Positions 1 to 64,000 of a stretch of 64,000 bases of DNA are shown here, one piece after another. The stretch spans positions 372,001 through 436,000 of the forward strand of contig NZ_VCQU01000003.1 in the NCBI RefSeq assembly GCF_012932915.1. The letters are read 5' to 3'. Position 1 is the stretch's first letter. The number at the start of each line of letters is the position of its first letter. Both the position numbers and the translations under genes were made by a program. Source of the DNA: Antrihabitans stalactiti (GTDB lineage Bacteria > Actinomycetota > Actinomycetes > Mycobacteriales > Mycobacteriaceae). The notes under the pieces are model-generated. The model was given only the letters and a program-made list of their open reading frames with translations. It had not been told where the DNA came from and did no database searches.

Positions 1-300
1 GTGGTCGAGGTTCGCCCAGAAGCCCAAGAACGCTTCCACCAGGAAATGATCCGTAGCGGCCGAAACCTCTCCTACTACCTAGAGACTCGCTGCGAAGGAT
101 CCAACACCTACTTCGTGAATTCTCAGGGCAAGTCCCCGTACATCCGCCCCTGGTCGTTGTTGAAGACCTACCGGCGGGCAACACGATTCGACCGCGACGA
201 CTACGAGTACCGCGTCCCCGCCGGCGCTGTGCGCACCGTCTCCGGTGCCGATGAGCTGGACCTGGTTGGAACCGTGAACGTCACATCGGTGCTCGAATAG
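1..300 (+). CDS. C-terminal end of a flavin-containing monooxygenase (cut by the window edge)
   Basis: The frame is open from the first base to a TAG at 298-300, so this is the tail of a longer gene and the GTG at base 1 is probably not its start. The residues match the C-terminal ends of the three monooxygenases at 13.8-20.0 kb: an RSGRNLSYYLE stretch, then NSQGKSPYIRPWSLL, then a DRDDYEYR end. In that family this tail follows the FAD and NADPH domains and carries no cofactor motif. It is therefore probably a fourth FMO/Baeyer-Villiger-type paralogue of the island. It is convergent with the methyltransferase gene. The substrate is unknown. Confidence 0.75.
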   Translation: MVEVRPEAQERFHQEMIRSGRNLSYYLETRCEGSNTYFVNSQGKSPYIRPWSLLKTYRRATRFDRDDYEYRVPAGAVRTVSGADELDLVGTVNVTSVLE

Positions 301-305
301 AGTCA

Positions 306-348
306 GGACATCCTGACGTTCCCGATTACCGGTCGCGTCAGGATGTCC
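306..348. terminator. Inverted repeat between convergent genes
   Basis: A 13-bp perfect inverted repeat (306-318 GGACATCCTGACG, with its complement at 336-348) encloses a 17-nt loop. It lies in the short gap between the monooxygenase stop at 300 and the methyltransferase stop at 373. There is no T-tract, so it may act as a factor-independent hairpin terminator for both strands only weakly. The left arm also overlaps a smaller imperfect palindrome at 302-317. Confidence 0.5.
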
Positions 349-372
349 CGATGGACCGGAAGTGACTAAGTT

Positions 373-990
373 TCACGGTGCGATCGCGACACCGAGGGAC
401 ATCGCACCCCAGGTCTTCGGTACAGACTTCTCGTAGAAGCAATCGATATCGCGAATTTCGAATCCGGCCGTCTCGATCAACCCGCGAATGTCGCGATTGA
501 GGTGGCAACCGCCCGCAACCGTGCGTTGGACTGGATTGAACCGGTGCTGCCACTTTTGCACTGCGGCGTCCGGTGCGAGACCGTGTTCGACGAAATGGAA
601 TGCGCCGCCCGGCACCAAGACGCGGCGCACCTCCGAGAGGGCCGCCTTCACATCGGGAATGGTGCATAGCGTCCACGTCGACAGCGCCGAATCAAAACTG
701 TTGTCTTCGAAGGGCAATGACTGTCCGTCGAGTCCCGCGCGCTCGATGGGAACGGCCGAGGCGGCCACCCGCGAGGCTGCCATGTCCCAACCGCGGTCCG
801 CGGGTTCGACGGCGCTGACGTCTGTCACCGACGCCGGATAGAACGGCGCGTTGCGCCCTGATCCGAAGCCGATCTCGACCACGCGACCGGACAATCCCGT
901 GCAAGTCCGCTCACGCACGGAATCCAGCATCGACGAACCGCAGGTCAGATCGACGATTCGGGGGAGTATCCGATCTTCGTAGAAACCCAT
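373..990 (-). CDS. Class I SAM-dependent methyltransferase
   Basis: A 205-residue protein with a Methyltransf_11-type fold. The SAM-binding motif I reads VVEIGFGSGRN (about residues 37-47). An acidic motif and DNSFDSALSTWTLCTIPD (motif II/III region) follow, and the post-motif reads LVPGGAFHFVEHG. It resembles small ubiE/phospholipid-methyltransferase-like proteins of actinobacteria; the acceptor is unknown. I chose the ATG at 988-990 because AGAGGTG lies 5 nt upstream; the frame extends further up to 1122 but without family-like sequence. The DoxX-like gene lies 77 bp upstream on the same strand, so the two may be co-transcribed. Confidence 0.8.
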   Translation of the reverse strand: MGFYEDRILPRIVDLTCGSSMLDSVRERTCTGLSGRVVEIGFGSGRNAPFYPASVTDVSAVEPADRGWDMAASRVAASAVPIERAGLDGQSLPFEDNSFDSALSTWTLCTIPDVKAALSEVRRVLVPGGAFHFVEHGLAPDAAVQKWQHRFNPVQRTVAGGCHLNRDIRGLIETAGFEIRDIDCFYEKSVPKTWGAMSLGVAIAP

Positions 991-1067
991 TACGACACCT
1001 CTCGGTCCACAACGATCGTAGACGGGCGCGAGTTTTAGATACGCGACGCTGACGGAAAGCCTGCGAC

Positions 1068-1484
1068 CTAGCGGCCGACGAGTGCGGGGACTCGTTCGTC
1101 GCGCAGGTAGAGCGCGGTCCACAGCAGGATGCCGAGGTAGACGGGGAACAGCACGTGGCTGAAGATCGGGTTCTCGTTGATCAGGTGAACGGACACGACG
1201 CTGCTGAGGTAGCCGGTCACGAAGATCGCGCCGATCACCGCTGTCGGCCGGAAGAGCAGTAGGGCAAGGAAGATCAGCATCGCGATGCCGGAGATCGGTC
1301 CCAAGTGCGCCGGAACGCCGAGTTCCAGGAATCCTTTACGCGAGGTCTCGCCGTTGAGTAGGTGTGCGATCGCGTCAACGGTCAGGAAGGCGACTACGAG
1401 GCCGCCCATGATCGTGCCCACGCGGCGGGCCTTGCGAGAGATGCCGTTGGTGGCGGGAGCGGCTGCAATCTGGGTGAGTGTCAT
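1068..1484 (-). CDS. DoxX-like integral membrane protein
   Basis: 138 residues with about four hydrophobic segments: near 25-45 (GTIMGGLVVAFLTVDAIAHL), 60-80 (ISGIAMLIFLALLLF), 82-100 (AVIGAIFVTGYLSSVVSVHL) and 110-127 (VLFPVYLGILLWTALYL). The layout and the motif LLNGETSRKGFLELGVPAHLG are typical of the DoxX_2 family, whose role is mostly unknown; some members take part in thiol/redox stress systems. An AAAGGA Shine-Dalgarno sits 7 nt before the ATG. A palindrome in the upstream region suggests TetR-type control. Confidence 0.75.
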   Translation of the reverse strand: MTLTQIAAAPATNGISRKARRVGTIMGGLVVAFLTVDAIAHLLNGETSRKGFLELGVPAHLGPISGIAMLIFLALLLFRPTAVIGAIFVTGYLSSVVSVHLINENPIFSHVLFPVYLGILLWTALYLRDERVPALVGR

Positions 1485-1545
1485 GTCATGTCCTTTGTTG
1501 GTTCGGCTTGTTGGAAATGACTCTGCGGTACGCGGTTTACGGTTT

Positions 1546-1558
1546 GTTGACGGTCAAC
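1546..1558. promoter_or_regulatory. Operator-like palindrome upstream of the DoxX-like gene
   Basis: GTTGAC-G-GTCAAC is a perfect 13-nt palindrome located 62-74 bp before the DoxX-like start, in the 139-bp gap 1485-1623. TTGACnGTCAA-type sites are common TetR-family operators. No adjacent TetR gene encodes an obvious partner, so the regulator would act in trans. The rest of the gap shows nothing else that I can support. Confidence 0.35.
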
Positions 1559-1623
1559 TATCGGATCCAAGCCGGAATCCCATGCCGCGCATGACGGTGG
1601 TGACGTGGCTGGTGGGACGGTGC

Positions 1624-3216
1624 CTACCGCCGAAGGCGGGGTTGCCAGAGCTTTCGGCGACGAGGACTGACTGCGTGTGTGTCACGCGAGATGCGAGGTG
1701 TGTACAGGGCTACCGGCACGGCACGCCATTTGAGTGTTACGGCCGGTCGGGCGATCAGGGTCGAGGCTTCGGCGGCGGAGAGCAACGTGCGCGTGTGTTC
1801 GCTGACGAGAATGGTGTCGCCGGTTCGGCGGGTGGCGGATTCGACACGGGCCGCGACGTTGACGACGTCTCCGATCACGCTGAAATCGTAACGGCCGGCA
1901 CCGCCCAACGTGCCGGCGACGACCGTTCCCGAGTTGAGGCCGATGCCGATGCGGGGTTCACGATCGCCTACGACGACGGCGATTTCGCACGCCGCAGCCA
2001 GCGCTCTGCTGGCGTGATCGGTCAGCGGCTGGGGAGTGCCGAACACGGCGAGCAGTCCGTCGCCGATGAATTTGTCGACGTGACCGCCGTGGCGGGCTAT
2101 CACGGGCACCACGAGCTCGAAGAGTTGGTTCAGCATCGTCACCACCTCGCGGGCAGTGTGGGTTTCGCTGTAACTCGTGAACCCGCGGACGTCGAGGAAG
2201 AGTGCGGTGATTTCGACGTCCTCGCCATCCGTGATCGACTCACCGCGGGCGAGGATGTGTTCGGCGACTGCCGGATCGACGTACGCGCCGAAGGTGTCTC
2301 GAATATGGTCTCGCTCGCGCAATCCGGCAACCATGGCATTGAAAGACAATGCGAGTGAACCTATTTCGTCTGCCGAAACAAGCGGGACGTTGGCGGTGAG
2401 ATCGCCGTGTCCGACTTTGGTCGCAGCAGCGCGTAGCTGGTCGAGTGGCCGGGTGATCGAACGAGCGAGCGGGATCACAAGCCAGCTTGTGACCGCAATG
2501 GTCACAGCGATGGACGCGGCGATGCCGAATAGCAGCGATTGTGGCGTGCGGTCGCCGACGTATCCGGTCACGACCGTTCCCGCGACCACCGTGATCCCCG
2601 TGACGGTGATCAGGAGACGGCGGATCAGGCTGACGTGCACGGTGCTCGACGCGGCCGCGTCGTGCTCGAACATCACAGAGCCGATCTGAGCGAGCGCGGG
2701 TTGCAACAATCGTTCTTCGGCGAAGAGGCGCACCGCGATCCAGAAGAACCAGACGAGTCCCGAGCCGATGAACAGTGCCGCGACAGACACCCGGTCCAGA
2801 TCCATCTTCCAACGCGCTGCCAGAGTCCATGCAAATACCAACGCGGTGACCAGGACGTAGGTCGCCACCGACCGCACAGGCAGCAGCGGCGCGCGAGCAA
2901 TGGCGTCCCAGGTCGCGCGAGCGGTGGATGGATCTCGGGTTCTGTTCCAAGCCTCGAGTTGGCTCAGTGCTGGCCGCATCAACCAGATCGCCAGCGCTCC
3001 TTCACAGGCACCACATCCGAATGCGCCGACAGCGAGAAACATTCGCTCGCCGAGCGAGGCCGGCACGTACATCGGCAGTACAAGAAAGCTGGTGAAAAGG
3101 GTTACTACGAAGCCGAATCCCTGGATACCGAGCAGTGCACGCCGCACCGATCGGACGCCGCCGTGCTCGTACTTGTCCGCCAGTCGCGACACCGTCCGGT
3201 CCTGGCGTTGGCTCAC
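1624..3216 (-). CDS. Membrane class III adenylate/guanylate cyclase with HAMP domain
   Basis: 530 residues. An N-terminal membrane region with about six hydrophobic segments (residues 25-250) is followed by a HAMP domain (about 250-305, PLARSITRPLDQLR to SFNAMVAGL) and a C-terminal catalytic domain (about 330-500). The metal-binding aspartates are visible in LFLDVRGFTSYSE and FIGDGLLAVFG, and the transition-state residues in VVNVAARVESATRR. The order matches the mycobacterial Rv1318c-Rv1320c/Rv3645 family, which makes cAMP. The start is GTG, with GGAG 5-6 nt upstream. It lies 16 bp behind two SDR genes and is probably the last gene of that operon. Confidence 0.88.
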   Translation of the reverse strand: MSQRQDRTVSRLADKYEHGGVRSVRRALLGIQGFGFVVTLFTSFLVLPMYVPASLGERMFLAVGAFGCGACEGALAIWLMRPALSQLEAWNRTRDPSTARATWDAIARAPLLPVRSVATYVLVTALVFAWTLAARWKMDLDRVSVAALFIGSGLVWFFWIAVRLFAEERLLQPALAQIGSVMFEHDAAASSTVHVSLIRRLLITVTGITVVAGTVVTGYVGDRTPQSLLFGIAASIAVTIAVTSWLVIPLARSITRPLDQLRAAATKVGHGDLTANVPLVSADEIGSLALSFNAMVAGLRERDHIRDTFGAYVDPAVAEHILARGESITDGEDVEITALFLDVRGFTSYSETHTAREVVTMLNQLFELVVPVIARHGGHVDKFIGDGLLAVFGTPQPLTDHASRALAAACEIAVVVGDREPRIGIGLNSGTVVAGTLGGAGRYDFSVIGDVVNVAARVESATRRTGDTILVSEHTRTLLSAAEASTLIARPAVTLKWRAVPVALYTPRISRDTHAVSPRRRKLWQPRLRR

Positions 3217-3232
3217 TGCACTCCGGTGCCGT

Positions 3233-4096
3233 TCATCCGGTCAATCGATTCAGCAGCGGTCGGGCCGCGCTGAGGATTTGGTCGATTCGGCCGTACGACG
3301 CCACCGACGCCACTGTGCGCAGCAGGGTCGGCGAGAGGCGGAACAGTCCGTAGCCGAGCCATGCTTCCGGGTTGACCGGGACGATCGCCCAGTTGTTTCG
3401 CACGGACCGTTCGATGACTCGCGCCACCTTGTCGGGTCCGCCGAATCCCAATGACGTTTGGACCGAACCCATCTGAGCTTTCCATTCGGCCTGTTGTTCC
3501 GGCGTCAGACCGTTGCGCTCGCCGTTTGCGAGCAGGTTCGTCCGAATCACGCCGGGGCAGATCGCCGTGACTCCGATGTTGTGTTTACGTAGTTCGACCC
3601 GCAGCGACTGCGTGGCCATCAACACGCCGATCTTCGCCACGCCGTATGCAGGTTCGAGCTGCGACGGGAGGAATGCCGCGCCGGAGGAAATGTTGACGAT
3701 GTGGCCGTGCACTCCGTTGTCGATCATCTGTTGGGCGAACACCTTCGAGCCGTACACCACGCTCATCAGGTTGATGTCAATCATCCGTTGCCATTGAGGG
3801 ATGGTCGTTTCGACGAACCCGCCGAGATCCATCACGCCGGCGTTGTTGATCAGCACGTCTGCGCCGCCGTACATGGTGCGTACCCAGCGGGCGAAGTCTT
3901 CCCATTGGTCCTCGCTTCGCACATCGAGTCGGTAGGGCACGGCTTCGCCGTCCGCGTCTTTGATCGCTGCGACGGTTTCCTCGGCGCCTGCCTCATCGAT
4001 GTCGGCGACGATCACCCGATTGCCCTTGCGTGCGAACAGCTTTGCCGTCTCGCGGCCGATCCCGGCGCCTGCACCGGTAACAATGACGTTCTTCAT
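3233..4096 (-). CDS. Short-chain dehydrogenase/reductase (SDR)
   Basis: 287 residues of classical SDR type. The cofactor motif TGAGAGIG is near residues 7-14, an acidic residue follows beta-2 (VIVADID; NAD preference is an inference), NNAG is present in INNAGVMDLGG, the catalytic Ser in NISSGAAFLPS and the YxxxK in AYGVAKIG. A long C-terminal extension follows. Its ATG overlaps the stop of the upstream SDR by 4 nt (ATGA), so translation is probably coupled. The cyclase gene follows after 16 bp. The substrate is not evident, but its position beside the Mce operon suggests a lipid or steroid alcohol. Confidence 0.85.
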   Translation of the reverse strand: MKNVIVTGAGAGIGRETAKLFARKGNRVIVADIDEAGAEETVAAIKDADGEAVPYRLDVRSEDQWEDFARWVRTMYGGADVLINNAGVMDLGGFVETTIPQWQRMIDINLMSVVYGSKVFAQQMIDNGVHGHIVNISSGAAFLPSQLEPAYGVAKIGVLMATQSLRVELRKHNIGVTAICPGVIRTNLLANGERNGLTPEQQAEWKAQMGSVQTSLGFGGPDKVARVIERSVRNNWAIVPVNPEAWLGYGLFRLSPTLLRTVASVASYGRIDQILSAARPLLNRLTG

Positions 4097-4950
4097 CGCG
4101 AACCTCCGAAGATCTTGCCGGACAACGAGACTCCCCAGTCGGCGACGTCCATCGACGCCAGTCCGCTGAGACCGCGCATCGCCGACGGCGAGATCCGGGA
4201 GAGGTAATAGCCGGCCCACGCTTCGGTGCCGACGGGAACGGTCGAGAGGTTCCACCGGATCGCCCGTTCGATCGCGATTGCGACACGGTCGGGGGAGCGA
4301 CCGATGTAGCGGTGTCCGGCGGCGAGTTTCGCCGACCATGCGGAACTCTCGGTGTCGTCTACACCCGCACGAGTTCCGTTGGCCGCCAAGCTGGTCCGTA
4401 TCAGGCCGGGGCAGATCGCGCTGACACCGATGCCCTTGCCGCCGAATTCCTGCCGCAACGCCTGGGTGCCGAGCCATACGCCGGCCTTAGCTGTGACGTA
4501 TGACGGCGCAATGGCAGTGGGTAGAAACGCGCCGACCGACGCGACGTTGACAATGTGTCCGCGCCGTCCCGCGTCGACCATTCGCTCGACGAACAGTCGT
4601 GAACCGATGAGTGGGCTCATCATGTTGATCTGAATCATGCGACGCCAGTCGGCACCGGACTGCTCGAGGAATCCGCCGCCGATGAGAATGCCCGCGTTGT
4701 TGATCACCACATCAGGCACGCCGAATTCGCTGCACGTCCAATCGGTGAAGCTTTCCCAGTCCTCGACGTCTGCGACGTCCAGGCGCCGAAACACTGCGTT
4801 GCCGCCCTTGTTTCGGATGAGGTCCACGGTCTCGGTGCCGGTCGCTTCGTTGATATCGGCCACGATCACCGCCGAACCTTTGCGCGCGAGACGGCTTGCC
4901 GTCGCTCGGCCGATGCCGCTACCGGCACCTGTCACCACTGTCACGGTCAT
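4093..4950 (-). CDS. Short-chain dehydrogenase/reductase (SDR), paralogue of the next gene
   Basis: 285 residues. TGAGSGIG forms the dinucleotide-binding loop, VIVADIN the acidic post-beta-2 residue, INNAG the NNAG motif, NVASVGAFLPT the catalytic Ser and SYVTAKAG the YxxxK. It resembles the downstream SDR along its whole length, including the C-terminal part with WAGYYLSRISPSAMRG, so the pair looks like a tandem duplication. I set the start at 4950, where AAGGGAG lies 7-8 nt upstream; the frame reaches back to 4974. It is the promoter-proximal gene of an SDR-SDR-cyclase operon. Confidence 0.85.
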   Translation of the reverse strand: MTVTVVTGAGSGIGRATASRLARKGSAVIVADINEATGTETVDLIRNKGGNAVFRRLDVADVEDWESFTDWTCSEFGVPDVVINNAGILIGGGFLEQSGADWRRMIQINMMSPLIGSRLFVERMVDAGRRGHIVNVASVGAFLPTAIAPSYVTAKAGVWLGTQALRQEFGGKGIGVSAICPGLIRTSLAANGTRAGVDDTESSAWSAKLAAGHRYIGRSPDRVAIAIERAIRWNLSTVPVGTEAWAGYYLSRISPSAMRGLSGLASMDVADWGVSLSGKIFGGSR

Positions 4951-5042
4951 CAATCGACTCCCTTGTCGTGTCACGAACTTCTACTTCAAAGAATAGCGTT
5001 ATCTGGAAATCAATACAATCCCAAAGGCAACCAACTTTCACC

Positions 5043-5087
5043 CCCGTGCGCGCGTCTCACCCTCAGAGGGGTGAAAATCACGCACGG
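5043..5087. repeat. 45-nt hairpin-forming repeat, copy 1
   Basis: This stretch is the reverse complement of 6000-6044 at 40 of 45 positions. Each copy can also fold on itself: outer arms CCGTGCG/CGCACGG and inner arms TCACCC/GGGTGA, separated by an internal loop. The stop codon of the alpha/beta hydrolase (5078-5080) lies inside this copy. A role as transcription terminator or mRNA-stabilising hairpin is an inference. Confidence 0.6.
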
Positions 5088-5962
5088 ACTAGTTGGTCGT
5101 GATGGATGCGCCGGTTGGGTGGATTGCCGATGAACTCGTCGATGATTGCCGTCACGGCCTCGGGGTTCTCCATCATGGGGAGGTGCCCACACCGGGGCAG
5201 GAATTCTTCCCGGTCTGGGTTGAGTGTGCGATTGAGGTCGCGCCCCGCGCGCGGCGACAGACCTAGGTTCGCGGCACCCCACACCACCGCGAGCGCGGGA
5301 AAGTCGGCACCCGGACGCAGTTCGTCGACCGCGCGCAGCAGGGTGAGATCGGAGAACAATTCCGCCATCGACGTCAGCCTGCCTCGGCGGCTCCAGCCCG
5401 CCCCGGCGGCGACCGCGCCGGGCAGTGGCGACCGTAAACCGCGGCGCCAACCACGAGGTCCGTACTGAGCTGCGATGACGTACTTCGTAACCGGTGCAGG
5501 CACTCGAATCCGGCGAGCGACGGCATTGGATAGTCGGGGAAACTTCGCCGCGGCCGGCATCACCCAGCCGATGACGCCCTCGCGAGCGGTGTGCTCGGAC
5601 AGGGGGTTCAGCAAAACCAACGCATCGAAGATGTCGGGACGACGGTCGGCGAGGAGCAATGACATCGCACTGCCCATGCAGTTGGCGACCACGGATACCC
5701 GCTCGGTCCCGAGATGATCGATAAAGGCGGACAACAGGTCAACGTACTTATCGAGCGTGTAGCCGGTTTCCGGCATGTCCGATTCGCCGAAACCGAGGTG
5801 GTCGAGGCAGATCACTTCGTGCTTGTCCCGCAGCACGCGGACCTGCTCAGTCCAGATTTCCTTGGCGGCACCACCGTTGTGCAAGAAGAGGATCGCCCTA
5901 CCGACACCCTCGCGCGTATACGCGACCTGGTTGCCGTTGTGGCTGAAGAACTGCGTAGTCAT
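5078..5962 (-). CDS. Alpha/beta hydrolase with a Cys at the nucleophile position
   Basis: 294 residues with an alpha/beta-hydrolase fold. The oxyanion-hole region reads LFLHNGG (about 26-32). The nucleophile elbow reads VVANCMGSAM, placing Cys95 where most members carry Ser. The late His lies in LPRCGHLPMM. AAGGAG 6 nt upstream fixes the ATG at 5960-5962; the frame extends to 6055 only across the 6000-6044 repeat. The gene follows mceF on the same strand and may be the last gene of the Mce transcript. Cys nucleophiles occur in dienelactone hydrolases and PHA synthases, so activity cannot be ruled out. Its substrate is unknown. Confidence 0.8.
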   Translation of the reverse strand: MTTQFFSHNGNQVAYTREGVGRAILFLHNGGAAKEIWTEQVRVLRDKHEVICLDHLGFGESDMPETGYTLDKYVDLLSAFIDHLGTERVSVVANCMGSAMSLLLADRRPDIFDALVLLNPLSEHTAREGVIGWVMPAAAKFPRLSNAVARRIRVPAPVTKYVIAAQYGPRGWRRGLRSPLPGAVAAGAGWSRRGRLTSMAELFSDLTLLRAVDELRPGADFPALAVVWGAANLGLSPRAGRDLNRTLNPDREEFLPRCGHLPMMENPEAVTAIIDEFIGNPPNRRIHHDQLVRA

Positions 5963-5999
5963 CGTTCGCTCCTTGATCCTGGGCATACTCGAGCACGGA

Positions 6000-6044
6000 C
6001 CGTGCGTGAAATTCACCCCTGGGCGGGTGAGACGCGCGCACGGG
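6000..6044. repeat. 45-nt hairpin-forming repeat, copy 2
   Basis: It begins directly after the mceF stop codon (6045-6047, minus strand) and is an inverted copy of 5043-5087 with five differences. It folds into the same two-part hairpin. Its place at the 3' end of the mce operon fits attenuation or termination between mceF and the hydrolase gene. No T-tract is present. Confidence 0.6.
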
Positions 6045-7013
6045 TTACTTGACATTTATCTCCAACTGCATTGCGCCGGTTGGGCTTACCGACGCGAGGG
6101 CTTGGGAGATGAGGGCGGAGAGGTCGATCCCCTGTGTGACGTTGCCGGCTTTGGTGAGCAGCGGACCGATGATCGGATAGAGGGCGACCAGATCCGGACC
6201 CACTCGCTCCAGATAGGCGTCGACGTCGTGGAGGAACGGGATCAGGCCGGTGCCGGTCGTGTATGCCTCGGGTACGGGTCGCGCGTCGAGAAGAACTTGG
6301 ATGGAGTCGACGACCTCTTTGACCTTGTCGCCGAACTCCGCGAACACCGGACCGGATTCGGCCATATCCGCGCCGGCGATCGCGACGTCCGGACCCGGGA
6401 CCTGCGCGTTGTCGAGCAGAGCGCGGATCTGTGGCGCGCGCGAGAGCAATGTCGCCGCAAGGAGGTCGGAGGCGTGGGTGAGTTGGGGTAGCACGGCATC
6501 GGTGCCCTCTAGTGCGGTTCCGAAGGTATCGATGATCGACGCGATGGCCGTGGGGTCGAGTTGCTGCAGCAGCGTCGTCACGGTGCGAGCGACCTCGGGC
6601 ATGGACCTCGGTGTTGCGACGGAGTGGCTGTTCACCAGTTGCCCGTCGCCGATGTACGGACCGTCCCCGGTGTTGGGGCGAAACTCGACGTAGGGCTCAC
6701 TGAGTGCAGACAGTGCCTCGATGACCACCGTGCTGTCGACAGGAATCCGTCGTCCTTCGTCGATGTCGAATCGCACCTCGACTCCGTCGACGGTGTTGGT
6801 CACCTTGGTGACTTGGCCAACCCGTATGCCGGACAACAGAATCGGGGAGCGTGGTACGAGGTTCGCCGAATCCGGTATCAGCATGATCGCGGAGGTCGGG
6901 CGTTCGGACCAGTCGACTCGGGCGACACCGAACAGCAGGTAGGCGACTGCCACGACCGCGACGGCCAGGATCGAACCCAACGACAAGATTGAGCTGAGCT
7001 TGGGCGCTCTCAT
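6045..7013 (-). CDS. mceF: Mce family protein MceF
   Basis: 322 residues. A single N-terminal membrane anchor (ILSLGSILAVAVVAVAYLLF, about 10-29) is followed by the MCE domain (about 38-115; LLSGIRVGQVTKV) and a long, mostly helical C-terminal region. It is the sixth and last Mce subunit of the operon; in this family six Mce proteins form the periplasm-spanning tunnel of a lipid ABC-type importer. Its ATG overlaps the stop of mceE by 4 nt. It lacks the RGD-type or extended Pro-rich tails of some paralogues. Confidence 0.92.
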   Translation of the reverse strand: MRAPKLSSILSLGSILAVAVVAVAYLLFGVARVDWSERPTSAIMLIPDSANLVPRSPILLSGIRVGQVTKVTNTVDGVEVRFDIDEGRRIPVDSTVVIEALSALSEPYVEFRPNTGDGPYIGDGQLVNSHSVATPRSMPEVARTVTTLLQQLDPTAIASIIDTFGTALEGTDAVLPQLTHASDLLAATLLSRAPQIRALLDNAQVPGPDVAIAGADMAESGPVFAEFGDKVKEVVDSIQVLLDARPVPEAYTTGTGLIPFLHDVDAYLERVGPDLVALYPIIGPLLTKAGNVTQGIDLSALISQALASVSPTGAMQLEINVK

Positions 7014-8065
7014 CGGACCATCCCGATCATGCGCAGGGTGTTCAGCACTTGGTCGATCTGATCGTCCGACGAGACGGGTTGAGCGGAAACGGTTGTGTCG
7101 GTGCGGATTCCGTGGATGTTCACCGTCGGTCGTTCGGCCCACGGTATGAGCTTGTCTCGAAGGAACGCGATGATCCGGTTCAAATTCGACGGTGCGGACA
7201 GATTCAGCGGACGGCCTGTGTTGAGCAGCATCGGGAGGAATGCTCGGGCGGCTGCGTCGCCGCTGTCTGCAAGTGGCGCAATCCATTCCAAGGCATGCAC
7301 GATTCCGCCCAAGGCGCCGATAACGCCGATGACGCCGATCAACGACTGGGCGATTTCAGTGATGTCAACAACGCCGGTGGGAGTGAGGATCTGGCCGAGC
7401 TGGTCCTGATTGTCGAGAATGAGCCGGGCATTGGTGTCGATCGAAGCGATGAACGCGTCGAGGTCGCCCTGGTTGTTCGCGACGTCGACGATGTCGCGTT
7501 TCAGGATGTCGGCGATGCGAGCGGTCTCGGCGGGGTCGGCAGGCAGGGCAGCGTTGACGCGGGTGATCGCGTCCTGTGCAGAACGGAGAGCGCCGCCGGA
7601 AACGAAGGTCGCGAGCCCGGCGAGAACGTCCTCGACTTGGAGGGCGGGTTCTGTTCTCTCCAACGGAATGGTGCCGCCTGCGTCGATCTTGTCGGATGTC
7701 GGTGCGCCGATCGGAATGTCGAGACTGATGTAGATGTCGCCGAGGATGGTGTCTTGACGCAACTGAGCGGTGGTCGAGCTCGGCAGCGTGACCGACTGCT
7801 GAATGTCGACATCCGCTATGACCGATCCGGGCCGACTCGATGTCGGGTCTGCGACGGTCAGCTTGTCGAGATCGCCGATGTGGTCGCCGTTGGCGATCAC
7901 GCGCGCGTGTGACGGCAGGTTGAGGGCGTTCGCGAACTCGATGTGGATGGTGTAGGTCGGGCCGCCTGCACTGCTACCCGGGAGGCTCAGCGCGGCAGGA
8001 TCGACCCCGCAGCCGGCGAGGGCGACTGTGCTCAGTAGGGCGACGACTCCTGCGCGGGTTTTCAT
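7010..8065 (-). CDS. mceE: Mce family lipoprotein MceE (LprK-like)
   Basis: 351 residues. The signal peptide ends in a lipobox LAGC with Cys19, so the protein should be lipid-anchored on the outer face of the plasma membrane. The MCE domain follows (about 35-115; IHIEFANALNLPSHARV). The remainder is helical and rich in Asp and Ile. In mce operons the fifth position is always the lipoprotein, as here. The gene overlaps mceD and mceF by 4 nt (ATGA) on either side, which implies one translationally coupled unit. Confidence 0.93.
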   Translation of the reverse strand: MKTRAGVVALLSTVALAGCGVDPAALSLPGSSAGGPTYTIHIEFANALNLPSHARVIANGDHIGDLDKLTVADPTSSRPGSVIADVDIQQSVTLPSSTTAQLRQDTILGDIYISLDIPIGAPTSDKIDAGGTIPLERTEPALQVEDVLAGLATFVSGGALRSAQDAITRVNAALPADPAETARIADILKRDIVDVANNQGDLDAFIASIDTNARLILDNQDQLGQILTPTGVVDITEIAQSLIGVIGVIGALGGIVHALEWIAPLADSGDAAARAFLPMLLNTGRPLNLSAPSNLNRIIAFLRDKLIPWAERPTVNIHGIRTDTTVSAQPVSSDDQIDQVLNTLRMIGMVR

Positions 8066-9081
8066 CGAGCACCTCCTGCGGGGCCGAAGACGAGTGCTGC
8101 GAGATCGGCCGGCGTCAGGCCGGTTGTGGGCGGGGCGTAGGACACCATGGGGACGCCCGTGGCCGGGTCCGTGATGGTGCGAAAGCCGGATTCGAGTGCA
8201 GGAATCATGTCGATGAGCCGTTCCAGAGTGCCGACGTGGGCGGCGACGAGGTCGAGGAACGGCACCGTCTTGTCGAGTAGTTGCAGGATGGGTCCGCCGT
8301 ACTTGGTGGTGATGTCGTTGAGCCACGGCAGAATCACGACGATCGAGTTGACGACCTGCACCACTTGATCCCAGATCGTGTTGACCAGTTGCAGCAGGGG
8401 CGAAAGGTTGGTGAGCATGGTGCGCAGATCCCCCCAACCGTTGGCGATGCTCTGCGATAGCGAGGACATGGTGTCGATCAGCGTGCCGATCCGGCCGATG
8501 GCGGCGTCGGGTGAGCGCAGCGCGGCTGCCAGCTTGGTGACGATGTCGTTGAGCTTCGGTCCGGTTCCCGCCAATGACTGGTCGAACTGAGTGACAGCGG
8601 CGCTGATGGTGCTACGAGCGGCGGGGTCGTTGCCGCCGTCGAGCTGGTCGGCGAGACTGGCGAGTGAATCCAGCGTCTGAGTAAGGCTTTTCGGCGTTGC
8701 GGTCTTGGTGATGCATTCGCTGGGATTCCACGCGGGACCCGCCATGTCGTTCACTGCCAGCCGTCGGTCCGCGACGATGGTGTCGGAAACCGTAGTGGCG
8801 CTTGCGGTATCGCGTAGCGGATGGTCGGCGTCGATGCGGAATTCGACGCGAACACCGGTGCCCTCGGTCCGGATGTCGCTGACCGCGCCCACCAGGATAC
8901 CGCGCAGCGTGACGTCGTTGCCGACATACAACCCGACCGAGTCGGGCATGATCGCGCAATAGTCGATCCGGGCTTTCGTCGGCTGCAGCAGAACGAAGGC
9001 ACACGCGGCGGCGATTGCGGCGACGACAACCGCGCCGAGGATCGAGACGAAGCCGCGGGACGCGAGCAAGTTCCGCAACAT
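8062..9081 (-). CDS. mceD: Mce family protein MceD
   Basis: About 339 residues. The N-terminal anchor is GAVVVAAIAAACAFVLL, then the MCE domain with VGNDVTLRGILVGAVSDI (about 50-68), then a long helical C-terminal part. Two in-frame ATGs (9087 and 9081) are possible; I prefer 9081 because AAGGGG is then 6 nt away and the junction with mceC becomes TGATG. A Cys pair (DYCAIM and SECITK) could form a disulphide outside the membrane. It is one of six subunits of the Mce tunnel. Confidence 0.92.
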   Translation of the reverse strand: MLRNLLASRGFVSILGAVVVAAIAAACAFVLLQPTKARIDYCAIMPDSVGLYVGNDVTLRGILVGAVSDIRTEGTGVRVEFRIDADHPLRDTASATTVSDTIVADRRLAVNDMAGPAWNPSECITKTATPKSLTQTLDSLASLADQLDGGNDPAARSTISAAVTQFDQSLAGTGPKLNDIVTKLAAALRSPDAAIGRIGTLIDTMSSLSQSIANGWGDLRTMLTNLSPLLQLVNTIWDQVVQVVNSIVVILPWLNDITTKYGGPILQLLDKTVPFLDLVAAHVGTLERLIDMIPALESGFRTITDPATGVPMVSYAPPTTGLTPADLAALVFGPAGGAR

Positions 9082-10100
9082 CAGCATCCCCTTCCAGACA
9101 CGGGAACACAGATGGGCGCAACGGTCAGTCCGGAGTGATCGACTGCGATACCGGCAGGAGTGACGATGCTGCGGAAGCGGTCACCGGCTTGCACGAGCAA
9201 GTCGAGAACGGTGCCGAGGCGTTGGCCGAGTTCGTTGAGTTGTGGCACGGCGGCGACGATGCGGTCTGCCAGTGGCTCGAGTTGCTCGCTCCAGGCAGGC
9301 TCGATCGCGGCGATACGTGCGAGCAGTTCGTTCGCGACGCGCAGTGCTTCGATGACATCTGCTTTGCGGTTGAGGATCTGGGTTTCCATCAGGCCGATCT
9401 TGGACAGCATGGCTCCGATTACCGACTTGCTGTCGCTGAGAACGGTGAGGTATTCCTCCGCCACGTCGAGTGCGCGTGATACGTCCGCGTTCTGTTTGTC
9501 GAGCAGCCCAACCATGGTCGAGACGCCGTCGGCCATCGCGTTCACGGAGTTCGGGCTCGTTTCCAGCGAGGCGGTCAGCTGGGCCAGGCTGCGTTGCAAC
9601 GTGCCGGCGTCGATTTCGGCAAGCGGACGTTGCGCGTCCTGGAGGGCTTCGACGAGGTTGTACGGCAGGTGAACTCGGTCGGCTGGGATCGGTTCGTCGC
9701 CGAGCGGTTCGTCACCCGACGGCGACACGGCGACGTAGTGGCCGCCGATCGGAGTGAGCATGCGGATGTCGAGCGAGGTCTCGCGGCCCAGGAAGACATC
9801 ATCGCTGACGGTGAATTCCATCCGTACCGATTCGTCGGTCAGCTCGACCGATTTCACGGTTCCGACGGATATGCCTGCGATGCGGACGTCGTCGCCTGGG
9901 CGCACCGAGCCTCCGTCCGACAACATCGCGGTGTAGGAGTCTTTGCCGAACGGAACCAGGTAGATGACGGCGCTCACCGCGACGATGATCACGACGACGA
10001 GGACGCCGGCGATGCCGAGCACGCGTTGGGTCCCGCGGTCGGTGTCTTCGCCGTACCGTAGCTCGCGCACCCAGCGCACTCCGGATCTCAGCCGTTGCAT
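9081..10100 (-). CDS. mceC: Mce family protein MceC
   Basis: 339 residues. A basic N-terminus and a membrane anchor (VLGIAGVLVVVIIVAVSAVI, about 28-47) precede the MCE domain with VRPGDDVRIAGISVGTVKSV (about 66-85). The C-terminal half is predicted helical. The protein ends in SGRGC with two nearby Cys residues (APICVPVSGRGC). The start at 10100 lies inside mceB, an overlap of 13 nt. It is a structural subunit of the lipid-import tunnel. Confidence 0.92.
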   Translation of the reverse strand: MQRLRSGVRWVRELRYGEDTDRGTQRVLGIAGVLVVVIIVAVSAVIYLVPFGKDSYTAMLSDGGSVRPGDDVRIAGISVGTVKSVELTDESVRMEFTVSDDVFLGRETSLDIRMLTPIGGHYVAVSPSGDEPLGDEPIPADRVHLPYNLVEALQDAQRPLAEIDAGTLQRSLAQLTASLETSPNSVNAMADGVSTMVGLLDKQNADVSRALDVAEEYLTVLSDSKSVIGAMLSKIGLMETQILNRKADVIEALRVANELLARIAAIEPAWSEQLEPLADRIVAAVPQLNELGQRLGTVLDLLVQAGDRFRSIVTPAGIAVDHSGLTVAPICVPVSGRGC

Positions 10101-11101
10101 ATCGAAATCCTCTGTCCCGCAATAAGTACCGCGACGATCCCTGGGACCTCGGCGGAACCGTTGGCACACGTCCGGTTGACCGGGTTGTTGGGGTCGGGCA
10201 TGAGATTGGTCAGGGATTGCAGCAACCCGGGAAGTTTGTTCAACAGGTCGATCGCGGTGTCGGGATCGGGGAACAGCAGCCGGATGTCGTTCTGTAGGTC
10301 GGGATTGTCGGGTTGTGTGAAGCCAAGTGCGGCAAAGAGATTGTTCAGCGGTCCGAGTACCGACGGTGCGGCGTCGACGAAGTCCATCAGTCCCTCGAAC
10401 TGCTTCTGCAGGTTGACGAAGACGTCGCTGATGCCCTGGATGAGGGTTGCCGTTTCGGGGGACTTTCCGCCGAGCTGTTCGTAGACCTGCTCGAAGTTGC
10501 GCAGCAACACCGAGACGACCTGTTGCCGGTTGCTGACGAACGATGAGAGCTTGTCGATGGCGTCGAGCGTCGACCCGACAGCTTTGCCGTCGCCTTCGAT
10601 GACGGCGATTGCGTTCTGCAGGAACTGATTCACTGCTTCCGGTGAGAACTCTGCCAGCACGGGTTCCATGCCGTTGAACAGGGCGGTGATATCGAACGAC
10701 GGAATTGTGCGGTCCGTGCCGATCAGCGTGTCCGGCTCCAAAGATGTTCCGGGCGAGCCTGGTTGCTGGATATCGACGTATCGCTGACCGGTCAAATTCT
10801 GGTAGCGAATTGCGACCTTGCTGGTCTGGTAAACAGGGCGGTCGTCGACGACGGTGAACCGCACTCGAGCCTGGTTGTTGTCGAGATCGATCGCGGTGAC
10901 CTTGCCGACCGCGACACCGAACATCCGCACGTCGGCGTTGGTCCGCAGACCGCTCGCATCGGTGAACATTGCCTCGAAGGTGCGGGTCGAGCCTTCGACC
11001 GGTCGCTGGATCGCGATGACGATTCCCGCGAGCAGGGCGCCGATCAGCGCGGTGAATACGACCAGGCGGACCACCAGTCCGAGTTGCGAACGGCCCCTCA
11101 T
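10088..11101 (-). CDS. mceB: Mce family protein MceB
   Basis: 337 residues. Anchor: LVVRLVVFTALIGALLAGIV (about 9-28). The MCE domain carries LRTNADVRMFGVAVGKVTAI (about 52-71) and LTGQRYVDIQQPG. A C-terminal Cys pair (NRTCANG and ISICNG) is typical for MceB proteins. The ATG overlaps the mceA stop by 4 nt. It forms the Mce complex with the other five subunits in the cell envelope. Confidence 0.93.
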   Translation of the reverse strand: MRGRSQLGLVVRLVVFTALIGALLAGIVIAIQRPVEGSTRTFEAMFTDASGLRTNADVRMFGVAVGKVTAIDLDNNQARVRFTVVDDRPVYQTSKVAIRYQNLTGQRYVDIQQPGSPGTSLEPDTLIGTDRTIPSFDITALFNGMEPVLAEFSPEAVNQFLQNAIAVIEGDGKAVGSTLDAIDKLSSFVSNRQQVVSVLLRNFEQVYEQLGGKSPETATLIQGISDVFVNLQKQFEGLMDFVDAAPSVLGPLNNLFAALGFTQPDNPDLQNDIRLLFPDPDTAIDLLNKLPGLLQSLTNLMPDPNNPVNRTCANGSAEVPGIVAVLIAGQRISICNG

Positions 11102-12102
11102 CGCACACCGCCGGGTAGGCCGCGGAGTAACAGCTCGGCATCGACCTGGGGGCCGGTGGGGGTCGGTCGGAAGGTGCGGTCGAGGCGGTCCAGCAGCTCG
11201 GTGAGTTCGGCGTGCGACTGCCCCGGGCGGGGCACCGTCTGGGCAATTTGTCCGAGGACGACGGCAAGGTTGTCGGCGTACCCACTCAGCGATCCGCGAG
11301 CTGTCCCGAGCACATCGCGGATCAGTGGGAAGAGCTGATCGACGACGAGCGAGACGCCGATATCGAAGCGTTCACGATCGTTGCGCAGGACCTCGATGTG
11401 GTAGATCCGATCGATCAATTCGACGAAGCCGCTACCGAATTGGGCAGCACCGTTGAAGAACGACGCGTACTGCGCGATGAGGAACGACGACGGATACTGC
11501 TGCGAATCAGCGACTGCACGACTCACGCTTACCAGTGCCTCGACGAACGGGGCGAACGCGTCGAAATCGGTGCTGATCTTGTTGAGAACGTCGGTCAGTT
11601 GTGGAGTAAGGACGGTCATCGTGGTCGCCGACAGTGTCCGCAGCATCGTGCCCATCGTCGCGTCGCGAACACGGTCGTCGCCGGTCAGATCGACCTCCGC
11701 GCCGTTGGTGAGTGGCGTGCCGCCCTCGCCCCGGTGCAACACCACCTCGCTGATGCCGAACAGGTTGGCCGGGGCGTAGTCGATGCGCAAGGTGTCGGTG
11801 AGCCCGATCAGGGCGGACCGATCCAACCCGAGCGTGATCACCCGTGTTCCATCAGGAGAACCATCGACAGCGGTGACCTTTCCAACCTGGGTCCCATTGA
11901 GCCGCACACCGGTGCCGTCCGAGACGCCATCGCCGGTCACCTTGGTCCGTAGCTGCACATGGATCGAGCTGTCGTCGGGCGCGGTGACAATCGCGCGCCA
12001 GACCAGGCCGACGACGATCACGAGAACCAACGTGATGGCACCGACGATCAACGACGTGCGCCGACTCGTCGACACTCCGGGCATTCCATACAGGGGTGGC
12101 AT
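11098..12102 (-). CDS. mceA: Mce family protein MceA
   Basis: 334 residues. After a short cytoplasmic tail comes a membrane segment (LIVGAITLVLVIVVGLVW), then the MCE domain with VSDGTGVRLNGTQVGKVTAV and YAPANLFGISEVVL. It is the first Mce subunit. The ATG at 12102 lies 4 nt beyond the stop of yrbEB, with CAGGA about 8 nt upstream inside that gene; the frame is open further upstream but overlaps yrbEB. Substrate choice of Mce complexes depends partly on this subunit, but nothing in the sequence names the lipid. Confidence 0.92.
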   Translation of the reverse strand: MPPLYGMPGVSTSRRTSLIVGAITLVLVIVVGLVWRAIVTAPDDSSIHVQLRTKVTGDGVSDGTGVRLNGTQVGKVTAVDGSPDGTRVITLGLDRSALIGLTDTLRIDYAPANLFGISEVVLHRGEGGTPLTNGAEVDLTGDDRVRDATMGTMLRTLSATTMTVLTPQLTDVLNKISTDFDAFAPFVEALVSVSRAVADSQQYPSSFLIAQYASFFNGAAQFGSGFVELIDRIYHIEVLRNDRERFDIGVSLVVDQLFPLIRDVLGTARGSLSGYADNLAVVLGQIAQTVPRPGQSHAELTELLDRLDRTFRPTPTGPQVDAELLLRGLPGGVR

Positions 12103-12106
12103 CAGA

Positions 12107-12943
12107 TCATCCTGAGAACGTGATCGGAGAGTTGATGCCCCACAACGCAATTGTGAGCACCATGTCGAGCGCGATGATCGCGATGAAGCTGGCACGAACA
12201 GCACGCCCGCTGGCGACACCGACGCCTTCCGGTCCGCCGGTGGCGACGAAGCCCTGGTAGCAGTGGATCAGGATCACCGCGACGGCGAACACCAGGATCT
12301 TCAGTGTCGCGGCGCCGATGTCGTACAGGTTCACGAATTGGAAGAAGTAGTGGCCGTACACCCCAGCGGATTGTCCGTGCACGATCAGCACGATCGACGA
12401 GCATGCGAAGTAGCTCAGCACCAAGGTGACGAGGAAGGTGGGCACTACGGTCACTGCCCCGGCGATGACACGGGTCGTGACGACGAACGGAATCGACTTC
12501 AGGCCGAGCGCTTCCAGGGCGTCGATTTCCTCGGAAATGCGCATCGAGCCGATCTCCGCCGTCATTCGGCATCCGGCTTGCGCTGCGATGCCGATCGCGG
12601 CAGCGATCGGTGCGAGCTCGCGGGTGTTGGCGAACGCGGAGACAATGCCGGTGAGCGGTCCGAGGCCGACGAGGTTCAATGTCGTGTAGCCCTGGATCCC
12701 GACGCCGGCGCCGATCGCGACGCCGAGAATCACGAGCACCGGTACCGTGCCGCCGCCGACGATCACAGACCCCCGACCCCACGTCATGTCGGTGATCGTC
12801 CGCATCGTCTGGGCGCGATACCGGCGCAGTGTCAGCGGTATCGCTGTGAGTGCCTGCCAGACGAAGCTCACCACAAAACCGGTCGACTCGATGGGTCCCA
12901 CGATCATTCGTCCGCCACGTTTGAGGCGGTCCGGTGTTGTCAT
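12107..12943 (-). CDS. yrbEB: YrbE/MlaE family ABC permease, second subunit
   Basis: 278 residues of the MlaE permease family, about five to six membrane helices. Family signatures are GLGPLTGIVSAFANTRELAPIAA-type sequence (about residues 95-117), the EIGSMRISEEIDALEALG coupling helix that contacts the ATPase (about 130-147) and GFVATGGPEGVGVA near the C-terminus. Its ATG overlaps the stop of yrbEA by one base. It pairs with yrbEA as the membrane channel; the ATPase (MceG/Mkl type) is not in this window and is usually encoded elsewhere. Confidence 0.93.
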   Translation of the reverse strand: MTTPDRLKRGGRMIVGPIESTGFVVSFVWQALTAIPLTLRRYRAQTMRTITDMTWGRGSVIVGGGTVPVLVILGVAIGAGVGIQGYTTLNLVGLGPLTGIVSAFANTRELAPIAAAIGIAAQAGCRMTAEIGSMRISEEIDALEALGLKSIPFVVTTRVIAGAVTVVPTFLVTLVLSYFACSSIVLIVHGQSAGVYGHYFFQFVNLYDIGAATLKILVFAVAVILIHCYQGFVATGGPEGVGVASGRAVRASFIAIIALDMVLTIALWGINSPITFSG

Positions 12944-13764
12944 TACGCCACCTTCGTCGGGAAGAACATCGAAACGATTTGTGTGATACCGACATTGACC
13001 AAGGCGATGGCAACCACCGACAGCACCACCGCAGCGTTCACGCCATCGGCTACACCACGTGGTCCACCCTTGGCCTCCAGCCCTCGATGGCAACCGATGA
13101 TCACGACGAGAAAGCCGAAGAGCAAAGCCTTGACGAGCGAGATCGCAACGTCGGTCAAGGTCGCGAACGACCCGAAGGTCGCCCAGTAACTGCCCGGTGT
13201 CACGCCTTGTGCGGCGGTGGCGACGAGGTAGCCGGAGAGCACGCCGACGAAGATGATCAAGATGTTCAGCAGCGGCGCCACGAACAGCATCGCGACCATG
13301 CGAGGGATGACCAATCGGTGAACCGGGCTGATCCCCATCGTGCGCAGAGCATCGATCTCCTCGCGGATGGTCCGAGCGCCGAGGTCCGCGGCGATCGTTG
13401 CCGTGCCGGCCCCACCGAGCAGCAGTCCGGTCGCCAGTGGCGCGCCCTGCTGGATGACGCCGAGCCCGCCCGCTGCGCCGAGGAGCGAATCTGCGCCCAG
13501 TTGTTTGATGAGGTTGCCGACCTGGATCGAGACGACCACTCCGAACGGAATCGCCATGAGGATCGCGGGTATCGCGGTCACGGTGATCAGGTACCACGCT
13601 TGGTTCGTGGTCTCCCGCCACTGAAAGCGGCGGGAGACCACATCAGCGACCGAACCTTGTACAGACTCGATCGCCAAGGCTACGAGACGCCCGAGCGTTT
13701 CCAGGGCCGACAATGCGGTCTGGCGTACGTTGCTGCGGAGTACTCCCGCGAGAGAGTCGGGCAT
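12943..13764 (-). CDS. yrbEA: YrbE/MlaE family ABC permease, first subunit
   Basis: 273 residues. Hydrophobic segments and family motifs are clear: IPFGVVVSIQVGNLI, the ATPase-coupling helix with DLGARTIREEIDALRTMG, and CHRGLEAKGGPRGVADGV. AGGA lies 6 nt before the ATG. It follows a monooxygenase gene by 8 bp on the same strand, so the transporter genes are probably part of the same transcript as the upstream catabolic genes. With yrbEB it forms the permease dimer of the Mce importer. Confidence 0.93.
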   Translation of the reverse strand: MPDSLAGVLRSNVRQTALSALETLGRLVALAIESVQGSVADVVSRRFQWRETTNQAWYLITVTAIPAILMAIPFGVVVSIQVGNLIKQLGADSLLGAAGGLGVIQQGAPLATGLLLGGAGTATIAADLGARTIREEIDALRTMGISPVHRLVIPRMVAMLFVAPLLNILIIFVGVLSGYLVATAAQGVTPGSYWATFGSFATLTDVAISLVKALLFGFLVVIIGCHRGLEAKGGPRGVADGVNAAVVLSVVAIALVNVGITQIVSMFFPTKVA

Positions 13765-13772
13765 CGTTTTTC

Positions 13773-15338
13773 CTAGGCTTGGATTGAAAGTTCGCGAACG
13801 TGCTCGGTCGTTTCCGATACGCGCGAGTAGGTGTAGTCGTCGGCGGGAAATGAGCGAGAGGCTCTGCGTGCCTGCAGGATTGTCGACGCGCGCAGAATCG
13901 GGATCTCGTTGTCCGCGTTGACCCAATAGGAGTGCACGCCGGCATTTAGCTCGGTGAAGTAGTACTTCAAATTCCGTCCGCGATGCAGCATCCGAGCATG
14001 GAATCGGTCGAGGGCTGCCGGCCGGACCTCGGTCCGAGTCGCGCCGCGGTCGCCTGCCAAACGGATCGCACGAACGACGTGTGTGACGGCGTTCTCGACC
14101 AGGCCATGCCAACCGCCGTTGCCGGTCCACGAGTACGGGCCGACGATGATCCACCGGTTTGGGAAGCCCGGCACAGCAACGCTCTCGTATGCCTTCATGC
14201 CGTTGCTGGTGAAGAACTCGCCGAGGTCGGCGCCGCGGGAGCCGACGACGCGACCGCGAGCATACGAGGTCGGTTCAGAAAACAGCTCCCACCCGACAGC
14301 TGTGACGAGGTAGTCGAACTCATGCACAGTGCCGTCCGTTGTCTTGACACCCTCCGGCACGATCCGTTCGATCGGCGTGGTCTCGAGGGTCACATTGTCT
14401 CGGTTGAAGGCTCGCGGGAAGCTCGAGTTCAATGTCGGTCGGTTGCCGAACGGTCCGAAGTTCGGCAGGAGCTTTGCTGCGGTAGTGGGATCGTCAACAA
14501 CTCGTCGCAGGTACGCGCTGTAGAGCCGCCGGCTTGTCCGGTCGAATCCCCGCATTGCGGGTTGCATCAACCTCGCTGGCGTGTAGAACAGCGCAACCGT
14601 CCCAATCTGCATTACCGCTTGCGCGATTCCGTGGATTCCGGCGGACAGGCCTGGAACGTGGAGTGCGAAACGCACCGGGCGTGGAATCGCGAAGTCCGGC
14701 TTGGGAACGCAGTACACGGGGGTCCGCTGGAACACGACCATCGACTCGACCTCAGCCGCGATGTGGCCCGCCAGCTGAACACCGGTTGCGCCGGTGCCGA
14801 TGACGCCGACTCGTTTTCCGCGAATGTCGTGTTCTGGCTGCCATTGGGAAGGAACGACTTTCACGCCGCTGAAAGACTCCAGGCCGGCCAGGCCCGGTGA
14901 CTTCTTGGGGTTGAGGAACGGGCCGACCGCGGAGACGACGAATCGTGCGGTCAGCTGCGAGCCGTCGCCGAGTGTGAGGTGCCAGTAGTGCATGTCGTCA
15001 TCCCATCGCTCAGCCTGCACGTCTGCGCGAAACCGGAAATGCGGACGCAGCCCGAACTTGTCGACGACCCGGTTGTGGTAGGCCTGCACTTCGGCCCCGG
15101 GTGCAAACACACGCGACCAGTTCGGATTTCGATCGAATGTGTACTGATAGGCAATCGACGGAATATCAACTGCGACACCGGGGTATGTGTTGTCACGCCA
15201 GGTTCCCCCAAGGTCGTCCGCGCGATCGACGATCAGGAAATTGTCGATCCCGGCCTGCTTCAACCGCACGCCCGCGCAGATGCCGCCAACTCCTGCGCCG
15301 ATAACGACGACCTCGTAGTCCGGCTGTGGCGCGGCCAT
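13773..15338 (-). CDS. FAD/NADPH flavin-containing monooxygenase (Baeyer-Villiger-like, fingerprint His missing)
   Basis: 521 residues. The FAD-binding GxGxxG reads GAGVGGI (about 13-19), LGGTWRDNTYPG is the FMO/BVMO signature (about 43-54), and the NADPH-binding loop reads GTGATG (about 181-186). The class fingerprint F-x-G-x3-H-x3-W reads FSGVKVVPSQW: Val stands where His is expected. The protein is otherwise of normal length. Members of this group insert oxygen next to a ketone or hydroxylate N or S atoms. It lies 1 bp after the SRPBCC gene and 8 bp before yrbEA, an operon position that ties it to lipid import. Confidence 0.88.
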   Translation of the reverse strand: MAAPQPDYEVVVIGAGVGGICAGVRLKQAGIDNFLIVDRADDLGGTWRDNTYPGVAVDIPSIAYQYTFDRNPNWSRVFAPGAEVQAYHNRVVDKFGLRPHFRFRADVQAERWDDDMHYWHLTLGDGSQLTARFVVSAVGPFLNPKKSPGLAGLESFSGVKVVPSQWQPEHDIRGKRVGVIGTGATGVQLAGHIAAEVESMVVFQRTPVYCVPKPDFAIPRPVRFALHVPGLSAGIHGIAQAVMQIGTVALFYTPARLMQPAMRGFDRTSRRLYSAYLRRVVDDPTTAAKLLPNFGPFGNRPTLNSSFPRAFNRDNVTLETTPIERIVPEGVKTTDGTVHEFDYLVTAVGWELFSEPTSYARGRVVGSRGADLGEFFTSNGMKAYESVAVPGFPNRWIIVGPYSWTGNGGWHGLVENAVTHVVRAIRLAGDRGATRTEVRPAALDRFHARMLHRGRNLKYYFTELNAGVHSYWVNADNEIPILRASTILQARRASRSFPADDYTYSRVSETTEHVRELSIQA

Positions 15339-15339
15339 G

Positions 15340-15876
15340 TCAGCGATTCCCTTCGAGACGCTTCGCCATCGGTCGGCCGAAATTTGACCGGTACGCGAGT
15401 CGCCACACTGGCTTGAAGTACTTGACGAACCGAAACGGGTAGCGCGGCGTAGTGGCGACCGTCCACGTCAGCTTCGTGCGGCCGTCGGGCAATGGCGTCA
15501 GGGTCATTCTTTCGGCGTAGTTCCGGACAAGCAGTGAGTACATCCAGGTGCCAGTGACTGCGTTGTAGCTCATTTGGTGAGAGCGTTCGTGTCGCCAGAA
15601 CTCTTCCCGTTGGATCCACAATGACCGGAAAGGCGCACCGACAGAGCCCATTTCACGAACTATCCCAACCCCGCGCTCGCGCGACGGGTATGTGACGCCA
15701 ACACCGGGGAACGGCAGCCACTCGAACATGGCCTCGCTGTCGAGCAGTTCCCACACGTCGTCCGGAGATGCGTCGAAGGTGTAATCGGTAGTGAAGACCA
15801 CCGACGCTGTTTCGAAGGTGGATTCGTTCGATGGAGGCGAGGGTCGTTGTTTCGCCAGAATCGCGGTGACGCTCAT
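15340..15876 (-). CDS. SRPBCC (START-like) family protein
   Basis: 178 residues with a polyketide-cyclase/START-like pattern: FTTDYTFDASPDDVWELLDS (strand and helix-grip start, about 29-48), a central beta-rich part, and LTWTVATTPRYPFRFVKYF near the C-terminus. The fold encloses a hydrophobic pocket that binds lipids or aromatic ligands; some members are cyclases, others carriers. It sits between two monooxygenase genes with gaps of only 1-2 bp, so it may bind or present the substrate of these enzymes. No catalytic residues can be assigned. Confidence 0.75.
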   Translation of the reverse strand: MSVTAILAKQRPSPPSNESTFETASVVFTTDYTFDASPDDVWELLDSEAMFEWLPFPGVGVTYPSRERGVGIVREMGSVGAPFRSLWIQREEFWRHERSHQMSYNAVTGTWMYSLLVRNYAERMTLTPLPDGRTKLTWTVATTPRYPFRFVKYFKPVWRLAYRSNFGRPMAKRLEGNR

Positions 15877-15878
15877 TC

Positions 15879-17447
15879 TTATCCCTCGACTTCCACGAGC
15901 GTGCGATCCGCGGTCGCTTGGGCGGGCAAGGTTGCGGTAAAGCGGTAATGGTCGAGCGGGAAATGCCGGTTGCTCCAGTACATGTCGAACTGGGTTGTCG
16001 CCCTGAGCGCAGGAGCATTGCCCTGGTAGTTGATGTAGTAGGTGCGCGAATCCGCGCAGCCCAGGTCGAACAGGTAGGTGTTGTTGTTGCGAGCGAACAT
16101 CCGCTGGAAGTACTCGTCGTGCGGTTCCTGGCGGATCTCGGCGCGAGTGGCGCCACGGCGGCGCGATTCGGCGACGACGCGTGCGGCGTGCGTCGAGGTC
16201 GCTTCGATCAGGGGGATCACCGAACCGGGGGCGTAGCCGTACGGTCCGAAGATGTGGAACATGTTGGGATACTTGGGAACCGATACGCCTTCGTAGGACT
16301 GGTAAAGATTCTCGTCCCAGAATTGGCCCAGTTCGACGCCGTCGGAGCCGTAGACCGGGTACGGCGGTGTTGCACCCTTGTCCATGACTTTGAATCCGGT
16401 GGCGGTGACCACCATGTCGAAGTCGCGGTGTTCGCCGTCGGCCGTGACGATGCCGGTCTCGGTGAACTTCTCGATCGGGTCGGTCACCAGATCGACGTTC
16501 GGGCGGGTGTAGGTCTTGAAGTACACGTTGGAAATCGAGGGACGTTTGCAGCCCAACCGGTAGCTCGGGATCAGCTTCTGGCGCAGTTCGCGGTCGCGAA
16601 TCTGGGTGAACAGGTATGCCTTCAGCGCTCGCTCGCCCACACCAAGGACAGCGGACGTCGCCCGTGGGTAGTCCGACAGTGCGAAGCCGAGTCCAAGGAA
16701 CGCGTTGACGGCGATGTTGCCGAACAGGCGGACCCCTTGCTGAACGGGCGGCATGTCGAGAACCCGGTTCCAGCCGTCGCCCATCGCGAAGTCAGGTTTC
16801 GGAGCGACCCAGATTGCGGTCCGTTGGTAGACGGTCAGCTGCTCGACCTGCTTTGCGAGTTCTGGAATTGCCTGCAGCGCAGTGGCTCCGGTGCCGATGA
16901 CCGCGACTCGCTTACCGCGATAGTCGTACGAATGGTCCCAGCGGGCGGTATGCATGATTTTGCCCGAGTAGCCGTCGATGCCGTCGATCGGCGGCAACTT
17001 GGGCTGCTCGAGCACGCCGACCGCGCTGACGAGGTACCGCGCGGTCAGTTCGTCGCCGGCCTCGGTGGTGATGCGCCACATGTCGTGTGCGTCGTCGAAC
17101 ACCGCCTTCTCGGCGCCGCAGCCCAGCCGCAGCTTGCCGCGCAAGCCTTGCTTGTCGACGACTTCCTCCGCGTAGCGCTGAATCTCGTTGCCCGGGGCGA
17201 AGAATCGTGACCACTTCGACCGTTGCTGGAACGAGAAGTTGTAGATCGGCGACGGAACGTCCACTGCCACACCGGGGTAGGTGTTTGCGTTCCAGGTGCC
17301 GCCGACCTTGTGCCACTTGTCGATGATCAGGAAGTTCTCGACGCCGACTTTTTTCAGCGCCACTCCCGTGCCGATGCCGCCGAAGCCGGCCCCGATGACG
17401 AGCACTTCGTACTGCGGCCTCGGGCTGGACCCGTTTCTGGACGTCAT
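15879..17447 (-). CDS. Type I Baeyer-Villiger-like monooxygenase
   Basis: 522 residues. GAGFGGIG is the FAD loop (about 18-25), GGTWNANTYPG the FMO signature, GTGATAL the NADPH loop. The BVMO fingerprint is essentially intact, YSGKIMHTARW with the His present and Tyr for the leading Phe. Of the three full-length monooxygenases here it is the one most likely to act as a true Baeyer-Villiger enzyme, turning a ketone into an ester or lactone. Its start overlaps the stop of the HSL-type esterase (ATGA), which could hydrolyse the product. Confidence 0.9.
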   Translation of the reverse strand: MTSRNGSSPRPQYEVLVIGAGFGGIGTGVALKKVGVENFLIIDKWHKVGGTWNANTYPGVAVDVPSPIYNFSFQQRSKWSRFFAPGNEIQRYAEEVVDKQGLRGKLRLGCGAEKAVFDDAHDMWRITTEAGDELTARYLVSAVGVLEQPKLPPIDGIDGYSGKIMHTARWDHSYDYRGKRVAVIGTGATALQAIPELAKQVEQLTVYQRTAIWVAPKPDFAMGDGWNRVLDMPPVQQGVRLFGNIAVNAFLGLGFALSDYPRATSAVLGVGERALKAYLFTQIRDRELRQKLIPSYRLGCKRPSISNVYFKTYTRPNVDLVTDPIEKFTETGIVTADGEHRDFDMVVTATGFKVMDKGATPPYPVYGSDGVELGQFWDENLYQSYEGVSVPKYPNMFHIFGPYGYAPGSVIPLIEATSTHAARVVAESRRRGATRAEIRQEPHDEYFQRMFARNNNTYLFDLGCADSRTYYINYQGNAPALRATTQFDMYWSNRHFPLDHYRFTATLPAQATADRTLVEVEG

Positions 17448-18436
17448 CGTCCTACCTGCTTTCCCTCAGTGATCGTGTGAACGAACTTGCCGATCTCGGC
17501 GATTGCAGCACGCGCGTCGGGCAGAACGTCGGCCGCGACGTGGAAGTCGTGGATTGCGTGGTCCCAGATCTGCAGGGTGTACGGCACACCCGCTTCGGCG
17601 CAGCGATGCGCCAGTTGTTCGGCGTCGTCGCGAAGTACTTCGGTGGAGCCGACCTGAATCAGTGCGGGCGGCAGACCGGTGAAATCGTGGTTCACCGGCG
17701 ACCAGGCCGGATCCAATAGGCCGTCCGGCGCGAACCCATGCGACACGGGCACCGACAGCAGGAACGCCGACATCACCGGATCGATGGAGTCGTTTGGATG
17801 CGCGGCGCGTCGGGTGGAATCGAGATCTGCAAAGGGAGCGATCGCGACGATCGCACCCGGAGTGGGGAGTCCGCGATCACGGATCGCAAGGGCCGCAGCG
17901 AAGGCCAGACCGCCACCCGCGGAATCGCCTGCGAGGACGATCTTGTCGGAGGCGAACCCGGCATCGAGCAGATGCCCGTACGCGTGGACGGCATCGTCTA
18001 CCGAGTCGGTGATGTGCGCCTTCGGCAGTTGCCGATAGTCGACATTGAGCACTGGCATTGCGCATGTGCTGGCAATTCTGGCGGCGAGCCGGCGATGACT
18101 ATGGAGGCCGCCTGCGACGAACGCGCCGCCGTGCAGGTACACGACTGCTCCGCCAGTAGGGTCGCTTGGTCCCTCGATACTGTTGTGCCACAGCCATTCA
18201 GCGCGAAAGTTCGCGAAATGGACTTGCTCACGCCGTGTGCCGCGCGGAGCGCGTAGAGGTGCCAAGACGACTTCGGCAACGTTGGCGACGCGGAAGGCCG
18301 GTGCCCCGGCGAACGGTCCACGGGCTCCGAGTTGTGCGATCGTATCCGCTGCGGGGCGCAGCGTTGACCGTGCGATCCGATGTGCGATCCGAGTCGACGG
18401 CCGCGCACTGTTGACCAGCTCGACGTGCACCGTCAT
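17444..18436 (-). CDS. HSL-family alpha/beta hydrolase (esterase)
   Basis: 330 residues of the hormone-sensitive-lipase family. The oxyanion-hole motif is LHGGAF (101-106), the nucleophile elbow GDSAGG gives Ser172, the acid is probably Asp270 (VLRDD) and the His lies in DFHV (about 299). The gene is wedged between two monooxygenase genes with 4-nt overlaps at both ends, so a pathway of ketone to ester (monooxygenase) and ester to alcohol plus acid (this enzyme) is plausible. A close paralogue lies at 21628-22620. Confidence 0.9.
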   Translation of the reverse strand: MTVHVELVNSARPSTRIAHRIARSTLRPAADTIAQLGARGPFAGAPAFRVANVAEVVLAPLRAPRGTRREQVHFANFRAEWLWHNSIEGPSDPTGGAVVYLHGGAFVAGGLHSHRRLAARIASTCAMPVLNVDYRQLPKAHITDSVDDAVHAYGHLLDAGFASDKIVLAGDSAGGGLAFAAALAIRDRGLPTPGAIVAIAPFADLDSTRRAAHPNDSIDPVMSAFLLSVPVSHGFAPDGLLDPAWSPVNHDFTGLPPALIQVGSTEVLRDDAEQLAHRCAEAGVPYTLQIWDHAIHDFHVAADVLPDARAAIAEIGKFVHTITEGKQVGR

Positions 18437-19971
18437 GCCGATACCTCTACTGCCACTGGGGTTTCGAACTTGTAGTCGTCGAGCGGGAACTTCCTGTTGC
18501 CGCGTCGCGCTTCGAAGAAGCTGGACGGCCGGACGTAGGTGCTGTCGCCCTGGGAGTTCCGGTAGTAGGTCGGGACGTGTCCGTTGAGGTCGGCGAGGTA
18601 GTAGCGAAGTGACTCGCCTTGCTTGTAAATCTGGTCGTGATAAGCGTCTGCGGCTTCCTTCCGGATTTCGCACACCACCGCGCCGCGACGCCGACTCTCG
18701 GTGATGGCGCGGACCGCGTGGCCCGCCGTCATCTCGACAAACGCGTGCCAGCCGGACCCGGTCCAGGAGTATGGCCCGACGAGCGTCCATCGGTTCGGCA
18801 ACCCGTGCACCGAGACGCTCTCGTAGGCCTGCAAACCTTCCTCGTTGTAGAACTTGGCGAGGTCGAATCCGTTGCGCCCCACAACGGTTCCGGGACGGTA
18901 GGTCTCTGGATCGGAGAACACCTCGTAGCCGGTAGCGAGCACGATCACGTCGACCTTGTGTAATGCCCCGTCACGCGTCTTGACCCCGGTCGGGGTGATC
19001 TTGTCGATCGGCGTCGTGATCAGCGAAACATTGTCGCGGTTGTAGGCGCGCAGGTAGGAGTTGGACATCGTCGGGCGCTTGGCAAGGATTCCGAAGTTCG
19101 GCGTCAGCTTGGCGCGCGTATCCGAGTCGGTGACGACCCGTTTCAGGTATTGCCGATACCCCGCGAGGCACGCGGCATCGAACCCGTCCATCACTGGGTG
19201 AATAACGCGTCCCGGACTTTTGATGACGGCACGCAACACCAGATCGATTGCCACCAAAGCGCTTCCGTGCAACGCCGGCTGGACGCCTGGTATGCCTAGC
19301 GCCCGCTGCATCGCGGGCGGAACCGTGAAGTCCGGCTTCGGGATCGACCAGACGGGCGTGCGCTGGAAGACATTCAGCTGCCGAACCTGCGGTGCGATGG
19401 CGGGGATGATCTGCACCGCGCTGGCGCCGGTACCGATGACGGCGACGCTCTTGCCTGTCATGTCGTAGTCGTCGTCCCAGCTACTCGGGCGCTGGATCTT
19501 GCCCTTGAACGAATCCTGACCGGCGATTCCGGAGTCGGCCTTCGGGCGAACGAAGGCTCCGACCGCGCTGATCAGGTACCGGGCGGTCACCTCTGAACCG
19601 TCCGCGAGATGAAGGCGCCAGAACCGGCCGTCGTCGTCCCACTCCTCGCGCTCGACCGTGCTTCCGAAGCGGACCCGCTCGTAGATGCCGAACCGTCGGG
19701 CAACGTCGGCGTGATACTGCTTGACCTCGGCGCCGAGCGGAAACATCCTGCTCCACTTGGAATTCCGGGCAAACGAGTACTGGTAGGCGATCGCAGGAAT
19801 GTCGACGCCGAGCCCGGGGTAGTGGTTCTCGTGCCAGCTCCCTCCGACGTCGTCGGACCGCTCCAGAACGACGAAATCGTCGATTCCTGCAGCGCGAAGC
19901 TTGACGCCTGCGGCGATGCCACCAGGTCCGGCGCCGATGATCGCGACTTCGTGGAGGGGTGTGAGCGGCAT
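18433..19971 (-). CDS. FAD/NADPH flavin-containing monooxygenase (Baeyer-Villiger-like, fingerprint His replaced by Arg)
   Basis: 512 residues. FAD loop GAGPGGIAAG (about 13-22), FMO signature VGGSWHENHYPG, NADPH loop GTGASAV. The fingerprint reads FKGKIQRPSSW, with Arg instead of His, so the classical BVMO mechanism is uncertain. I set the start at 19971 (GGAG 9 nt upstream); the frame continues to 20043 across the operator. It is the first gene of the large minus-strand operon and has an operator-like site 53-69 bp before its start. Confidence 0.88.
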   Translation of the reverse strand: MPLTPLHEVAIIGAGPGGIAAGVKLRAAGIDDFVVLERSDDVGGSWHENHYPGLGVDIPAIAYQYSFARNSKWSRMFPLGAEVKQYHADVARRFGIYERVRFGSTVEREEWDDDGRFWRLHLADGSEVTARYLISAVGAFVRPKADSGIAGQDSFKGKIQRPSSWDDDYDMTGKSVAVIGTGASAVQIIPAIAPQVRQLNVFQRTPVWSIPKPDFTVPPAMQRALGIPGVQPALHGSALVAIDLVLRAVIKSPGRVIHPVMDGFDAACLAGYRQYLKRVVTDSDTRAKLTPNFGILAKRPTMSNSYLRAYNRDNVSLITTPIDKITPTGVKTRDGALHKVDVIVLATGYEVFSDPETYRPGTVVGRNGFDLAKFYNEEGLQAYESVSVHGLPNRWTLVGPYSWTGSGWHAFVEMTAGHAVRAITESRRRGAVVCEIRKEAADAYHDQIYKQGESLRYYLADLNGHVPTYYRNSQGDSTYVRPSSFFEARRGNRKFPLDDYKFETPVAVEVSA

Positions 19972-20023
19972 TGGTATCGACTCCGTTGACGATTCGGATA
20001 ATGTAATTATTTGAACAGTAGAT

Positions 20024-20040
20024 CTATTCAGATAGCAACG
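20024..20040. promoter_or_regulatory. TetR-type operator copy 1, upstream of the monooxygenase-mce operon
   Basis: CTATTCAGATAGCAACG, with the partial palindrome CTAT-TCAG-ATAG. The same sequence occurs on the other strand at 20749-20765 with 15 of 17 identical bases. It lies 53 bp before the first monooxygenase start, in an AT-rich 93-bp gap (TAATGTAATTATTTGAACAG) that probably holds the promoter. The TetR gene between the two copies is the natural candidate binder. Confidence 0.55.
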
Positions 20041-20064
20041 CAACCCTGAATTTCGCAGGCGTGC

Positions 20065-20703
20065 TCAGCTCGCTGCGCGCCCGCTGGATTGCTCACTGAG
20101 GTCCGCGACCCAGTTGCGGATCGTGCGGGCAAGCACGCGCGAGGCGTCCTCCATGTCGACCACGTCGAGCGTCTGGGCAAGCGCGAGACCCAGTGCGGCG
20201 CTGAGGATTCCCTTCGCTCCTTCTTCGCGCTCTGCGGCCGTGACCTCGACCGGTAGCGCCTCAGTCAGCATCGTGCCGAGTAGGGAAAGGCCCATCTCGA
20301 TATGACCTCGCGAGACGTCGAGTTGCGCAGGGTTCTTGTGCACGGCGAGCGAGTATTCGACCAGCAGTGCGACGAGATCATCGTCTTGGACGGCGATTCG
20401 CCACGACTTGACCATCGTGTCGATCGCGTCGTCGAGCGTGCCATGAGACTGGGCGATCGTGTTCCACATCTCGGACACCAACGCCAGACCGCGGCGCAGC
20501 AAGACTTCGGCGCAGACGTTCTCCTTGCTGGTGAAGTTGCCGTAAATCGCACCTTGAGTGCGCCCGGCCGCCGCAGCGATCTTCGCAACGGTCGTCTCGT
20601 GGAGGCCGTGCGCGAGGAAGAGTTCCTCGGCTGCGTCGAGGACCTCCTCGCGCGTTCGTTGCTGGGATTCGGCGCGAGTCAGGGGTTTGCGCTGGCTTGG
20701 CAT
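20065..20703 (-). CDS. TetR/AcrR family transcriptional regulator
   Basis: 212 residues. The N-terminal helix-turn-helix is clear: TREEVLDAAEELFLAHGLHE, then TTVAKIAAAAGRTQGAIYGN and FTSKENVCAEVL. The C-terminal ligand domain is helical and not assignable to a ligand. I prefer the ATG at 20703 over the GTG at 20709, because AGGGAG then has 5-6 nt spacing. Its position between the monooxygenase-mce operon and the divergent Mce-associated genes, flanked by matching operator copies, suggests it represses both and itself until a lipid-derived ligand is bound. Confidence 0.88.
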   Translation of the reverse strand: MPSQRKPLTRAESQQRTREEVLDAAEELFLAHGLHETTVAKIAAAAGRTQGAIYGNFTSKENVCAEVLLRRGLALVSEMWNTIAQSHGTLDDAIDTMVKSWRIAVQDDDLVALLVEYSLAVHKNPAQLDVSRGHIEMGLSLLGTMLTEALPVEVTAAEREEGAKGILSAALGLALAQTLDVVDMEDASRVLARTIRNWVADLSEQSSGRAAS

Positions 20704-20748
20704 TGGCACTCCCTCGCAGTCTTCGCTATTGATGATGGATCAACGTAG

Positions 20749-20765
20749 CGCTACTATCTGAATAG
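20749..20765. promoter_or_regulatory. TetR-type operator copy 2, in the divergent promoter region
   Basis: On the minus strand this reads CTATTCAGATAGTAGCG, matching the copy at 20024-20040 at 15 of 17 bases. It lies in the 119-bp gap between the TetR gene and the divergent Mce-associated gene, inside a wider palindrome ACTAT-CTGA-ATAGT. Binding here could control both directions. Confidence 0.55.
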
Positions 20766-20822
20766 TATGGTTATCTACAGTGCTTGTCCATGGGCGATGT
20801 AGCAGACAGTGGAGGGACATCG

Positions 20823-21401
20823 ATGACGATGACCGAAGGAACGACAGCGGTTGACGAGTCCAAGCCCGCACCGAAACGGTCGGTGTCGCTGTCCTTGTCG
20901 ACCCTGCTGTGGAGCGCAGCGACAGTCGTGCTGGCGATCGCAGTGGTCGTGTTGACCGTGCTTTTGGTTTCCAGTCGCAGCGACCTTTCGGACCGGGACG
21001 CCGCGGCCGCCGATGATCGCAAAGCCGAACAGGTTGCGACCGACTACTCCGTCGGCGCCGCCACCGTCCGGTTCGACGACTTCGAAGCCTGGGTCGGCCG
21101 GCTGAAGGCCAACACGACCCCCACGCTTGCCAACAAGTTCGATGCCACAGCCCCGAAGCTGAAGGAAATTCTCACGCCCCTGCAATGGACGTCGAGCGCC
21201 AATCCTCTTGCTGCGAAGGTGATCTCCGAAGACGGCGGGATCTATCGGGTCGACGTCTTCGTCAACGTCAACTCGACCAACGCGCAGAACCCAGGTGGCG
21301 CGCAAACAACCGTCACCTACACCGTGACGGTTGACCGGGATTCCGACTGGAAGATCACCGACGTCGGCGGCGGCATGGACGCAGCACTCCCTACCAAGTA
21401 G
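20823..21401 (+). CDS. Mce-associated membrane protein
   Basis: 192 residues: a short cytoplasmic tail, one membrane segment (LSTLLWSAATVVLAIAVVVL, about residues 26-45) and an extracytoplasmic domain of the NTF2-like Mas type (ATDYSVGAATVRFDDFEAWV; then YRVDVFVNVNST and TVTYTVTVDRDSDWKITDVGG). Such Mas proteins stabilise Mce complexes and are encoded next to mce operons. GGAGGG lies 6 nt before the ATG at 20823; a TTG further up (20784) lacks such a site. It is the first gene of the divergent operon under the TetR-type operator. Confidence 0.88.
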   Translation: MTMTEGTTAVDESKPAPKRSVSLSLSTLLWSAATVVLAIAVVVLTVLLVSSRSDLSDRDAAAADDRKAEQVATDYSVGAATVRFDDFEAWVGRLKANTTPTLANKFDATAPKLKEILTPLQWTSSANPLAAKVISEDGGIYRVDVFVNVNSTNAQNPGGAQTTVTYTVTVDRDSDWKITDVGGGMDAALPTK

Positions 21402-21433
21402 TCGTCTCACTTACCGTTCAAAGGAGAACCGAA

Positions 21434-21628
21434 GTGCCACAACCCTATTTCCGGCAGCAAGTGACAGCTCAGTTCGAGCGATTGCCCGCTCCGATCGCCA
21501 ATCTGTGGCGAAAGGTCGACGCGCTTCATCTCGGTTTCGAATCGCGCCTCGATCGAATGGAGCTGGCTCACAACCGCCTTACCGGCCGCGTATTCGGGTG
21601 GCTGCGGGTTGCGCACTGGTACATCTGA
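21434..21628 (+). CDS. Small conserved-looking protein of unknown function
   Basis: 64 residues, GTG start with AAGGAG 7 nt upstream. The protein is basic and helical (ERLPAPIANLWRKVDALHLG, then ESRLDRMELAHNRLTGRVFG) with no signal peptide or membrane helix. Its stop overlaps the ATG of the next esterase gene (TGATG), which together with the good ribosome site argues that it is translated. I do not recognise a family. Its place between an Mce-associated protein and an esterase suggests a role in the same lipid pathway. Confidence 0.6.
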   Translation: MPQPYFRQQVTAQFERLPAPIANLWRKVDALHLGFESRLDRMELAHNRLTGRVFGWLRVAHWYI

Positions 21629-22620
21629 TGCGGCGGCTCACGGATAAGACGAACTCGGTCAGCTGGCAGGCGCGATGGTTGGCGGCGGCGTTGCGATACA
21701 CGATCAGGCCGGTACTGCACCTGGGTACCTACCTGCTGCACTTGCCCTTGCCGACCGGCGTCGTCGATTCGCTCGCCCGTTTCGTCATGGTTCCGCCACG
21801 GGGGACGGTGCGGGAACCGTTGCGGCTCAACAACTGTGGTGCCGAACTCGTACGGGCAGTAGGCGTCGCGCCCGCGGACGGCTCGGGGCGCGCGATTCTC
21901 TATCTGCACGGCGGCGCGTTCATCGCGTGCGGGTTGAACACGCATGCGCGGATCGTCAGCACGCTGTCACGGCAGGCTGATGCACCGGTGCTGAGCGTCG
22001 ACTATCGAATGGCCCCGAAGTCACCGATGTCCGCCGCAGTACAGGACAGCGTCGACGGGTACCGGTGGCTCCTCGCGCGCGGCTATCGCCCCGACCAGAT
22101 TGTCGTCGCGGGTGACTCGGCAGGCGGATATCTCTCGTTCATGGTTGCGCTCACCATGATCAGCGAAGGCCATGCGCCGCCGGCTGGAATCGTGGCCATG
22201 TCGCCCCTGACCGAGCTCGACTCTGCGCCGAAGCTGGCCCATCGGAACTCTCGCAGCGACGCGGTATTCACAAGGCGGTGCTTCACGGCATTGCACCAGC
22301 TGGTTACGAAGGCCAACGCACGCGTCCTCGTCGATGGCGTTCCCGGTCCGCTCATCGAACCCACCGCCGAAGACCTTACGAGAATGCCCCCGACGCTGAT
22401 CCACGCTTCCGCATCTGAGGGGCTGCTCCACGACGCCGAGCTCATGACCGAGCGCCTTCGGGTGGCCGGTGTCCCAGTCGAACTCAAGACTTGGGCCGGA
22501 CAGGTCCACGTGTTCCAGGCGGCGGAGCTGTTCGTTCCAGAAGCGCGTCAGTCTCTCTCTGAGCTAAGCGAATTCATCCTGGAGGTCACCGAGCGGGCAG
22601 GCCTGTCGGCGACCGGATAG
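21628..22620 (+). CDS. HSL-family alpha/beta hydrolase (esterase), second copy
   Basis: 330 residues. Oxyanion motif YLHGGAFIACG with HGG at 94-96, nucleophile elbow GDSAGG with Ser164, YRMAPKSP typical of the HSL group, a late acid in HDAELM and His in WAGQVHVFQ. It is the same length as and clearly related to the esterase at 17444-18436. The start codon overlaps the small upstream ORF by one base. It is the third gene of the TetR-divergent operon and probably hydrolyses esters released by the monooxygenases. Confidence 0.88.
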   Translation: MRRLTDKTNSVSWQARWLAAALRYTIRPVLHLGTYLLHLPLPTGVVDSLARFVMVPPRGTVREPLRLNNCGAELVRAVGVAPADGSGRAILYLHGGAFIACGLNTHARIVSTLSRQADAPVLSVDYRMAPKSPMSAAVQDSVDGYRWLLARGYRPDQIVVAGDSAGGYLSFMVALTMISEGHAPPAGIVAMSPLTELDSAPKLAHRNSRSDAVFTRRCFTALHQLVTKANARVLVDGVPGPLIEPTAEDLTRMPPTLIHASASEGLLHDAELMTERLRVAGVPVELKTWAGQVHVFQAAELFVPEARQSLSELSEFILEVTERAGLSATG

Positions 22621-22633
22621 GAGGAAGGCTGCC

Positions 22634-22828
22634 GTGGAGCTGTACGTTCTTGTCGCTGCGATTCCGCTGGGAATCGTATTCGGCATGGTTGGTGTTGTCG
22701 GGGTGTTCTGGCTGGAACTGCGCAGTTCAGGACCGCGCCAACTCCATCAGCCGACGGACCGAGCCGGCGAAGCGGTCGAGTTCGGTCGTCGGGCTGGTCT
22801 TGTCGCGACGGTTGCGGAGCAGCCATGA
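22634..22828 (+). CDS. Small single-pass membrane protein (probable)
   Basis: 64 residues from a GTG preceded by AGGAGGAA. An N-terminal hydrophobic stretch (LYVLVAAIPLGIVFGMVGVV, about 3-22, continuing to FWLEL) is followed by a polar tail. The last 102 nt overlap the 3' end of the convergent glutamate dehydrogenase gene, which weakens the case for the tail. The strong ribosome site 14 bp after the esterase gene supports translation of at least the membrane part. No family recognised. Confidence 0.45.
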   Translation: MELYVLVAAIPLGIVFGMVGVVGVFWLELRSSGPRQLHQPTDRAGEAVEFGRRAGLVATVAEQP

Positions 22829-25324
22829 CGTCAGGTGTTCGACAAGTTCGCGAATCTCCAGCAGCGCCTGAACGCGTTGGGTCTCTTCCAGTCGCTGCGC
22901 CAGGCAATCCGTCCAGACGGCGTCGAGGTCGAGGATGCCGTGGACGATCGCGTATGCGCGGGCGACGTCGGCTGTGCTGACGCCGAGCCGCTCTTGCATT
23001 CGGAAGATAGTCCCCGGACCGACGCGGTTGATCAGCTCGTCGGCAACACCGGTCGCGATGATCTCTCGTCGAAGTGGATGTGCCGCAATCAATTCGCCCG
23101 CCTCTGCGGCGACTGCCTCCGGGAAGTACGCGGTGAGCCTGCTGGCGAACAGTTCGTCGTCAGGCACGGTCGAGTCGAGCAATTCCTGGCAGACCAAGTT
23201 CTTGGACTGAGCAAGCAGTATGGCGATCTCGGGCCGCGTCAAACCTGAGGTGCGCGTCTTCAGCTCAGCAGGCGACGGCAATCCTTCGAGCGCCGGATCG
23301 ATGCCGCCCTCGGCTTCGAGGTTCCCGATCAGTCGGGCATGGCGTTCGAGCAGATAGCCTGCTTGCGACGCCGCGAGGCTGATCGCCAGGATCTGATTCG
23401 CGCTGTCGCGCAGTACCCGATCGGCAACGTTGTCTGCGACCTCGGTCAGTAAGGCGTTGCGCCGCAACGACGTCAACGCGCCGGACCGAACTCCCGCGTC
23501 CAGCGCGATCTTGAGGTTGACCTCCAGATCGGATGTGGCGACTCCCGCCGCGTTGTCGATGAAATCGGCATTGATGCGACCGCCGCGGAGTGCGAACTCG
23601 ATGCGAGCCTGCTGGGTGAGACCGAGGTTTCCGCCCTCTCCGATGACGCGGCAACGCAATTCGGATGCGGCGACACGAACTCGATCGTTTGCGGGGTCCT
23701 GCGCGTCGACGTCGGATTCGGCGTCGGACCGCACGTAGGTCCCGATCCCGCCGTTCCACAACAAGTCGACGGGTGCGCGAAGCAGTGCCGCGACGAGCGC
23801 ATCCGGCGTGCACTCGGTTGCGTCGATCGCAAGACGTGCACGGACCTGCGGCGAAAGCGGAATCGACTTGGCCGAGCGTGGCCACACGCCGCCGCCTGCG
23901 GAGATCTTCTCGCGGGCGTAGTCGTTCCACGACGATCCCGGCAGCGCGTACAACCGCTGCCGTTCGACGAACGACACCTCGGCGTCCGGGGCGGGATCGA
24001 GGAAGATGTGTCGATGGTCGAATGCTCCGACCAAATGGATCTGGCGTGAGAGCAGCATTCCGTTGCCGAACACGTCACCGGACATGTCGCCGATACCGAC
24101 GACCGAAAATGCCTCGGTGTCGACGTCGAGGCCGGACTCGGCGAAATGGCGTCGGACCGACAGCCACGCGCCACGCGCCGTGATGCCCATTGCCTTGTGG
24201 TCGTAGCCGGCGGAACCGCCGGAAGCGAACGCGTCACCCAGCCAGAAATCGTACTGGGCTGCAATGGAATTGGCGAGATCCGAGAATTTCGCTGTGCCCT
24301 TGTCGGCAGCGACGACGAGGTACGTGTCGTCGCCGTCGAGGCAGACGGTCTGCGCCGGATGAACTACCACACCGTCGACGATATTGTCGGTGACGTCGAG
24401 CAGACCCTTGATGAAGGTGGTGTAACCCTCGGCGGCTGAGGTTTTCGAATTCCTGATCACGAACGCACCCTTGGCACCCATCGGGACGATCGGGGCATTC
24501 TTGACCGACTGCGTCTTCATCAGGCCGAGCACCTCGGTGCGGAAGTCTTCGGTCCGGTCCGACCAGCGCAATCCGCCGCGTGCGACGGCGCCGCTACGAA
24601 GATGGACACCCTCGACGTCGTCGGAGTGGACGAAGATTTCGCGGAACGGCACGACCGAATTGCGCACCGACAATCGCGACGAATCGATCTTGAACGACGC
24701 GTACGGCTTCGGCTGGCTGGCTGCATCGACTTGAAACCAGTTGGTGCGCAACACCGCAAGGACGAACGATTGCAATGCGCGACGGATCCGGTCTTCGTCG
24801 AGCGTGCTTGCGTTCTCGACCAGCGCGGCAACCGCGCCTTCGGCCGCTGCGACGTCGTAGCCGCCGTTCGGGTCGAGGCGGGCCTTGAACAGTGTGACGA
24901 TTGCCGACGCGAAATCGGGATGCTTCACCAGCGCATCGACGATGTAGTCCTCGGACAGGCCGAGTTTCGTCTGCCGGAGGAAGCGGCACGCCGCGCGGAG
25001 GAGAACGACTTCACGCCAAGGGATTCCGGCGGTTGCGACCAACCGGGCGTACCGATCGATCCGCCATTGCCCGGTCGCATGAGCGACGCAGGCATCGGCG
25101 ATCAAGGTCAGCACAGCCTCGGAATGCGGCAGGACGCCGAACTCGAAACTGTGCGTACCTGATTCGATCTCGCGATGCGCGGCCATCCGCAAGCCGAAGC
25201 TCTCGAACATCATGCATACGTCCGCGAGCAACATCGGCATCCCCGACCACGCGGTGAATGCGCGGGTGCCGGTGGCGTCGGTCTCGAACCACACACTTGT
25301 TTCGCGGACGGCAAAGCTGGTCAC
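22727..25324 (-). CDS. NAD-specific glutamate dehydrogenase, short form lacking the N-terminal half
   Basis: 865 residues matching the C-terminal half of the large (about 1,600-residue) NAD-GDH family. Signatures are VARGGLRWSDRTEDFRTE, the Lys region VPMGAKGAFVIRNSK, GDMSGDVFGNGMLLS, GNGG-type WNGGIGTYVR and EGGNLGLTQQARIEFALRGG. It converts glutamate to 2-oxoglutarate and ammonium. The start is GTG with AAGGA 7 nt upstream, directly after gabD; there is no room for the missing N-terminal regulatory (ACT-like) part. No frameshift or stop is seen. Located after gabT-gabD, it could regenerate 2-oxoglutarate for GABA transamination. Confidence 0.85.
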   Translation of the reverse strand: MTSFAVRETSVWFETDATGTRAFTAWSGMPMLLADVCMMFESFGLRMAAHREIESGTHSFEFGVLPHSEAVLTLIADACVAHATGQWRIDRYARLVATAGIPWREVVLLRAACRFLRQTKLGLSEDYIVDALVKHPDFASAIVTLFKARLDPNGGYDVAAAEGAVAALVENASTLDEDRIRRALQSFVLAVLRTNWFQVDAASQPKPYASFKIDSSRLSVRNSVVPFREIFVHSDDVEGVHLRSGAVARGGLRWSDRTEDFRTEVLGLMKTQSVKNAPIVPMGAKGAFVIRNSKTSAAEGYTTFIKGLLDVTDNIVDGVVVHPAQTVCLDGDDTYLVVAADKGTAKFSDLANSIAAQYDFWLGDAFASGGSAGYDHKAMGITARGAWLSVRRHFAESGLDVDTEAFSVVGIGDMSGDVFGNGMLLSRQIHLVGAFDHRHIFLDPAPDAEVSFVERQRLYALPGSSWNDYAREKISAGGGVWPRSAKSIPLSPQVRARLAIDATECTPDALVAALLRAPVDLLWNGGIGTYVRSDAESDVDAQDPANDRVRVAASELRCRVIGEGGNLGLTQQARIEFALRGGRINADFIDNAAGVATSDLEVNLKIALDAGVRSGALTSLRRNALLTEVADNVADRVLRDSANQILAISLAASQAGYLLERHARLIGNLEAEGGIDPALEGLPSPAELKTRTSGLTRPEIAILLAQSKNLVCQELLDSTVPDDELFASRLTAYFPEAVAAEAGELIAAHPLRREIIATGVADELINRVGPGTIFRMQERLGVSTADVARAYAIVHGILDLDAVWTDCLAQRLEETQRVQALLEIRELVEHLTSWLLRNRRDKTSPTTELDRFAGSVRRLMELARS

Positions 25325-25360
25325 AATCGTTCCTTCGTAATCGATTTCTGGGTGAAGCGG

Positions 25361-26818
25361 TCAGGGCAGGGCGATGTATTTGACCTCGAGGTATTCCTCG
25401 ATGCCTTCGGCCCCGCTTTCGCGTCCGATTCCGGATTCCTTGACGCCGCCGAACGGTGCGGCGACGTCGGAGATGATGCCGCGATTGATGCCGACCATGC
25501 CTGATTCGAGCGCCTCTGCCACGCGGAACGCGCGATTCAGATCTTCGGTGTAAATGTACGCAGCCAAACCGTATTCGGTGTCGTTGGCAGCGGCGACCCC
25601 TTCGGCTTCACCGTCGAATCCGGTGATGGCAGCGACGGGACCGAACACTTCCTCGCGGAGGATGCGTGCGTCGGCGGGTACGTCGGCAAGAACGGTCGGC
25701 GGGTAGAAATAGCCGGCCCCGGCAGGCACCGTGCCACCGGTCGTCACGACCGCACCCTTGGCGACGGCGTCACGAACGATCGCGTCGACACTGCCGCGTT
25801 GTTTCTCGGTGATCAGGGGCCCTACCTGGGTTCCGCTGGCGTGGCCCGGCCCAACGCGGAGTGCCGCCATGCGGGCTGTCAGCTTTGCGGTGAACTCGGC
25901 GCGCACCGAATTGTCGACGTGCATGCGGTTGGCTGCGGTGCAGGCCTCGCCGGTGTTGCGCACCTTGGCGGCCATTGCGCCGTCGACCGCGGCTTCGAGA
26001 TCCGCGTCCGCGAAGACGACGAACGGTGCGTTTCCGCCCAGCTCCATCGACGTCCGCAGAACCCGTGAAGCCGATTGTGCGAGAAGCCTTTTGCCTACTC
26101 CGGTCGAGCCGGTGAAGGTGACCTTGCGTAGGCGGCTGTCGGCGAACAACGGATCGGTGAGTGTCGCGGCATCCGACGTCGGGAGGATCGAGAGGACGCC
26201 GGACGGCAGTCCTGCGTCGGCGAATACCTGACCGAGCAGCAGCATCGTCAACGGTGTTTCGGCGGCGGGCTTCACGATCATCGTGCAGCCCGCGGCGAGG
26301 GCGGGTGCGATCTTGCGCGTACCCATGGCGAGCGGGAAGTTCCATGGGGTGATCGCCAACGTCGGACCGACGGGTTGCTTGGTGACGAGGATTCGGCCGT
26401 TGCCCGAGGGCGACGGTGTGTAGCGCCCGTTGATACGGACCGCTTCTTCGGAGAACCAGCGCAGGAACTCGCCGCCGTACGTCACCTCGCCGTATGCCTC
26501 GACGAGTGGTTTGCCCATCTCCAGGGTCATGAGCAGGGCGAAGTCGTCTCGCCGAGCGTTCACCAATCCCCATGCACGACGCAATATTTCGGCTCGGTCG
26601 CGTGCCGGCATTGCCGCCCACGACGCCTGTGCTTCCGCTGCCGCGTCGAGCGTGCGGGCACCTTCGATGGCGCCTGCATCGGCAACCTCGATCAGCACCT
26701 CGCCGGTCGCCGGGTTGTACACCGGGAACGTCTTCCCTGAGGCGGCAGGCATTTGCTTGCCGCCGATCCACAGGTTGGTCGGCAGACCGGAGAGCAGGCC
26801 GGCAATTTCGTCGTGCAT
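25361..26818 (-). CDS. gabD: Succinate-semialdehyde dehydrogenase
   Basis: 485 residues of the aldehyde dehydrogenase superfamily, GabD type. ITPWNFPLAMGTRKIAPALA is the cofactor-binding region, FTGSTGVGKRL the nucleotide loop, MELGGNAPFVV carries the general-base Glu, and NTGEACTAANR holds the catalytic Cys (about residue 290). The reaction is succinate semialdehyde plus NAD(P)+ to succinate. The gene lies 22 bp after gabT and 36 bp before the glutamate dehydrogenase gene, in one minus-strand operon. A related aldehyde dehydrogenase lies at 61519-62865. Confidence 0.92.
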   Translation of the reverse strand: MHDEIAGLLSGLPTNLWIGGKQMPAASGKTFPVYNPATGEVLIEVADAGAIEGARTLDAAAEAQASWAAMPARDRAEILRRAWGLVNARRDDFALLMTLEMGKPLVEAYGEVTYGGEFLRWFSEEAVRINGRYTPSPSGNGRILVTKQPVGPTLAITPWNFPLAMGTRKIAPALAAGCTMIVKPAAETPLTMLLLGQVFADAGLPSGVLSILPTSDAATLTDPLFADSRLRKVTFTGSTGVGKRLLAQSASRVLRTSMELGGNAPFVVFADADLEAAVDGAMAAKVRNTGEACTAANRMHVDNSVRAEFTAKLTARMAALRVGPGHASGTQVGPLITEKQRGSVDAIVRDAVAKGAVVTTGGTVPAGAGYFYPPTVLADVPADARILREEVFGPVAAITGFDGEAEGVAAANDTEYGLAAYIYTEDLNRAFRVAEALESGMVGINRGIISDVAAPFGGVKESGIGRESGAEGIEEYLEVKYIALP

Positions 26819-26840
26819 GGTGGGTGTCTCCTAGATCGAA

Positions 26841-28187
26841 TCAGGCGCGTGCGGCGGAGCGGATGGCTTCGGCGAGGACCGTCAAGGCCTCGTCGAGCAA
26901 CTCGTCGCTGATGACGAGCGGCGGCAGGAGGCGGATGACGTTGCCGTAGGTACCGCACGTCAGAATGACAACGCCCTGCGAAAGGGCTTCGGCTGCAATG
27001 GCTTTGGTGAGAGCGGGATCTGGCTCGGTGGTGCCGGGCTTGACGATTTCGATCGCGAGCATCGCGCCACGACCGCGCACGTCGCCGATCACGTCGACCT
27101 CGCCTGCGAGTGCCTGCAGAACGGGCTTCGCAAGACCTTCGATCTCGCGGGCCCGACCGGGAAGGTCCAGCTCGCGCATGACATCGAGCGTCGCGATCGC
27201 AGCGGCGCACGCGACCGGGTTGCCGCCGTAGGTGCCGCCGAGTCCGCCTGCGTGGACCGCGTCGAGCAGGTCCGCGCGACCGGTGATCGCCGCGAGCGGC
27301 ATGCCACCTGCGATGCCCTTGGCCATCGTGATGATGTCGGGAACGATGCCTTCGTCCTCGCTGGCGAACCAGGCGCCGGTGCGGGCGAATCCGGTCTGTA
27401 CCTCGTCGGCGATGAAGACGACGTTGTTGGCCTTGGCCCAATTCACGAGTGTCGGAAGGAATCCGGGTGCGGGCACGACGAAACCGCCCTCGCCCTGGAT
27501 CGGCTCGATGATCATCGCGGCGAGCGAATCGGCACCGATCTGCTTCTCGATCTGCGAGATCGTCTGCAGTGCAGCCTGTTCACCGGTGAGGCCGGCGGCG
27601 TCGCGGTATGGGTAGGACGTCGGCATCCGGTAGATCTCGGGTGCGAACGGTCCGAAGTTGGTCTTGTACGGCATCGTCTTGGCGGTCAATGCCATCGTCA
27701 GGTTGGTGCGACCGTGATAGGCGTGGTCGAACGCGACGACGGCCATCTTGCCCGTCGCCAGACGGGCGACCTTGATTGCGTTCTCGACTGCTTCGGCGCC
27801 GGAATTGAATAGGACAGTGCGCTTTTCGTGATCACCGGGGGTGAGCTTGTTCAGTTCCTCGGCAACAGCCACGTAGCCCTCGTATGGCGTGACCATGAAG
27901 CATGTGTGGGTGAAATGACGAGCCTGCTCGGCTACTGCCGCGGTGACTGCCGCGTGCGACGCGCCGACGCTCGTGACTGCGATTCCGGCACCGAGGTCGA
28001 TGAGCGAGTTGCCGTCGACGTCGACGATCACGCCGCCGTCCGCATCCTCGGCGTAGACGGGCACCGATGATCCGACGCCGGCCGCTACTGCGCTCGAGCG
28101 ACGGGTCGCGAGTGCGGACGACCGCGGACCCGGCAATGCGGTGACGATGTTGCGCTTCTGTGCGAGTCGATAGGCGAAGTCGGCCAT
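26841..28187 (-). CDS. gabT: 4-aminobutyrate (GABA) aminotransferase
   Basis: 448 residues of the class III PLP aminotransferase family. FNSGAEAVENAIKVAR is the PLP phosphate-binding region, DHAYHGRTNLTMALT follows, IIEPIQGEGGF and VFIADEVQTGFARTG contain the PLP-contacting Asp, and the Schiff-base Lys is in TMAKGIAGGMPL (about residue 287). It moves the amino group of GABA to 2-oxoglutarate, giving succinate semialdehyde and glutamate. The ATG at 28187 has GGAG 9 nt upstream. First gene of gabT-gabD-gdh. Confidence 0.93.
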   Translation of the reverse strand: MADFAYRLAQKRNIVTALPGPRSSALATRRSSAVAAGVGSSVPVYAEDADGGVIVDVDGNSLIDLGAGIAVTSVGASHAAVTAAVAEQARHFTHTCFMVTPYEGYVAVAEELNKLTPGDHEKRTVLFNSGAEAVENAIKVARLATGKMAVVAFDHAYHGRTNLTMALTAKTMPYKTNFGPFAPEIYRMPTSYPYRDAAGLTGEQAALQTISQIEKQIGADSLAAMIIEPIQGEGGFVVPAPGFLPTLVNWAKANNVVFIADEVQTGFARTGAWFASEDEGIVPDIITMAKGIAGGMPLAAITGRADLLDAVHAGGLGGTYGGNPVACAAAIATLDVMRELDLPGRAREIEGLAKPVLQALAGEVDVIGDVRGRGAMLAIEIVKPGTTEPDPALTKAIAAEALSQGVVILTCGTYGNVIRLLPPLVISDELLDEALTVLAEAIRSAARA

Positions 28188-28364
28188 CGGTAAGGCTCCA
28201 ATCTGGTGGATTTCTCTTGCCCTGAGTCTTTGCCGAACGGCCACCTCGTGCCAGCGCCGTTTTGTCGAACGCTCGATCTCGGATGCGCCATTTCGGCAGA
28301 TGTATCAAGTGATTTATATCAGCAGACTTATAACAGATCACGCACAAGAACCAGGAGAAACGCC
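28188..28364. promoter_or_regulatory. Divergent promoter region between the gab operon and the ATP-grasp operon
   Basis: The 177-bp gap holds no gene. Its right part is AT-rich against a GC-rich background (about 28298-28340), with a weak inverted repeat TTATA (28314-28318) and TATAA (28329-28333). It must contain promoters for both directions, but I cannot assign hexamers or a regulator. Confidence 0.35.
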
Positions 28365-30020
28365 ATGACAGAAGCCACTCGTCGCTCAGCCGCCACGCCG
28401 CGGAAGCGTACGGGAAGGTCCGTGCCATCTGTGGCTGCCAAGTTGGCTGCCGAGAAGGTCATCAGCGCGCCACTCGTCGAGGGTCTCGACCCTCGTGAGG
28501 TCAGCGTCGGCACGGACGCGGCTTTCGCGTCGACTCCGTCCACTGCAACCAAGAAGCGCGCATTGCGCAATGTTTCCGAGGTGCGCCACTTCTTCCGCAC
28601 CAACGACGTGCCGGTGTTCTTCTTCGGCGCCACGCCGTTCAACCTGCTCGGCCTGGACCGTTGGGTCCGCAACTTCTCCTACATCACTTACTACGACGGC
28701 TGGGATGGCGCCCACCCCAACGTGTTCACCCCACGGTACAAGCCGTACCAGGAGTTCGAGAGCGGCGAAGAGATCAACAACTGGCTGCTGACGAACCCTG
28801 AGGTCCGTGCGCACATGGCTCGGATGATCCCGCCGGGCGTGCGTCCGAAGATCGCCATGGTGTTCTTCGACGAGGAGACCGAAGGCATCTGCGCCGAGCT
28901 CGGCTACGACCTGATCCTGCCGTCGGCAGCGTTGCGCGAGCACCTCGACTCGAAGATCGTCACGACGAAACTCGGCAACGAGGCCGGCGTGCCCAGCGTC
29001 CCGAACGTGCTTACCCGCGTGGAGGATTGGGACGGACTCGTCGCTGCGGCGCAGGAGGCTGGTCTCGGTGACGAACTCGTAGTCCAGACGCCGTACGGCG
29101 ACTCGGGCAAGACGACGTTCTTCATCGCGTCGGAAGCCGACTGGAAGAAACACAGCGCAGACATCGTCGGCCAGGACATCAAGGTGATGCGTCGGATCAA
29201 CAACCAGCCCGTCGCCGTCGAGGCAGTGCTGACCCGCTGCGGCACCGTCGTCGGACCGTTCATGACGGAGCTGACCGGCTACTCCAAGCTGACCCCGTAC
29301 CGCGGTGGTTGGTGCGGCAACGAGATGCACCCGACCGTCCTGACGCCGGAGCGCCGCTCGAAGGCGAACGAACTCGTTCGACGGCTCGGCGACCGGTTGA
29401 GCGACGAGGGCTACCGCGGCTTCTTCGAGGTCGACGTTCTCGTCGACACCGATAGCGACGAGGTCTACCTGGGTGAACTCAATCCCCGCATCAGCGGCGC
29501 ATCGGCGATCACGAACGTGACCGCAGGTGCGTACGCCGACGTGCCGTTGTTCCTGTTCCACCTGTTGGAGTACATGGACGTCGACTTCGAGCTCGACGTC
29601 GACGAGATCAACGACCGCTGGGAAGAACTCGCGTCGGCAGACGTGTGGAGCCAGATGATCATCAAGGAGACGTCGAACGTCGTCGAACAGCTGGAGTGGA
29701 CTCCGCAGACCGGAACCTACTCCCTCGACGCAGACGGAGCGCTCGTGTTCCGGCGTGCCGCGCTGGACTGGCATCAGTTGCAGAACGAGGGCGAGGCCTT
29801 CTTCCTCCGGATCTACGGTCCGCGTGACTACCGTTGGAAGGGCGCAGACCTCGGTGTTCTCGTGACCAAGGGTCGGTTGCAGGTCGACTCGCCAGACGGT
29901 CGGTCCGCTCTGACGATCCGCGCTCGCCACTTCATCGATTCGGTGCGTGCCAACTACTCGGGTCGGCCGCTGGCCGAGCCCGCAACGGCAAAGCGGGCGG
30001 TCGGCTTCAAGTCCTTATGA
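28365..30020 (+). CDS. ATP-grasp ligase (biotin carboxylase-like)
   Basis: 551 residues. A basic, Ala-rich N-terminal tail (about 1-70) precedes an ATP-grasp fold: ELVVQTPYGDSGKTTFF is the glycine-rich lid (about 235-251), and GFFEVDVLVD with VYLGELNPRISGAS carries the Mg-binding Glu and Asn (about 355-385). The C-terminal 130 residues are a separate beta-rich region. ATP-grasp enzymes join a carboxylate to an amine or thiol through an acyl phosphate. AGGAG lies 7 nt before the ATG. Its stop overlaps the ATG of the serine hydrolase gene (ATGA). Substrates are unknown. Confidence 0.82.
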   Translation: MTEATRRSAATPRKRTGRSVPSVAAKLAAEKVISAPLVEGLDPREVSVGTDAAFASTPSTATKKRALRNVSEVRHFFRTNDVPVFFFGATPFNLLGLDRWVRNFSYITYYDGWDGAHPNVFTPRYKPYQEFESGEEINNWLLTNPEVRAHMARMIPPGVRPKIAMVFFDEETEGICAELGYDLILPSAALREHLDSKIVTTKLGNEAGVPSVPNVLTRVEDWDGLVAAAQEAGLGDELVVQTPYGDSGKTTFFIASEADWKKHSADIVGQDIKVMRRINNQPVAVEAVLTRCGTVVGPFMTELTGYSKLTPYRGGWCGNEMHPTVLTPERRSKANELVRRLGDRLSDEGYRGFFEVDVLVDTDSDEVYLGELNPRISGASAITNVTAGAYADVPLFLFHLLEYMDVDFELDVDEINDRWEELASADVWSQMIIKETSNVVEQLEWTPQTGTYSLDADGALVFRRAALDWHQLQNEGEAFFLRIYGPRDYRWKGADLGVLVTKGRLQVDSPDGRSALTIRARHFIDSVRANYSGRPLAEPATAKRAVGFKSL

Positions 30021-31267
30021 TGGGGCGATCGGCTCGAAAGAAGCGAGCTACGACCACAAAAACAGGAGATCCGGTGATCGGCGGTGATCCGGGTCGCGTC
30101 CCGTCCGGCGTGACCCTCGACAACTGGCAGTCGTCATCGCAGTTGCATTGGACGTTCCAACATGTCGCGGACTTCCTCCCGATAGCCGTCATTTCGCGTG
30201 GGGTCGGCCCGATCGCAAAATTGCGGTCGGCGCCGGCGCCGCTGTCCGAGCTTGCGATGATGCGTCCGGACGGTGTTCCCACCACGGTCGGTGCCGTGAT
30301 GGGAACGACCGCCACCGATGGGTGGGCCGTCGTACGGGGGGACACGATTCTCGTCGAGGAGTATTTCGGCGGAATGGTGCCCGAGACTTCGCATCTGCTG
30401 ATGTCGGTGAGCAAGTCGTTGGTCGCGACCGTCGTCGGCGCATTGAACGGGTCCGGAGTGTTGGATGTCGATGCGCCGTTGACGGCCTATGTTCCGGTGC
30501 TTGCGAATTCCGGCTACGCGGGTGCGACCATTCGCAACTTGCTCGACATGCGTTCGGGCATCGCCTTTTCCGAGAACTACCTCGACCCGGCAGCGGAGGT
30601 GCGACTCCTCGAACAGGCGATCGGCTGGGCGCCACGAACCAGTCCGGAGGTGCCGGGAACGATGTACGACTTCCTGGTCTCGTTGCGCCAGAAGTCGATT
30701 CACGGAGGACCGTTCGAATACCGTTCGTGCGAAACAGACGTACTCGGCTGGATCTGCGAGGCCGCCAGTGGTATCCGCATGCCCGAGCTGATGTCCCAGT
30801 TGGTATGGGGAAAGATCGGCGCACGTGGAGACGCCACGATCGGCATCGACTCCATGGGAACCGGGATGTTCGACGGCGGCATAAACGCGCGGCTGCTCGA
30901 CATGATTCGCTTCGGATCGCTGTTTCTGCGCGAAGGTGTGTCGCTGACCGGTGAGCAAGTGGTGCCGGCGGCCTGGATCGCCGACACCTTCGCCGGTGGC
31001 ATCGATTCCCGCGAAGCGTTCGCCAACAGTCCCGGCGACAACCGAATGCCTGGCGGCATGTACCGCAACCAGTGCTGGTTCCCGTACTCGGGCAGCAATG
31101 TGTTGCTGTGCTTGGGGATTCACGGTCAGATGATCTACGTCAACCGCGCGGCAGGCGTCGTCGCCGCAAAGTTGTCGAGCTGGCCGCTTCCCCAGGATGC
31201 GCAGATGTTGTTCTCGACCATCAGCGCCTTCGACGCGATCTCGGCCGAACTCGCCATACGCTCGTGA
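30017..31267 (+). CDS. Serine hydrolase of the beta-lactamase / NylB-like family
   Basis: Up to 416 residues. The catalytic SxxK is in LLMSVSKSLVATV (about residues 127-139), a Tyr motif lies in FEYRSCETDVLGW, and GIHGQMIYVN replaces the KTG box, as in 6-aminohexanoate-oligomer hydrolases and EstB-type esterases. No clear signal peptide, so it is likely cytoplasmic. The ATG at 30017 overlaps the ATP-grasp stop; a GTG at 30074 with AGGAG 5 nt upstream is an alternative start giving 397 residues. The stop codon lies inside a 46-bp palindrome. A make-and-break amide system with the ligase is possible. Confidence 0.82.
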   Translation: MMGRSARKKRATTTKTGDPVIGGDPGRVPSGVTLDNWQSSSQLHWTFQHVADFLPIAVISRGVGPIAKLRSAPAPLSELAMMRPDGVPTTVGAVMGTTATDGWAVVRGDTILVEEYFGGMVPETSHLLMSVSKSLVATVVGALNGSGVLDVDAPLTAYVPVLANSGYAGATIRNLLDMRSGIAFSENYLDPAAEVRLLEQAIGWAPRTSPEVPGTMYDFLVSLRQKSIHGGPFEYRSCETDVLGWICEAASGIRMPELMSQLVWGKIGARGDATIGIDSMGTGMFDGGINARLLDMIRFGSLFLREGVSLTGEQVVPAAWIADTFAGGIDSREAFANSPGDNRMPGGMYRNQCWFPYSGSNVLLCLGIHGQMIYVNRAAGVVAAKLSSWPLPQDAQMLFSTISAFDAISAELAIRS

Positions 31268-31306
31268 GTCTTTTAGGAGTCTATAGACTCCTAAAAGACT
31301 CACGAG
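31261..31306. terminator. 46-bp perfect palindrome, bidirectional terminator candidate (copy A)
   Basis: Every base from 31261 to 31306 pairs with its mirror: arms run CTCGTGAGTCTTTTAGGAGT and so on to a central TATA. The TGA of the serine hydrolase (31265-31267) and the TGA of the convergent PucR-type regulator (31302-31300) are both supplied by the symmetric GTGAG arms. Related palindromes lie at 38567-38610 and 41628-41671. The A/T runs inside the arms give a U-rich step on both transcripts. Confidence 0.75.
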
Positions 31307-32487
31307 GGTTGTCGCGTTGCGCGCCTATCGATTTCGAAAGCCAGGCACAGCTCGGCAATATCTTTCGGCCGCGTCAACGATCGGCCCGTCTTCTCCTCGA
31401 TGCGGTGCAACCGGTGCCGGACCGTATTGGGATGGCAGAACACCTTCGCGGCGGTGTCGTTCGCGGACCCACCGGCCTCGACCCAGGCTGCAAAAGTGTC
31501 GACCAGAATGCGGCGCTCCTCGGGCGGTAGCTCGTCGAGCTGCCCAAGGACGTTCTTTCCGATTCGCGCCATCGTCTCCGGTGCGCTGACGGCGGCGAGG
31601 GCCAAGGGCGACTCGTCGAACACGGCGACGAGGCGTTCGCTGTTGCGGTTGATCGCCAACCGCGCGAATCGAAGCGCGTCGCTCGTGTCGGCGAGGTCGT
31701 CGAACGGTGGGCTGATACCGACGTGGGTGGTGGCGACCGTCTCGAGAGTGTCGATCAACGCCTGAAGTATGTCGGGGCGACGGAGGAACACGATCCCGAC
31801 CTGCAGGTCCGGCAACAAGCGCCACGCCGACCGGATGTCGCGGCCATCGAGTCTGCTCGCGATTTCCGGCAGTCCCAGCCTGCCGACACCCGGAACCTCT
31901 GCTGCAACAACCACATACGGACCCTTGGACGGTAGCCGCAAGAGGTCCGCGGCTTCCCACAGGCTCTGTGTGTCGGTGATCTGATGGAACAGCAACGCCT
32001 CGACCAGCGCGGACCGCTCCTCTTCGCGTCCGAGCATCTTGGCCGTGAGCTGCTTGCGATATGCGCTCGTCATCGCTTGGGTGAACATGTCCTGAGCGAC
32101 GAGGATGTTCGACGTGGCGTCCAGAATCACTTCGGCCTTGATGCCGCGCCGCCGCGCCTCCTCGATCGTCTTCTCCCACATGAACCGAAAGCCGACGCGA
32201 TACGCCGCCATGACGGCAGCCAAGGGAATGCCGGCAGCCGCGCGCTGCACCCCGGTGTCCTCCGCAGGCGTCACATCGATCTCACCCTCACCCGCCAGCG
32301 AACGGAAGACGTAGGTCATGTTCGCGGCGCAGGTCGCGGCGACTTGCTCCTTCGTGACAACCGAATTGGAGCGATAGAAATCGAGGTCGCGGCAGATTTG
32401 ATCGGCCAACGCCGAACCTAGCTCGTCCGCGCGCGCGAGCATCGCATTGCTGAGTTCGATGATTTCTTTCTGGGGCGGTCCACCCAT
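31300..32487 (-). CDS. PucR/CdaR-type transcriptional regulator
   Basis: 395 residues. The N-terminal helical region (about 1-150) resembles the RsbR/histidine-kinase-like sensor domains of this group, a GGDEF-like middle region follows (about 170-290), and the C-terminal HTH_30 helix-turn-helix reads LVDTFAAWVEAGGSANDTAAKVFCHPNTVRHRLHRIEE (broken here for description: about 335-375). Such proteins usually activate an adjacent catabolic operon. It is divergent from the fadD-pha operon across a 414-bp repeat-rich gap, so it probably regulates PHA genes. Confidence 0.82.
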   Translation of the reverse strand: MGGPPQKEIIELSNAMLARADELGSALADQICRDLDFYRSNSVVTKEQVAATCAANMTYVFRSLAGEGEIDVTPAEDTGVQRAAAGIPLAAVMAAYRVGFRFMWEKTIEEARRRGIKAEVILDATSNILVAQDMFTQAMTSAYRKQLTAKMLGREEERSALVEALLFHQITDTQSLWEAADLLRLPSKGPYVVVAAEVPGVGRLGLPEIASRLDGRDIRSAWRLLPDLQVGIVFLRRPDILQALIDTLETVATTHVGISPPFDDLADTSDALRFARLAINRNSERLVAVFDESPLALAAVSAPETMARIGKNVLGQLDELPPEERRILVDTFAAWVEAGGSANDTAAKVFCHPNTVRHRLHRIEEKTGRSLTRPKDIAELCLAFEIDRRATRQPS

Positions 32488-32533
32488 ACCGACACGATAG
32501 GCCTGCGCTTTAGTGCCGACCCCGCCGCCCGCG

Positions 32534-32592
32534 TCCGCATGAATGTCACACCCAATCGATCTGACGCAATCGGTGTGACATTGATGCGATGG
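32534..32592 (+). repeat. 59-bp direct repeat with internal hairpin, copy 1
   Basis: Identical to 32720-32778 except one base. Inside, AATGTCACACC and GGTGTGACATT form an 11-bp stem around a loop of about 19 nt. Together with the hairpin at 32633-32675 it fills most of the 414-bp gap between the PucR-type regulator and fadD. It resembles an intergenic palindromic repeat element; a regulator binding site is the alternative. Confidence 0.7.
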
Positions 32593-32632
32593 TCCGGCCG
32601 TCTCGCCCGTCTCGGCCGTGTTGGCGGTGTGT

Positions 32633-32675
32633 CAATGGGCCATTGCCTCACTCTGACTGAGGCGGTGGGCCATTG
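32633..32675. repeat. Imperfect hairpin between the two 59-bp repeats
   Basis: The sequence begins CAATGGGCCATTGCCTCA and ends TGAGGCGGTGGGCCATTG, giving a perfect CCTCA/TGAGG inner stem with CTCTGAC as loop and a partly paired outer stem. It is unlike the flanking repeats in sequence. Confidence 0.5.
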
Positions 32676-32719
32676 ATGCAGTGCGCGATGGCGCCGTCGC
32701 GTCATCTCGCCGCGCCGTA

Positions 32720-32778
32720 TCCGCATGAATGTCACATCCAATCGATCTGACGCAATCGGTGTGACATTGATGCGATGG
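32720..32778 (+). repeat. 59-bp direct repeat with internal hairpin, copy 2
   Basis: Second copy of 32534-32592. The single difference (C to T in the left arm) still allows a G-U pair in the stem, so the hairpin is preserved in RNA. It is followed after 7 bp by a perfect 20-bp palindrome. Confidence 0.7.
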
Positions 32779-32785
32779 GGGACCC

Positions 32786-32805
32786 CGATGTGAGCGCTCA
32801 CATCG
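32786..32805. promoter_or_regulatory. Perfect 20-bp palindrome upstream of the PHA operon
   Basis: CGATGTGAGCGCTCACATCG is fully self-complementary and ends 96 bp before the fadD start. Its core TGTGAGCGCTCACA equals the idealised LacI-family operator. No LacI gene is present, so the binder is unknown; the divergent PucR-type protein is a candidate on position alone. Confidence 0.5.
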
Positions 32806-32901
32806 AGAGGGTGGTCATGTTGTTCCCGCCACCATCGACCTCTCGGGCCGCCGAGATCACCATTGAAGTAAGCGAAAAGCCGAAATCAATGGAGGTCGAA
32901 G

Positions 32902-34404
32902 TTGTCGAATCTGAGTCTGAATCTTGTTGCCTCAGCACGCAATTACCCCGAACGGATCGCACTCAAGTGCGACGGACTGAGCCTGTCGTTCCCGCAGTTC
33001 GATGCTGCTGCTGCGCGGGTCGCAACCATGCTCGAGCGCGAGGGTGTCGAACCTGGCGATCGGGTCGGCGTGATGTTGCCGAACACACCCGCCTTCGCCG
33101 TTGCGTTCTACGGGATCCTCCGGCGGGGTGCGATCGCGGTCCCGATGAACCCGCTGTTGAAGGCCCGCGAGATCGAGTTCTACCTCGCCAACACGGGCGC
33201 CAAGGCACTGTTTGCTACTCCAGCCTTCGCCGCCGAAGCTGCCATAGCAACCGAAAATACCGGAGCCGTGCACTGGTCCGTCGACGACGCCAGCCTGGCT
33301 GCATTGATCGCGGACCTGCCCGAACAGGCAACCCCGGTCGAGCGCGCGGACACGGATACCGCGGTCGTCCTCCACACATCGGGGACGACGGGCAGGCCGA
33401 AAGGCGCCGAGCTCACGCACGGCGGACTTGGCCGCAACCAGGAGGTCTGCGCCCGGACCCTCATCGAGGTCGGACCCGACGACGTCGTGATGGGTTGCCT
33501 GCCGCTCTTCCACGTATTTGGCATGACCTGCGGCCTGAACACCTCGGTCGCCGTCGGCGCGACGCTCACGTTGCTCCCGCGGTTCGACCCGCGGAAGGCG
33601 ATCGAGATCATCGAGCGCGACGGCGTGACCGTCTTCCTCGGCGTCCCGACGATGTACTCGGCGCTACTGGGCACTGGGGTAGACGCGGCGGCAACGGAGT
33701 CGCTGCGCGTCTGCGTCTCGGGCGGCGCTTCGTTACCCGTCCAGGTACTGACCGACTTCGAAAAGGCCTTTGGTGCAATCATTCTCGAAGGCTACGGACT
33801 CTCGGAAACGTCGCCGGTCGCATCGTTCAACCACCCGGATCGTGAGCGCAAGGCGGGGTCGATCGGTACGCCCATCGAGGGCGTCGAGATGCGGGTTGTC
33901 GACCTGGCCGGCAAGGAAGTGGCCCAGGGTGAGCCCGGCGAGATCCAGATCCGGGGACACAACGTCATGAAGGGTTATTGGAATCTGCCGGAAGCCACCG
34001 CGGCGGCGATCGGCGCCGAGGGATGGTTCGCCAGTGGCGACGTCGGAAAGGTCGATGAAGACGGGTACTTCTACATCGTCGACCGCAAGAAGGACTTGAT
34101 CATTCGCGGCGGGTTCAACGTCTACCCCCGCGAGATCGAAGAAACGCTCTACGAGCACCCAGGCGTCGCCGAAGCCGCCGTCATCGGACTCCCGCACGAT
34201 TCGCTCGGCGAGGAGATCGGCGCAGCAGTCGTCGAAAAAGGCGGCGCCACAATCGATATCGACGAGTTGCGCGACTACGTCAAGGCGCGCGTTGCGGCCT
34301 ACAAGTACCCGCGCCACATCTGGATCGTCGACAGCCTGCCCAAGGGGCCCACCGGCAAGATCCTGCGCCGCGACATCACCGTCCCCACGATCGAAAGCAA
34401 ATGA
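32902..34404 (+). CDS. Long-chain fatty acid / 3-hydroxyacid CoA ligase (AMP-forming)
   Basis: 500 residues of the acyl-adenylate-forming superfamily. The P-loop-like core reads HTSGTTGRPKGAELTH (about 154-169), GYGLSETSPV the A5 motif, SGDVGKVDEDGYF the A7 Asp region, DRKKDLIIRGGFNVYP the hinge (A8) and PTGKILRRD the A10 Lys. It forms acyl-CoA through acyl-AMP. The start is TTG, set by GGAGG 6 nt upstream. As first gene of the PHA operon it may reactivate hydroxy acids released by the depolymerase. It overlaps phaC by 4 nt. Confidence 0.9.
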   Translation: MSNLSLNLVASARNYPERIALKCDGLSLSFPQFDAAAARVATMLEREGVEPGDRVGVMLPNTPAFAVAFYGILRRGAIAVPMNPLLKAREIEFYLANTGAKALFATPAFAAEAAIATENTGAVHWSVDDASLAALIADLPEQATPVERADTDTAVVLHTSGTTGRPKGAELTHGGLGRNQEVCARTLIEVGPDDVVMGCLPLFHVFGMTCGLNTSVAVGATLTLLPRFDPRKAIEIIERDGVTVFLGVPTMYSALLGTGVDAAATESLRVCVSGGASLPVQVLTDFEKAFGAIILEGYGLSETSPVASFNHPDRERKAGSIGTPIEGVEMRVVDLAGKEVAQGEPGEIQIRGHNVMKGYWNLPEATAAAIGAEGWFASGDVGKVDEDGYFYIVDRKKDLIIRGGFNVYPREIEETLYEHPGVAEAAVIGLPHDSLGEEIGAAVVEKGGATIDIDELRDYVKARVAAYKYPRHIWIVDSLPKGPTGKILRRDITVPTIESK

Positions 34405-36098
34405 CCATGACAAACGCACTCAAGAACCCCGAAGACTTTGCAGCCCCACTGGACCTCCTGCTCACCAGCACCACCCGACCGTTCGTCGGCCGAATGCTCC
34501 CAAACCATGCGTGGACGCGATTCGGCGTCAACCTGGCCAAACAGCCCGGCACCCTCGCGGATCGCGGAGGCAGCCTGGTCCGCGAACTCAGCACCATCGT
34601 CGCCGGCAACTCCGACCGCGCACCTGCCAAGGGCGACAAGCGATTTGGCGATCCGGCTTGGTCGGGCAACCCGCTACTGAAGCGAACAATGCAGGCGTAC
34701 CTGTCCGCTGCGGAGACGGCCGACAAGCTCTTCGCCGACGCCAACCTCGACTGGCGTGACGCCGAGAAGATGCGCTTCGTTCTCGACAACATCATCGAAG
34801 GCCTTGCACCGACGAACAGCCCGCTCATCAGCCCGCTCGGCTGGAAGGCGTTGATCGACACCGGTGGACAGAGCGCGGTGCGCGGGTTCAAGGCCTTCGT
34901 TCGCGACATGGCGTCGAAGCCGAGAGTGCCCGCAATGGTCGAGCCGGACGCGTTCACCGTGGGTGAGACGGTCGCGACGACCAAGGGCGCGGTCGTGTTC
35001 CAGAACCGCGTGTTCGAGCTGATCCACTACGCGCCGCAGACGCCGAAGGTCCGGACCGTTCCGCTGCTCATGGTTCCGCCGGTGATCAACAAGTTCTACA
35101 TCATGGACATCGCGCCGGGCCGCAGCATGATCGAGTACTTCCTGCAGCAAGGCCAGCAGGTGTTCGCGATCTCGTGGCGCAATCCGGCCAAGCGGCACCG
35201 TGATTGGGGCTTCGACACCTACGGCGCCGCGATCATCGAGGCGATGGATGCGGTCCGGACGATCACCGAGTCCAACAGCACGCACCTGCTCGCAACCTGC
35301 TCTGGGGGAATCCTCGCGTCGATGGTCGCAGCGCACCTCTCCGAGATCGGCGAGGGCGACCGGATCGCCGGCCTCACCCTCGCGGTCACGGTCCTCGACC
35401 AGAACAAGGCCGGATTCGCTTCTGCCGCAATGAGTGAGCGCGCCGCCGAGGCAGCAATCAAGGCTTCGGCATCCAAGGGTTACCTCGATGGCCGTGCGAT
35501 GGCGGAGGTCTTCGCCTGGCTGCGACCGACGGACCTGGTGTGGCGCTACTGGGTGAACAACTACGTCCAGGGCCGCTCGCCCGCAGCGTTCGACGTCCTG
35601 TTCTGGAACGCCGACACCACTCGCATGGCGGCGGCGTTGCACAAGGACCTCGTCCTCATGGGTCTGAACAATGCCCTGACGACGCCCGGTGCGGTGAGCA
35701 TGCTCGGCACGCCCGTCGACCTGTCGAAGATCACGGCGGATTCCTACGTCATCGGCGGCATCGCCGACCACATCTGCCCGTGGCAGTCGACGTATCGCAG
35801 TGCACAGTTGCTCGGCGGTAAGGACAACCGTTTCGTCCTCTCGTCGAGCGGACATATCGCCTCGCTCGTCAACCCGCCCGGCAATGCTCGTGCGTCCTTC
35901 CGCATCGCCGCGGTCGATGACAAGGCTCCCGAGGAATGGCTCGAATCCGCCGACAAGGCCAAAGACTCCTGGTGGCCCAACTACGTCGCATGGCTCGCCG
36001 AACGCAGCGGGCCCGAGATCGACGCACCAGCTGCCCTCGGCGGGCCGGGCCTGCAACCGCTCGCGCCGGCACCCGGCACCTACGTCCACCAGAAGTGA
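34401..36098 (+). CDS. phaC: Poly(3-hydroxyalkanoate) synthase
   Basis: 565 residues, near the usual length of class I/II PhaC. The lipase-like box has Cys in place of Ser, LLATCSGGILAS (about residue 300), and the other triad members are in VIGGIADHICPW (Asp) and LSSSGHIASLVNPPGN (His). FYIMDIAPGRSMIEYFLQQG and ISWRNP are conserved PhaC segments. It polymerises (R)-3-hydroxyacyl-CoA on the granule surface. The partner genes (hydratase, PhaZ-like depolymerase) argue for medium-chain substrates. The ATG overlaps the fadD stop; another ATG lies at 34407. Confidence 0.93.
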   Translation: MTMTNALKNPEDFAAPLDLLLTSTTRPFVGRMLPNHAWTRFGVNLAKQPGTLADRGGSLVRELSTIVAGNSDRAPAKGDKRFGDPAWSGNPLLKRTMQAYLSAAETADKLFADANLDWRDAEKMRFVLDNIIEGLAPTNSPLISPLGWKALIDTGGQSAVRGFKAFVRDMASKPRVPAMVEPDAFTVGETVATTKGAVVFQNRVFELIHYAPQTPKVRTVPLLMVPPVINKFYIMDIAPGRSMIEYFLQQGQQVFAISWRNPAKRHRDWGFDTYGAAIIEAMDAVRTITESNSTHLLATCSGGILASMVAAHLSEIGEGDRIAGLTLAVTVLDQNKAGFASAAMSERAAEAAIKASASKGYLDGRAMAEVFAWLRPTDLVWRYWVNNYVQGRSPAAFDVLFWNADTTRMAAALHKDLVLMGLNNALTTPGAVSMLGTPVDLSKITADSYVIGGIADHICPWQSTYRSAQLLGGKDNRFVLSSSGHIASLVNPPGNARASFRIAAVDDKAPEEWLESADKAKDSWWPNYVAWLAERSGPEIDAPAALGGPGLQPLAPAPGTYVHQK

Positions 36099-36118
36099 AC
36101 CCCGAAAGGAAATTCGAC

Positions 36119-36571
36119 ATGACAACACGTCTCGCTCAACCGACAGACCTACTCGAACTCACCGGAAAGACAGTCGGCACCACCGAGTGGTACGAGATCA
36201 CCCAAGACCAGGTCAATCGATTCGCCGACGCGACCGGCGACCATCAGTGGATTCACACCGATCCCGAGCGCGCCGCCGCCGGACCGTTCGGCGGGACGAT
36301 CGCACACGGCTACCTGACCCTCTCGCTGGCGCCGAAGATCCTCGAAGAGGTGCTGACGGTCGACAACGTGACCGCTGCGCTGAACTACGGGCTCAACAAG
36401 GTCCGCTTTCCGTCGCCGGTGCCCGTCGGTGCCAGGCTGCGCGCCACCGTGACCGTGACCTCGGCACAGCAGAAACCCGCGGGCATCGAGGTGGTGTTCG
36501 GGTTGACCTACGAGGTCGACGGCGGTTCGCGACCGGCATGCATTGCCGACGTCGTGGTGCTGTACCGGTGA
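36119..36571 (+). CDS. phaJ: MaoC-like (R)-specific enoyl-CoA hydratase
   Basis: 150 residues with a hot-dog fold. The catalytic pair is in ADATGDHQWIHTDPERA (Asp41 and His46), and the following FGGTIAHGYLTLSL is the typical hydratase-2 segment. The enzyme hydrates trans-2-enoyl-CoA from beta-oxidation to (R)-3-hydroxyacyl-CoA, the PhaC substrate. AAGGAAA lies about 8 nt before the ATG. It sits between phaC and the depolymerase gene. The phaJ name rests on this context. Confidence 0.85.
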   Translation: MTTRLAQPTDLLELTGKTVGTTEWYEITQDQVNRFADATGDHQWIHTDPERAAAGPFGGTIAHGYLTLSLAPKILEEVLTVDNVTAALNYGLNKVRFPSPVPVGARLRATVTVTSAQQKPAGIEVVFGLTYEVDGGSRPACIADVVVLYR

Positions 36572-37383
36572 GCCACTACGAGGAGCGCTATCTCGCGGTC
36601 GGCGGGCAGCGGATCAGGGTCAACATCCGGCACGGACACGGTGTGCCGCTCGTGGTGTGCAACGGGATCGGAGCAAGTCTCGAAGTGCTCGAACCCTTCG
36701 TTGCGGCACTGGATCCCGACACCACGGTCATCCGCTTCGACGTCCCGGGCACGGGCGGTTCGCCCACATCCGTTGCACCCTATGGTTTTCCGTATCTGGC
36801 CTGGGTGCTCGGTCGGGCACTGACGAAACTGGGGTTCAACGTCGTCGACGTGCTCGGGCTGTCGTGGGGCGGTGCGCTGGCGCAGCAGTTCGCGTTCCAG
36901 AACCCGCGCCGCTGCCGCCGGTTGGTTCTCGTCGCGACGGGTACCGGTGTGCTGATGGTGCCAGGTCATCCCCGGGTGTTGGCAAAGATGCTGACACCAC
37001 GTCGCTTTCGCGACCCGAACTATGCAGCGTCGATCGCCGGCGAACTCTACGGCGGAAAGGTCCGTGAGCACGGCGACGACGTCGCACAGATCTTCCTCGC
37101 ACAGCTGCATGCCGGGTCCAAGGTCGGCTATCTCCACCAACTGCTCGCGGGTTCGGTCTGGACAAGCCTTCCCGCGCTGCCTGTGATCAGGCAGCAGACC
37201 CTGATCGTCGCTGGCACCGACGATCCGATCATCCCAGTTGCCAACGCGCGCATCATGAACCGGCTGATGCCGCATTCGCGTTTGCACACCCACTCCGGCG
37301 GGCATATCGACCTTGTGACGAATGCTCCCGAACTCGCGCCGGTCATCGTCTCGTTTCTTCGAAATTCAGGAGTAAGTCCATGA
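36568..37383 (+). CDS. phaZ: Intracellular PHA depolymerase, PhaZ-like alpha/beta hydrolase
   Basis: 271 residues. The region LGLSWGGALAQQFAFQNP (Ser99) and the following LVLVATGTGVLMVPGHPRVL closely match my recollection of medium-chain-length PhaZ of Pseudomonas. Asp lies in GTDDPIIPV (about 222) and His in SGGHIDLV (about 248). It would release 3-hydroxy acids from granules. Start GTG within GTGA, overlapping phaJ by 4 nt; the stop overlaps the next gene by 4 nt. Confidence 0.85.
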   Translation: MSHYEERYLAVGGQRIRVNIRHGHGVPLVVCNGIGASLEVLEPFVAALDPDTTVIRFDVPGTGGSPTSVAPYGFPYLAWVLGRALTKLGFNVVDVLGLSWGGALAQQFAFQNPRRCRRLVLVATGTGVLMVPGHPRVLAKMLTPRRFRDPNYAASIAGELYGGKVREHGDDVAQIFLAQLHAGSKVGYLHQLLAGSVWTSLPALPVIRQQTLIVAGTDDPIIPVANARIMNRLMPHSRLHTHSGGHIDLVTNAPELAPVIVSFLRNSGVSP

Positions 37384-38564
37384 GCACCAAGCCCGACATC
37401 GACACCTCGGACTTCTATTCGTTCGAGCACCTGCTGGCCGACGACGACCGTGCATTGCTACACGCGGTGCGCGACTGGACGACAGCCGACGTCGCCCCGA
37501 TCGTCAACTCGCATTGGGAGGCTGCGACATTTCCCTTCGACGTCATTCCCGGTTTCGCCAAGCTCGGTCTGGGCGGTCTGCCATACAAAGGCTACGGCTG
37601 CCGTGGCAGCAGCTTCCTGCTCGACGGCATGGTCGCGATGGAGCTGGCCCGCACCGACTCGTCGATCGCGACATTCAACGGCGTCCACGGTGGGCTCGCA
37701 ATGGGGTCGATCTACCTCTGCGGCAACGATGAGCAGCGCGAACGGTTCTTGCCCGATATGGCTCGCTACGACAAGATCGGCGCGTTCGGTCTCACCGAGC
37801 CGGATGTCGGATCGGGGGCATCGGGTGGGCTGGGAACCACAGCCGAGCGACGCGGGGATACCTGGATTCTGAACGGCCAGAAGAAGTGGATCGGCAACGC
37901 GACTTTCAGCGACTTGACGATCATCTGGGCCAAGGACGTTGCTGACGGTCAAGTCAAAGGTTTTGTGGTGGAGAACAGTTCACCGGGCTTCACAGCCGAG
38001 AAGCAATCACACAAGATTGCCTTGCGAATCGTCCAGAACGCGCTCATCACGCTCGACAACGTGGAGGTTCCAGAGGAGAACAGGCTCCAGAACGCCAACT
38101 CCTTCAAAGACTCTGCCGAGGTGTTGCGTGTGACGCGCGCCGGGGTGGCGTGGATGGCGATCGGCTGTGCACGAGGCGCTTACGAGAACGCGCTTCGGTA
38201 CGCCTGCGAGCGTGAACAGTTCGGCCGACCGATCGGCAGCTTCCAGCTCGTCCAGGATCTGCTGGTCCGGATGCTCGGCAACATCACCTCGTCGCTCGCA
38301 TTGTGCGCTCGACTCTCTGCCCTGCAGGACGAGGGCGTAGCCGAGGATCGCCACTCGTCCCTCGCGAAGGCATTCTGCACGGTCCGCATGCGCGAAACCG
38401 TCGGCTGGGCCAGGGAACTGATGGGTGGTAACGGAATTCTCTTGGAGCACAACGTCGGCCGCTTCGTCGCCGACGCCGAGGCGATCTACTCCTACGAAGG
38501 TACCCGCGAGATGAACACCCTCATCGTCGGCCGATCGCTCACCGGTCGCGGCGCGTTCGTCTAA
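37380..38564 (+). CDS. Acyl-CoA dehydrogenase
   Basis: 394 residues of the FAD-dependent acyl-CoA dehydrogenase family, nearest in style to glutaryl-CoA dehydrogenases and Acad-10/short-chain groups. FGLTEPDVGSGASGGLGT and KKWIGNA bind FAD, REQFGRPIGSFQLVQ and LMGGNGILLEHNVGRF are family segments, and the catalytic Glu is in YSYEGTREMNTLIVGR. It supplies trans-2-enoyl-CoA, the substrate of the PhaJ-like hydratase. ATGA overlap with phaZ. Its stop overlaps the convergent membrane-protein gene, and a 44-nt palindrome follows immediately. Confidence 0.9.
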   Translation: MSTKPDIDTSDFYSFEHLLADDDRALLHAVRDWTTADVAPIVNSHWEAATFPFDVIPGFAKLGLGGLPYKGYGCRGSSFLLDGMVAMELARTDSSIATFNGVHGGLAMGSIYLCGNDEQRERFLPDMARYDKIGAFGLTEPDVGSGASGGLGTTAERRGDTWILNGQKKWIGNATFSDLTIIWAKDVADGQVKGFVVENSSPGFTAEKQSHKIALRIVQNALITLDNVEVPEENRLQNANSFKDSAEVLRVTRAGVAWMAIGCARGAYENALRYACEREQFGRPIGSFQLVQDLLVRMLGNITSSLALCARLSALQDEGVAEDRHSSLAKAFCTVRMRETVGWARELMGGNGILLEHNVGRFVADAEAIYSYEGTREMNTLIVGRSLTGRGAFV

Positions 38565-38965
38565 CCTCGTGAGTCCTTTTGGAGTCCATAGACTCCAAAA
38601 GGACTCACGACTATTGCGCCGACAATGACAACGACCTCGGCGACAATTCCTACGGCCATGGACATGGTCATCAGACCGTCGAGGTGGGACGGTCCGGCTG
38701 CGTGATGGTTGCCTGATGAACCAGTCGGGCGTGGGACGGTCATGAGCCCGACGTGCAGCACGATCATGCCGAACCCGCCGACTGCGGCCGTTGCCCATGA
38801 CCGCGCGGACCCTGATTTCCACAGGTGCAGCGCGCAATGCAGGCACCATGCGGACATGGCGCCGAGCAACATTGCCACGACTGGGGATGCGCCGAAGTGC
38901 AGGATTGCGAGGACGAGATGCGACGCCGCGCCGAACATCATCAGCGCGGCTGCGTAGCCCCTCAT
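38561..38965 (-). CDS. Small integral membrane protein of unknown function
   Basis: 134 residues with about four hydrophobic segments (ALMMFGAASHLVLAILHFG, VVAMLLGAMSAWCLHCALHL, AVGGFGMIVLHVGLMTV, MAVGIVAEVVVIVGAIVV). I do not recognise the family. The ATG overlaps the stop of agmatine deiminase by 4 nt. The last 14 residues (SPFGVYGLQKDSRG) are encoded by the 38567-38610 palindrome, so the original C-terminus has apparently been extended by the repeat. Histidines near the membrane ends (SGNHHAAGPSH) could bind a metal, which is speculation. Confidence 0.7.
   Translation of the reverse strand: MRGYAAALMMFGAASHLVLAILHFGASPVVAMLLGAMSAWCLHCALHLWKSGSARSWATAAVGGFGMIVLHVGLMTVPRPTGSSGNHHAAGPSHLDGLMTMSMAVGIVAEVVVIVGAIVVSPFGVYGLQKDSRG
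38567..38610. terminator. 44-nt near-perfect palindrome, bidirectional terminator candidate (copy B)
   Basis: 20-bp perfect arms (38567-38586 and 38591-38610) around a CATA loop; the left arm begins TCGTGAGTCCTTTTGGAGTC. Compared with copy A, changes in one arm are matched in the other. It lies 2 bp after the acyl-CoA dehydrogenase stop and inside the 3' end of the convergent membrane-protein gene. Confidence 0.75.
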
Positions 38966-39957
38966 TTGGGTTGGTGCTGCGTAATGCAGTGAATCCCACC
39001 GCCACGCGCGAACAACGGTCGCGCGTCCACCGTGACGACCTTGCGCCCCGGGTATGCGTCGGCCAAGATGCCCGCCGCGACGGGGTCGTTGGGATCGTCG
39101 TAGCTGCAGGCGATCACGCCGTCGTTGACGACGAGATGGTTGATGTAGCTGTAGTCGACGTATCCCTCGTCGTCGCGAATTGTTTTGGGCGCCGGCACTT
39201 TCACGACCTCGAACCGCTCGCCGAGCAGATCGGTGAATGCCTTGCTCCGAACGAAGTCCGGGTGGCCGGGATGCTGCTGATCGTGCACGATGACCACGCC
39301 GGGTGCGACGAATCCGGCGACGATGTCGACGTGGCCGCGCGTGCCGAATTCGTCCTCGTCACGGTGCAGACCGTAGGGCAGCCACACTGCGTCCGTCGCA
39401 CCGATCGTCCGAGCAAGCTCAGCTTCGACGTCGGCCTTCGTGAGAGTGGGATTGCGGCCCGGATCGAGCTGGACCGTCTCGGTGACCAGGACGGTGCCCT
39501 GACCATCGACCTGAATTCCGCCGCCTTCGTTGACCACGGGCGACGAAATCAGTTCGGCACCAGCGAGTTCGGCGATGAGCTTGCCGATCTTCGCATCGCG
39601 GTCCCAGCGCGCCCATTCCTGGGCGCCCCAGCCGTTGAAGACCCAATCGACCGCGCCGAGCTTGCCGTTCTCGTCGAGGACGAACGTCGGACCGATGTCG
39701 CGCATCCACGCGTCGTTCAGTGGGGCTTCGACGGTCTCGATGCCGGCCGACAGGTACTTCTTCGCATACGTCACTTCGTCCGGGTCGACGACGACGGTCA
39801 CCGGCTCGAATTCCGAAATGGCATGTGCGACGGCGGCCCACGTGCTGCGCGCCTCGTGGTGCTCTTCGGCGGTGTCGCCGAGCGAGTACCCGGCCGAAGG
39901 GAATGCCATCCACGTACGGACCTGCGGTTCGCCCTCTGCGGGCATGCGCCACGACAT
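38962..39957 (-). CDS. aguA: Agmatine deiminase
   Basis: 331 residues of the peptidyl-arginine-deiminase/AguA family. NDAWMRDIGPTFVLDENG (substrate Asp), NEGGGIQVDGQGTVL, GHVDIVAGF (His and Asp) and the C-terminal GGGIHCITQHQ with the nucleophilic Cys (about 324) are all present. It turns agmatine into N-carbamoylputrescine and ammonia. ATG at 39957 gives a TGATG junction with the aguB-like gene; a GTG at 39960 is also possible. With aguB and the TetR it forms a polyamine module. Confidence 0.93.
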   Translation of the reverse strand: MSWRMPAEGEPQVRTWMAFPSAGYSLGDTAEEHHEARSTWAAVAHAISEFEPVTVVVDPDEVTYAKKYLSAGIETVEAPLNDAWMRDIGPTFVLDENGKLGAVDWVFNGWGAQEWARWDRDAKIGKLIAELAGAELISSPVVNEGGGIQVDGQGTVLVTETVQLDPGRNPTLTKADVEAELARTIGATDAVWLPYGLHRDEDEFGTRGHVDIVAGFVAPGVVIVHDQQHPGHPDFVRSKAFTDLLGERFEVVKVPAPKTIRDDEGYVDYSYINHLVVNDGVIACSYDDPNDPVAAGILADAYPGRKVVTVDARPLFARGGGIHCITQHQPK

Positions 39958-40919
39958 CACTGCGCTCCGATGGGCTGCGCGGTCGCGACGGGAGCGGTGA
40001 GCGCGCCGTAGGTGTCGGGGCGGCGTGTCATCAAGAAGGGGAACAGCGTCAGCCAGTCTTTGCGCTGTGCGAGGTCGAGGTCGGCGACGAGGACGGCGGA
40101 TTCGTCGCGGGGGGCCTGCACGAGGATGCGGCCGTACGGATCGGAGATGAACGACGAACCGTAGAACGTGATGAGCCCTTCACTGCCGTAGCGGTTGGGC
40201 GCAATCATGAAGGTGCCGTTGGCGATTCCGTTGCCGACGATCACGCTCTGCCACAGCGGCTGACTGTCGAACTCCGGGTGGTCCGGCTCGGACCCGATTG
40301 CCGTCGGGTACGCGATGATCTCGGCCCCGCCGAGGGAGTACATGCGAGCGACCTCGGGGAACCACTCGTCCCAGCAGGTCGGCATCGCGATACGGGCGCC
40401 GTCCAACTCGGCGGGCGTGTGGACGGGATACGGATCGACCGCCGGACCGCCGCGGAAGTACGTGTCTTCGTAGTACCCGGCAGTGACCGGGATGTGCAGT
40501 TTGCGGGTGCGGGCCAACAGTTCTCGCTTCGGCGACACCAGAATCGCCGTGTTGTAGCCGAGACCGTCTTCTGCTTCGGCCTTCTCGTACAGCGACGCGT
40601 GCACGCACACGTTGTGCTTCTCCGCCGCGTCGGCGGCGAAGGTGAACGTGGGGCCGGTCAGCAGATCTTCGGCTGCGGCACCGGGGTTTTCGCTTGCGCG
40701 CACGTCTGCGGGGTAGCGGATCAGGGTGATCTCGGACAGGAAGACCACCTTGGCGCCGAGTTCGGCGGCCTGGCCGATCGCATCTGTCAGTTCCTGCCGA
40801 AGGAGGTCGGCATCGTCGTGCCAGTGATGTTGAACGACTCCTACACGCAACGGCACTCGGTCGGTCTCGGTCACGCGAGTGAGCGAGACGGGCGGGGTGA
40901 GTGCGGTGATGGTCTGCAT
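39957..40919 (-). CDS. aguB: N-carbamoylputrescine amidase (nitrilase family)
   Basis: 320 residues. The Glu-Lys-Cys triad of carbon-nitrogen hydrolases is visible: Glu63 (FLSEITL), Lys140 (TRKLHIP) and Cys182 in MPTCWDEWFPEVAR, a wording characteristic of AguB. PYYED-like GYYEDTYFRGG is also typical. It hydrolyses N-carbamoylputrescine to putrescine, CO2 and ammonia, directly downstream of the deiminase reaction. It is the first gene of the operon and its promoter region carries a perfect palindrome shared with the divergent TetR gene. Confidence 0.92.
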   Translation of the reverse strand: MQTITALTPPVSLTRVTETDRVPLRVGVVQHHWHDDADLLRQELTDAIGQAAELGAKVVFLSEITLIRYPADVRASENPGAAAEDLLTGPTFTFAADAAEKHNVCVHASLYEKAEAEDGLGYNTAILVSPKRELLARTRKLHIPVTAGYYEDTYFRGGPAVDPYPVHTPAELDGARIAMPTCWDEWFPEVARMYSLGGAEIIAYPTAIGSEPDHPEFDSQPLWQSVIVGNGIANGTFMIAPNRYGSEGLITFYGSSFISDPYGRILVQAPRDESAVLVADLDLAQRKDWLTLFPFLMTRRPDTYGALTAPVATAQPIGAQ

Positions 40920-40951
40920 GGTGCTTCCTTGGAATTGATCCGGTGGGATAA

Positions 40952-40968
40952 AACGAATCGGATTCGTT
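40952..40968. promoter_or_regulatory. Operator of the agmatine module (perfect palindrome)
   Basis: AACGAATC-G-GATTCGTT is a perfect 17-nt palindrome in the 97-bp gap between aguB and the divergent TetR gene. Its length, symmetry and site fit a TetR-family operator that controls both transcripts. Confidence 0.7.
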
Positions 40969-41016
40969 AAGTATGGTGTGCGTGAGCTCGCAAATCAAGA
41001 GGTAAGGAAAATTTCG

Positions 41017-41622
41017 ATGCCGCGTCCTTCGCAGCCGATCCTGTCGACGGCGATCATCACCGACGCTGCTCTACGCGCGGTCGACGCTGCCGGCGATTTC
41101 ACGATGCCCGGCATCGCGGAGAAGCTGAGTGTGCGGCCATCGTCGCTGTACAACCACGTCAGCGGACGCGCCGAGATCATCGAGTACATGCGAGCGCGGG
41201 TGATGGCAGGGGTGTCGGTCGACGGCGAGCCGGGCGAGGAGTGGAGCGAGACGGTCACCCGGCTCGCCCGCGAGTATCGGCGCAGCTACGCCAAACATCC
41301 CCGGCTGATCCCGCTACTCACATCGCAAACGGTCCGTACCGGGGTTGCCTTCGCGATGTACAACGCACTCGCGCAGGCTTTTTCGGATGGCGGCTTCCGG
41401 CCCGCCGAGGTGCTGGCGGCCATTACGACCCTCGACAGCTTCGTCCTGGGATCGGCCCTGGACCTCGCTGCTCCCGAAGAGGTATGGGCGGACGTCGCCG
41501 AAGCGAACGACGCGATGCGCGCCGCCCTTGCCACGTCCACCCCGAACCCCGAGCGCGCAGACTCGGCCTTCGAATTCGGTCTGCGCACCCTCGTCCTCGG
41601 CTGGCTCGCTCAGGCGTCCTGA
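41017..41622 (+). CDS. TetR family regulator of the agmatine module
   Basis: 201 residues. The N-terminal HTH reads STAIITDAALRAVDAAGDFT, then MPGIAEKLSVRPSSLYNHVS and GRAEIIEYMR; this spacing is close to the TetR(B)-like branch. The C-terminal domain is helical and ends FEFGLRTLVLGWLAQAS. AAGGAAAA is 8 nt before the ATG. It is divergent from aguB across a perfect palindrome, so it most probably represses the agmatine genes and itself; agmatine or a derivative would be the natural ligand (inference). Confidence 0.85.
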   Translation: MPRPSQPILSTAIITDAALRAVDAAGDFTMPGIAEKLSVRPSSLYNHVSGRAEIIEYMRARVMAGVSVDGEPGEEWSETVTRLAREYRRSYAKHPRLIPLLTSQTVRTGVAFAMYNALAQAFSDGGFRPAEVLAAITTLDSFVLGSALDLAAPEEVWADVAEANDAMRAALATSTPNPERADSAFEFGLRTLVLGWLAQAS

Positions 41623-41627
41623 CCTGG

Positions 41628-41671
41628 TCGTGAGTCTTTTTGGAGTCCATAGACTCCAAAAAGACTCACGA
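41628..41671. terminator. 44-nt near-perfect palindrome, bidirectional terminator candidate (copy C)
   Basis: 20-bp perfect arms (41628-41647 and 41652-41671) around CATA; the left arm begins TCGTGAGTCTTTTTGGAGTC. It occupies the gap between the TetR stop (41622) and the convergent permease stop (41677). Relative to copies A and B the arm positions that differ are compensated on the other side. Confidence 0.75.
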
Positions 41672-41676
41672 GGTGT

Positions 41677-43236
41677 TCAGGTATTTGCCGGCTCAGCCTC
41701 TGCCGGTGCCGAATGCGTCGCGAGCGTCCGGCCGAGGAAGAAGTCGGGATTGCGGAAGCGCATCACGACCATGAGCACCGCGCCGAGCAGCAAGATTCCG
41801 AAGCCCATGTAGAACACGAGTCCGATGCCGCCGATCGCCGCGCCGCTCGCATTCTCCGGCTCCATGCTTTCGTGGACCGAGATCACGAAAACGGTTGCCA
41901 GCATGATGCCGCCGAGAAGGGGAAAGATCCCCTTGAACACGAAGTTACGGAGACTCGTGAACAGCTCTTTGCGGAAGTACCAGACGCAGGCGAAGGCCGT
42001 GATGCCGTAGTACCAGCAGATCATGATGCCAAGGGCCGCAATGGTATCGAGCAGAGTGCGCTCGGAGAGCAAGCTGACGACCGTATAGAAGATCGCGGTG
42101 ATGACACCAGCCACGACCGTCGCGTACGACGGTGCGAGGAAGCGCGGACTGACCGAGGCAAGCTTCTTCGGGAATGCGCCGTAGGCGCCCATCGCCAGCA
42201 TCGTCCGAGCGGCGGGAAGGAACGTGGTCTGCAGGCTCGCAACCGCCGAAGCGAAAACGGCAAGCAGTAGAACTGGACCCCACCAACTGCCCAACACCGG
42301 GTCGGCGAGCGCGCCGAAGACGTTCGACGAGTTCTCTTCGTTGCCGAGTCCGAGACCTTCTTCGCCGGTGCCCGCGTACATCATCACGGCGACTGCGACG
42401 AGCAAGTACGTGGCCAAGATCGAGACCACGCACAGCAGTCCGGCACGGCCAGGCACCCGAGTCGGGTCCTTGCATTCCTCGCCGAGCGTCAGGCAGGTGT
42501 CCCAGCCCCAGAAGGCGAAGATCGACCCGGTGACACCGATTGCGAACGCGCTGATGGCAAGTCCGGTGAACGGGTTGAACCAGTCGCCGTCGAAGCTGAG
42601 GTCGGCCGGCGCGTCGCCGGATGCGACCTTGGTCAGTGCGACGACCGCAAAACCTACGAGGACGACCATCTGGAAGGCGACGAGAACGTACTGGACCTTC
42701 TCGCTGGTCGTGATGCCACGCATGGAGATCCACGTTGCAATTGCGATGAAGGCCAACGTCGATGCGATGTTGACGACATCGTTGTGCGCCCAGTCGGCAA
42801 TCTCGGGTTTGTTGAAGACTTCCGAGATGAACAGATAGAAGAACTCGACCGCGATAGCGGCCAGGTTCGACAGCACGATGATCGTCGCCATCACCATGCC
42901 CCAGCCGCACATCCAGCCGACATACGGACCGAACGCCTTGGTGGACCAGGTGAACGATGCCCCCGCATCAGGTGCCCGTGAGTTCAATTCCCGATACGCG
43001 TAGGCGGTGAGGAACATCGGCACGAACCCGGCGATGAGGATCGCCGGCATCTTCAGTCCGACTGCAGCGACGATGAGCCCGATGCTGGCGGTCAGTGTGT
43101 AGCCCGGCGCGACCGTCGAAATGCCCAGTACTGCACCGGTTATGGTGCCGATCTTGCCGGCCGCGAGTCCCTTGGAGACCAAGCCCTCTGCGGCTTCGAC
43201 CGACTTCAGCGCATCGAGCGCAGCTTTATCCGTCAT
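41677..43236 (-). CDS. APC-superfamily amino acid/amine permease
   Basis: 519 residues with about 12 membrane segments. ISTVAPGYTLTASIGLIVAA and GYSYRELNSRAPDAGASFTW-like sequence (YAYRELNSRAPDAGASFTWS) are the TM1-TM2 signature of the family, and WDTCLTLGEECKDPTRVPGR follows TM6. The start overlaps the UspA gene by 11 nt. As third gene after copper amine oxidase and UspA it probably imports the amine substrate. The C-terminal tail is short and polar. Confidence 0.88.
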   Translation of the reverse strand: MTDKAALDALKSVEAAEGLVSKGLAAGKIGTITGAVLGISTVAPGYTLTASIGLIVAAVGLKMPAILIAGFVPMFLTAYAYRELNSRAPDAGASFTWSTKAFGPYVGWMCGWGMVMATIIVLSNLAAIAVEFFYLFISEVFNKPEIADWAHNDVVNIASTLAFIAIATWISMRGITTSEKVQYVLVAFQMVVLVGFAVVALTKVASGDAPADLSFDGDWFNPFTGLAISAFAIGVTGSIFAFWGWDTCLTLGEECKDPTRVPGRAGLLCVVSILATYLLVAVAVMMYAGTGEEGLGLGNEENSSNVFGALADPVLGSWWGPVLLLAVFASAVASLQTTFLPAARTMLAMGAYGAFPKKLASVSPRFLAPSYATVVAGVITAIFYTVVSLLSERTLLDTIAALGIMICWYYGITAFACVWYFRKELFTSLRNFVFKGIFPLLGGIMLATVFVISVHESMEPENASGAAIGGIGLVFYMGFGILLLGAVLMVVMRFRNPDFFLGRTLATHSAPAEAEPANT

Positions 43237-44116
43237 GCTCGGTCAACTCCTCTTTCGGAACAACGACCATGGGGACCTGAAGGACTCTGAGCATCTTCGC
43301 GGCGGTCGAACCAAGGAACAATCGGCGGGGTTGGGCAAGTCGGCTGGAGCCGACCATGATCAGATCGCCGTCGTGCCAGTCCAGCTTGTTGACGGCAGCT
43401 TCGACGGTAGGACCGTAGGTGATCTCGGACGTCACCGGAAAGTCCTTGGGGAGAACTGCTTTGGCAACCTCGAGAGTCTGGTGCGCGTGCTCCTGTGCAC
43501 GATTCCGGACGGTGTCCGGAGTGTCTTCGGTTCGCCGCGTGGTGTGCAGCGGATCGAGCGCGACGAGTGAGACCAAGCGCAACGGTGTTCCGGCGGCCTC
43601 ACTGGCGCGCAGGGCGGCCCGCAGCAGAACGTCGGCACCCGGTCGGGTGCCGATTGCGCAGGTGACCTCGCGGACCTTCTGCACGCCCGAATGCCGAATT
43701 CCGCGCGGTGCCAATGCGACCGGGACCGGCGCGGAATGCAGCAACTCGTTGACGACCGAGCCGAGGGAATGGCTACCGATCAACCCGCCGCCGGCGCCAC
43801 CGACGACGATCACCTCGGCTTCGAGACGCAAGGCCTCGCCGATCAGTCCCTCTGCAAAGGACTCGTCGAACACGACGTGAGTCGCGACCTCGACATCGTC
43901 GGGGACCGTCGCCGCGGCCTCGGCCAACCACTTTTCCGCCTGCTCGGCAAGTACGTCTTCGTAGCCGCCCGTTGGCACGAGCGAGGGCAGCACTCGATCG
44001 GGCGGGAGAATCATGCACACATCTATGGCCGCGCCGAGAGTTCGGGCGAGCCGAACTCCGAGCGCGAGAGCATCAGCGCCACCATCGGTGGCGAGATAGC
44101 CGACAACAAGCCTCAT
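43226..44116 (-). CDS. Tandem universal stress protein (UspA)
   Basis: 296 residues made of two Usp domains (about 1-145 and 148-290). Each has the nucleotide-binding end motif: VVGGAGGGLIGSHSLGSVV in the first and VGSSRLAQPRRLFLGSTA in the second. Such proteins bind ATP and modulate partners; here the gene lies between an amine oxidase and a permease and overlaps the permease by 11 nt. A second Usp-permease pair occurs at 54197-56571, which suggests a functional link to transport. Confidence 0.88.
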   Translation of the reverse strand: MRLVVGYLATDGGADALALGVRLARTLGAAIDVCMILPPDRVLPSLVPTGGYEDVLAEQAEKWLAEAAATVPDDVEVATHVVFDESFAEGLIGEALRLEAEVIVVGGAGGGLIGSHSLGSVVNELLHSAPVPVALAPRGIRHSGVQKVREVTCAIGTRPGADVLLRAALRASEAAGTPLRLVSLVALDPLHTTRRTEDTPDTVRNRAQEHAHQTLEVAKAVLPKDFPVTSEITYGPTVEAAVNKLDWHDGDLIMVGSSRLAQPRRLFLGSTAAKMLRVLQVPMVVVPKEELTEHDG

Positions 44117-44134
44117 GTTTTGGGTCCGATCGGG

Positions 44135-46084
44135 TCAGTGATGGTGGTGGTCGTGGTCGCCGCCGTCGGCGTGACACGATTTGGGCGGATTGGGTGCAAC
44201 GTCGATCGACGGGTTGCGGTCGAAGAAGCCGACCGGTTTCAGCCAGAAATTCACCGTGTCGACCGGCATGATCGGCCAGTCTTCCGGCCGTGTGATGTGG
44301 TGAATGCCGAAGACGTACCACAGCACGACATCGGTGTTCTCGATCGGCCGATTAGCAGCGGTCCATTCGGGCAGACCGTGGTCGACCTTGCTCTGGTTGA
44401 CGAATTCGCCTGCAGGCCAGCGCTCCTCAGGGGAGTTCGGCGTGACCCAGACGGTGTGCTCGATTGCCTTGCACCGCGCCAGAATCGGCGAGGCCGGGTC
44501 GAACATCGGCGGAATCGCGGCACCGGGAACGAGCTTGTAGGCAGGCGAAGTGCCGAGTCCGTTCTTCGTGTTGTCGTTGACGACTTTCCACGCCCGCTGG
44601 GTCTGCCAGTTGAAGTCCTGCTTACCTTCTTCCTCGGTACGCAACGGAGTGTTCTTCTGCCGCAAGGAAAGTCCGTACGGGTTGTCCGGACCCATGGGCA
44701 CGATTTCGGTCTCGGTCTGATAGACGGTGTTGTCCGTGCCGTCGACGTCGAGGTCCATGCGGGCCACGAGGAAGTGCTGGTGATACGGGGCGTAGGTGCG
44801 GTTGTCGATGAGGGTGCCGTGCGGGTGCGTCCCACCCTCGGGGAAGTGGCTGACGACCATGATTCCCGTTGCGCGAACCTCACATTCGATGTTGCCGTCC
44901 TGGTAGAAGCGCCAGTAGGTGAGGTATTCGTAGTTCGCGACGGTGACGTGGAACGAGACGGTGAGGCGGCGCATGCGGCGGGTTTCGGCGCCGTCGTGGT
45001 CGACGTGCTTCCACAGCACAGCCGCGTCTTCCTCGTGGATGCAGATCGCATTCTTGATCGTGTACGGCTCGCCTTTGCTGTTGTGCAGCACGGCATCGAG
45101 GTAGCGAATTTCCCCTAGACAGTCACACCCCAATTCGAGCGATGTCGTCATGAAGCCGATGCCCCATTCGCCGATGTCGAATGCGGTACGGCGGTAGTGG
45201 TCGTCGCAGTGATCGCGGTAGGGAACCATCATTTCCGCGAACGAGAGCCGGTTCGCGATCGAGCGCACCTTGCCGTTGTCGTTGTATTTCACGGCATGCA
45301 GCGTCATACCTTCGCGATAGTTGAAACCGACTCGCAGTGACCAGTTCTGCCACTCGAGTTTGTTGCCCTCGATCGTGAACGACGGTCCGTCGGGTTGGGT
45401 GATGTCCAACGCCTTCAGCGGCTCTCGGGTGCTCGCGTTACGAATCCGCTCGGGAATGTGGCGCGGTACGTACTCGCCCATGATCTCGGGAGTGTCGACC
45501 CGGAAGGTGTCCTCGATTTCGAGGAGTTCCATGGTGTTCACGTCGATGACGCAGTGGAAGCCGTTGACCGGGCCTGCGTACGGATTTGCGCCTTCGGCGG
45601 CCTTCACCCACGTGTCGGACCAGCCGATTCGGCGGTCCTTGTACTTCTCGGGCATGACGACGTCGCCGTAGGTCCACGTATCCATGAAGACCAAGTTCAT
45701 GTCGGTGATCCCGCGATCGGCAAGTGCCGCAATCACACCCGGGTGGCTCCGGAGCGCTTTGTCGCACTCCTCCCACTCGTCGACGGTGAAGTTCGCCTGT
45801 TCGCCGGGAATGTGCGTCCACGACAACACCGATTCGTCGGTGAGTGACAGCAGCGCTTTGTACGTCTTGTTCGTCGCGCGCTCGAAGCAGACGACGTGGA
45901 CGCGGCGGTCAGGAACTGTCCCGTCTGTGTCGAACGCAGCGACTTCGGCCTTCGACGGCTCGGCGAGTTCGATCGAGGCAAACCGCCAACCGGGGCCGAC
46001 ATCGTGTGCGGCGCCGAGCAATGCGGCGGCTTTCGTGAACTCTTCGGAGGCAAGCGGATCGAGCGGATGGAATGTATCGGCCAC
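44135..46084 (-). CDS. Copper-containing (TPQ) amine oxidase with natural His-rich tail
   Basis: 649 residues, the size of Arthrobacter-type copper amine oxidases. The topaquinone precursor Tyr is in VANYEYLTYW (N-Y-E-Y, about residue 383), the catalytic base in TAFDIGEWGIGF, copper His residues in YHQHFLVARMD and GIHHITRPEDWPIMP. It oxidises primary amines to aldehyde, ammonia and hydrogen peroxide. No signal peptide, so cytoplasmic. The end SCHADGGDHDHHHH is an unusual metal-binding tail. First gene of an oxidase-UspA-permease operon; putrescine or phenylethylamine-like amines are candidates. Confidence 0.93.
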   Translation of the reverse strand: MADTFHPLDPLASEEFTKAAALLGAAHDVGPGWRFASIELAEPSKAEVAAFDTDGTVPDRRVHVVCFERATNKTYKALLSLTDESVLSWTHIPGEQANFTVDEWEECDKALRSHPGVIAALADRGITDMNLVFMDTWTYGDVVMPEKYKDRRIGWSDTWVKAAEGANPYAGPVNGFHCVIDVNTMELLEIEDTFRVDTPEIMGEYVPRHIPERIRNASTREPLKALDITQPDGPSFTIEGNKLEWQNWSLRVGFNYREGMTLHAVKYNDNGKVRSIANRLSFAEMMVPYRDHCDDHYRRTAFDIGEWGIGFMTTSLELGCDCLGEIRYLDAVLHNSKGEPYTIKNAICIHEEDAAVLWKHVDHDGAETRRMRRLTVSFHVTVANYEYLTYWRFYQDGNIECEVRATGIMVVSHFPEGGTHPHGTLIDNRTYAPYHQHFLVARMDLDVDGTDNTVYQTETEIVPMGPDNPYGLSLRQKNTPLRTEEEGKQDFNWQTQRAWKVVNDNTKNGLGTSPAYKLVPGAAIPPMFDPASPILARCKAIEHTVWVTPNSPEERWPAGEFVNQSKVDHGLPEWTAANRPIENTDVVLWYVFGIHHITRPEDWPIMPVDTVNFWLKPVGFFDRNPSIDVAPNPPKSCHADGGDHDHHHH

Positions 46085-46183
46085 GGTTATCCGTTTTTCC
46101 TATTCAAGGGGCGTTGTTTGGAATTCTTCTAGATAGTGTGCGCTGCACCACAGAGAGCTGACCCCTGACAAGTTGGACAAATC

Positions 46184-46212
46184 TTCAACCAGTCTTCAAC
46201 ATTCTGTACACT
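46184..46212 (+). promoter_or_regulatory. Promoter candidate for the PucR regulator (leaderless)
   Basis: TTCAAC (46184-46189), a 17-nt spacer and TACACT (46207-46212) form a plausible promoter. The GTG start lies 7 nt after the -10 box and no Shine-Dalgarno is visible, so the transcript may be leaderless. Two copies of TCTTCAAC (46182 and 46193) spaced 11 bp apart could be a regulator site. Confidence 0.4.
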
Positions 46213-46219
46213 CCGATCG

Positions 46220-47746
46220 GTGAGCGTCCCCGTTGGCTGGGTGTTGGCGCAGTCCGATCTCGGGCTGCAGCTTCGCGGTGGGGCAACGGGCACTGCCCGC
46301 GAGATCACCCTTGCCCTGGCAACCGAGTTGCCCGATCCGTTCCGGTGGCTTTCCGGCGGGGAGCTGGTGCTCACCACCGGAATTCGATTGCCCGCCGATA
46401 CAGCGGACCGCGTGGCGTATTTGCGCGGGCTCGACGAATGCAACGTTGCCGCACTGGGTTTCGGTATCGGCCTGACGCACCGGCAGATCCCCGCCGATCT
46501 TGTTTCCGCAGCCGACGACATCGGCCTGCCGCTGTTCGAGGTACCACTGCCGACCCCGTTCGCCGCCGTGGTGAAGCGAGTCACCGCACGATTGGCAGAG
46601 CTCGAGTACGACGCGGTGCTCCGAGCATCGCGGGCGCAACCTCGAATGACCCGGGCTGTCGTCTACGGTGGAGCGCGCGCGATCGTCAAGGAGTTGGCCA
46701 GGTCGTTGACTTCGAAGGTGCTGGTCCTGAATCCAGCCGGCAAGGTCGTCGAATGTCATCCCGAATCGCTCGACGCGTCGCTGCTTGCCGCCGTCCGGGC
46801 AGCAGTCGCGGACGGTGCGTCGGCGCTGTCGTCGAGCGTGTCGATGGACCGCTCGGGTGCCGCCCTGACCTTTCAGCGAATCAGCGTGGGCAACGCCGTC
46901 CACGGTGACCTGGTCGTCGTGAGTCGCGCGCCACTGAGTCCGATCGATCAGATCCTGCTCGGCCACGCGACGTCGTTGCTCGCATTGGACTTCGAGAAAC
47001 CCGCCAAGCTCGAGGCGGCCCAGAACGAGCTGAACAGTCACGCCCTCGGGCTGTTGATGAGCGCGGATGTCGATCTCGCACCGGCATGGGTGCAGCTCGC
47101 GCGGGCCGGCGATACATCGGGACGAATCCGCGTGCTCATCATTGCGTGTGAGACCGCACCGGCGGCGAAGGAAGCGCAGACCGTCGTGGCGGCAGCGATC
47201 GGTGCGCTCGGTCGGCCGCTGTTCATGCGAGCGCAGGACCGCCAAGTGACCGTTGTTCTGCCGGGCACGGAGGGACCCGAATTTGCGCGCCGAGTGGCGA
47301 CGGAGATCAGCAGTCCAGTGCGCAAGTTGATCCGCGTCGGGCTGAGCGGTCCGCAGCAGGTCGAAAACCTCCTGCAGGCCATCGAGCACGCGAAGCTTGC
47401 AGCGTCGGCCGCGGAGCGCGGGGGCTTGCCGTTGGAGTTCGGTGCGCTCACCGGGCGAGCGCTGTTGTCGTTCGATGCCAGTCGCCAAATTCTGAATGCA
47501 CTGGCAGAGACGATGCTGACCCCGGTCCTCGAGTACGACGGCGCACACGGGACCGAACTCGTCCCATCGCTGCGCGCCTTCCTCGAAGCGAATGGGCACT
47601 GGGAATCTGCCGCGGCGGCGACCGGAGTTCACCGGCACACGCTGCGTAAGCGAATCACGTTGGCGGAGTCGCTACTTGGGTGCAACCTCGACATAGCGCG
47701 GGTCCGCGCTGAGCTGCTCCTCGCAATCATCGCGCGCCAGCCGTGA
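46220..47746 (+). CDS. PucR family transcriptional regulator
   Basis: 508 residues. The N-terminal PucR purine-catabolism-type sensor domain (about 1-120; GGELVLTTGIRLPADTADRV) is followed by a middle region and the C-terminal HTH_30: LRAFLEANGHWESAAAATGV and HRHTLRKRITLAESLLG (about 455-490). These regulators usually activate nitrogen-compound catabolism. It is divergent from the copper amine oxidase operon, its most likely target. The GTG at 46220 has no ribosome site, compatible with leaderless translation. Confidence 0.86.
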   Translation: MSVPVGWVLAQSDLGLQLRGGATGTAREITLALATELPDPFRWLSGGELVLTTGIRLPADTADRVAYLRGLDECNVAALGFGIGLTHRQIPADLVSAADDIGLPLFEVPLPTPFAAVVKRVTARLAELEYDAVLRASRAQPRMTRAVVYGGARAIVKELARSLTSKVLVLNPAGKVVECHPESLDASLLAAVRAAVADGASALSSSVSMDRSGAALTFQRISVGNAVHGDLVVVSRAPLSPIDQILLGHATSLLALDFEKPAKLEAAQNELNSHALGLLMSADVDLAPAWVQLARAGDTSGRIRVLIIACETAPAAKEAQTVVAAAIGALGRPLFMRAQDRQVTVVLPGTEGPEFARRVATEISSPVRKLIRVGLSGPQQVENLLQAIEHAKLAASAAERGGLPLEFGALTGRALLSFDASRQILNALAETMLTPVLEYDGAHGTELVPSLRAFLEANGHWESAAAATGVHRHTLRKRITLAESLLGCNLDIARVRAELLLAIIARQP

Positions 47747-47791
47747 TGTCGCGATCAGGCCACAACAGTCCGGACGGTCGCTCCCGGTGGG

Positions 47792-47815
47792 TACGATCGA
47801 TTCTCGTATCGATCG
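47792..47815. promoter_or_regulatory. Nested inverted repeats before the XRE-cupin regulator
   Basis: CGATCGA (47794-47800) and TCGATCG (47809-47815), with an inner TACGA/TCGTA pair (47792-47796 and 47804-47808), lie 14 bp before the regulator's ATG. The location fits autoregulation. The rest of the 82-bp gap shows no other feature. Confidence 0.4.
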
Positions 47816-47828
47816 GCAGGAGGTAGCG

Positions 47829-48419
47829 ATGGCGGCGCAGACAAGCGACCCCGAACCTGCTGCTGCAGTCGGCCTTCGCATCCGCGCGGTACGCAAAGCG
47901 CAACGTATGACGATCGAATCTCTTGCCGAGGCAAGCGGTCTCACCAAGAGCTTTCTGTCCAAGGTCGAACGCGGACGTTCGACTGCGTCGGTCGCTGCCC
48001 TCCTGCGGGTCAGCGAGGCGCTGGGCATTCCGTTGTCGAACTTGTTCGAGACGTCGACGACCCGCAGCGTGATTCGTGCGGGCGAGTACCCGGCGATCTC
48101 GTTCGGCGGCCACGCCCTGTCGGAGTACTTGCTGACTCCGCAGTCCGAACGTCGCATCCAAGTTTTGCTGTCGAAGATCGCCCCTGGTGGCGGTAGCGGT
48201 TCTGAGCCGTATCCGCTACCCGGCGAAGTGGAGTTCGTCTTCGTCGTGGAAGGGGTGCTCGAGGTGCGCTTCGCCGACGGCGTCGTGACGCTCGGTTCGG
48301 GTGACGCGCTGACCTTCGACCCCGCGTCGCCGCGGGCGTTTCTGGTACCGACTTCCGCGCCGACGACCACCGTGCTGTGGATGATCTGTCCGGCGCTCCC
48401 GCATACCGCGAGGCGTTAA
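47829..48419 (+). CDS. XRE family regulator with C-terminal cupin domain
   Basis: 196 residues. The HTH reads GLRIRAVRKAQRMTIESLAE and SGLTKSFLSKVERGRSTASV (about 16-58); the cupin domain covers about 110-190 (PLPGEVEFVFVVEGVLEV, GSGDALTFDPASPRAF). PuuR and similar polyamine or amino-acid regulators have this design, with a small ligand bound in the cupin. GGAGGT is 5 nt before the ATG. Its stop overlaps the convergent amidohydrolase gene by 4 nt. Confidence 0.87.
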   Translation: MAAQTSDPEPAAAVGLRIRAVRKAQRMTIESLAEASGLTKSFLSKVERGRSTASVAALLRVSEALGIPLSNLFETSTTRSVIRAGEYPAISFGGHALSEYLLTPQSERRIQVLLSKIAPGGGSGSEPYPLPGEVEFVFVVEGVLEVRFADGVVTLGSGDALTFDPASPRAFLVPTSAPTTTVLWMICPALPHTARR

Positions 48420-49462
48420 GAGATCGAGTACACCCGTGCCGCGTTGTCGCGGAACATCTTTCGTGGATCGAGCTGATCGCCCAGTACGTCCTGAAGGATG
48501 GCGACACTGTCGGGCAACTGCATCGTCGGCTTGTCCATCGGAAAGTTTGACGCCCACAGCGTCCGGTCCGGACCGAACATTTCCTGGGTATAGGTCACGA
48601 GCGGGCCGAACGCGTCGGTGAGCGCGGCACGCGACTGCGACAGAGCACCACCGAGAAGCGGCATTCCCAGTCCGGAGTGTTTGGCGACCACATTCGGCAA
48701 TTCGGCGACCGCAGCAATGTCGTCGCGCCAGCGCTCCAGGATGCCGGCGCGATCGTTCGCGCTGCGGCCGGTGTGCTTTCCGCGAGGCCCGAACAGTCCG
48801 ACGGGGGTGGCGTAGTGATCGAGAATGAACGTCGTCTCCGGGTACTCCTTGGCCAGCGCCGCCGCTTCCGGCAATTGATGCGAGTACAGCCACACGTCGA
48901 AAGTGAGCCGGCGCTCGGCGAGCGCGGCGAACCCTGTCACGAATGCTGTGCTCGTGAGGAGGTGGTCGTCTTTCGCCCAGCTTCTGACGTGCGGATCGGA
49001 ATGGTGGGTTGCGATGCACCGCACGCCCCGGACCAAGTCGCTCGCAGCGAGGTGTGCGTCCAACACAGCGCCGATGTCCGGCTCGGTGGGGTCCGCGTGG
49101 ACGACGATCCCGCCCAACTTCGGCGCGCGTCCACCGAACGGTAACGCTGCGACCCAACGTGTTTCGTCGACGCTCGCGGCGTGGTTCTTGCCCTCCCAGC
49201 CCGCCTCGACGTGGACGATCGCCGACACCTGCAGTGGCTTTGCGTCGTCTGTGTAATCCTGGGGAAGATATGGCTTGATGACGAAGCTGGGATCGCCGAC
49301 GAACTCACTGTCGCTGACCGGAAGCGCCTTGATCAGGGCCCACTTCAGGAACGGAGCCACCCGCAATATCTTCGCCGGGCGCGTCGCTGCCCGTGGTGAC
49401 GTGAAGGGATCCCACTGGTGGATATGGGGATCGATCACCGGGAAGTCGGGCAGGGAGGTCAC
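48416..49462 (-). CDS. Amidohydrolase family (PF04909-type) protein
   Basis: 348 residues with a TIM-barrel amidohydrolase pattern: metal-binding DPHIHQWDP near the N-terminus, HVEAG, FDVWLYSHQLPEAA, FILDHYATPVG (His) and a C-terminal WASNFPMDKP with the late Asp. Family members hydrolyse or decarboxylate cyclic and aromatic acids or lactones. It lies 17 bp after the ureohydrolase gene on the same strand, so it is likely co-transcribed with it. The substrate is unclear; a lactam or lactone of the guanidino pathway is only a guess. Confidence 0.8.
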   Translation of the reverse strand: MTSLPDFPVIDPHIHQWDPFTSPRAATRPAKILRVAPFLKWALIKALPVSDSEFVGDPSFVIKPYLPQDYTDDAKPLQVSAIVHVEAGWEGKNHAASVDETRWVAALPFGGRAPKLGGIVVHADPTEPDIGAVLDAHLAASDLVRGVRCIATHHSDPHVRSWAKDDHLLTSTAFVTGFAALAERRLTFDVWLYSHQLPEAAALAKEYPETTFILDHYATPVGLFGPRGKHTGRSANDRAGILERWRDDIAAVAELPNVVAKHSGLGMPLLGGALSQSRAALTDAFGPLVTYTQEMFGPDRTLWASNFPMDKPTMQLPDSVAILQDVLGDQLDPRKMFRDNAARVYSIS

Positions 49463-49479
49463 GGCTCATGCTAACGCCG

Positions 49480-50439
49480 CTACTTGCGATTGGCCGCCAA
49501 GATCGAGATCAGTTCGTACGCAACGTGCGCCGCAGCGACTCCGGTTATCTCGGCATGATCGTAGACCGGCGCGACCTCGACGATGTCGGCACCGACGACA
49601 TTGAGCCCCTTCAGTCCGCGCAGCGTGTTGAGCAGTTCGCGGCTGGTCAGCCCGCCTGCCTCGGGCGTCCCAGTTCCCGGCGCATGGGCCGGATCGAGAA
49701 CGTCGATGTCGATCGACACATAGACCGGTCCGTCGCCGAGCCGAGCACGCATGCGATCGACCGCGCCGCGCACGCCGTCGACCTCGTAGTCGTCGGCCCG
49801 GACGATCTGAAAGCCCAGCGTCTTGTCGTCTTCGAGATCGGCGGCTGCATACAGCGGTCCGCGAATACCCATGTGCTGGCAGTGCTCGAGATCGAGCAAG
49901 CCTTCCTCGCTGGCCCGGCGGAACGGGGTCCCGTGGGTGTACGGCGCACCGAAGTAGGTATCCCAAGTGTCCAGGTGAGCATCGAAGTGCAGGACCGAGA
50001 TCGGTCCATGCAGTCGACTCAGAGTGCGCAGGAGCGGTAGGGCGATCGTGTGGTCGCCGCCGAGTGTCACCAGTGACGCGCCGTCCTCGCACAGCTTTTC
50101 CGACTCCGCCTCGATGGTCGAGATGGCAACCGAGAGGTCGAACGGGTTGACGGCGATGTCGCCTGCGTCAGCGACCTGCTGGACGCCGAACGGGTGAACG
50201 TCCTGCGCCGGGTTGTAGGGCCGCAGCAGTTTCGACGACGCACGAATGTGCCCCGGACCGAACCGGGCGCCCGGGCGGTAGCTCACGCCCGAATCGAAGG
50301 GCACGCCGACGACGAGGACGTCTGCGCGGGACACCTCGTCGGCGCGAGGGAGTCGCGCGAAGGTCTCCGGCCCGCAATAGCGGGGAACGCGCGTTGCGTC
50401 TACCGGTCCGACGATGGCTGGGCGCTCTTCCTGCGACAC
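49480..50439 (-). CDS. Ureohydrolase (agmatinase / guanidinobutyrase type), copy 1
   Basis: 319 residues. The manganese-binding motifs are intact: [31 protein letters not shown] and [22 protein letters not shown]. These enzymes release urea from guanidino compounds. Next to a nitrilase-family amidase and a DavB-type monooxygenase, 4-guanidinobutyrate is the more likely substrate than agmatine, giving GABA. It is divergent from those genes across a strong inverted repeat. A paralogue of similar length lies at 56769-57758. Confidence 0.9.
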
Positions 50440-50453
50440 GATTCGACCTCTCT

Positions 50454-50470
50454 GACAACGTGAAGTTGTC
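50454..50470. promoter_or_regulatory. Palindrome near the ureohydrolase start
   Basis: GACAAC-GTGAA-GTTGTC, 15 bp upstream of the ureohydrolase start codon. The position, at or just after the expected transcription start on the minus strand, fits a second operator. Confidence 0.4.
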
Positions 50471-50475
50471 CCTTA

Positions 50476-50577
50476 GTCAACTCTTGTGTCCTAAAGAAAT
50501 CAATGAATAGCAGCAAGTTCGCCGTCGAGCACCGCAAAATTGACCGCATTGTGGCCTCTTAGGACACAAGAGTTGAC
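50476..50577. promoter_or_regulatory. Long-range 19-bp inverted repeat in the divergent control region
   Basis: GTCAACTCTTGTGTCCTAA (50476-50494) and its exact reverse complement (50559-50577) are separated by 64 bp. At the outer edge of each arm stands an outward-facing TTGAC -35-like box (TTGACA at 50573-50578 on the plus strand, TTGACT on the minus strand). A regulator bound to both arms would control ureohydrolase 1 and the nitrilase-monooxygenase operon together. The 271-bp gap (50440-50710) holds no gene. Confidence 0.65.
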
Positions 50578-50710
50578 AAAGCGGTCCACATCTCTCAGTA
50601 TGGTCTGGATCACACGTCGAAACCAGACTGATCTTCGCTCACGCGGAGGTCGAAAGTTCGAGGATTGCAGTGCGTTCAGCACACGCCCACCGACGATGGG
50701 CACAGCCGTG

Positions 50711-51523
50711 ATGCGAGCGGCGCTTTACCAAGGGCCCGGCACTCCGGGCGACGTATCCGACAATGTGGCCGCGATTGCCGTAGCCGCCGCGAGAGCGGCG
50801 GAGGCCGGCGCCCACTTGCTCGTCACCCCCGAGATGTCCGCGACTGGTTACAACATCGGCGCCCTGTCTGCGCAACGTGCCGAACCAGCGCGCGGTGCGT
50901 TGTTCGACGCGGTCGCACAGATTGCCCGAAGGCACGGGATTGCAATCGTGTACGGCTATCCCGAGGCGGCTGACGGTGGGAATTACAACACCGTGCAAGT
51001 GGTGGGGCCGCGGGGTGAAAGCCTTGCGAGCCATCGCAAGACCCACCTCTACGGTGACCTCGACCGCGGCCTGTTCATCGAGGGTCACACCTTGGTGTCG
51101 CAGTTCGAGTTCCGCGGACTCACGTGCGGCCTCGCGATTTGCTACGACATCGAGTTTCCGGAGGTCGCCCGCGCACATGCCGTGGCAGGCACCGATGTGC
51201 TGATCGTGCCGACCGGGCTCATGGCGCCGTTCGAGGTCGTCAGCAAGGTTCTGGTTCCGGCGCGAGCCTACGAGAACCAGCTCTACGTCGCATACGTGAA
51301 CCGCTGCGACGTCGAGGCAGATCTGCGTTACTGCGGGCTCACCTGCGCGATCAGTCCGGACGGAGCCGACATCGCGCGCGCGGACGGTGCCGAGGACCTG
51401 CTGGTCGTCGACTTCGATCCCGCAGCTCTCGCAACGGGGCGAGCCATCAACACCCACCTACCAGACCGCCGGCAAGACCTGTACGGCTCTGTGTCACAGG
51501 AAGATTCAAGGAGCATCACATGA
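50711..51523 (+). CDS. Nitrilase-family amidase (DavA-like / 4-guanidinobutyramide amidase candidate)
   Basis: 270 residues with the carbon-nitrogen hydrolase triad Glu41 (TPEMSATGYN), Lys110 (HRKTHLYGD) and Cys144 (AICYDIEFPEVAR). Size and neighbours resemble 5-aminovaleramidase (DavA), which acts on the amide made by lysine 2-monooxygenase; with a ureohydrolase beside it, 4-guanidinobutyramide is an equally good substrate. No Shine-Dalgarno is seen; ATGs at 50696 and 50711 are possible and I chose the one matching the family's N-terminus. The stop overlaps the monooxygenase ATG. Confidence 0.85.
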   Translation: MRAALYQGPGTPGDVSDNVAAIAVAAARAAEAGAHLLVTPEMSATGYNIGALSAQRAEPARGALFDAVAQIARRHGIAIVYGYPEAADGGNYNTVQVVGPRGESLASHRKTHLYGDLDRGLFIEGHTLVSQFEFRGLTCGLAICYDIEFPEVARAHAVAGTDVLIVPTGLMAPFEVVSKVLVPARAYENQLYVAYVNRCDVEADLRYCGLTCAISPDGADIARADGAEDLLVVDFDPAALATGRAINTHLPDRRQDLYGSVSQEDSRSIT

Positions 51524-53211
51524 CGGTCCCGATCGGGCCCGAGGGCATTCACGACACAGCGGGCGCCCCACCGCTGACCATGTTCGGACCCGACTTCCCC
51601 TTCGCCTACGACGATTACGTCCGCGACTCGCGGGGCATCGGTTCGGTGCCGCCCGAGGCGTACGGCAAGCGCGTCGCCGTTATCGGCGGCGGCCTCTCCG
51701 GCATGCTCGTCGCTCGGGAACTTCTGCGGATGGGTCTGCAGCCGGTCGTGTACGAGGCCGATCAGATCGGCGGCCGGATGCGGTCGGTGACTTTCGACGG
51801 ACATCCCGGAATCACCGCGGAAATGGGGTCGATGCGCTTCCCACCGTCGTCGACGACGCTGTTCCATTACCTCGACGAGATGGGCTTGCAGACGAGCCCG
51901 TTCCCCAATCCACTGGCCGACGCGACGGCCAGCACTGTCGTGGATCTCAAGGGCGAGAAGCACTTTGCCCGGTCGATTGCCGATCTGCCCGACATCTATT
52001 CGGAGGTCGCGCAGGCCTGGGCACGGACCCTCGAAGACCATGCCGAGGCCCAGGCGCTCGGCGACGCGATTCGCAAGCGCGACGTCGCGCAGATCCGGGA
52101 GATCTGGGGCGAACTCGTCAAGCGGTACGACGATGAAACGTTCTACGGCTTTCTGTGCAAGTCCGATGCGTTCGCGCAGTTCTCGCTGCGCGAAATCTTC
52201 GGCCAGGTGGGTTTCGGTACCGGCGGTTGGGATACCGATTTCCCGAACTCCATCCTCGAAATCCTTCGCGTGGTGTGCACCGCGGCCGACGACCATCACC
52301 GTGGCATCGTCGGTGGCTCGCAACAACTTCCGATGCGGCTCTGGAGCACGCCCGTCGAGGGTGCCGCGCACTGGCCGGCCGGTACGTCGGTGCAGTCACT
52401 GCATGACGGGGGAGTGCATCGGCCCCGCGTCGTCGAATTGCGCCGGACCCATCCGGACAACTTCACCATCACCGATCAGTCGGGACGGATCGACACGTTC
52501 CCTGCGGCGGTCTTCACCGGCCAGGGCTGGATGCTGCTGAACACGATTCGGTCCGACGAGCGACTTATTCCGATCGACCATTGGACCGCCATCGAACGCA
52601 CGCACTACATGGGTTCGTCGAAGGTGTTCGTGCTGGTCGACCGCCCGTTCTGGAAGGACATCGATCCGGCCACCGGACGCGAGGTCATGAGCATGACGTT
52701 GACCGACCGGATGAGCCGCGGCACGTACTTGCTCGACTTCGGTGACGACAAGCCAGGCCTCATCTGTTTGTCCTACACCTGGGCGGACGATTCGCTGAAG
52801 CTGTTGCCGCTCAGTCCGGCCGAGCGGATGGACTTGATGCTCAAGTCGCTGCGCGAGATCTATCCCGATGTCGATATCCGCAAGCACATCATCGCCTCGC
52901 CGGTCACGCTGTCGTGGGAGACCGAGCGCGACTTCATGGGTGCGTTCAAAGCCAACCTGCCCGGTCACTACCGCTACCAGCGTCGCTTGTTCACGCATTT
53001 CAAGCAGGACAACCTCGCTCCGGAATACCGTGGATTCTTCATGGCGGGCGACGACGTGTCGTGGACGGCAGGCTGGGCCGAGGGCGCAGTGCAGACCGCG
53101 TTGAATGCCGTCTGGGGCGTGATGAATCACTTCGGTGGTCGCACCGCCGAGGGCAACCCCGGACCTGGCGACGTATTCGACGACATCGCACCGATCGAGC
53201 TCGGCTCATGA
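51520..53211 (+). CDS. FAD-dependent L-amino-acid 2-monooxygenase (DavB-like; lysine or arginine)
   Basis: 563 residues. FGPDFPFAYDDYVRD at the N-terminus, the FAD loop VAVIGGGLSGMLVA (about 51-64), EADQIGGRMRSVTFDG, EMGSMRFPPSSTTLFHYLD, GQVGFGTGGWDTDFPNS and the end GDDVSWTAGWAEGAVQTALN closely follow Pseudomonas lysine 2-monooxygenase as I recall it. Such enzymes decarboxylate and oxygenate an amino acid to the amide one carbon shorter. AAGGAG is 7 nt before the ATG. The adjoining ureohydrolase suggests arginine to 4-guanidinobutyramide; lysine to 5-aminovaleramide is the alternative. Confidence 0.9.
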   Translation: MTVPIGPEGIHDTAGAPPLTMFGPDFPFAYDDYVRDSRGIGSVPPEAYGKRVAVIGGGLSGMLVARELLRMGLQPVVYEADQIGGRMRSVTFDGHPGITAEMGSMRFPPSSTTLFHYLDEMGLQTSPFPNPLADATASTVVDLKGEKHFARSIADLPDIYSEVAQAWARTLEDHAEAQALGDAIRKRDVAQIREIWGELVKRYDDETFYGFLCKSDAFAQFSLREIFGQVGFGTGGWDTDFPNSILEILRVVCTAADDHHRGIVGGSQQLPMRLWSTPVEGAAHWPAGTSVQSLHDGGVHRPRVVELRRTHPDNFTITDQSGRIDTFPAAVFTGQGWMLLNTIRSDERLIPIDHWTAIERTHYMGSSKVFVLVDRPFWKDIDPATGREVMSMTLTDRMSRGTYLLDFGDDKPGLICLSYTWADDSLKLLPLSPAERMDLMLKSLREIYPDVDIRKHIIASPVTLSWETERDFMGAFKANLPGHYRYQRRLFTHFKQDNLAPEYRGFFMAGDDVSWTAGWAEGAVQTALNAVWGVMNHFGGRTAEGNPGPGDVFDDIAPIELGS

Positions 53212-54200
53212 CGAACGAGGTCGTGGTTATCGGAGCCGGCGTCATAGGGCTGTCGTCCGCGCTGGAGTTGGTCCGGGCGGGCAAGCGCGTCACCGTGATC
53301 GCGGATCGCAAACCCGCAGAGACTGTTTCGGCCGTCGCTGCGGCAATCTGGGAACCGTACGACGCATTTCCGCGCGACATGGTCTTGCGCTGGTCGCTCG
53401 ACGCGCTGACGACCTTCAACGAACTCGCCGCAGACCCCAGCACCGGCGTCCACCTACGCGAAGGCGTGAATCTGCAACGTGAGGCCGACAAGCACGCGTG
53501 GTGGGCAGGCGGTGTGGTCGCGGCGCGGCCAGCGTCGCCTGACGAGTTGCCGGACGGCGCCATTTCCGGCGAGGTCTGCACGCTTCCGGTCATCACGATG
53601 CCGGTCTACCTCGAATGGCTGCTGCAACGGTGCTCGGAAAGCGGCGTGACGTTCGAGTGGCGTTCGTTGGCGTCGCTCGACGAGGTCGGGCACGGGGATT
53701 GCCCGATCGTGGTTGCCGCCGGGCTCCGGGCGGGTGAGCTGGTCGCGGGCGAGAAGTTGGTCCCGGTTCGCGGTCAGATCGTGCGGCTCGCCAATCCCGG
53801 GTTGACGCGTTGGTACATCGACGAAGACAACCCGTCGGGCACGACGTACATCATTCCGCGGGTCGACGATGTGATCTGCGGCGGCACGAACGAGCCAGGG
53901 GTGACGGTGGCCGATGCGGATCCCGTTGTGGCGGAGGCTATTTTGGCCCGTGCACGTCGGCTCGAGCCGATGCTCGAGCAGGCCGAGGTCCTCGCCGATG
54001 TGGTCGGGTTCAGGCCCGGCAGAGAGTCGGTCCGCTTGGATGCGACCGAATATTCCGATCGTCGCGTCGTGCATTGCTACGGGCACGGCGGCGCGGGTGT
54101 CACCACTTCGTGGGGCGCTGCGCGCGATGTTGTCCGACTCGTGGATGGCAAACCTATTGAAAACTCAGATAGCAGCAACTTTTCGAGGAGCACGACATGA
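53208..54200 (+). CDS. FAD-dependent D-amino-acid oxidase-like protein
   Basis: 330 residues of the DAO family. VVVIGAGVIGLSSALEL forms the FAD loop (about 5-21), AAIWEPYDAFPRD corresponds to the substrate side, FRPGRESVRLDA has the conserved Arg, and GYGHGGAGVTTSWGAA is the typical C-terminal FAD motif (here CYGHGGAGVTTSWG). It would oxidise a D-amino acid (or a related amine) to an imine or 2-oxo acid with hydrogen peroxide. ATGA overlaps on both sides place it in the monooxygenase-permease operon. A RidA protein that could hydrolyse the imine lies at 61130. Confidence 0.87.
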   Translation: MTNEVVVIGAGVIGLSSALELVRAGKRVTVIADRKPAETVSAVAAAIWEPYDAFPRDMVLRWSLDALTTFNELAADPSTGVHLREGVNLQREADKHAWWAGGVVAARPASPDELPDGAISGEVCTLPVITMPVYLEWLLQRCSESGVTFEWRSLASLDEVGHGDCPIVVAAGLRAGELVAGEKLVPVRGQIVRLANPGLTRWYIDEDNPSGTTYIIPRVDDVICGGTNEPGVTVADADPVVAEAILARARRLEPMLEQAEVLADVVGFRPGRESVRLDATEYSDRRVVHCYGHGGAGVTTSWGAARDVVRLVDGKPIENSDSSNFSRSTT

Positions 54201-55642
54201 CGTCGTTGGCCCAGCAAGTATTTCGACGCAAGCCTGTCGGTCAGATGGAAGACGAGACCGGCGCCGACACCGGCAAGAGCGAACTCGCTCGGACTATCGG
54301 CTTGGCGCAGTTGTCGATGTTCGGCATCGGCGCCACCATAGGCACCGGCATCTTCTTCATTCTGTCGCAAGCGGTGCCGGTGGCAGGTCCGTCGGTGATC
54401 ATTTCGTTTGTGATCGCCGGCGTCGTCGCGGGCCTCACTGCAATCTGTTATGCCGAAATGGCCGGCGCAGTGCCGGTTTCGGGATCTTCGTACTCGTACG
54501 CGTACGCGACCATGGGGGAAGTGGTCGCAGTCGGGGTCGGCGCGTGTCTGCTGCTCGAGTACGGCGTTTCCGCGGCGGCCGTCTCTGTCGGTTGGTCGCA
54601 ATATCTCAATCAGTTGCTGAACAACATATTCGGATTCCAGATACCCGAAGCACTGTCTCAAGCACCCGAGCAGGGTGGGGTGATCAACCTTCCTGCGGTC
54701 GTCCTCGTCTGCCTGTGTGGCTTCCTCCTGATCCGTGGCGCGAGTGAGTCTGCAAAGACGAACGCAGTGATGGTGATGATCAAGCTCGGAATCCTCGGCA
54801 TGTTCGTCGTCATCGGCATAACCGGTTGGAACAGTGACCATTTCTCGAACTTTGCTCCGGCCGGCCTCACCGGAATCACGTCGGCGGCAGGCATCATCTT
54901 CTTCTCCTACATCGGACTCGACGCTGTCTCGACGGCCGGCGAGGAAGTGAAGGATCCGCACAAGAACATGCCGCGGGCGATCCTGATAGCGCTCGTCGCG
55001 GTGACTACCATCTACATCGCTGTCGTTGCCGTCGCGCTCGGTGCCCAGTCGACCGACAAGTTCGAAGGTCAGGAAGCCGGCCTCTCCGCGATCCTCGAAG
55101 ATATCGTCGGATCGACTTGGCCGGGAACGGTTCTCGCAGCTGGTGCCGTGATTTCGATCTTCAGCGTCACGCTCGTCGTCATCTACGGACAGACCCGCAT
55201 CCTGTTCGCCATGTCGCGCGACGGGATCATTCCGGCCGTGTTCCACAAGGTGAATCCCCGTACGCTGACACCCGTCCCGAACACGATCATCGTCTGCATT
55301 GTCATCAGCGTGCTTGCCGGCTTTGTTCCGATCAACTTCCTCGCCGAGATGACCAGCATCGGCACCTTGGTTGCATTCCTAGTCGTGTCGATCGGCGTAA
55401 TCATCTTGCGCCGTACTGCGCCGAATCTCCCACGAAGCTTCAAGGTCCCCGGGTATCCGATCACCCCGATCCTCGCGATCGCGGGCTGCATCTGGATCAT
55501 CCAGGACCTTCGGATCGTCACCATCTGGGTCTTCATCATCTGGGTGTCGGTTGCAATGCTCTGGTATTTCGCCTACGGCATGAAGCACTCGCATCTCGGC
55601 CGAGGCGAGAAGGCCGGGCTGATCGCGAAAGAACAGTCATGA
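54197..55642 (+). CDS. APC-superfamily cationic amino acid permease (CAT-like)
   Basis: 481 residues with about 12 membrane segments. GLAQLSMFGIGATIGTGIFF is the TM1 signature, AEMAGAVPVSGSSYSYAYAT TM2-3, FFSYIGLDAVSTAGEEVKDP the TM6 region and RILFAMSRDGIIPAVFHKVN the later loop, all typical of CAT-type basic amino acid transporters. It fits import of arginine or lysine for the adjacent monooxygenase. ATGA overlaps link it to the oxidase upstream and the UspA gene downstream. Confidence 0.9.
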   Translation: MTSLAQQVFRRKPVGQMEDETGADTGKSELARTIGLAQLSMFGIGATIGTGIFFILSQAVPVAGPSVIISFVIAGVVAGLTAICYAEMAGAVPVSGSSYSYAYATMGEVVAVGVGACLLLEYGVSAAAVSVGWSQYLNQLLNNIFGFQIPEALSQAPEQGGVINLPAVVLVCLCGFLLIRGASESAKTNAVMVMIKLGILGMFVVIGITGWNSDHFSNFAPAGLTGITSAAGIIFFSYIGLDAVSTAGEEVKDPHKNMPRAILIALVAVTTIYIAVVAVALGAQSTDKFEGQEAGLSAILEDIVGSTWPGTVLAAGAVISIFSVTLVVIYGQTRILFAMSRDGIIPAVFHKVNPRTLTPVPNTIIVCIVISVLAGFVPINFLAEMTSIGTLVAFLVVSIGVIILRRTAPNLPRSFKVPGYPITPILAIAGCIWIIQDLRIVTIWVFIIWVSVAMLWYFAYGMKHSHLGRGEKAGLIAKEQS

Positions 55643-56571
55643 CCCTCGTCGTCGGCTACGCCGCAGACGGAAGAAGTGCGGCGACAATACATCTGGCGGC
55701 TCTGCTCGCCAGGTCGCTCCACGAACCTGTGGTGGTCGCTGCCGTCGTGCCCGCCGCCCCGTTGCCGAGCATGGCTCGGGTAGACGAGGAGTATCGGGAG
55801 TACACGCGCGCCGAGGCCGAGCATGCGCTCGCCCAGGCACGCAAGGTCATGCCCGACGATATCGACGCGACTTATGTTGTCCAGGAAGCGCGTTCGTCGT
55901 CCTCTGGTCTGCTCGCGTTGGCAGAGAAACACGACGCCAGCCTCATTGTGCTCGGCTCGTCGTCGGCAGGCGTCTTCGGTCACGTTGCTCTCGGCAGCGT
56001 CACCTCGCGGCTGCTGTACAGCTCCCCGATACCGGTTGCGCTGGCGCCCAGAGGGTTCCGCATCCGTGCCGGAGATGTGGTCACACGCGTGACGGCCGCA
56101 TACGACGGGTCCGCGCATCAGGATGAGCTGGTCCTCGCGGCAGCTGCTGTCGCTGCCAGTGTTGGAGCGTCACTTCGACTGTCGGCCTTCGCCGTTCGAG
56201 TTCCCGCCGCGTACACCACGCGGTTGGGCACGGAAGGCGACGCACCGATCGAGGCCGAGTGGACGGCAGCCGTCGAACGCGAAACCGCGGCCGCGTTGAA
56301 GCGGGTCGCGGCGCTACCCGAGGTCCCGGACACGGTCGAGTCGGTCATCGGCTACGGCCGAACCTGGGCCGAGGCGCTCGACGACGTCGAATGGTTACCC
56401 AACGACGTCCTCACCATCGGCTCGAGCTCCGCCGGTCCGATAGCGCGCGTGTTCCTCGGCTCCCGCGCAGCAAAGATCGTCCGCCACTCGCCCGTCCCCG
56501 TTGTCGTGGTGCCTCGGTCCGCAGCCGAGCGGATCGTCGACGAGGCCGAACGTGAAGTCGTCGCCGACTGA
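55639..56571 (+). CDS. Tandem universal stress protein (UspA), second copy
   Basis: 310 residues with two Usp domains (about 1-145, 150-300). Nucleotide-binding ends are LGSSSAGVFGHVALGSVTSR and IGSSSAGPIARVFLGSRAAK. It is the last gene of the operon, overlaps the permease by 4 nt and is followed by a strong terminator. Its organisation repeats that of the UspA-permease pair at 41677-44116, and both proteins share the sequence VPVALAPRG after domain 1. Confidence 0.88.
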   Translation: MTLVVGYAADGRSAATIHLAALLARSLHEPVVVAAVVPAAPLPSMARVDEEYREYTRAEAEHALAQARKVMPDDIDATYVVQEARSSSSGLLALAEKHDASLIVLGSSSAGVFGHVALGSVTSRLLYSSPIPVALAPRGFRIRAGDVVTRVTAAYDGSAHQDELVLAAAAVAASVGASLRLSAFAVRVPAAYTTRLGTEGDAPIEAEWTAAVERETAAALKRVAALPEVPDTVESVIGYGRTWAEALDDVEWLPNDVLTIGSSSAGPIARVFLGSRAAKIVRHSPVPVVVVPRSAAERIVDEAEREVVAD

Positions 56572-56583
56572 CGCTTCCACACG

Positions 56584-56617
56584 AAAGGGGTGCGGCTCCA
56601 TGAGCCGCACCCCTTTT
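56584..56617. terminator. Intrinsic terminator after the monooxygenase-permease-UspA operon
   Basis: AAAGGGGTGCGGCT pairs perfectly with AGCCGCACCCCTTT around a 5-nt loop (CCATG), followed by a further T. The stem is 14 bp and GC-rich, 13 bp after the UspA stop. The symmetric A and T ends allow use in both directions. Confidence 0.85.
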
Positions 56618-56697
56618 CGGGCCAGGTCCCCTCAGCCACAGCTCGTTCAGCCGCACCCGCTTTCGGGATCCGCACCCGGCGTTGGGAGTTCGCGTGA

Positions 56698-56754
56698 CGA
56701 AGGGGCTGTTACGCAGCCTCCCTCTCGGGCGATGCTTGCGTAACAGCCCCTTCG
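56698..56754. terminator. Hairpin terminator between convergent operons
   Basis: 18-bp perfect arms (56698-56715 CGAAGGGGCTGTTACGCA and its complement at 56737-56754) with a 21-nt loop. It lies 15 bp beyond the stop of ureohydrolase 2 on the minus strand. No clear T-tract. With 56584-56617 it insulates the two convergent operons. Confidence 0.7.
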
Positions 56755-56768
56755 GCGAGGGTTTGGAC

Positions 56769-57758
56769 CTACTTCGAGACGAGACCTGCGTACCAGGATA
56801 CGAATTCGTAGGCGAGGTGAGAGGCCGCGACGCTGGTGATTTCGGCGTGGTCGTAGGCGGGAGCGACCTCGACGACGTCGGCGCCGACCAGGTTCAAATG
56901 CCGCAGGCCACGGAGGATCTCCAGCAACTCGCGACTCGTCATGCCGCCGGCTTCGGGGGTGCCGGTGCCGGGTGCGTGGGCGGGGTCGAGGACGTCGATG
57001 TCGATGGAGACGTACAACGGGCGATTTCCGATTCGTTCGCGGAGCGCGTCGACGATCTCGTCGACACCGCGGCGGAAGACGTCGGCGGAGGTGTAGATGC
57101 CGAAGCCGAACCGGCGGTCGTCTTCGAGGTCCTTCTTGCCGTAGAGCGGACCGCGGGTGCCGACGTGCGCGAGGGCTTCGGTATCGACGATGCCTTCCTC
57201 GACTGCGCGACGGAACGGCGTGCCGTGGGTGTACTCGGCGCCGAAGTAAGTGTCCCAGGTATCGAGGTGAGCGTCGAAGTGCAGCAACGCAACCGGGCCG
57301 TGCACCGACGCGACGGACCGCAACAAGGGCAGCGCGATGGTGTGGTCGCCGCCGATGGTGACGAGCTTCGTGCCGGCCTTGGCGAATTCGCCCGAGGCGC
57401 CTTCCAGGGTCTCGATGGCTTCGTTGATGTTGAACGGGTTCAGTGCGACGTCGCCGGCGTCGGCAACCTGCATCGCGGCGAATGGCGAGATGTCGACTGC
57501 CGGGTTGTACGGGCGCAGAAGGCGACTCGCTTCGCGAATCGCCGACGGACCGAACCGGGCGCCCGGCCGGTAGGAGACGCCACTGTCGAACGGGACACCG
57601 AGGACGGCTACGTCGGCCGACTCGACTTCGCCGAGCATCGGGAGGCGGGCGAACGTTGCGGGACCGGCGAACCGTGGCACCAACGAGGAGTCGATGGGGC
57701 CGACGCGGCCGCCCTCCGTGATCCTTGGAATCTGGATCGATGCCCGACCGTTGCTCAT
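56769..57758 (-). CDS. Ureohydrolase (agmatinase / guanidinobutyrase type), copy 2
   Basis: 329 residues. [36 protein letters not shown] and [20 protein letters not shown] carry the manganese ligands. It is very similar to the protein at 49480-50439 in these parts but differs in the middle ([13 protein letters not shown]-like region). I chose the ATG at 57758 with GGAG 7 nt upstream; the frame reaches 57818. Its promoter element matches that of the SDR/aldolase-ThDP control region, so it probably works with that operon. Confidence 0.9.
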
Positions 57759-57790
57759 GCCTATCTCCGCTTCTGACCTTGCTGTTGGGA

Positions 57791-57840
57791 TGAAATCTCT
57801 TGCCTCACACCTTAGCACGTAAATAGATCAGATGGTATAT
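57791..57840 (-). promoter_or_regulatory. 50-bp control element, copy 1 (ureohydrolase 2 promoter)
   Basis: Ungapped, 37 of 50 bases match 58674-58723. Shared blocks are TGAAATCT, CTCACAC, TAAATA and TATAT. It lies 33-82 bp before the ureohydrolase start in an AT-rich stretch. Both copies point the same way, each before a minus-strand gene. Confidence 0.6.
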
Positions 57841-57846
57841 AAAAAT

Positions 57847-58614
57847 CTACCAGGCGACGGCGCCGGCTCGGTCGAAGAACTGCCCAGTCGGACCGTCGTT
57901 GTCGAGCAACGCCATCTCGACGACGATCGCGGCGGCGTCAGCGGCCCTCGTCGGTGCCGCGGCGCGATTGGCCGGACCGCCCAGGTCGGTCTGGACCCAG
58001 CCGGGGCAGATCGAATTGACCTTGATCGCGCTCTCTGCCAAGGCTTTCGAGAGTGCAATGGTCAGACCGTTCAACGCGGCCTTGGACATCTGATACGCCG
58101 GCACGACCTGACCGTAGTAAGGCGAGGTCGGGTCGGACTGATCTGCCAGCGAACCCATCGTGCTGGACACGTTGACGATGCGGCCGGCTGTAGATTTGTG
58201 GAGCAGCGGCAAGAAGTACTTCGTCGTCGTGACGGCGCCAAGCACGTTGGTGTCGAACGTCTTACGAAATGCGTTCAGGTCGAGGGGCCAATCGATATTC
58301 GGTCTTGTCACCTCGGGCAAGATCCCCGCATTGTTGACGAGAATGTCGACTCGGCCGTATCGGGACGCTACGTAATCGGCGGCGTGCTCGACGCTCGTCT
58401 CGGACGTGACGTCGAGCGCCACGGCGTGCGCGTACACGCCTTCGCGCCGCAATTGTGCGGCGGCGCATTCGCCTCGAACGCGGTCCCGGGCTCCGATCAG
58501 CACCGTCACGTCGGCTTGTCCAAGCAGCCGCGCGGTCGCCAGACCGAGTCCGCGATTACCGCCTGTGATCATGGCGATTTTCGTCGAAGGGTGAATGTCA
58601 GCAGTCGAAGTCAT
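57847..58614 (-). CDS. Short-chain dehydrogenase/reductase
   Basis: 255 residues. TGGNRGLG (about 18-25) with GARDR after beta-2 (Arg, so NADPH is likely), NNAG in LVNNAGILPE, Ser in NVSSTMGS and AYQMSKAAL as YxxxK. The wording resembles plant-type carbonyl reductases. It is divergent from the aldolase-ThDP operon across the 58674-58723 element and runs toward ureohydrolase 2, 88 bp away. It may reduce an aldehyde or ketone intermediate of that pathway. Confidence 0.85.
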   Translation of the reverse strand: MTSTADIHPSTKIAMITGGNRGLGLATARLLGQADVTVLIGARDRVRGECAAAQLRREGVYAHAVALDVTSETSVEHAADYVASRYGRVDILVNNAGILPEVTRPNIDWPLDLNAFRKTFDTNVLGAVTTTKYFLPLLHKSTAGRIVNVSSTMGSLADQSDPTSPYYGQVVPAYQMSKAALNGLTIALSKALAESAIKVNSICPGWVQTDLGGPANRAAAPTRAADAAAIVVEMALLDNDGPTGQFFDRAGAVAW

Positions 58615-58673
58615 GCTCGAAGCCTGGTCGTGGACGCTGTCGATTGCTGGCGGTATTCGGACGCCTGCTTCTC

Positions 58674-58723
58674 TGAAATCTTCTGGCTCACACTCTGGTG
58701 CTTAAATAAATCACCTGATATAT
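58674..58723 (-). promoter_or_regulatory. 50-bp control element, copy 2 (SDR / aldolase-ThDP divergent promoter)
   Basis: Matches 57791-57840 at 37 of 50 positions. It contains ATCA-CC-TGAT, a short inverted repeat, and lies in the 144-bp gap between the divergent SDR and class II aldolase genes. A regulator recognising both copies would co-regulate the SDR, ureohydrolase 2 and the ThDP operon. Confidence 0.6.
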
Positions 58724-58758
58724 TTAAAGCCTTCCGCGAACGCCCGAGGGGATACTCG

Positions 58759-59505
58759 ATGACTGTATTGACGCTCGACGCCACGGTAACGGCGGAGGCC
58801 GAGCTGCGTCGCGAGCTGGCCGCCGTGTACCGGCTTCTTGCACATTTCAAGATGACCGATCTCATTTTCACCCATGTGTCCGTTCGGATCCCGGGGCCGG
58901 AGCATCACGTCCTCATCAACCCCTACGGGCTGTTGTTCGAGGAGATCACGGCGTCGAACCTCGTGAAGATCGGCCTCGACGGGGAACTCGTCGAGCCGTC
59001 CGAATACGTAGTCAACCCCGCAGGATTCGTCATCCATGGCGCGATTCACGCCGCCCGCGAGGACGCGCAATGCGTGCTGCACACCCATACGAAGGCCGGC
59101 TGTGCCGTGGCCGCAACAGAACACGGCCTGCTGCCGGCGAACCAGATTTCGATGGAGTTCTACCGCCGCGTCGGCTACCACGACTACGAGGGCATCGCGC
59201 TGAACATGGCGGAGCGCGAACGCATCGTCACCGACCTCGACAAGCACCCTGCGCTGATCCTGCGCAACCATGGACTGCTGACCGTCGGCGAGACCCCGGC
59301 GCAGGCATTCTTGCGAATGTTCTATCTCGACAAGGCATGTGAAATTCAGATCGCTGCGCAAGCTGCTGGCGAATTGCGGCTGCCGAGCAATGAGGTCGCC
59401 GAGTACACCGCAGGCCAATTCGCCGCCGACGACGACGGCTACGACCTAGCTTGGGCCGCGTTGCTGCGGCTCCTCGATCGCACTCAACCCGACTACAAGA
59501 AGTGA
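58759..59505 (+). CDS. Class II aldolase/adducin family protein
   Basis: 248 residues. Zinc ligands of the family are visible: CVLHTHTKAG (His108, His110) and LRNHGLLTVG (His171). NPYGLLFEEITASNLVKIGL is the typical phosphate or substrate loop region, although substrates of the adducin-like branch often are not phosphorylated. GAGGGG is 7 nt before the ATG. First gene of an operon with a ThDP enzyme, RidA and an aldehyde dehydrogenase. An aldol cleavage or a decarboxylation is possible; no substrate can be named. Confidence 0.85.
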   Translation: MTVLTLDATVTAEAELRRELAAVYRLLAHFKMTDLIFTHVSVRIPGPEHHVLINPYGLLFEEITASNLVKIGLDGELVEPSEYVVNPAGFVIHGAIHAAREDAQCVLHTHTKAGCAVAATEHGLLPANQISMEFYRRVGYHDYEGIALNMAERERIVTDLDKHPALILRNHGLLTVGETPAQAFLRMFYLDKACEIQIAAQAAGELRLPSNEVAEYTAGQFAADDDGYDLAWAALLRLLDRTQPDYKK

Positions 59506-59510
59506 ACTCC

Positions 59511-61133
59511 ATGACTCGCAACGGTGGCGACCTCGTCGTCGAAACTCTCGAAAAACTCGGTTACGAAAAGGTTTTCGGTATTCCGGGTCAGCACGCGCTC
59601 GGACTGTTCGACGCGCTGACGCGTAGCAGGCTCGAATTCGTCAGCTCGCGGATCGAGAACAACGCCGCTTTCGCTGCAGACGGCTATGCGCGCACCAGCG
59701 GCCAGCCCGCAGCGCTCTTCGTATCGACGGGGCCGGGTGCGCTCACCGCACTTGCTGGACTTCAGGAGGCCTACGCCACCTCGGTTCCGATGGTCGTCGT
59801 GTCCAGTCAGGTGCCGCGAGTGGGATTGGGCGGCAAGCGAACCGGTCACCTGCATCAACTCGACGATCAGACGCTCGCTGCCCGCAATGTCGTGAAGTCG
59901 ACGACGCTGATCCAGCAGAGCGCTGAAATTCCGTCGGCCATCGCACGAGCGCACAGCGAGGCGGTCTCGCACCCGCAGGGACCGGTGTGGATCGAGATTC
60001 CGCAGGACATTCTGCTGGACGACACCACCGTGCCGCCGGTCGTCGACGTGCAGACCAACGTCGTCCCGGTAGCCGCGAGGACGGAGTTGCTCGATGCAGC
60101 CGCGGCCGCGCTCGACGCTGCCACGCGAACCGTCATCATCGCCGGCGGCGGCGTGCGTCGCTCCGGTGCCGAGGCTGAACTGCTGGCACTCGCCGAGGCA
60201 TTGCGCGCGCCGGTCGTGACGAGCCCGGGCGGCAAGGGCGCGTTTCCGTGGACCCATCCGTTGTCGATGCAGTCGTGGATCGAGGACCAATACACGACCG
60301 ACGTGCTCGAGAGCGCCGACATCGTCGTCGCCATCGGAACGGCAATCGGTGAAGTCACGAGCAATTACTTCACGATGCGACCGCAGGGATTGCTCATCCA
60401 CATCGACGCGGAATGCCGGGTCTTGGAGTCCCACCTGCCCGCGCTGGCCATCCACGCCGACGCACGTGATGCGCTGGCCGGACTCGTCAAGCGGGTGCAG
60501 GCGCGCACGGCGGACGGGGTCGCCGAGCGGGAAACCCGGGAGCTGCTCGACAAAGTGAGCGCTCGACTCGACAGCCAGGACCTCGCCAAGGAACGGGGAA
60601 TCCTCGCTGCGATCCGCGAAGGTGTTCCGGATGACGCAACGACGTTCTGGGACATGACAATTGCAGGTTACTGGGCGTGGTCGTGCTGGGATGCGCGCAG
60701 CGGACAGTTCCATTCCGCCCAGGGGGCGGGAGGCATAGGGTGGGGCTATGGCGCCGCATTGGGTGGCGCCGCGGCAGGCAACGGTCGCGTCCTGGCGGTC
60801 AGCGGTGACGGCGGGGCGATGTACTCGATCGCAGAACTTGCCGTGGCGCGTCAGCACAACCTGCCCGTCACGTGGCTCATCGTCGACGATGGCGGCTACG
60901 GAATTCTGCGTGAGTACATGAATGCGACCTTCGGCAAGGCGACCGCCACGGAACTGTCCCGACCAGATTTCGTTGCCCTCGCTGAATCCTTTGCGGTCCC
61001 GGCGCAATATACGACGCCTGCAGAACTGGCGGACGTGCTCGCGACCAGCTGGATCGCCGACGGACCGAATGTCGTTGTCCTGCAAGAAACATTGGCGATG
61101 TTCGCCCCCACCCACCTGGAGAATCTCGAATGA
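59511..61133 (+). CDS. ThDP-dependent enzyme (2-oxo acid decarboxylase / acetolactate synthase-like)
   Basis: 540 residues with the three-domain plan of this superfamily. The ThDP-activating Glu49 is in SSRIENNAAFAADGYAR, the ThDP/Mg motif GDGGAMYSIAELAVA starts near residue 431 and ends DDGGYG, with Asp-Gly-Gly where Asn is usual at its end. A FAD-like central domain (VTSPGGKGAFPWTHP) is present. It could decarboxylate 2-ketoarginine to 4-guanidinobutyraldehyde, as AruI does in Pseudomonas, or be a carboligase. It precedes RidA (ATGA) and an aldehyde dehydrogenase. Weak ribosome site. Confidence 0.85.
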   Translation: MTRNGGDLVVETLEKLGYEKVFGIPGQHALGLFDALTRSRLEFVSSRIENNAAFAADGYARTSGQPAALFVSTGPGALTALAGLQEAYATSVPMVVVSSQVPRVGLGGKRTGHLHQLDDQTLAARNVVKSTTLIQQSAEIPSAIARAHSEAVSHPQGPVWIEIPQDILLDDTTVPPVVDVQTNVVPVAARTELLDAAAAALDAATRTVIIAGGGVRRSGAEAELLALAEALRAPVVTSPGGKGAFPWTHPLSMQSWIEDQYTTDVLESADIVVAIGTAIGEVTSNYFTMRPQGLLIHIDAECRVLESHLPALAIHADARDALAGLVKRVQARTADGVAERETRELLDKVSARLDSQDLAKERGILAAIREGVPDDATTFWDMTIAGYWAWSCWDARSGQFHSAQGAGGIGWGYGAALGGAAAGNGRVLAVSGDGGAMYSIAELAVARQHNLPVTWLIVDDGGYGILREYMNATFGKATATELSRPDFVALAESFAVPAQYTTPAELADVLATSWIADGPNVVVLQETLAMFAPTHLENLE

Positions 61134-61483
61134 CCTACGTGAACCGGAAATCCTCCGTCGGCTCGTTCAGTTACGCGCGCCAGGTCGGCCCGTTCGTGCA
61201 GGTTTCCGGGCAGCTCGGGTTGACCGATGGAGCCACCACTATCGGCGAACAGACCACAGCATCGCTCCGGAGCGTCGAAGCGATTCTGGCTTCGGCCGGG
61301 TTGGGCTGGTCGGACGTGTTGACGGTGCGGGTCCACCTGACGTCCGACGACCTGTTCGACGAATTCGACGCCGCATACGCGGCGATCGTCCCCGAGCCGT
61401 TCCCCGCGCGAGTTACCGTCTCGTCGGGGCTGGCGCCAGGAGCGCTCGTCGAGATCGACGCACTCGCCGTGATCGCGCAGTAG
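61130..61483 (+). CDS. RidA family enamine/imine deaminase
   Basis: 117 residues of the RidA/YjgF family: GPFVQVSGQLGLTDG, SLRSVEAILASAGLGWSDVL, VRVHLTSDD and the end PGALVEIDALAVI. The usual catalytic Arg of the RidA subgroup (before VxSGLAPGA) is present as ARVTVSSGL. It speeds hydrolysis of reactive enamines or imines made by amino acid oxidases and PLP enzymes. It overlaps the ThDP gene by 4 nt, so imine hydrolysis before decarboxylation is a natural reading. Confidence 0.88.
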   Translation: MTYVNRKSSVGSFSYARQVGPFVQVSGQLGLTDGATTIGEQTTASLRSVEAILASAGLGWSDVLTVRVHLTSDDLFDEFDAAYAAIVPEPFPARVTVSSGLAPGALVEIDALAVIAQ

Positions 61484-61518
61484 TGACACCTCATCCCAAA
61501 ATCCAAAAGGAGTAACAA

Positions 61519-62865
61519 ATGACCGAATACGCCGTCACCGATCCAGCTACCGGTGAGGTCGTTGCCGAATACCCGACTGCGACGGACGCGGAGGTTGCTG
61601 CGGCGATCACCGCTGCCGCTGAGACGGCGCGGACGTGGCCGCGCACCTCGACCGTCGCGGACCGCGCGGCCTTGATTCGCCGGGTCGCCGAACTGCACAC
61701 CGAGCGACGCGACCAACTCGCGGACGTCATCGTCCGGGAGATGGGCAAACCGCGCGAAGAGGCACTCGGCGAGGTCGACTTCTGCGTTGCAATCTACGAG
61801 TACTACGCCGACAACGCCGAGGCGTTTCTTGCAGACGAGTCGATCACGCTGCTGGGCGGTCAGGGCAGCGCCGTGGTCAAGCGCGGACCGATCGGCGTGC
61901 TCCTCGGCATCATGCCGTGGAACTTCCCGTACTACCAGGTCGCCCGGTTCGCGGGCCCGAACCTGGTCGTAGGCAACACGATTCTGCTCAAGCACGCGCC
62001 GCAGTGTCCCGAGTCGGCTGAGCTGCTCGCGCTGCTGTTCCTCGAGGCCGGATTCCCACAAGGCGCCTACATCGACATCCGCGCGACCAACGACCAGGCC
62101 GCCACGATCATCGCCGACCCGCGAGTGGCCGCGGTGTCGCTCACCGGTTCCGAGCGTGCCGGTGCCGCGGTCGCCGAGATCGCCGGCCGCAACCTCAAGA
62201 AATGCGTCCTCGAGCTCGGCGGGTCCGATCCGTTCATCGTGCTCTCGTCCGACGACCTGGACGCGACCGTCGATGCCGCCGCCGCGGCTCGCCTCGACAA
62301 CACCGGTCAGGCCTGTAACGCCGCCAAGCGCTTCATCGTCGCCGACGACCTGTACGACGCATTCGTCGAGAAGTTCACCGCACGCCTCGTCGGGGCAGGC
62401 GACGGCATTGCGCCGTTGTCGTCGGTCCGTGCTGCGGAGGGTTTGGAAGCGCAAGTTGCAGCCGCGGTCGCGAACGGCGCAACGGTGACGTCGGCCGGTG
62501 AGCGGAAGGGAGCCTTCTTCCCGCCGGCGGTCCTGACCGGCGTGACGTCGGACAATCCCGCCTACCAGCAGGAATTCTTCGGCCCGGTCGCGACCGTGTA
62601 CCGCGCCGAATCCGAAGACGAAGCAATCGCCATCGCCAACGACACACCGTTCGGCCTCGGTTCGTACGTCTTCACCACCGACGCCGATCAGGCTGCGCGC
62701 GTTGCGGATCGCATCGACGCCGGCATGGTGTTCGTCAACGGCGTGGGCGCCGAGGGCGCGGAGTTGCCGTTCGGCGGTATCAAGCGGTCCGGCTTCGGAC
62801 GTGAGCTCGGCAAGTACGGCATCGAGGAGTTCGTCAACAAGAAACTGATCCGCACTGTCGGCTAA
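61519..62865 (+). CDS. Aldehyde dehydrogenase (succinate-semialdehyde dehydrogenase-like)
   Basis: 448 residues, shorter at the N-terminus than GabD. IMPWNFPYYQVARF, LTGSERAGAAVA, VLELGGSDPFIVLSSDDLD (Glu) and NTGQACNAAKRF (Cys, about 265) are the functional parts. AAAAGGAG stands 6-7 nt before the ATG. It ends the aldolase-ThDP-RidA operon and could oxidise 4-guanidinobutyraldehyde, succinate semialdehyde or another pathway aldehyde. Its stop overlaps the convergent hydrolase gene by 3 nt. Confidence 0.9.
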   Translation: MTEYAVTDPATGEVVAEYPTATDAEVAAAITAAAETARTWPRTSTVADRAALIRRVAELHTERRDQLADVIVREMGKPREEALGEVDFCVAIYEYYADNAEAFLADESITLLGGQGSAVVKRGPIGVLLGIMPWNFPYYQVARFAGPNLVVGNTILLKHAPQCPESAELLALLFLEAGFPQGAYIDIRATNDQAATIIADPRVAAVSLTGSERAGAAVAEIAGRNLKKCVLELGGSDPFIVLSSDDLDATVDAAAAARLDNTGQACNAAKRFIVADDLYDAFVEKFTARLVGAGDGIAPLSSVRAAEGLEAQVAAAVANGATVTSAGERKGAFFPPAVLTGVTSDNPAYQQEFFGPVATVYRAESEDEAIAIANDTPFGLGSYVFTTDADQAARVADRIDAGMVFVNGVGAEGAELPFGGIKRSGFGRELGKYGIEEFVNKKLIRTVG

Positions 62866-63530
62866 GCGTCACGCAGGAGTAGATCAGCGACGGCATCCGG
62901 AGCCTCGTGGGTTACGTCGTGGCCGGTTGGGAGTTCGTGGACGGCCCAACCGGGATCGGCGGCAAGTCGGGTCCGGACGTCGGCGAACGGCGTGCCGTCC
63001 CAACCGGAGCAAAAGACGAACTCGCGGCGAGGGACCTCGTCCACCGCGCCCGTGAGCTGGATTTCCTGCATGAACGAGGCGAGTGGATGGGGACGGGTTC
63101 GCGGGTCCAGGTGACCGGGAGGTTGGACGGCGTAGCCGGTAGTTGCCGCGCCGTCGACGAACCTTTGCCGGTACTGGTCGGTCGTCGACGACCAGCATGA
63201 TTCGCCGTTGAGCGGAACACAGGCATCGAGATGGACCAGGCGTTCGACCCGGCCACGCGCGCGGTCGGCGGCCGCGGCGATCACCATCCCGCCGTAGCTG
63301 TGGCCGACCAGGGTCGCACTGGTGAGGCGAGCGCGGTCGAGGTGTCGCAGAACGTCGTCGGCGTGGGTGTCGAGGTTGGCTGTGGCGACCGTTGCCTGGT
63401 CGTCATCGGGCCGTAAACCTTTGAGGGTCAACGCAGTAACGGTGTGACCGGCACGTTCCAGAAGTGGGACCACCTCTTCGAAATACCAAGAGCCGTGCCA
63501 ACCGCCGGGGACGAGTACGAAATGTGCCAT
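62862..63530 (-). CDS. Alpha/beta hydrolase (methyl-esterase-like)
   Basis: 222 residues. FVLVPGGWHGSWYFEEV is the oxyanion-loop start seen in plant MES/SABP2-like enzymes, LVGHSYGGMVIAAAA has the nucleophile Ser (about 86), and the late His is in LPTGHDVTHEAPD. The ATG at 63530 has GGAGG only 2 nt away, so the GTG at 63551 could also start translation. It is convergent with the aldehyde dehydrogenase and divergent from an AraC-type gene. Substrate unknown. Confidence 0.8.
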   Translation of the reverse strand: MAHFVLVPGGWHGSWYFEEVVPLLERAGHTVTALTLKGLRPDDDQATVATANLDTHADDVLRHLDRARLTSATLVGHSYGGMVIAAAADRARGRVERLVHLDACVPLNGESCWSSTTDQYRQRFVDGAATTGYAVQPPGHLDPRTRPHPLASFMQEIQLTGAVDEVPRREFVFCSGWDGTPFADVRTRLAADPGWAVHELPTGHDVTHEAPDAVADLLLRDA

Positions 63531-63584
63531 GCCTCCACTGTCACCCGGCACGGTCGTGGCTGACTACCGATAGAATGCCTATAC

Positions 63585-64000
63585 ATGCCCGCTCGCCGCC
63601 AAGCACCGGTGACGTCCCACATTTGGGCATCTGGTGGACGGCATCTCTGGCCATCGGGTGAAGCAAGCGCGTTGCAGTCGCACGAGCGAGGGCACCTGGT
63701 CTATGCCGCGAGCGGCGTCTTGGCAGTGCACACCGAGCGCGGAACGTCGATCGTTCCCGCCAACCGAATCGCCTGGACCCCAGCAAGATTCGCTCACCAC
63801 CATCGCGCACACGGCGACACCGACATGCGCATCGTCTTTCTCGCGCCTTCGCTGGCACGTCTTGTGCCAGCTCATCCCACCGTGTTTCTGGCTACCGACC
63901 TGGCCCGCGAAGTTCTTCTCGCCCTCACTGGTCCGCGCAACTCGGACTACGACCAGAGCGCGCGCTCCCGCCTGTCTCGCGTACTCGTCGGCGAACTTCG
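63585..64000 (+). CDS. AraC-type regulator, N-terminal cupin part (cut by the window edge)
   Basis: The frame runs from ATG 63585 to the last base with no stop. The first 138 residues show an AraC-ligand/cupin pattern: LQSHERGHLVYAASGVLAVH, then VPANRIAWTPARFAHHHRAH and a DMRIVFLAPSLARL strand. NimR-like AraC regulators start this way, with the helix-turn-helix about 100 residues further on, outside the window. It is divergent from the alpha/beta hydrolase gene across 54 bp and may regulate it. Confidence 0.7.
   Translation, partial: MPARRQAPVTSHIWASGGRHLWPSGEASALQSHERGHLVYAASGVLAVHTERGTSIVPANRIAWTPARFAHHHRAHGDTDMRIVFLAPSLARLVPAHPTVFLATDLAREVLLALTGPRNSDYDQSARSRLSRVLVGEL

Follow-up and report, generated by a model that had tools for sequence, protein, structure and literature searches.

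Two predicted guanidino-acid modules, each with its own ureohydrolase, in a genomic region of Antrihabitans stalactiti

Two described pathways of arginine breakdown resemble the genes analysed here. One is the arginine oxygenase pathway, whose first two steps are known from Streptomyces, where they serve to make a polyketide starter (accessible part of PMC5082578). The other is the arginine transaminase pathway of P. aeruginosa (AruH/AruI) and of the S. meliloti AspC/IlvB1 network, with a ThDP enzyme, an aldehyde dehydrogenase, a ureohydrolase and a GABA route (excerpts of PMC7268258). Two individual enzyme types are also relevant. The monooxygenase of Pseudomonas sp. AIU813 (L-AAO/MOG, 3we0) prefers ornithine and lysine, with kcat/Km values of 200 for Orn, 74 for Lys and 24 for Arg. 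NovR/CloR and TqaM, iron oxygenases with a relationship to class II aldolases, decarboxylate 2-oxo or 2-hydroxy acids oxidatively, according to the available portions of PMC13111500 and PMC11880133.

Our results on the window, i.e. the whole stretch of 64,000 nucleotides from this soil actinomycete, led us to favour, with moderate confidence, two guanidino-acid routes to one acid: module 1 would be an arginine oxygenase pathway and module 2 a regulon for a 2-oxo or 2-hydroxy acid. All substrates and reactions given below are predictions from sequence. The genes named in the first-pass annotation were all recovered. Module 1 comprises ureohydrolase 1 (49480-50439, minus strand; GbuA 3nio, 274 bits), a probable 4-guanidinobutyrase, and a plus-strand operon. 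The latter opens with a CN_hydrolase (nitrilase-superfamily) amidase (50663-51523, start codon uncertain; PF00795, 157 bits; solved amidase 3hkx, 140 bits), followed by a FAD L-amino acid monooxygenase (51520-53211), a DAO-family, D-amino acid oxidase-like FAD oxidase (53208-54200; PF01266, 139 bits; 1dao, 142 bits), an APC-family amino acid permease (54197-55642; TIGR00909, 449 bits, below the cut-off of 557) and, as final gene, a universal stress protein (55639-56571; PF00582, 100 bits). L-Arginine would be taken up by the permease and converted with O2 to 4-guanidinobutyramide by the monooxygenase, a probable arginine 2-monooxygenase. The amidase would then yield 4-guanidinobutyrate, and ureohydrolase 1 GABA and urea. 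The probable role of the amidase as 4-guanidinobutyramidase follows from its family and its position, which it also occupies next to the monooxygenase in relatives. Since the DAO gene overlaps both the monooxygenase and the permease genes, it is part of module 1. Close copies (at least 72%) occurred only in G000, G015 and G042, three genomes of the genus, where the oxidase would be an addition to the module and possibly an entry for D-arginine.

The amidase, monooxygenase and ureohydrolase 1 genes do share a control region (50472-50581), as had been proposed: it displays two facing copies of TTAGGACACAAGAGTTGACWAAG at 50472-50494 (minus) and 50559-50581 (plus), both kept in G015 and G042. The 23-bp pattern, like the 25-bp one of module 2, was derived from the sites themselves, and neither occurred in 100 shuffles. 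By its position, an XRE-cupin regulator (47787-48419, plus; PF01381 and PF07883) is a candidate binder of this element, and regulators of this type were also found near monooxygenase and ThDP loci of relatives.

Module 2 includes ureohydrolase 2 (56769-57758, minus, longest ORF from 57818; GbuA 3nio, 281 bits), also a probable 4-guanidinobutyrase. A degenerate operator copy (57820-57844) precedes it, and a near-perfect palindrome (58703-58727) precedes ald2. Between both copies lies a SDR gene (57847-58614, minus; PF00106, 158 bits). ald2 (58765-59505, plus, GTG ORF with an ATG at 58759; PRK07044, 360 bits, above the cut-off of 207) encodes a protein of class II aldolase/adducin fold and is the first gene of the second operon. 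It is followed on the same strand by genes for a ThDP-dependent enzyme with three TPP domains (59508-61133), probably a 2-ketoarginine decarboxylase, a RidA-family protein (61130-61483; PF01042, 75 bits) and a SSADH-like aldehyde dehydrogenase (61519-62865; PRK09406, 462 of 730 bits; 3vz0, 388 bits), whose substrate would be 4-guanidinobutyraldehyde or succinic semialdehyde. A TetR-SSS symporter unit lies past the window's end; its symporter shares 64% identity over 500 aa with the one in an Arthrobacter ureohydrolase-ThDP locus. This symporter would import a 2-oxo (or 2-hydroxy) acid derived from arginine, which would lose C1 through Ald2 and/or the ThDP enzyme with the aldehyde dehydrogenase, and either Ald2 or the ThDP enzyme might carry the main flux. 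The resulting 4-guanidinobutyrate would be cleaved by ureohydrolase 2 into urea and GABA. The idea that this second set shares a repeated element held for the 25-bp pattern and its two sites; ald2 as first gene and the intervening SDR had been overlooked.

With up to three mismatches, the 25-bp pattern found no further site in the 6.76-Mb genome; given the shuffles and the genome-wide pattern searches, a chance origin of the repeats was discarded. For the two close relatives G015 and G042, the stretches retrieved show a single element between ureohydrolase 2 and ald2 and no SDR, so that the second copy most simply arrived with the SDR insertion; an ancestral two-operator design was abandoned on these grounds. 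A strict form of the palindrome, written with the sites already in view, occurs at three places in the genome: before ald2, before the SSS-TetR unit and before gabT-gabD. Among ten relatives it was present only in the seven carrying both ald2 and the symporter, and the gabT site had no exact match in any of the ten. We infer that the TetR protein binds this palindrome.

The third palindrome (28301-28316) lies between gabT (26841-28187, minus, longest ORF to 28244; PRK06058, 781 bits, above the cut-off of 639) and a divergent gene at 28365 (plus) that gave no match in a Pfam scan. gabT is accompanied by a gabD-like succinate-semialdehyde dehydrogenase gene (25361-26818, minus; TIGR01780, 551 of 646 bits), and the pair would complete GABA breakdown. 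GABA as end product, finished by gabT/gabD, thus gained support from the shared palindrome, as well as from five relatives whose Ald2 loci display a GABA transaminase gene adjoining the ureohydrolase. The suggested third entry through putrescine fared unevenly: the copper amine oxidase scored 928 bits, above the cut-off of 651, whereas the matches were weak for agmatine deiminase (274 bits against a cut-off of 382) and for AguB (188 against 410).

In 14 of 23 genomes, Ald2 adjoins a ureohydrolase or has one nearby. Operons of relatives that pair Ald2 with a ureohydrolase also contain genes for a D-2-hydroxyacid dehydrogenase and a Rieske oxygenase. The dehydrogenase gene lies close to Ald2 at 18 of 21 loci, though not in the window's genome or in G015. 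Five genomes kept symporter, TetR, dehydrogenase and Ald2 without an adjacent ureohydrolase. Relatives in Pseudomonadota had unlike neighbours, one standing beside carnitine genes. At E 1e-60, matches across the phylum were restricted to the own genome and one of 345 others. Metal ligands His106, His108 and His169 were conserved in all 28 Ald2 rows, while the place of the aldolase glutamate, which we take to be catalytic Glu73 in class II aldolases of FucA type, was Gly in 28 of 28. Among iron oxygenases, NovR (95 bits) and TqaM (83 bits) matched; the three-His site agrees with this type, yet it is common to true class II aldolases and alone does not decide. Tentatively, and with a good deal of doubt, Ald2 might be a Fe(II)/O2 oxygenase turning 2-ketoarginine (in relatives perhaps argininate, via the D-2-hydroxyacid dehydrogenase) into 4-guanidinobutyrate and CO2 in one step. 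The lack of such a dehydrogenase gene beside the window's Ald2 makes this slightly less likely. If the reading holds, arginine catabolism in Mycobacteriales would have an entry that has gone unrecognised, and Ald2 would be interchangeable with the ThDP enzyme found together with the ureohydrolase in Arthrobacter; in the window's genome, ald2 and the ThDP gene both stand behind one promoter.

The two ureohydrolase genes are the only arginase-family genes that a search of the 6.76-Mb genome returned. A tree was built from 22 ThDP-linked, 20 (of 57) monooxygenase-linked and 11 Ald2-linked loci plus two genus loci (four identical rows were dropped and L193 had no full-length match). Of the 22 ThDP-linked enzymes, 21 shared a 100/100 clade with ureohydrolase 2, and ureohydrolase 1 grouped with 15 of 16 distinct monooxygenase-linked ones. 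These separate clades, together with the different operators, lend support to the earlier view of two differently regulated ureohydrolases. Partners were swapped in G012 (type-2 ureohydrolase beside the monooxygenase) and L136 (type-1 beside ThDP), as would be predicted for routes that converge on one acid. In both enzymes the position equivalent to GbuA Arg72 is occupied by Arg; according to a model in the consulted part of PMC9772407, this residue could contact the substrate carboxylate. GpuA has Arg there too, so that the residue points to a guanidino acid but says nothing of its chain length. At GbuA Met161 both display Tyr, as does the 3-guanidinopropionase GpuA. Since Tyr also occurs there in the A. 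niger 4-guanidinobutyrase (PMC10833137, in the part available), this position does not define activity and was dropped as a criterion.

Automatic annotation names both ureohydrolases agmatinases, and TIGR01230 scores of 235 and 234 bits, above the cut-off of 174, agree with it. This reading was nevertheless dropped and appears highly improbable, their closest solved relatives being GbuA, GpuA and proclavaminate amidino hydrolase, with agmatinases scoring lower. Human AGMAT, also called agmatinase, did not hydrolyse agmatine, according to the accessible text of PMC9772407. Enzymes so named in this group may serve guanidino acids. The monooxygenase could likewise be a lysine/ornithine enzyme of DavB type, with the ureohydrolase nearby by coincidence. 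It belongs to the basic-amino-acid L-AAO/MOG family (710 bits to 3we0), is 55% identical to AIU813, whose preference has been given above, and keeps its Arg102, Trp235, Asp238, Tyr416, Trp418, Phe473 and Trp516. It differs by Cys254 to Ala, Gln258 to His and Ala515 to Gly; 258 and 515 are the sole differences among the substrate-site residues compared, 254 sitting behind the cage, and Gly515 also occurs in three of seven low-band enzymes, which counts against the arginine reading. Linkage spoke against a lysine enzyme: a ureohydrolase was near the monooxygenase in 57 of 58 genomes of its own identity band versus none of 18 in the band grouping with AIU813 (16 weakest or second-piece ureohydrolase rows, none from a monooxygenase-bearing genome, were omitted). 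A 41-row tree placed the enzyme in a clade separate from AIU813. No lysine gene was identified beside low-band monooxygenases, where two of five proteins gave weak amidase matches far below cut-off. The lysine reading was dropped on the linkage as very doubtful and lysine-only activity is unlikely, while the proposed route of arginine oxygenase type gained comparative support.

For module 2, the first-pass annotation had DAO and RidA convert D-arginine to 2-ketoarginine, an AruI-like ThDP enzyme and the aldehyde dehydrogenase produce 4-guanidinobutyrate, and ureohydrolase 2 finish; Ald2 would then be incidental. We regard this as possible, though not the likelier course. All four genes are present, the second-best model of the ThDP enzyme is the 5-guanidino-2-oxopentanoate decarboxylase, and a ureohydrolase lies near related ThDP enzymes in 79 of 80 loci, as well as in G231 and G168 (ORFs in relatives' loci were picked by codon-position G+C and some genes were still missed). 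Yet the AruI-type model NF005712 gave 338 bits, below its curated cut-off of 500 (four ThDP relatives scored 320-336), so that the AruI assignment found no support as written. The DAO gene, with its genus-restricted close copies, stands outside the ThDP operon, and the proposed path left out Ald2, the SDR, the symporter and the TetR gene. In G042, moreover, where DAO, Ald2 and ureohydrolase 2 are retained, the genome gave no ThDP match at E 1e-90, and neither a RidA nor an aldehyde dehydrogenase gene lies beside them. It is rather unlikely that module 2 serves another guanidino compound (e.g. an N-substituted arginine or gamma-hydroxyarginine), Ald2 then acting as a true aldolase or the ThDP enzyme as a carboligase. 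The Rieske oxygenase and D-2-hydroxyacid dehydrogenase of relatives do exceed the needs of arginine itself, but the invariant Gly at the aldolase glutamate place speaks against it and the GABA transaminase linkage indicates a four-carbon guanidino acid.

The two-route reading supplies genes that can be tested for an arginine route so far known by its chemistry and sets a probable arginine monooxygenase clade apart from the lysine/ornithine group. From the Ald2-ureohydrolase pairing follows a specific prediction for a family that is annotated as 'class II aldolase' but has no reaction assigned, and screening for inducers of the TetR regulon would show which substrate is the true one. The first route is probably of a known kind, and the second probably a partly new enzyme mix including an aldolase-like protein. 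Module 1 offers a candidate gene for every step of the arginine oxygenase pathway, and a permease besides; it differs in that its operon is joined to a ureohydrolase, DAO and a stress protein, the activities being predicted. Module 2 shares the ThDP enzyme, aldehyde dehydrogenase, ureohydrolase and GABA route with the arginine transaminase pathway. In contrast to the latter, its unit holds no transaminase (the scan, covering 16 genes between 46.2 and 63.6 kb and four flanking genes of L171, found no arginine:pyruvate transaminase), its ThDP enzyme stays below the AruI-type cut-off, and Ald2, RidA and the TetR-SSS unit are added. In gene composition it also resembles the P. aeruginosa gbuA region (PA1416-PA1421), where a guanidinobutyrase lies near a ThDP enzyme and a SSS symporter. 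Ald2 resembles NovR/CloR and TqaM by its sequence relationship and three-His site, and differs in being distant from them, in the PRK07044/adducin branch, and in that its substrate is a prediction.

The genome comprised 6,760,149 bases on 26 contigs, the window being positions 372001-436000 of contig C20, and the gene set named in the first-pass annotation was present within 46-64 kb of the window. Module 1 formed a tight run (amidase, FAD-dependent monooxygenase MOG, DAO, APC permease, Usp) in which every start codon overlapped the stop of the gene before, with ureohydrolase 1 divergent from it. Module 2 was ordered ald2 (a class II aldolase/adducin-fold gene, 58765-59505, + strand), ThDP enzyme, RidA and aldehyde dehydrogenase (ALDH), with SDR and ureohydrolase 2 genes divergent. 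The two ureohydrolases were 67% identical and represented the only arginase-family genes found in a genome search. The closest relative encountered was genome G015, with a monooxygenase 94% identical. An Amidohydro_2 gene (48416-49462) lay between an XRE-cupin regulator gene and ureohydrolase 1; its G015 copy was 82% identical.

Both ureohydrolases displayed P. aeruginosa GbuA as nearest relative (274 and 281 bits for 1 and 2, respectively), followed by GpuA and proclavaminate amidino hydrolase. Agmatinases scored lower; an NCBI model labels both ureohydrolases agmatinase despite their proximity to GbuA. The Arg that could touch the substrate carboxylate in a model of GbuA (PMC9772407) was conserved in both, and GpuA also has Arg there. 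The place of GbuA Met161 was occupied by Tyr, as in GpuA and, as described, in the A. niger 4-guanidinobutyrase (PMC10833137). In a 54-row tree, 21 of the 22 ThDP-linked enzymes submitted shared a clade (support 100/100) with ureohydrolase 2. Ureohydrolase 1 fell into the other half, which also took in 15 of 16 distinct MOG-linked enzymes. The exceptions were a type-2 enzyme adjoining MOG in genome G012 and a type-1 enzyme adjoining ThDP at locus L136. Together with Ald2-linked enzymes, which fell in both halves, these exceptions suggest that both types share one substrate.

We infer that L-arginine would enter by the oxygenase route of module 1, whose first two reactions (monooxygenase, amidase) are described for Streptomyces as a route to 4-guanidinobutyrate (PMC5082578). 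The 2-oxo acid of arginine would be imported by a symporter or, alternatively, supplied by DAO or by an oxidase side activity of the monooxygenase, and both routes would then lead through 4-guanidinobutyrate to GABA and urea. The gabT product scored 781 bits (cut-off 639) and the neighbouring SSADH 551, below its cut-off of 646. Putrescine, proposed earlier as a third entry, is possible, though weakly supported: the copper amine oxidase scored above its cut-off (928 bits against 651), whereas the agmatine deiminase and AguB candidates at 39-41 kb stayed below theirs (274 against 382 and 188 against 410, respectively).

The nearest solved structure to the monooxygenase was the L-AAO/MOG of Pseudomonas AIU813 (710 bits, 55% identity), for which monooxygenase kcat/Km values of 200, 74 and 24 on ornithine, lysine and arginine, and an oxidase/monooxygenase ratio of 0.26 on arginine, are reported (PMC5832979). 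Asp238, the residue that binds the side-chain charge, was conserved. Relatives at E 1e-60 occurred in 76 of 251 family genomes and split into two identity bands, at least 64% and 54-57%. A ureohydrolase lay at most 5.7 kb from the monooxygenase in 57 of 58 high-band cases and in 0 of 18 low-band ones, counts that were taken from match coordinates in related genomes and are thus not independent. The sole high-band exception, G206, carried a fragment situated at a contig edge. A 41-row tree, which took in 7 of the 18 low-band sequences, separated the window's clade from the AIU813 group (support 100/99). Positions 254/258/515 were Ala/His/Gly in 40/40 high-band rows (some being copies of one locus) and Cys/Gln/Ala in AIU813 and four of seven low-band rows; since the other three carried Ala, Gln or His, and Gly, the pattern was not diagnostic.

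The ThDP enzyme had been read as AruI-type, an assignment that model scores did not support: it reached 338 of the 500 bits that the AruI-type model requires, and 358 of 571 with a second, unnamed model. As four relatives scored likewise, these models place it in a sister group of the AruI type rather than within it. Matches at E 1e-90 occurred in 5 of 251 family genomes, but the enzyme was frequent in Micrococcaceae. Among the best 80 of 104 encoding places, a ureohydrolase was found within 2.5 kb in 79 (L086, the remaining locus, was truncated by a contig end). In 70 the two genes shared a strand and lay less than 200 bp apart, and 74 had an XRE-cupin match. An annotated Arthrobacter locus combined symporter, cupin regulator, 'agmatinase' and ThDP genes. 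Its symporter was 64% identical over 500 aa to an SSS symporter located just beyond the window (L171), beside a TetR gene with a BetI-type C-terminal domain. One database entry (L133), entitled Vibrio cholerae strain 35D, displayed an Arthrobacter-like ureohydrolase-ThDP locus, perhaps a contamination.

The repeated element of module 2 was a palindrome near TATATCA-NN-TGATATA. With up to two mismatches, it occurred at three window sites: 58707 upstream of ald2, 57824 upstream of ureohydrolase 2, and 28301 in the interval separating gabT-gabD from a divergently oriented gene at 28365. None of 100 shuffles contained it. The stricter pattern TRWATCANNTGATWYA, drawn up after the sites had been seen, was exact at only three places genome-wide: 58707, 28301 and C20:438512, the last before the symporter-TetR genes. 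One mismatch added two further places; a reversed control pattern gave one place within one mismatch. Among ten relatives, the exact palindrome adjoined ald2 and the symporter in the seven possessing both; none was found in G061, G056 and G012, which had no ald2 match, nor at gabT in any of the ten. Judging from gene neighbourhood, the TetR protein probably binds the palindrome. The gene divergent from gabT (28365-30020) displayed coding-like codon composition but matched no Pfam family at 1e-5. Just one copy of the element separated ureohydrolase 2 from ald2 in G015 and G042, and the stretches fetched from these genomes lacked the SDR gene. On this basis the shared element appears to mark a divergent promoter, ancestral in origin, that the SDR gene split later. 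That gene (57847-58614) would sit in the formerly divergent promoter, the operator now being on both sides.

Ald2 matches at E 1e-40 were recorded in 23 of 251 family genomes and lay by or near a ureohydrolase match in 14 of them. Ten displayed Ald2 15-54 bp upstream on the same strand, three (genus Antrihabitans) were divergent, and the distance was 1.9 kb in G028; the ureohydrolase match of G142 was in two pieces. Outside the 14 were G006, G023, G082, G194, G203, G206, G214, G229 and G249. G042 retained the genes for Ald2 and ureohydrolase 2, with none of the ThDP, RidA and ALDH genes next to them. Twelve operon-type loci (L192-L202 and L209) all included a regulator of Lrp type, the permease and binding protein of an importer, and a D-2-hydroxyacid dehydrogenase; each protein cluster took its name from scans of one or two members. 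A Rieske oxygenase was present in 10/12, a TIM-barrel-like protein in 5/12 (of two scanned, one gave Pfam AP_endonuc_2 at 30.1 bits, just below the cut-off of 31.1) and a GABA transaminase in 5/12 (one of the five scanned, 773 bits over 639). This recurring Lrp-ABC importer-dehydrogenase-Rieske-Ald2 operon, mostly with a ureohydrolase, looks like a pathway for some guanidino amino acid. The dehydrogenase cluster occurred in 18 of the 21 Ald2 loci listed; a search of the window, both flanks and the G015 stretches gave no relative, a result that counts against a route through argininate in the window's genome. In five further genomes (L203-L207), LysR, SSS, TetR, the dehydrogenase and Ald2 occurred together, again with the module 2 palindrome, and no ureohydrolase adjoined them.

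In a 28-row alignment including four Pseudomonadota plasmid sequences, Ald2 displayed the three metal His in 28/28 rows, and Gly in 28/28 at what we take, from FucA, to be the aldolase Glu place. The four plasmid-borne relatives examined had unlike gene contexts, one being beside carnitine genes. That of Paraburkholderia plasmid pSYMBR3459 (L230) adjoined an aminotransferase, an FAD oxidoreductase, an ALDH and a ThDP enzyme that scored 764 bits on PRK08199 (cut-off 539). Sequence comparison related Ald2 to NovR/CloR and TqaM, described as iron oxygenases for oxidative decarboxylation of 2-oxo or 2-hydroxy acids (PMC13111500, PMC11880133). Yet adducin, and proteins for which no reaction is known, were nearer to Ald2 than these oxygenases were; this, together with the unlike plasmid contexts, counts against a NovR/TqaM-like oxygenase.
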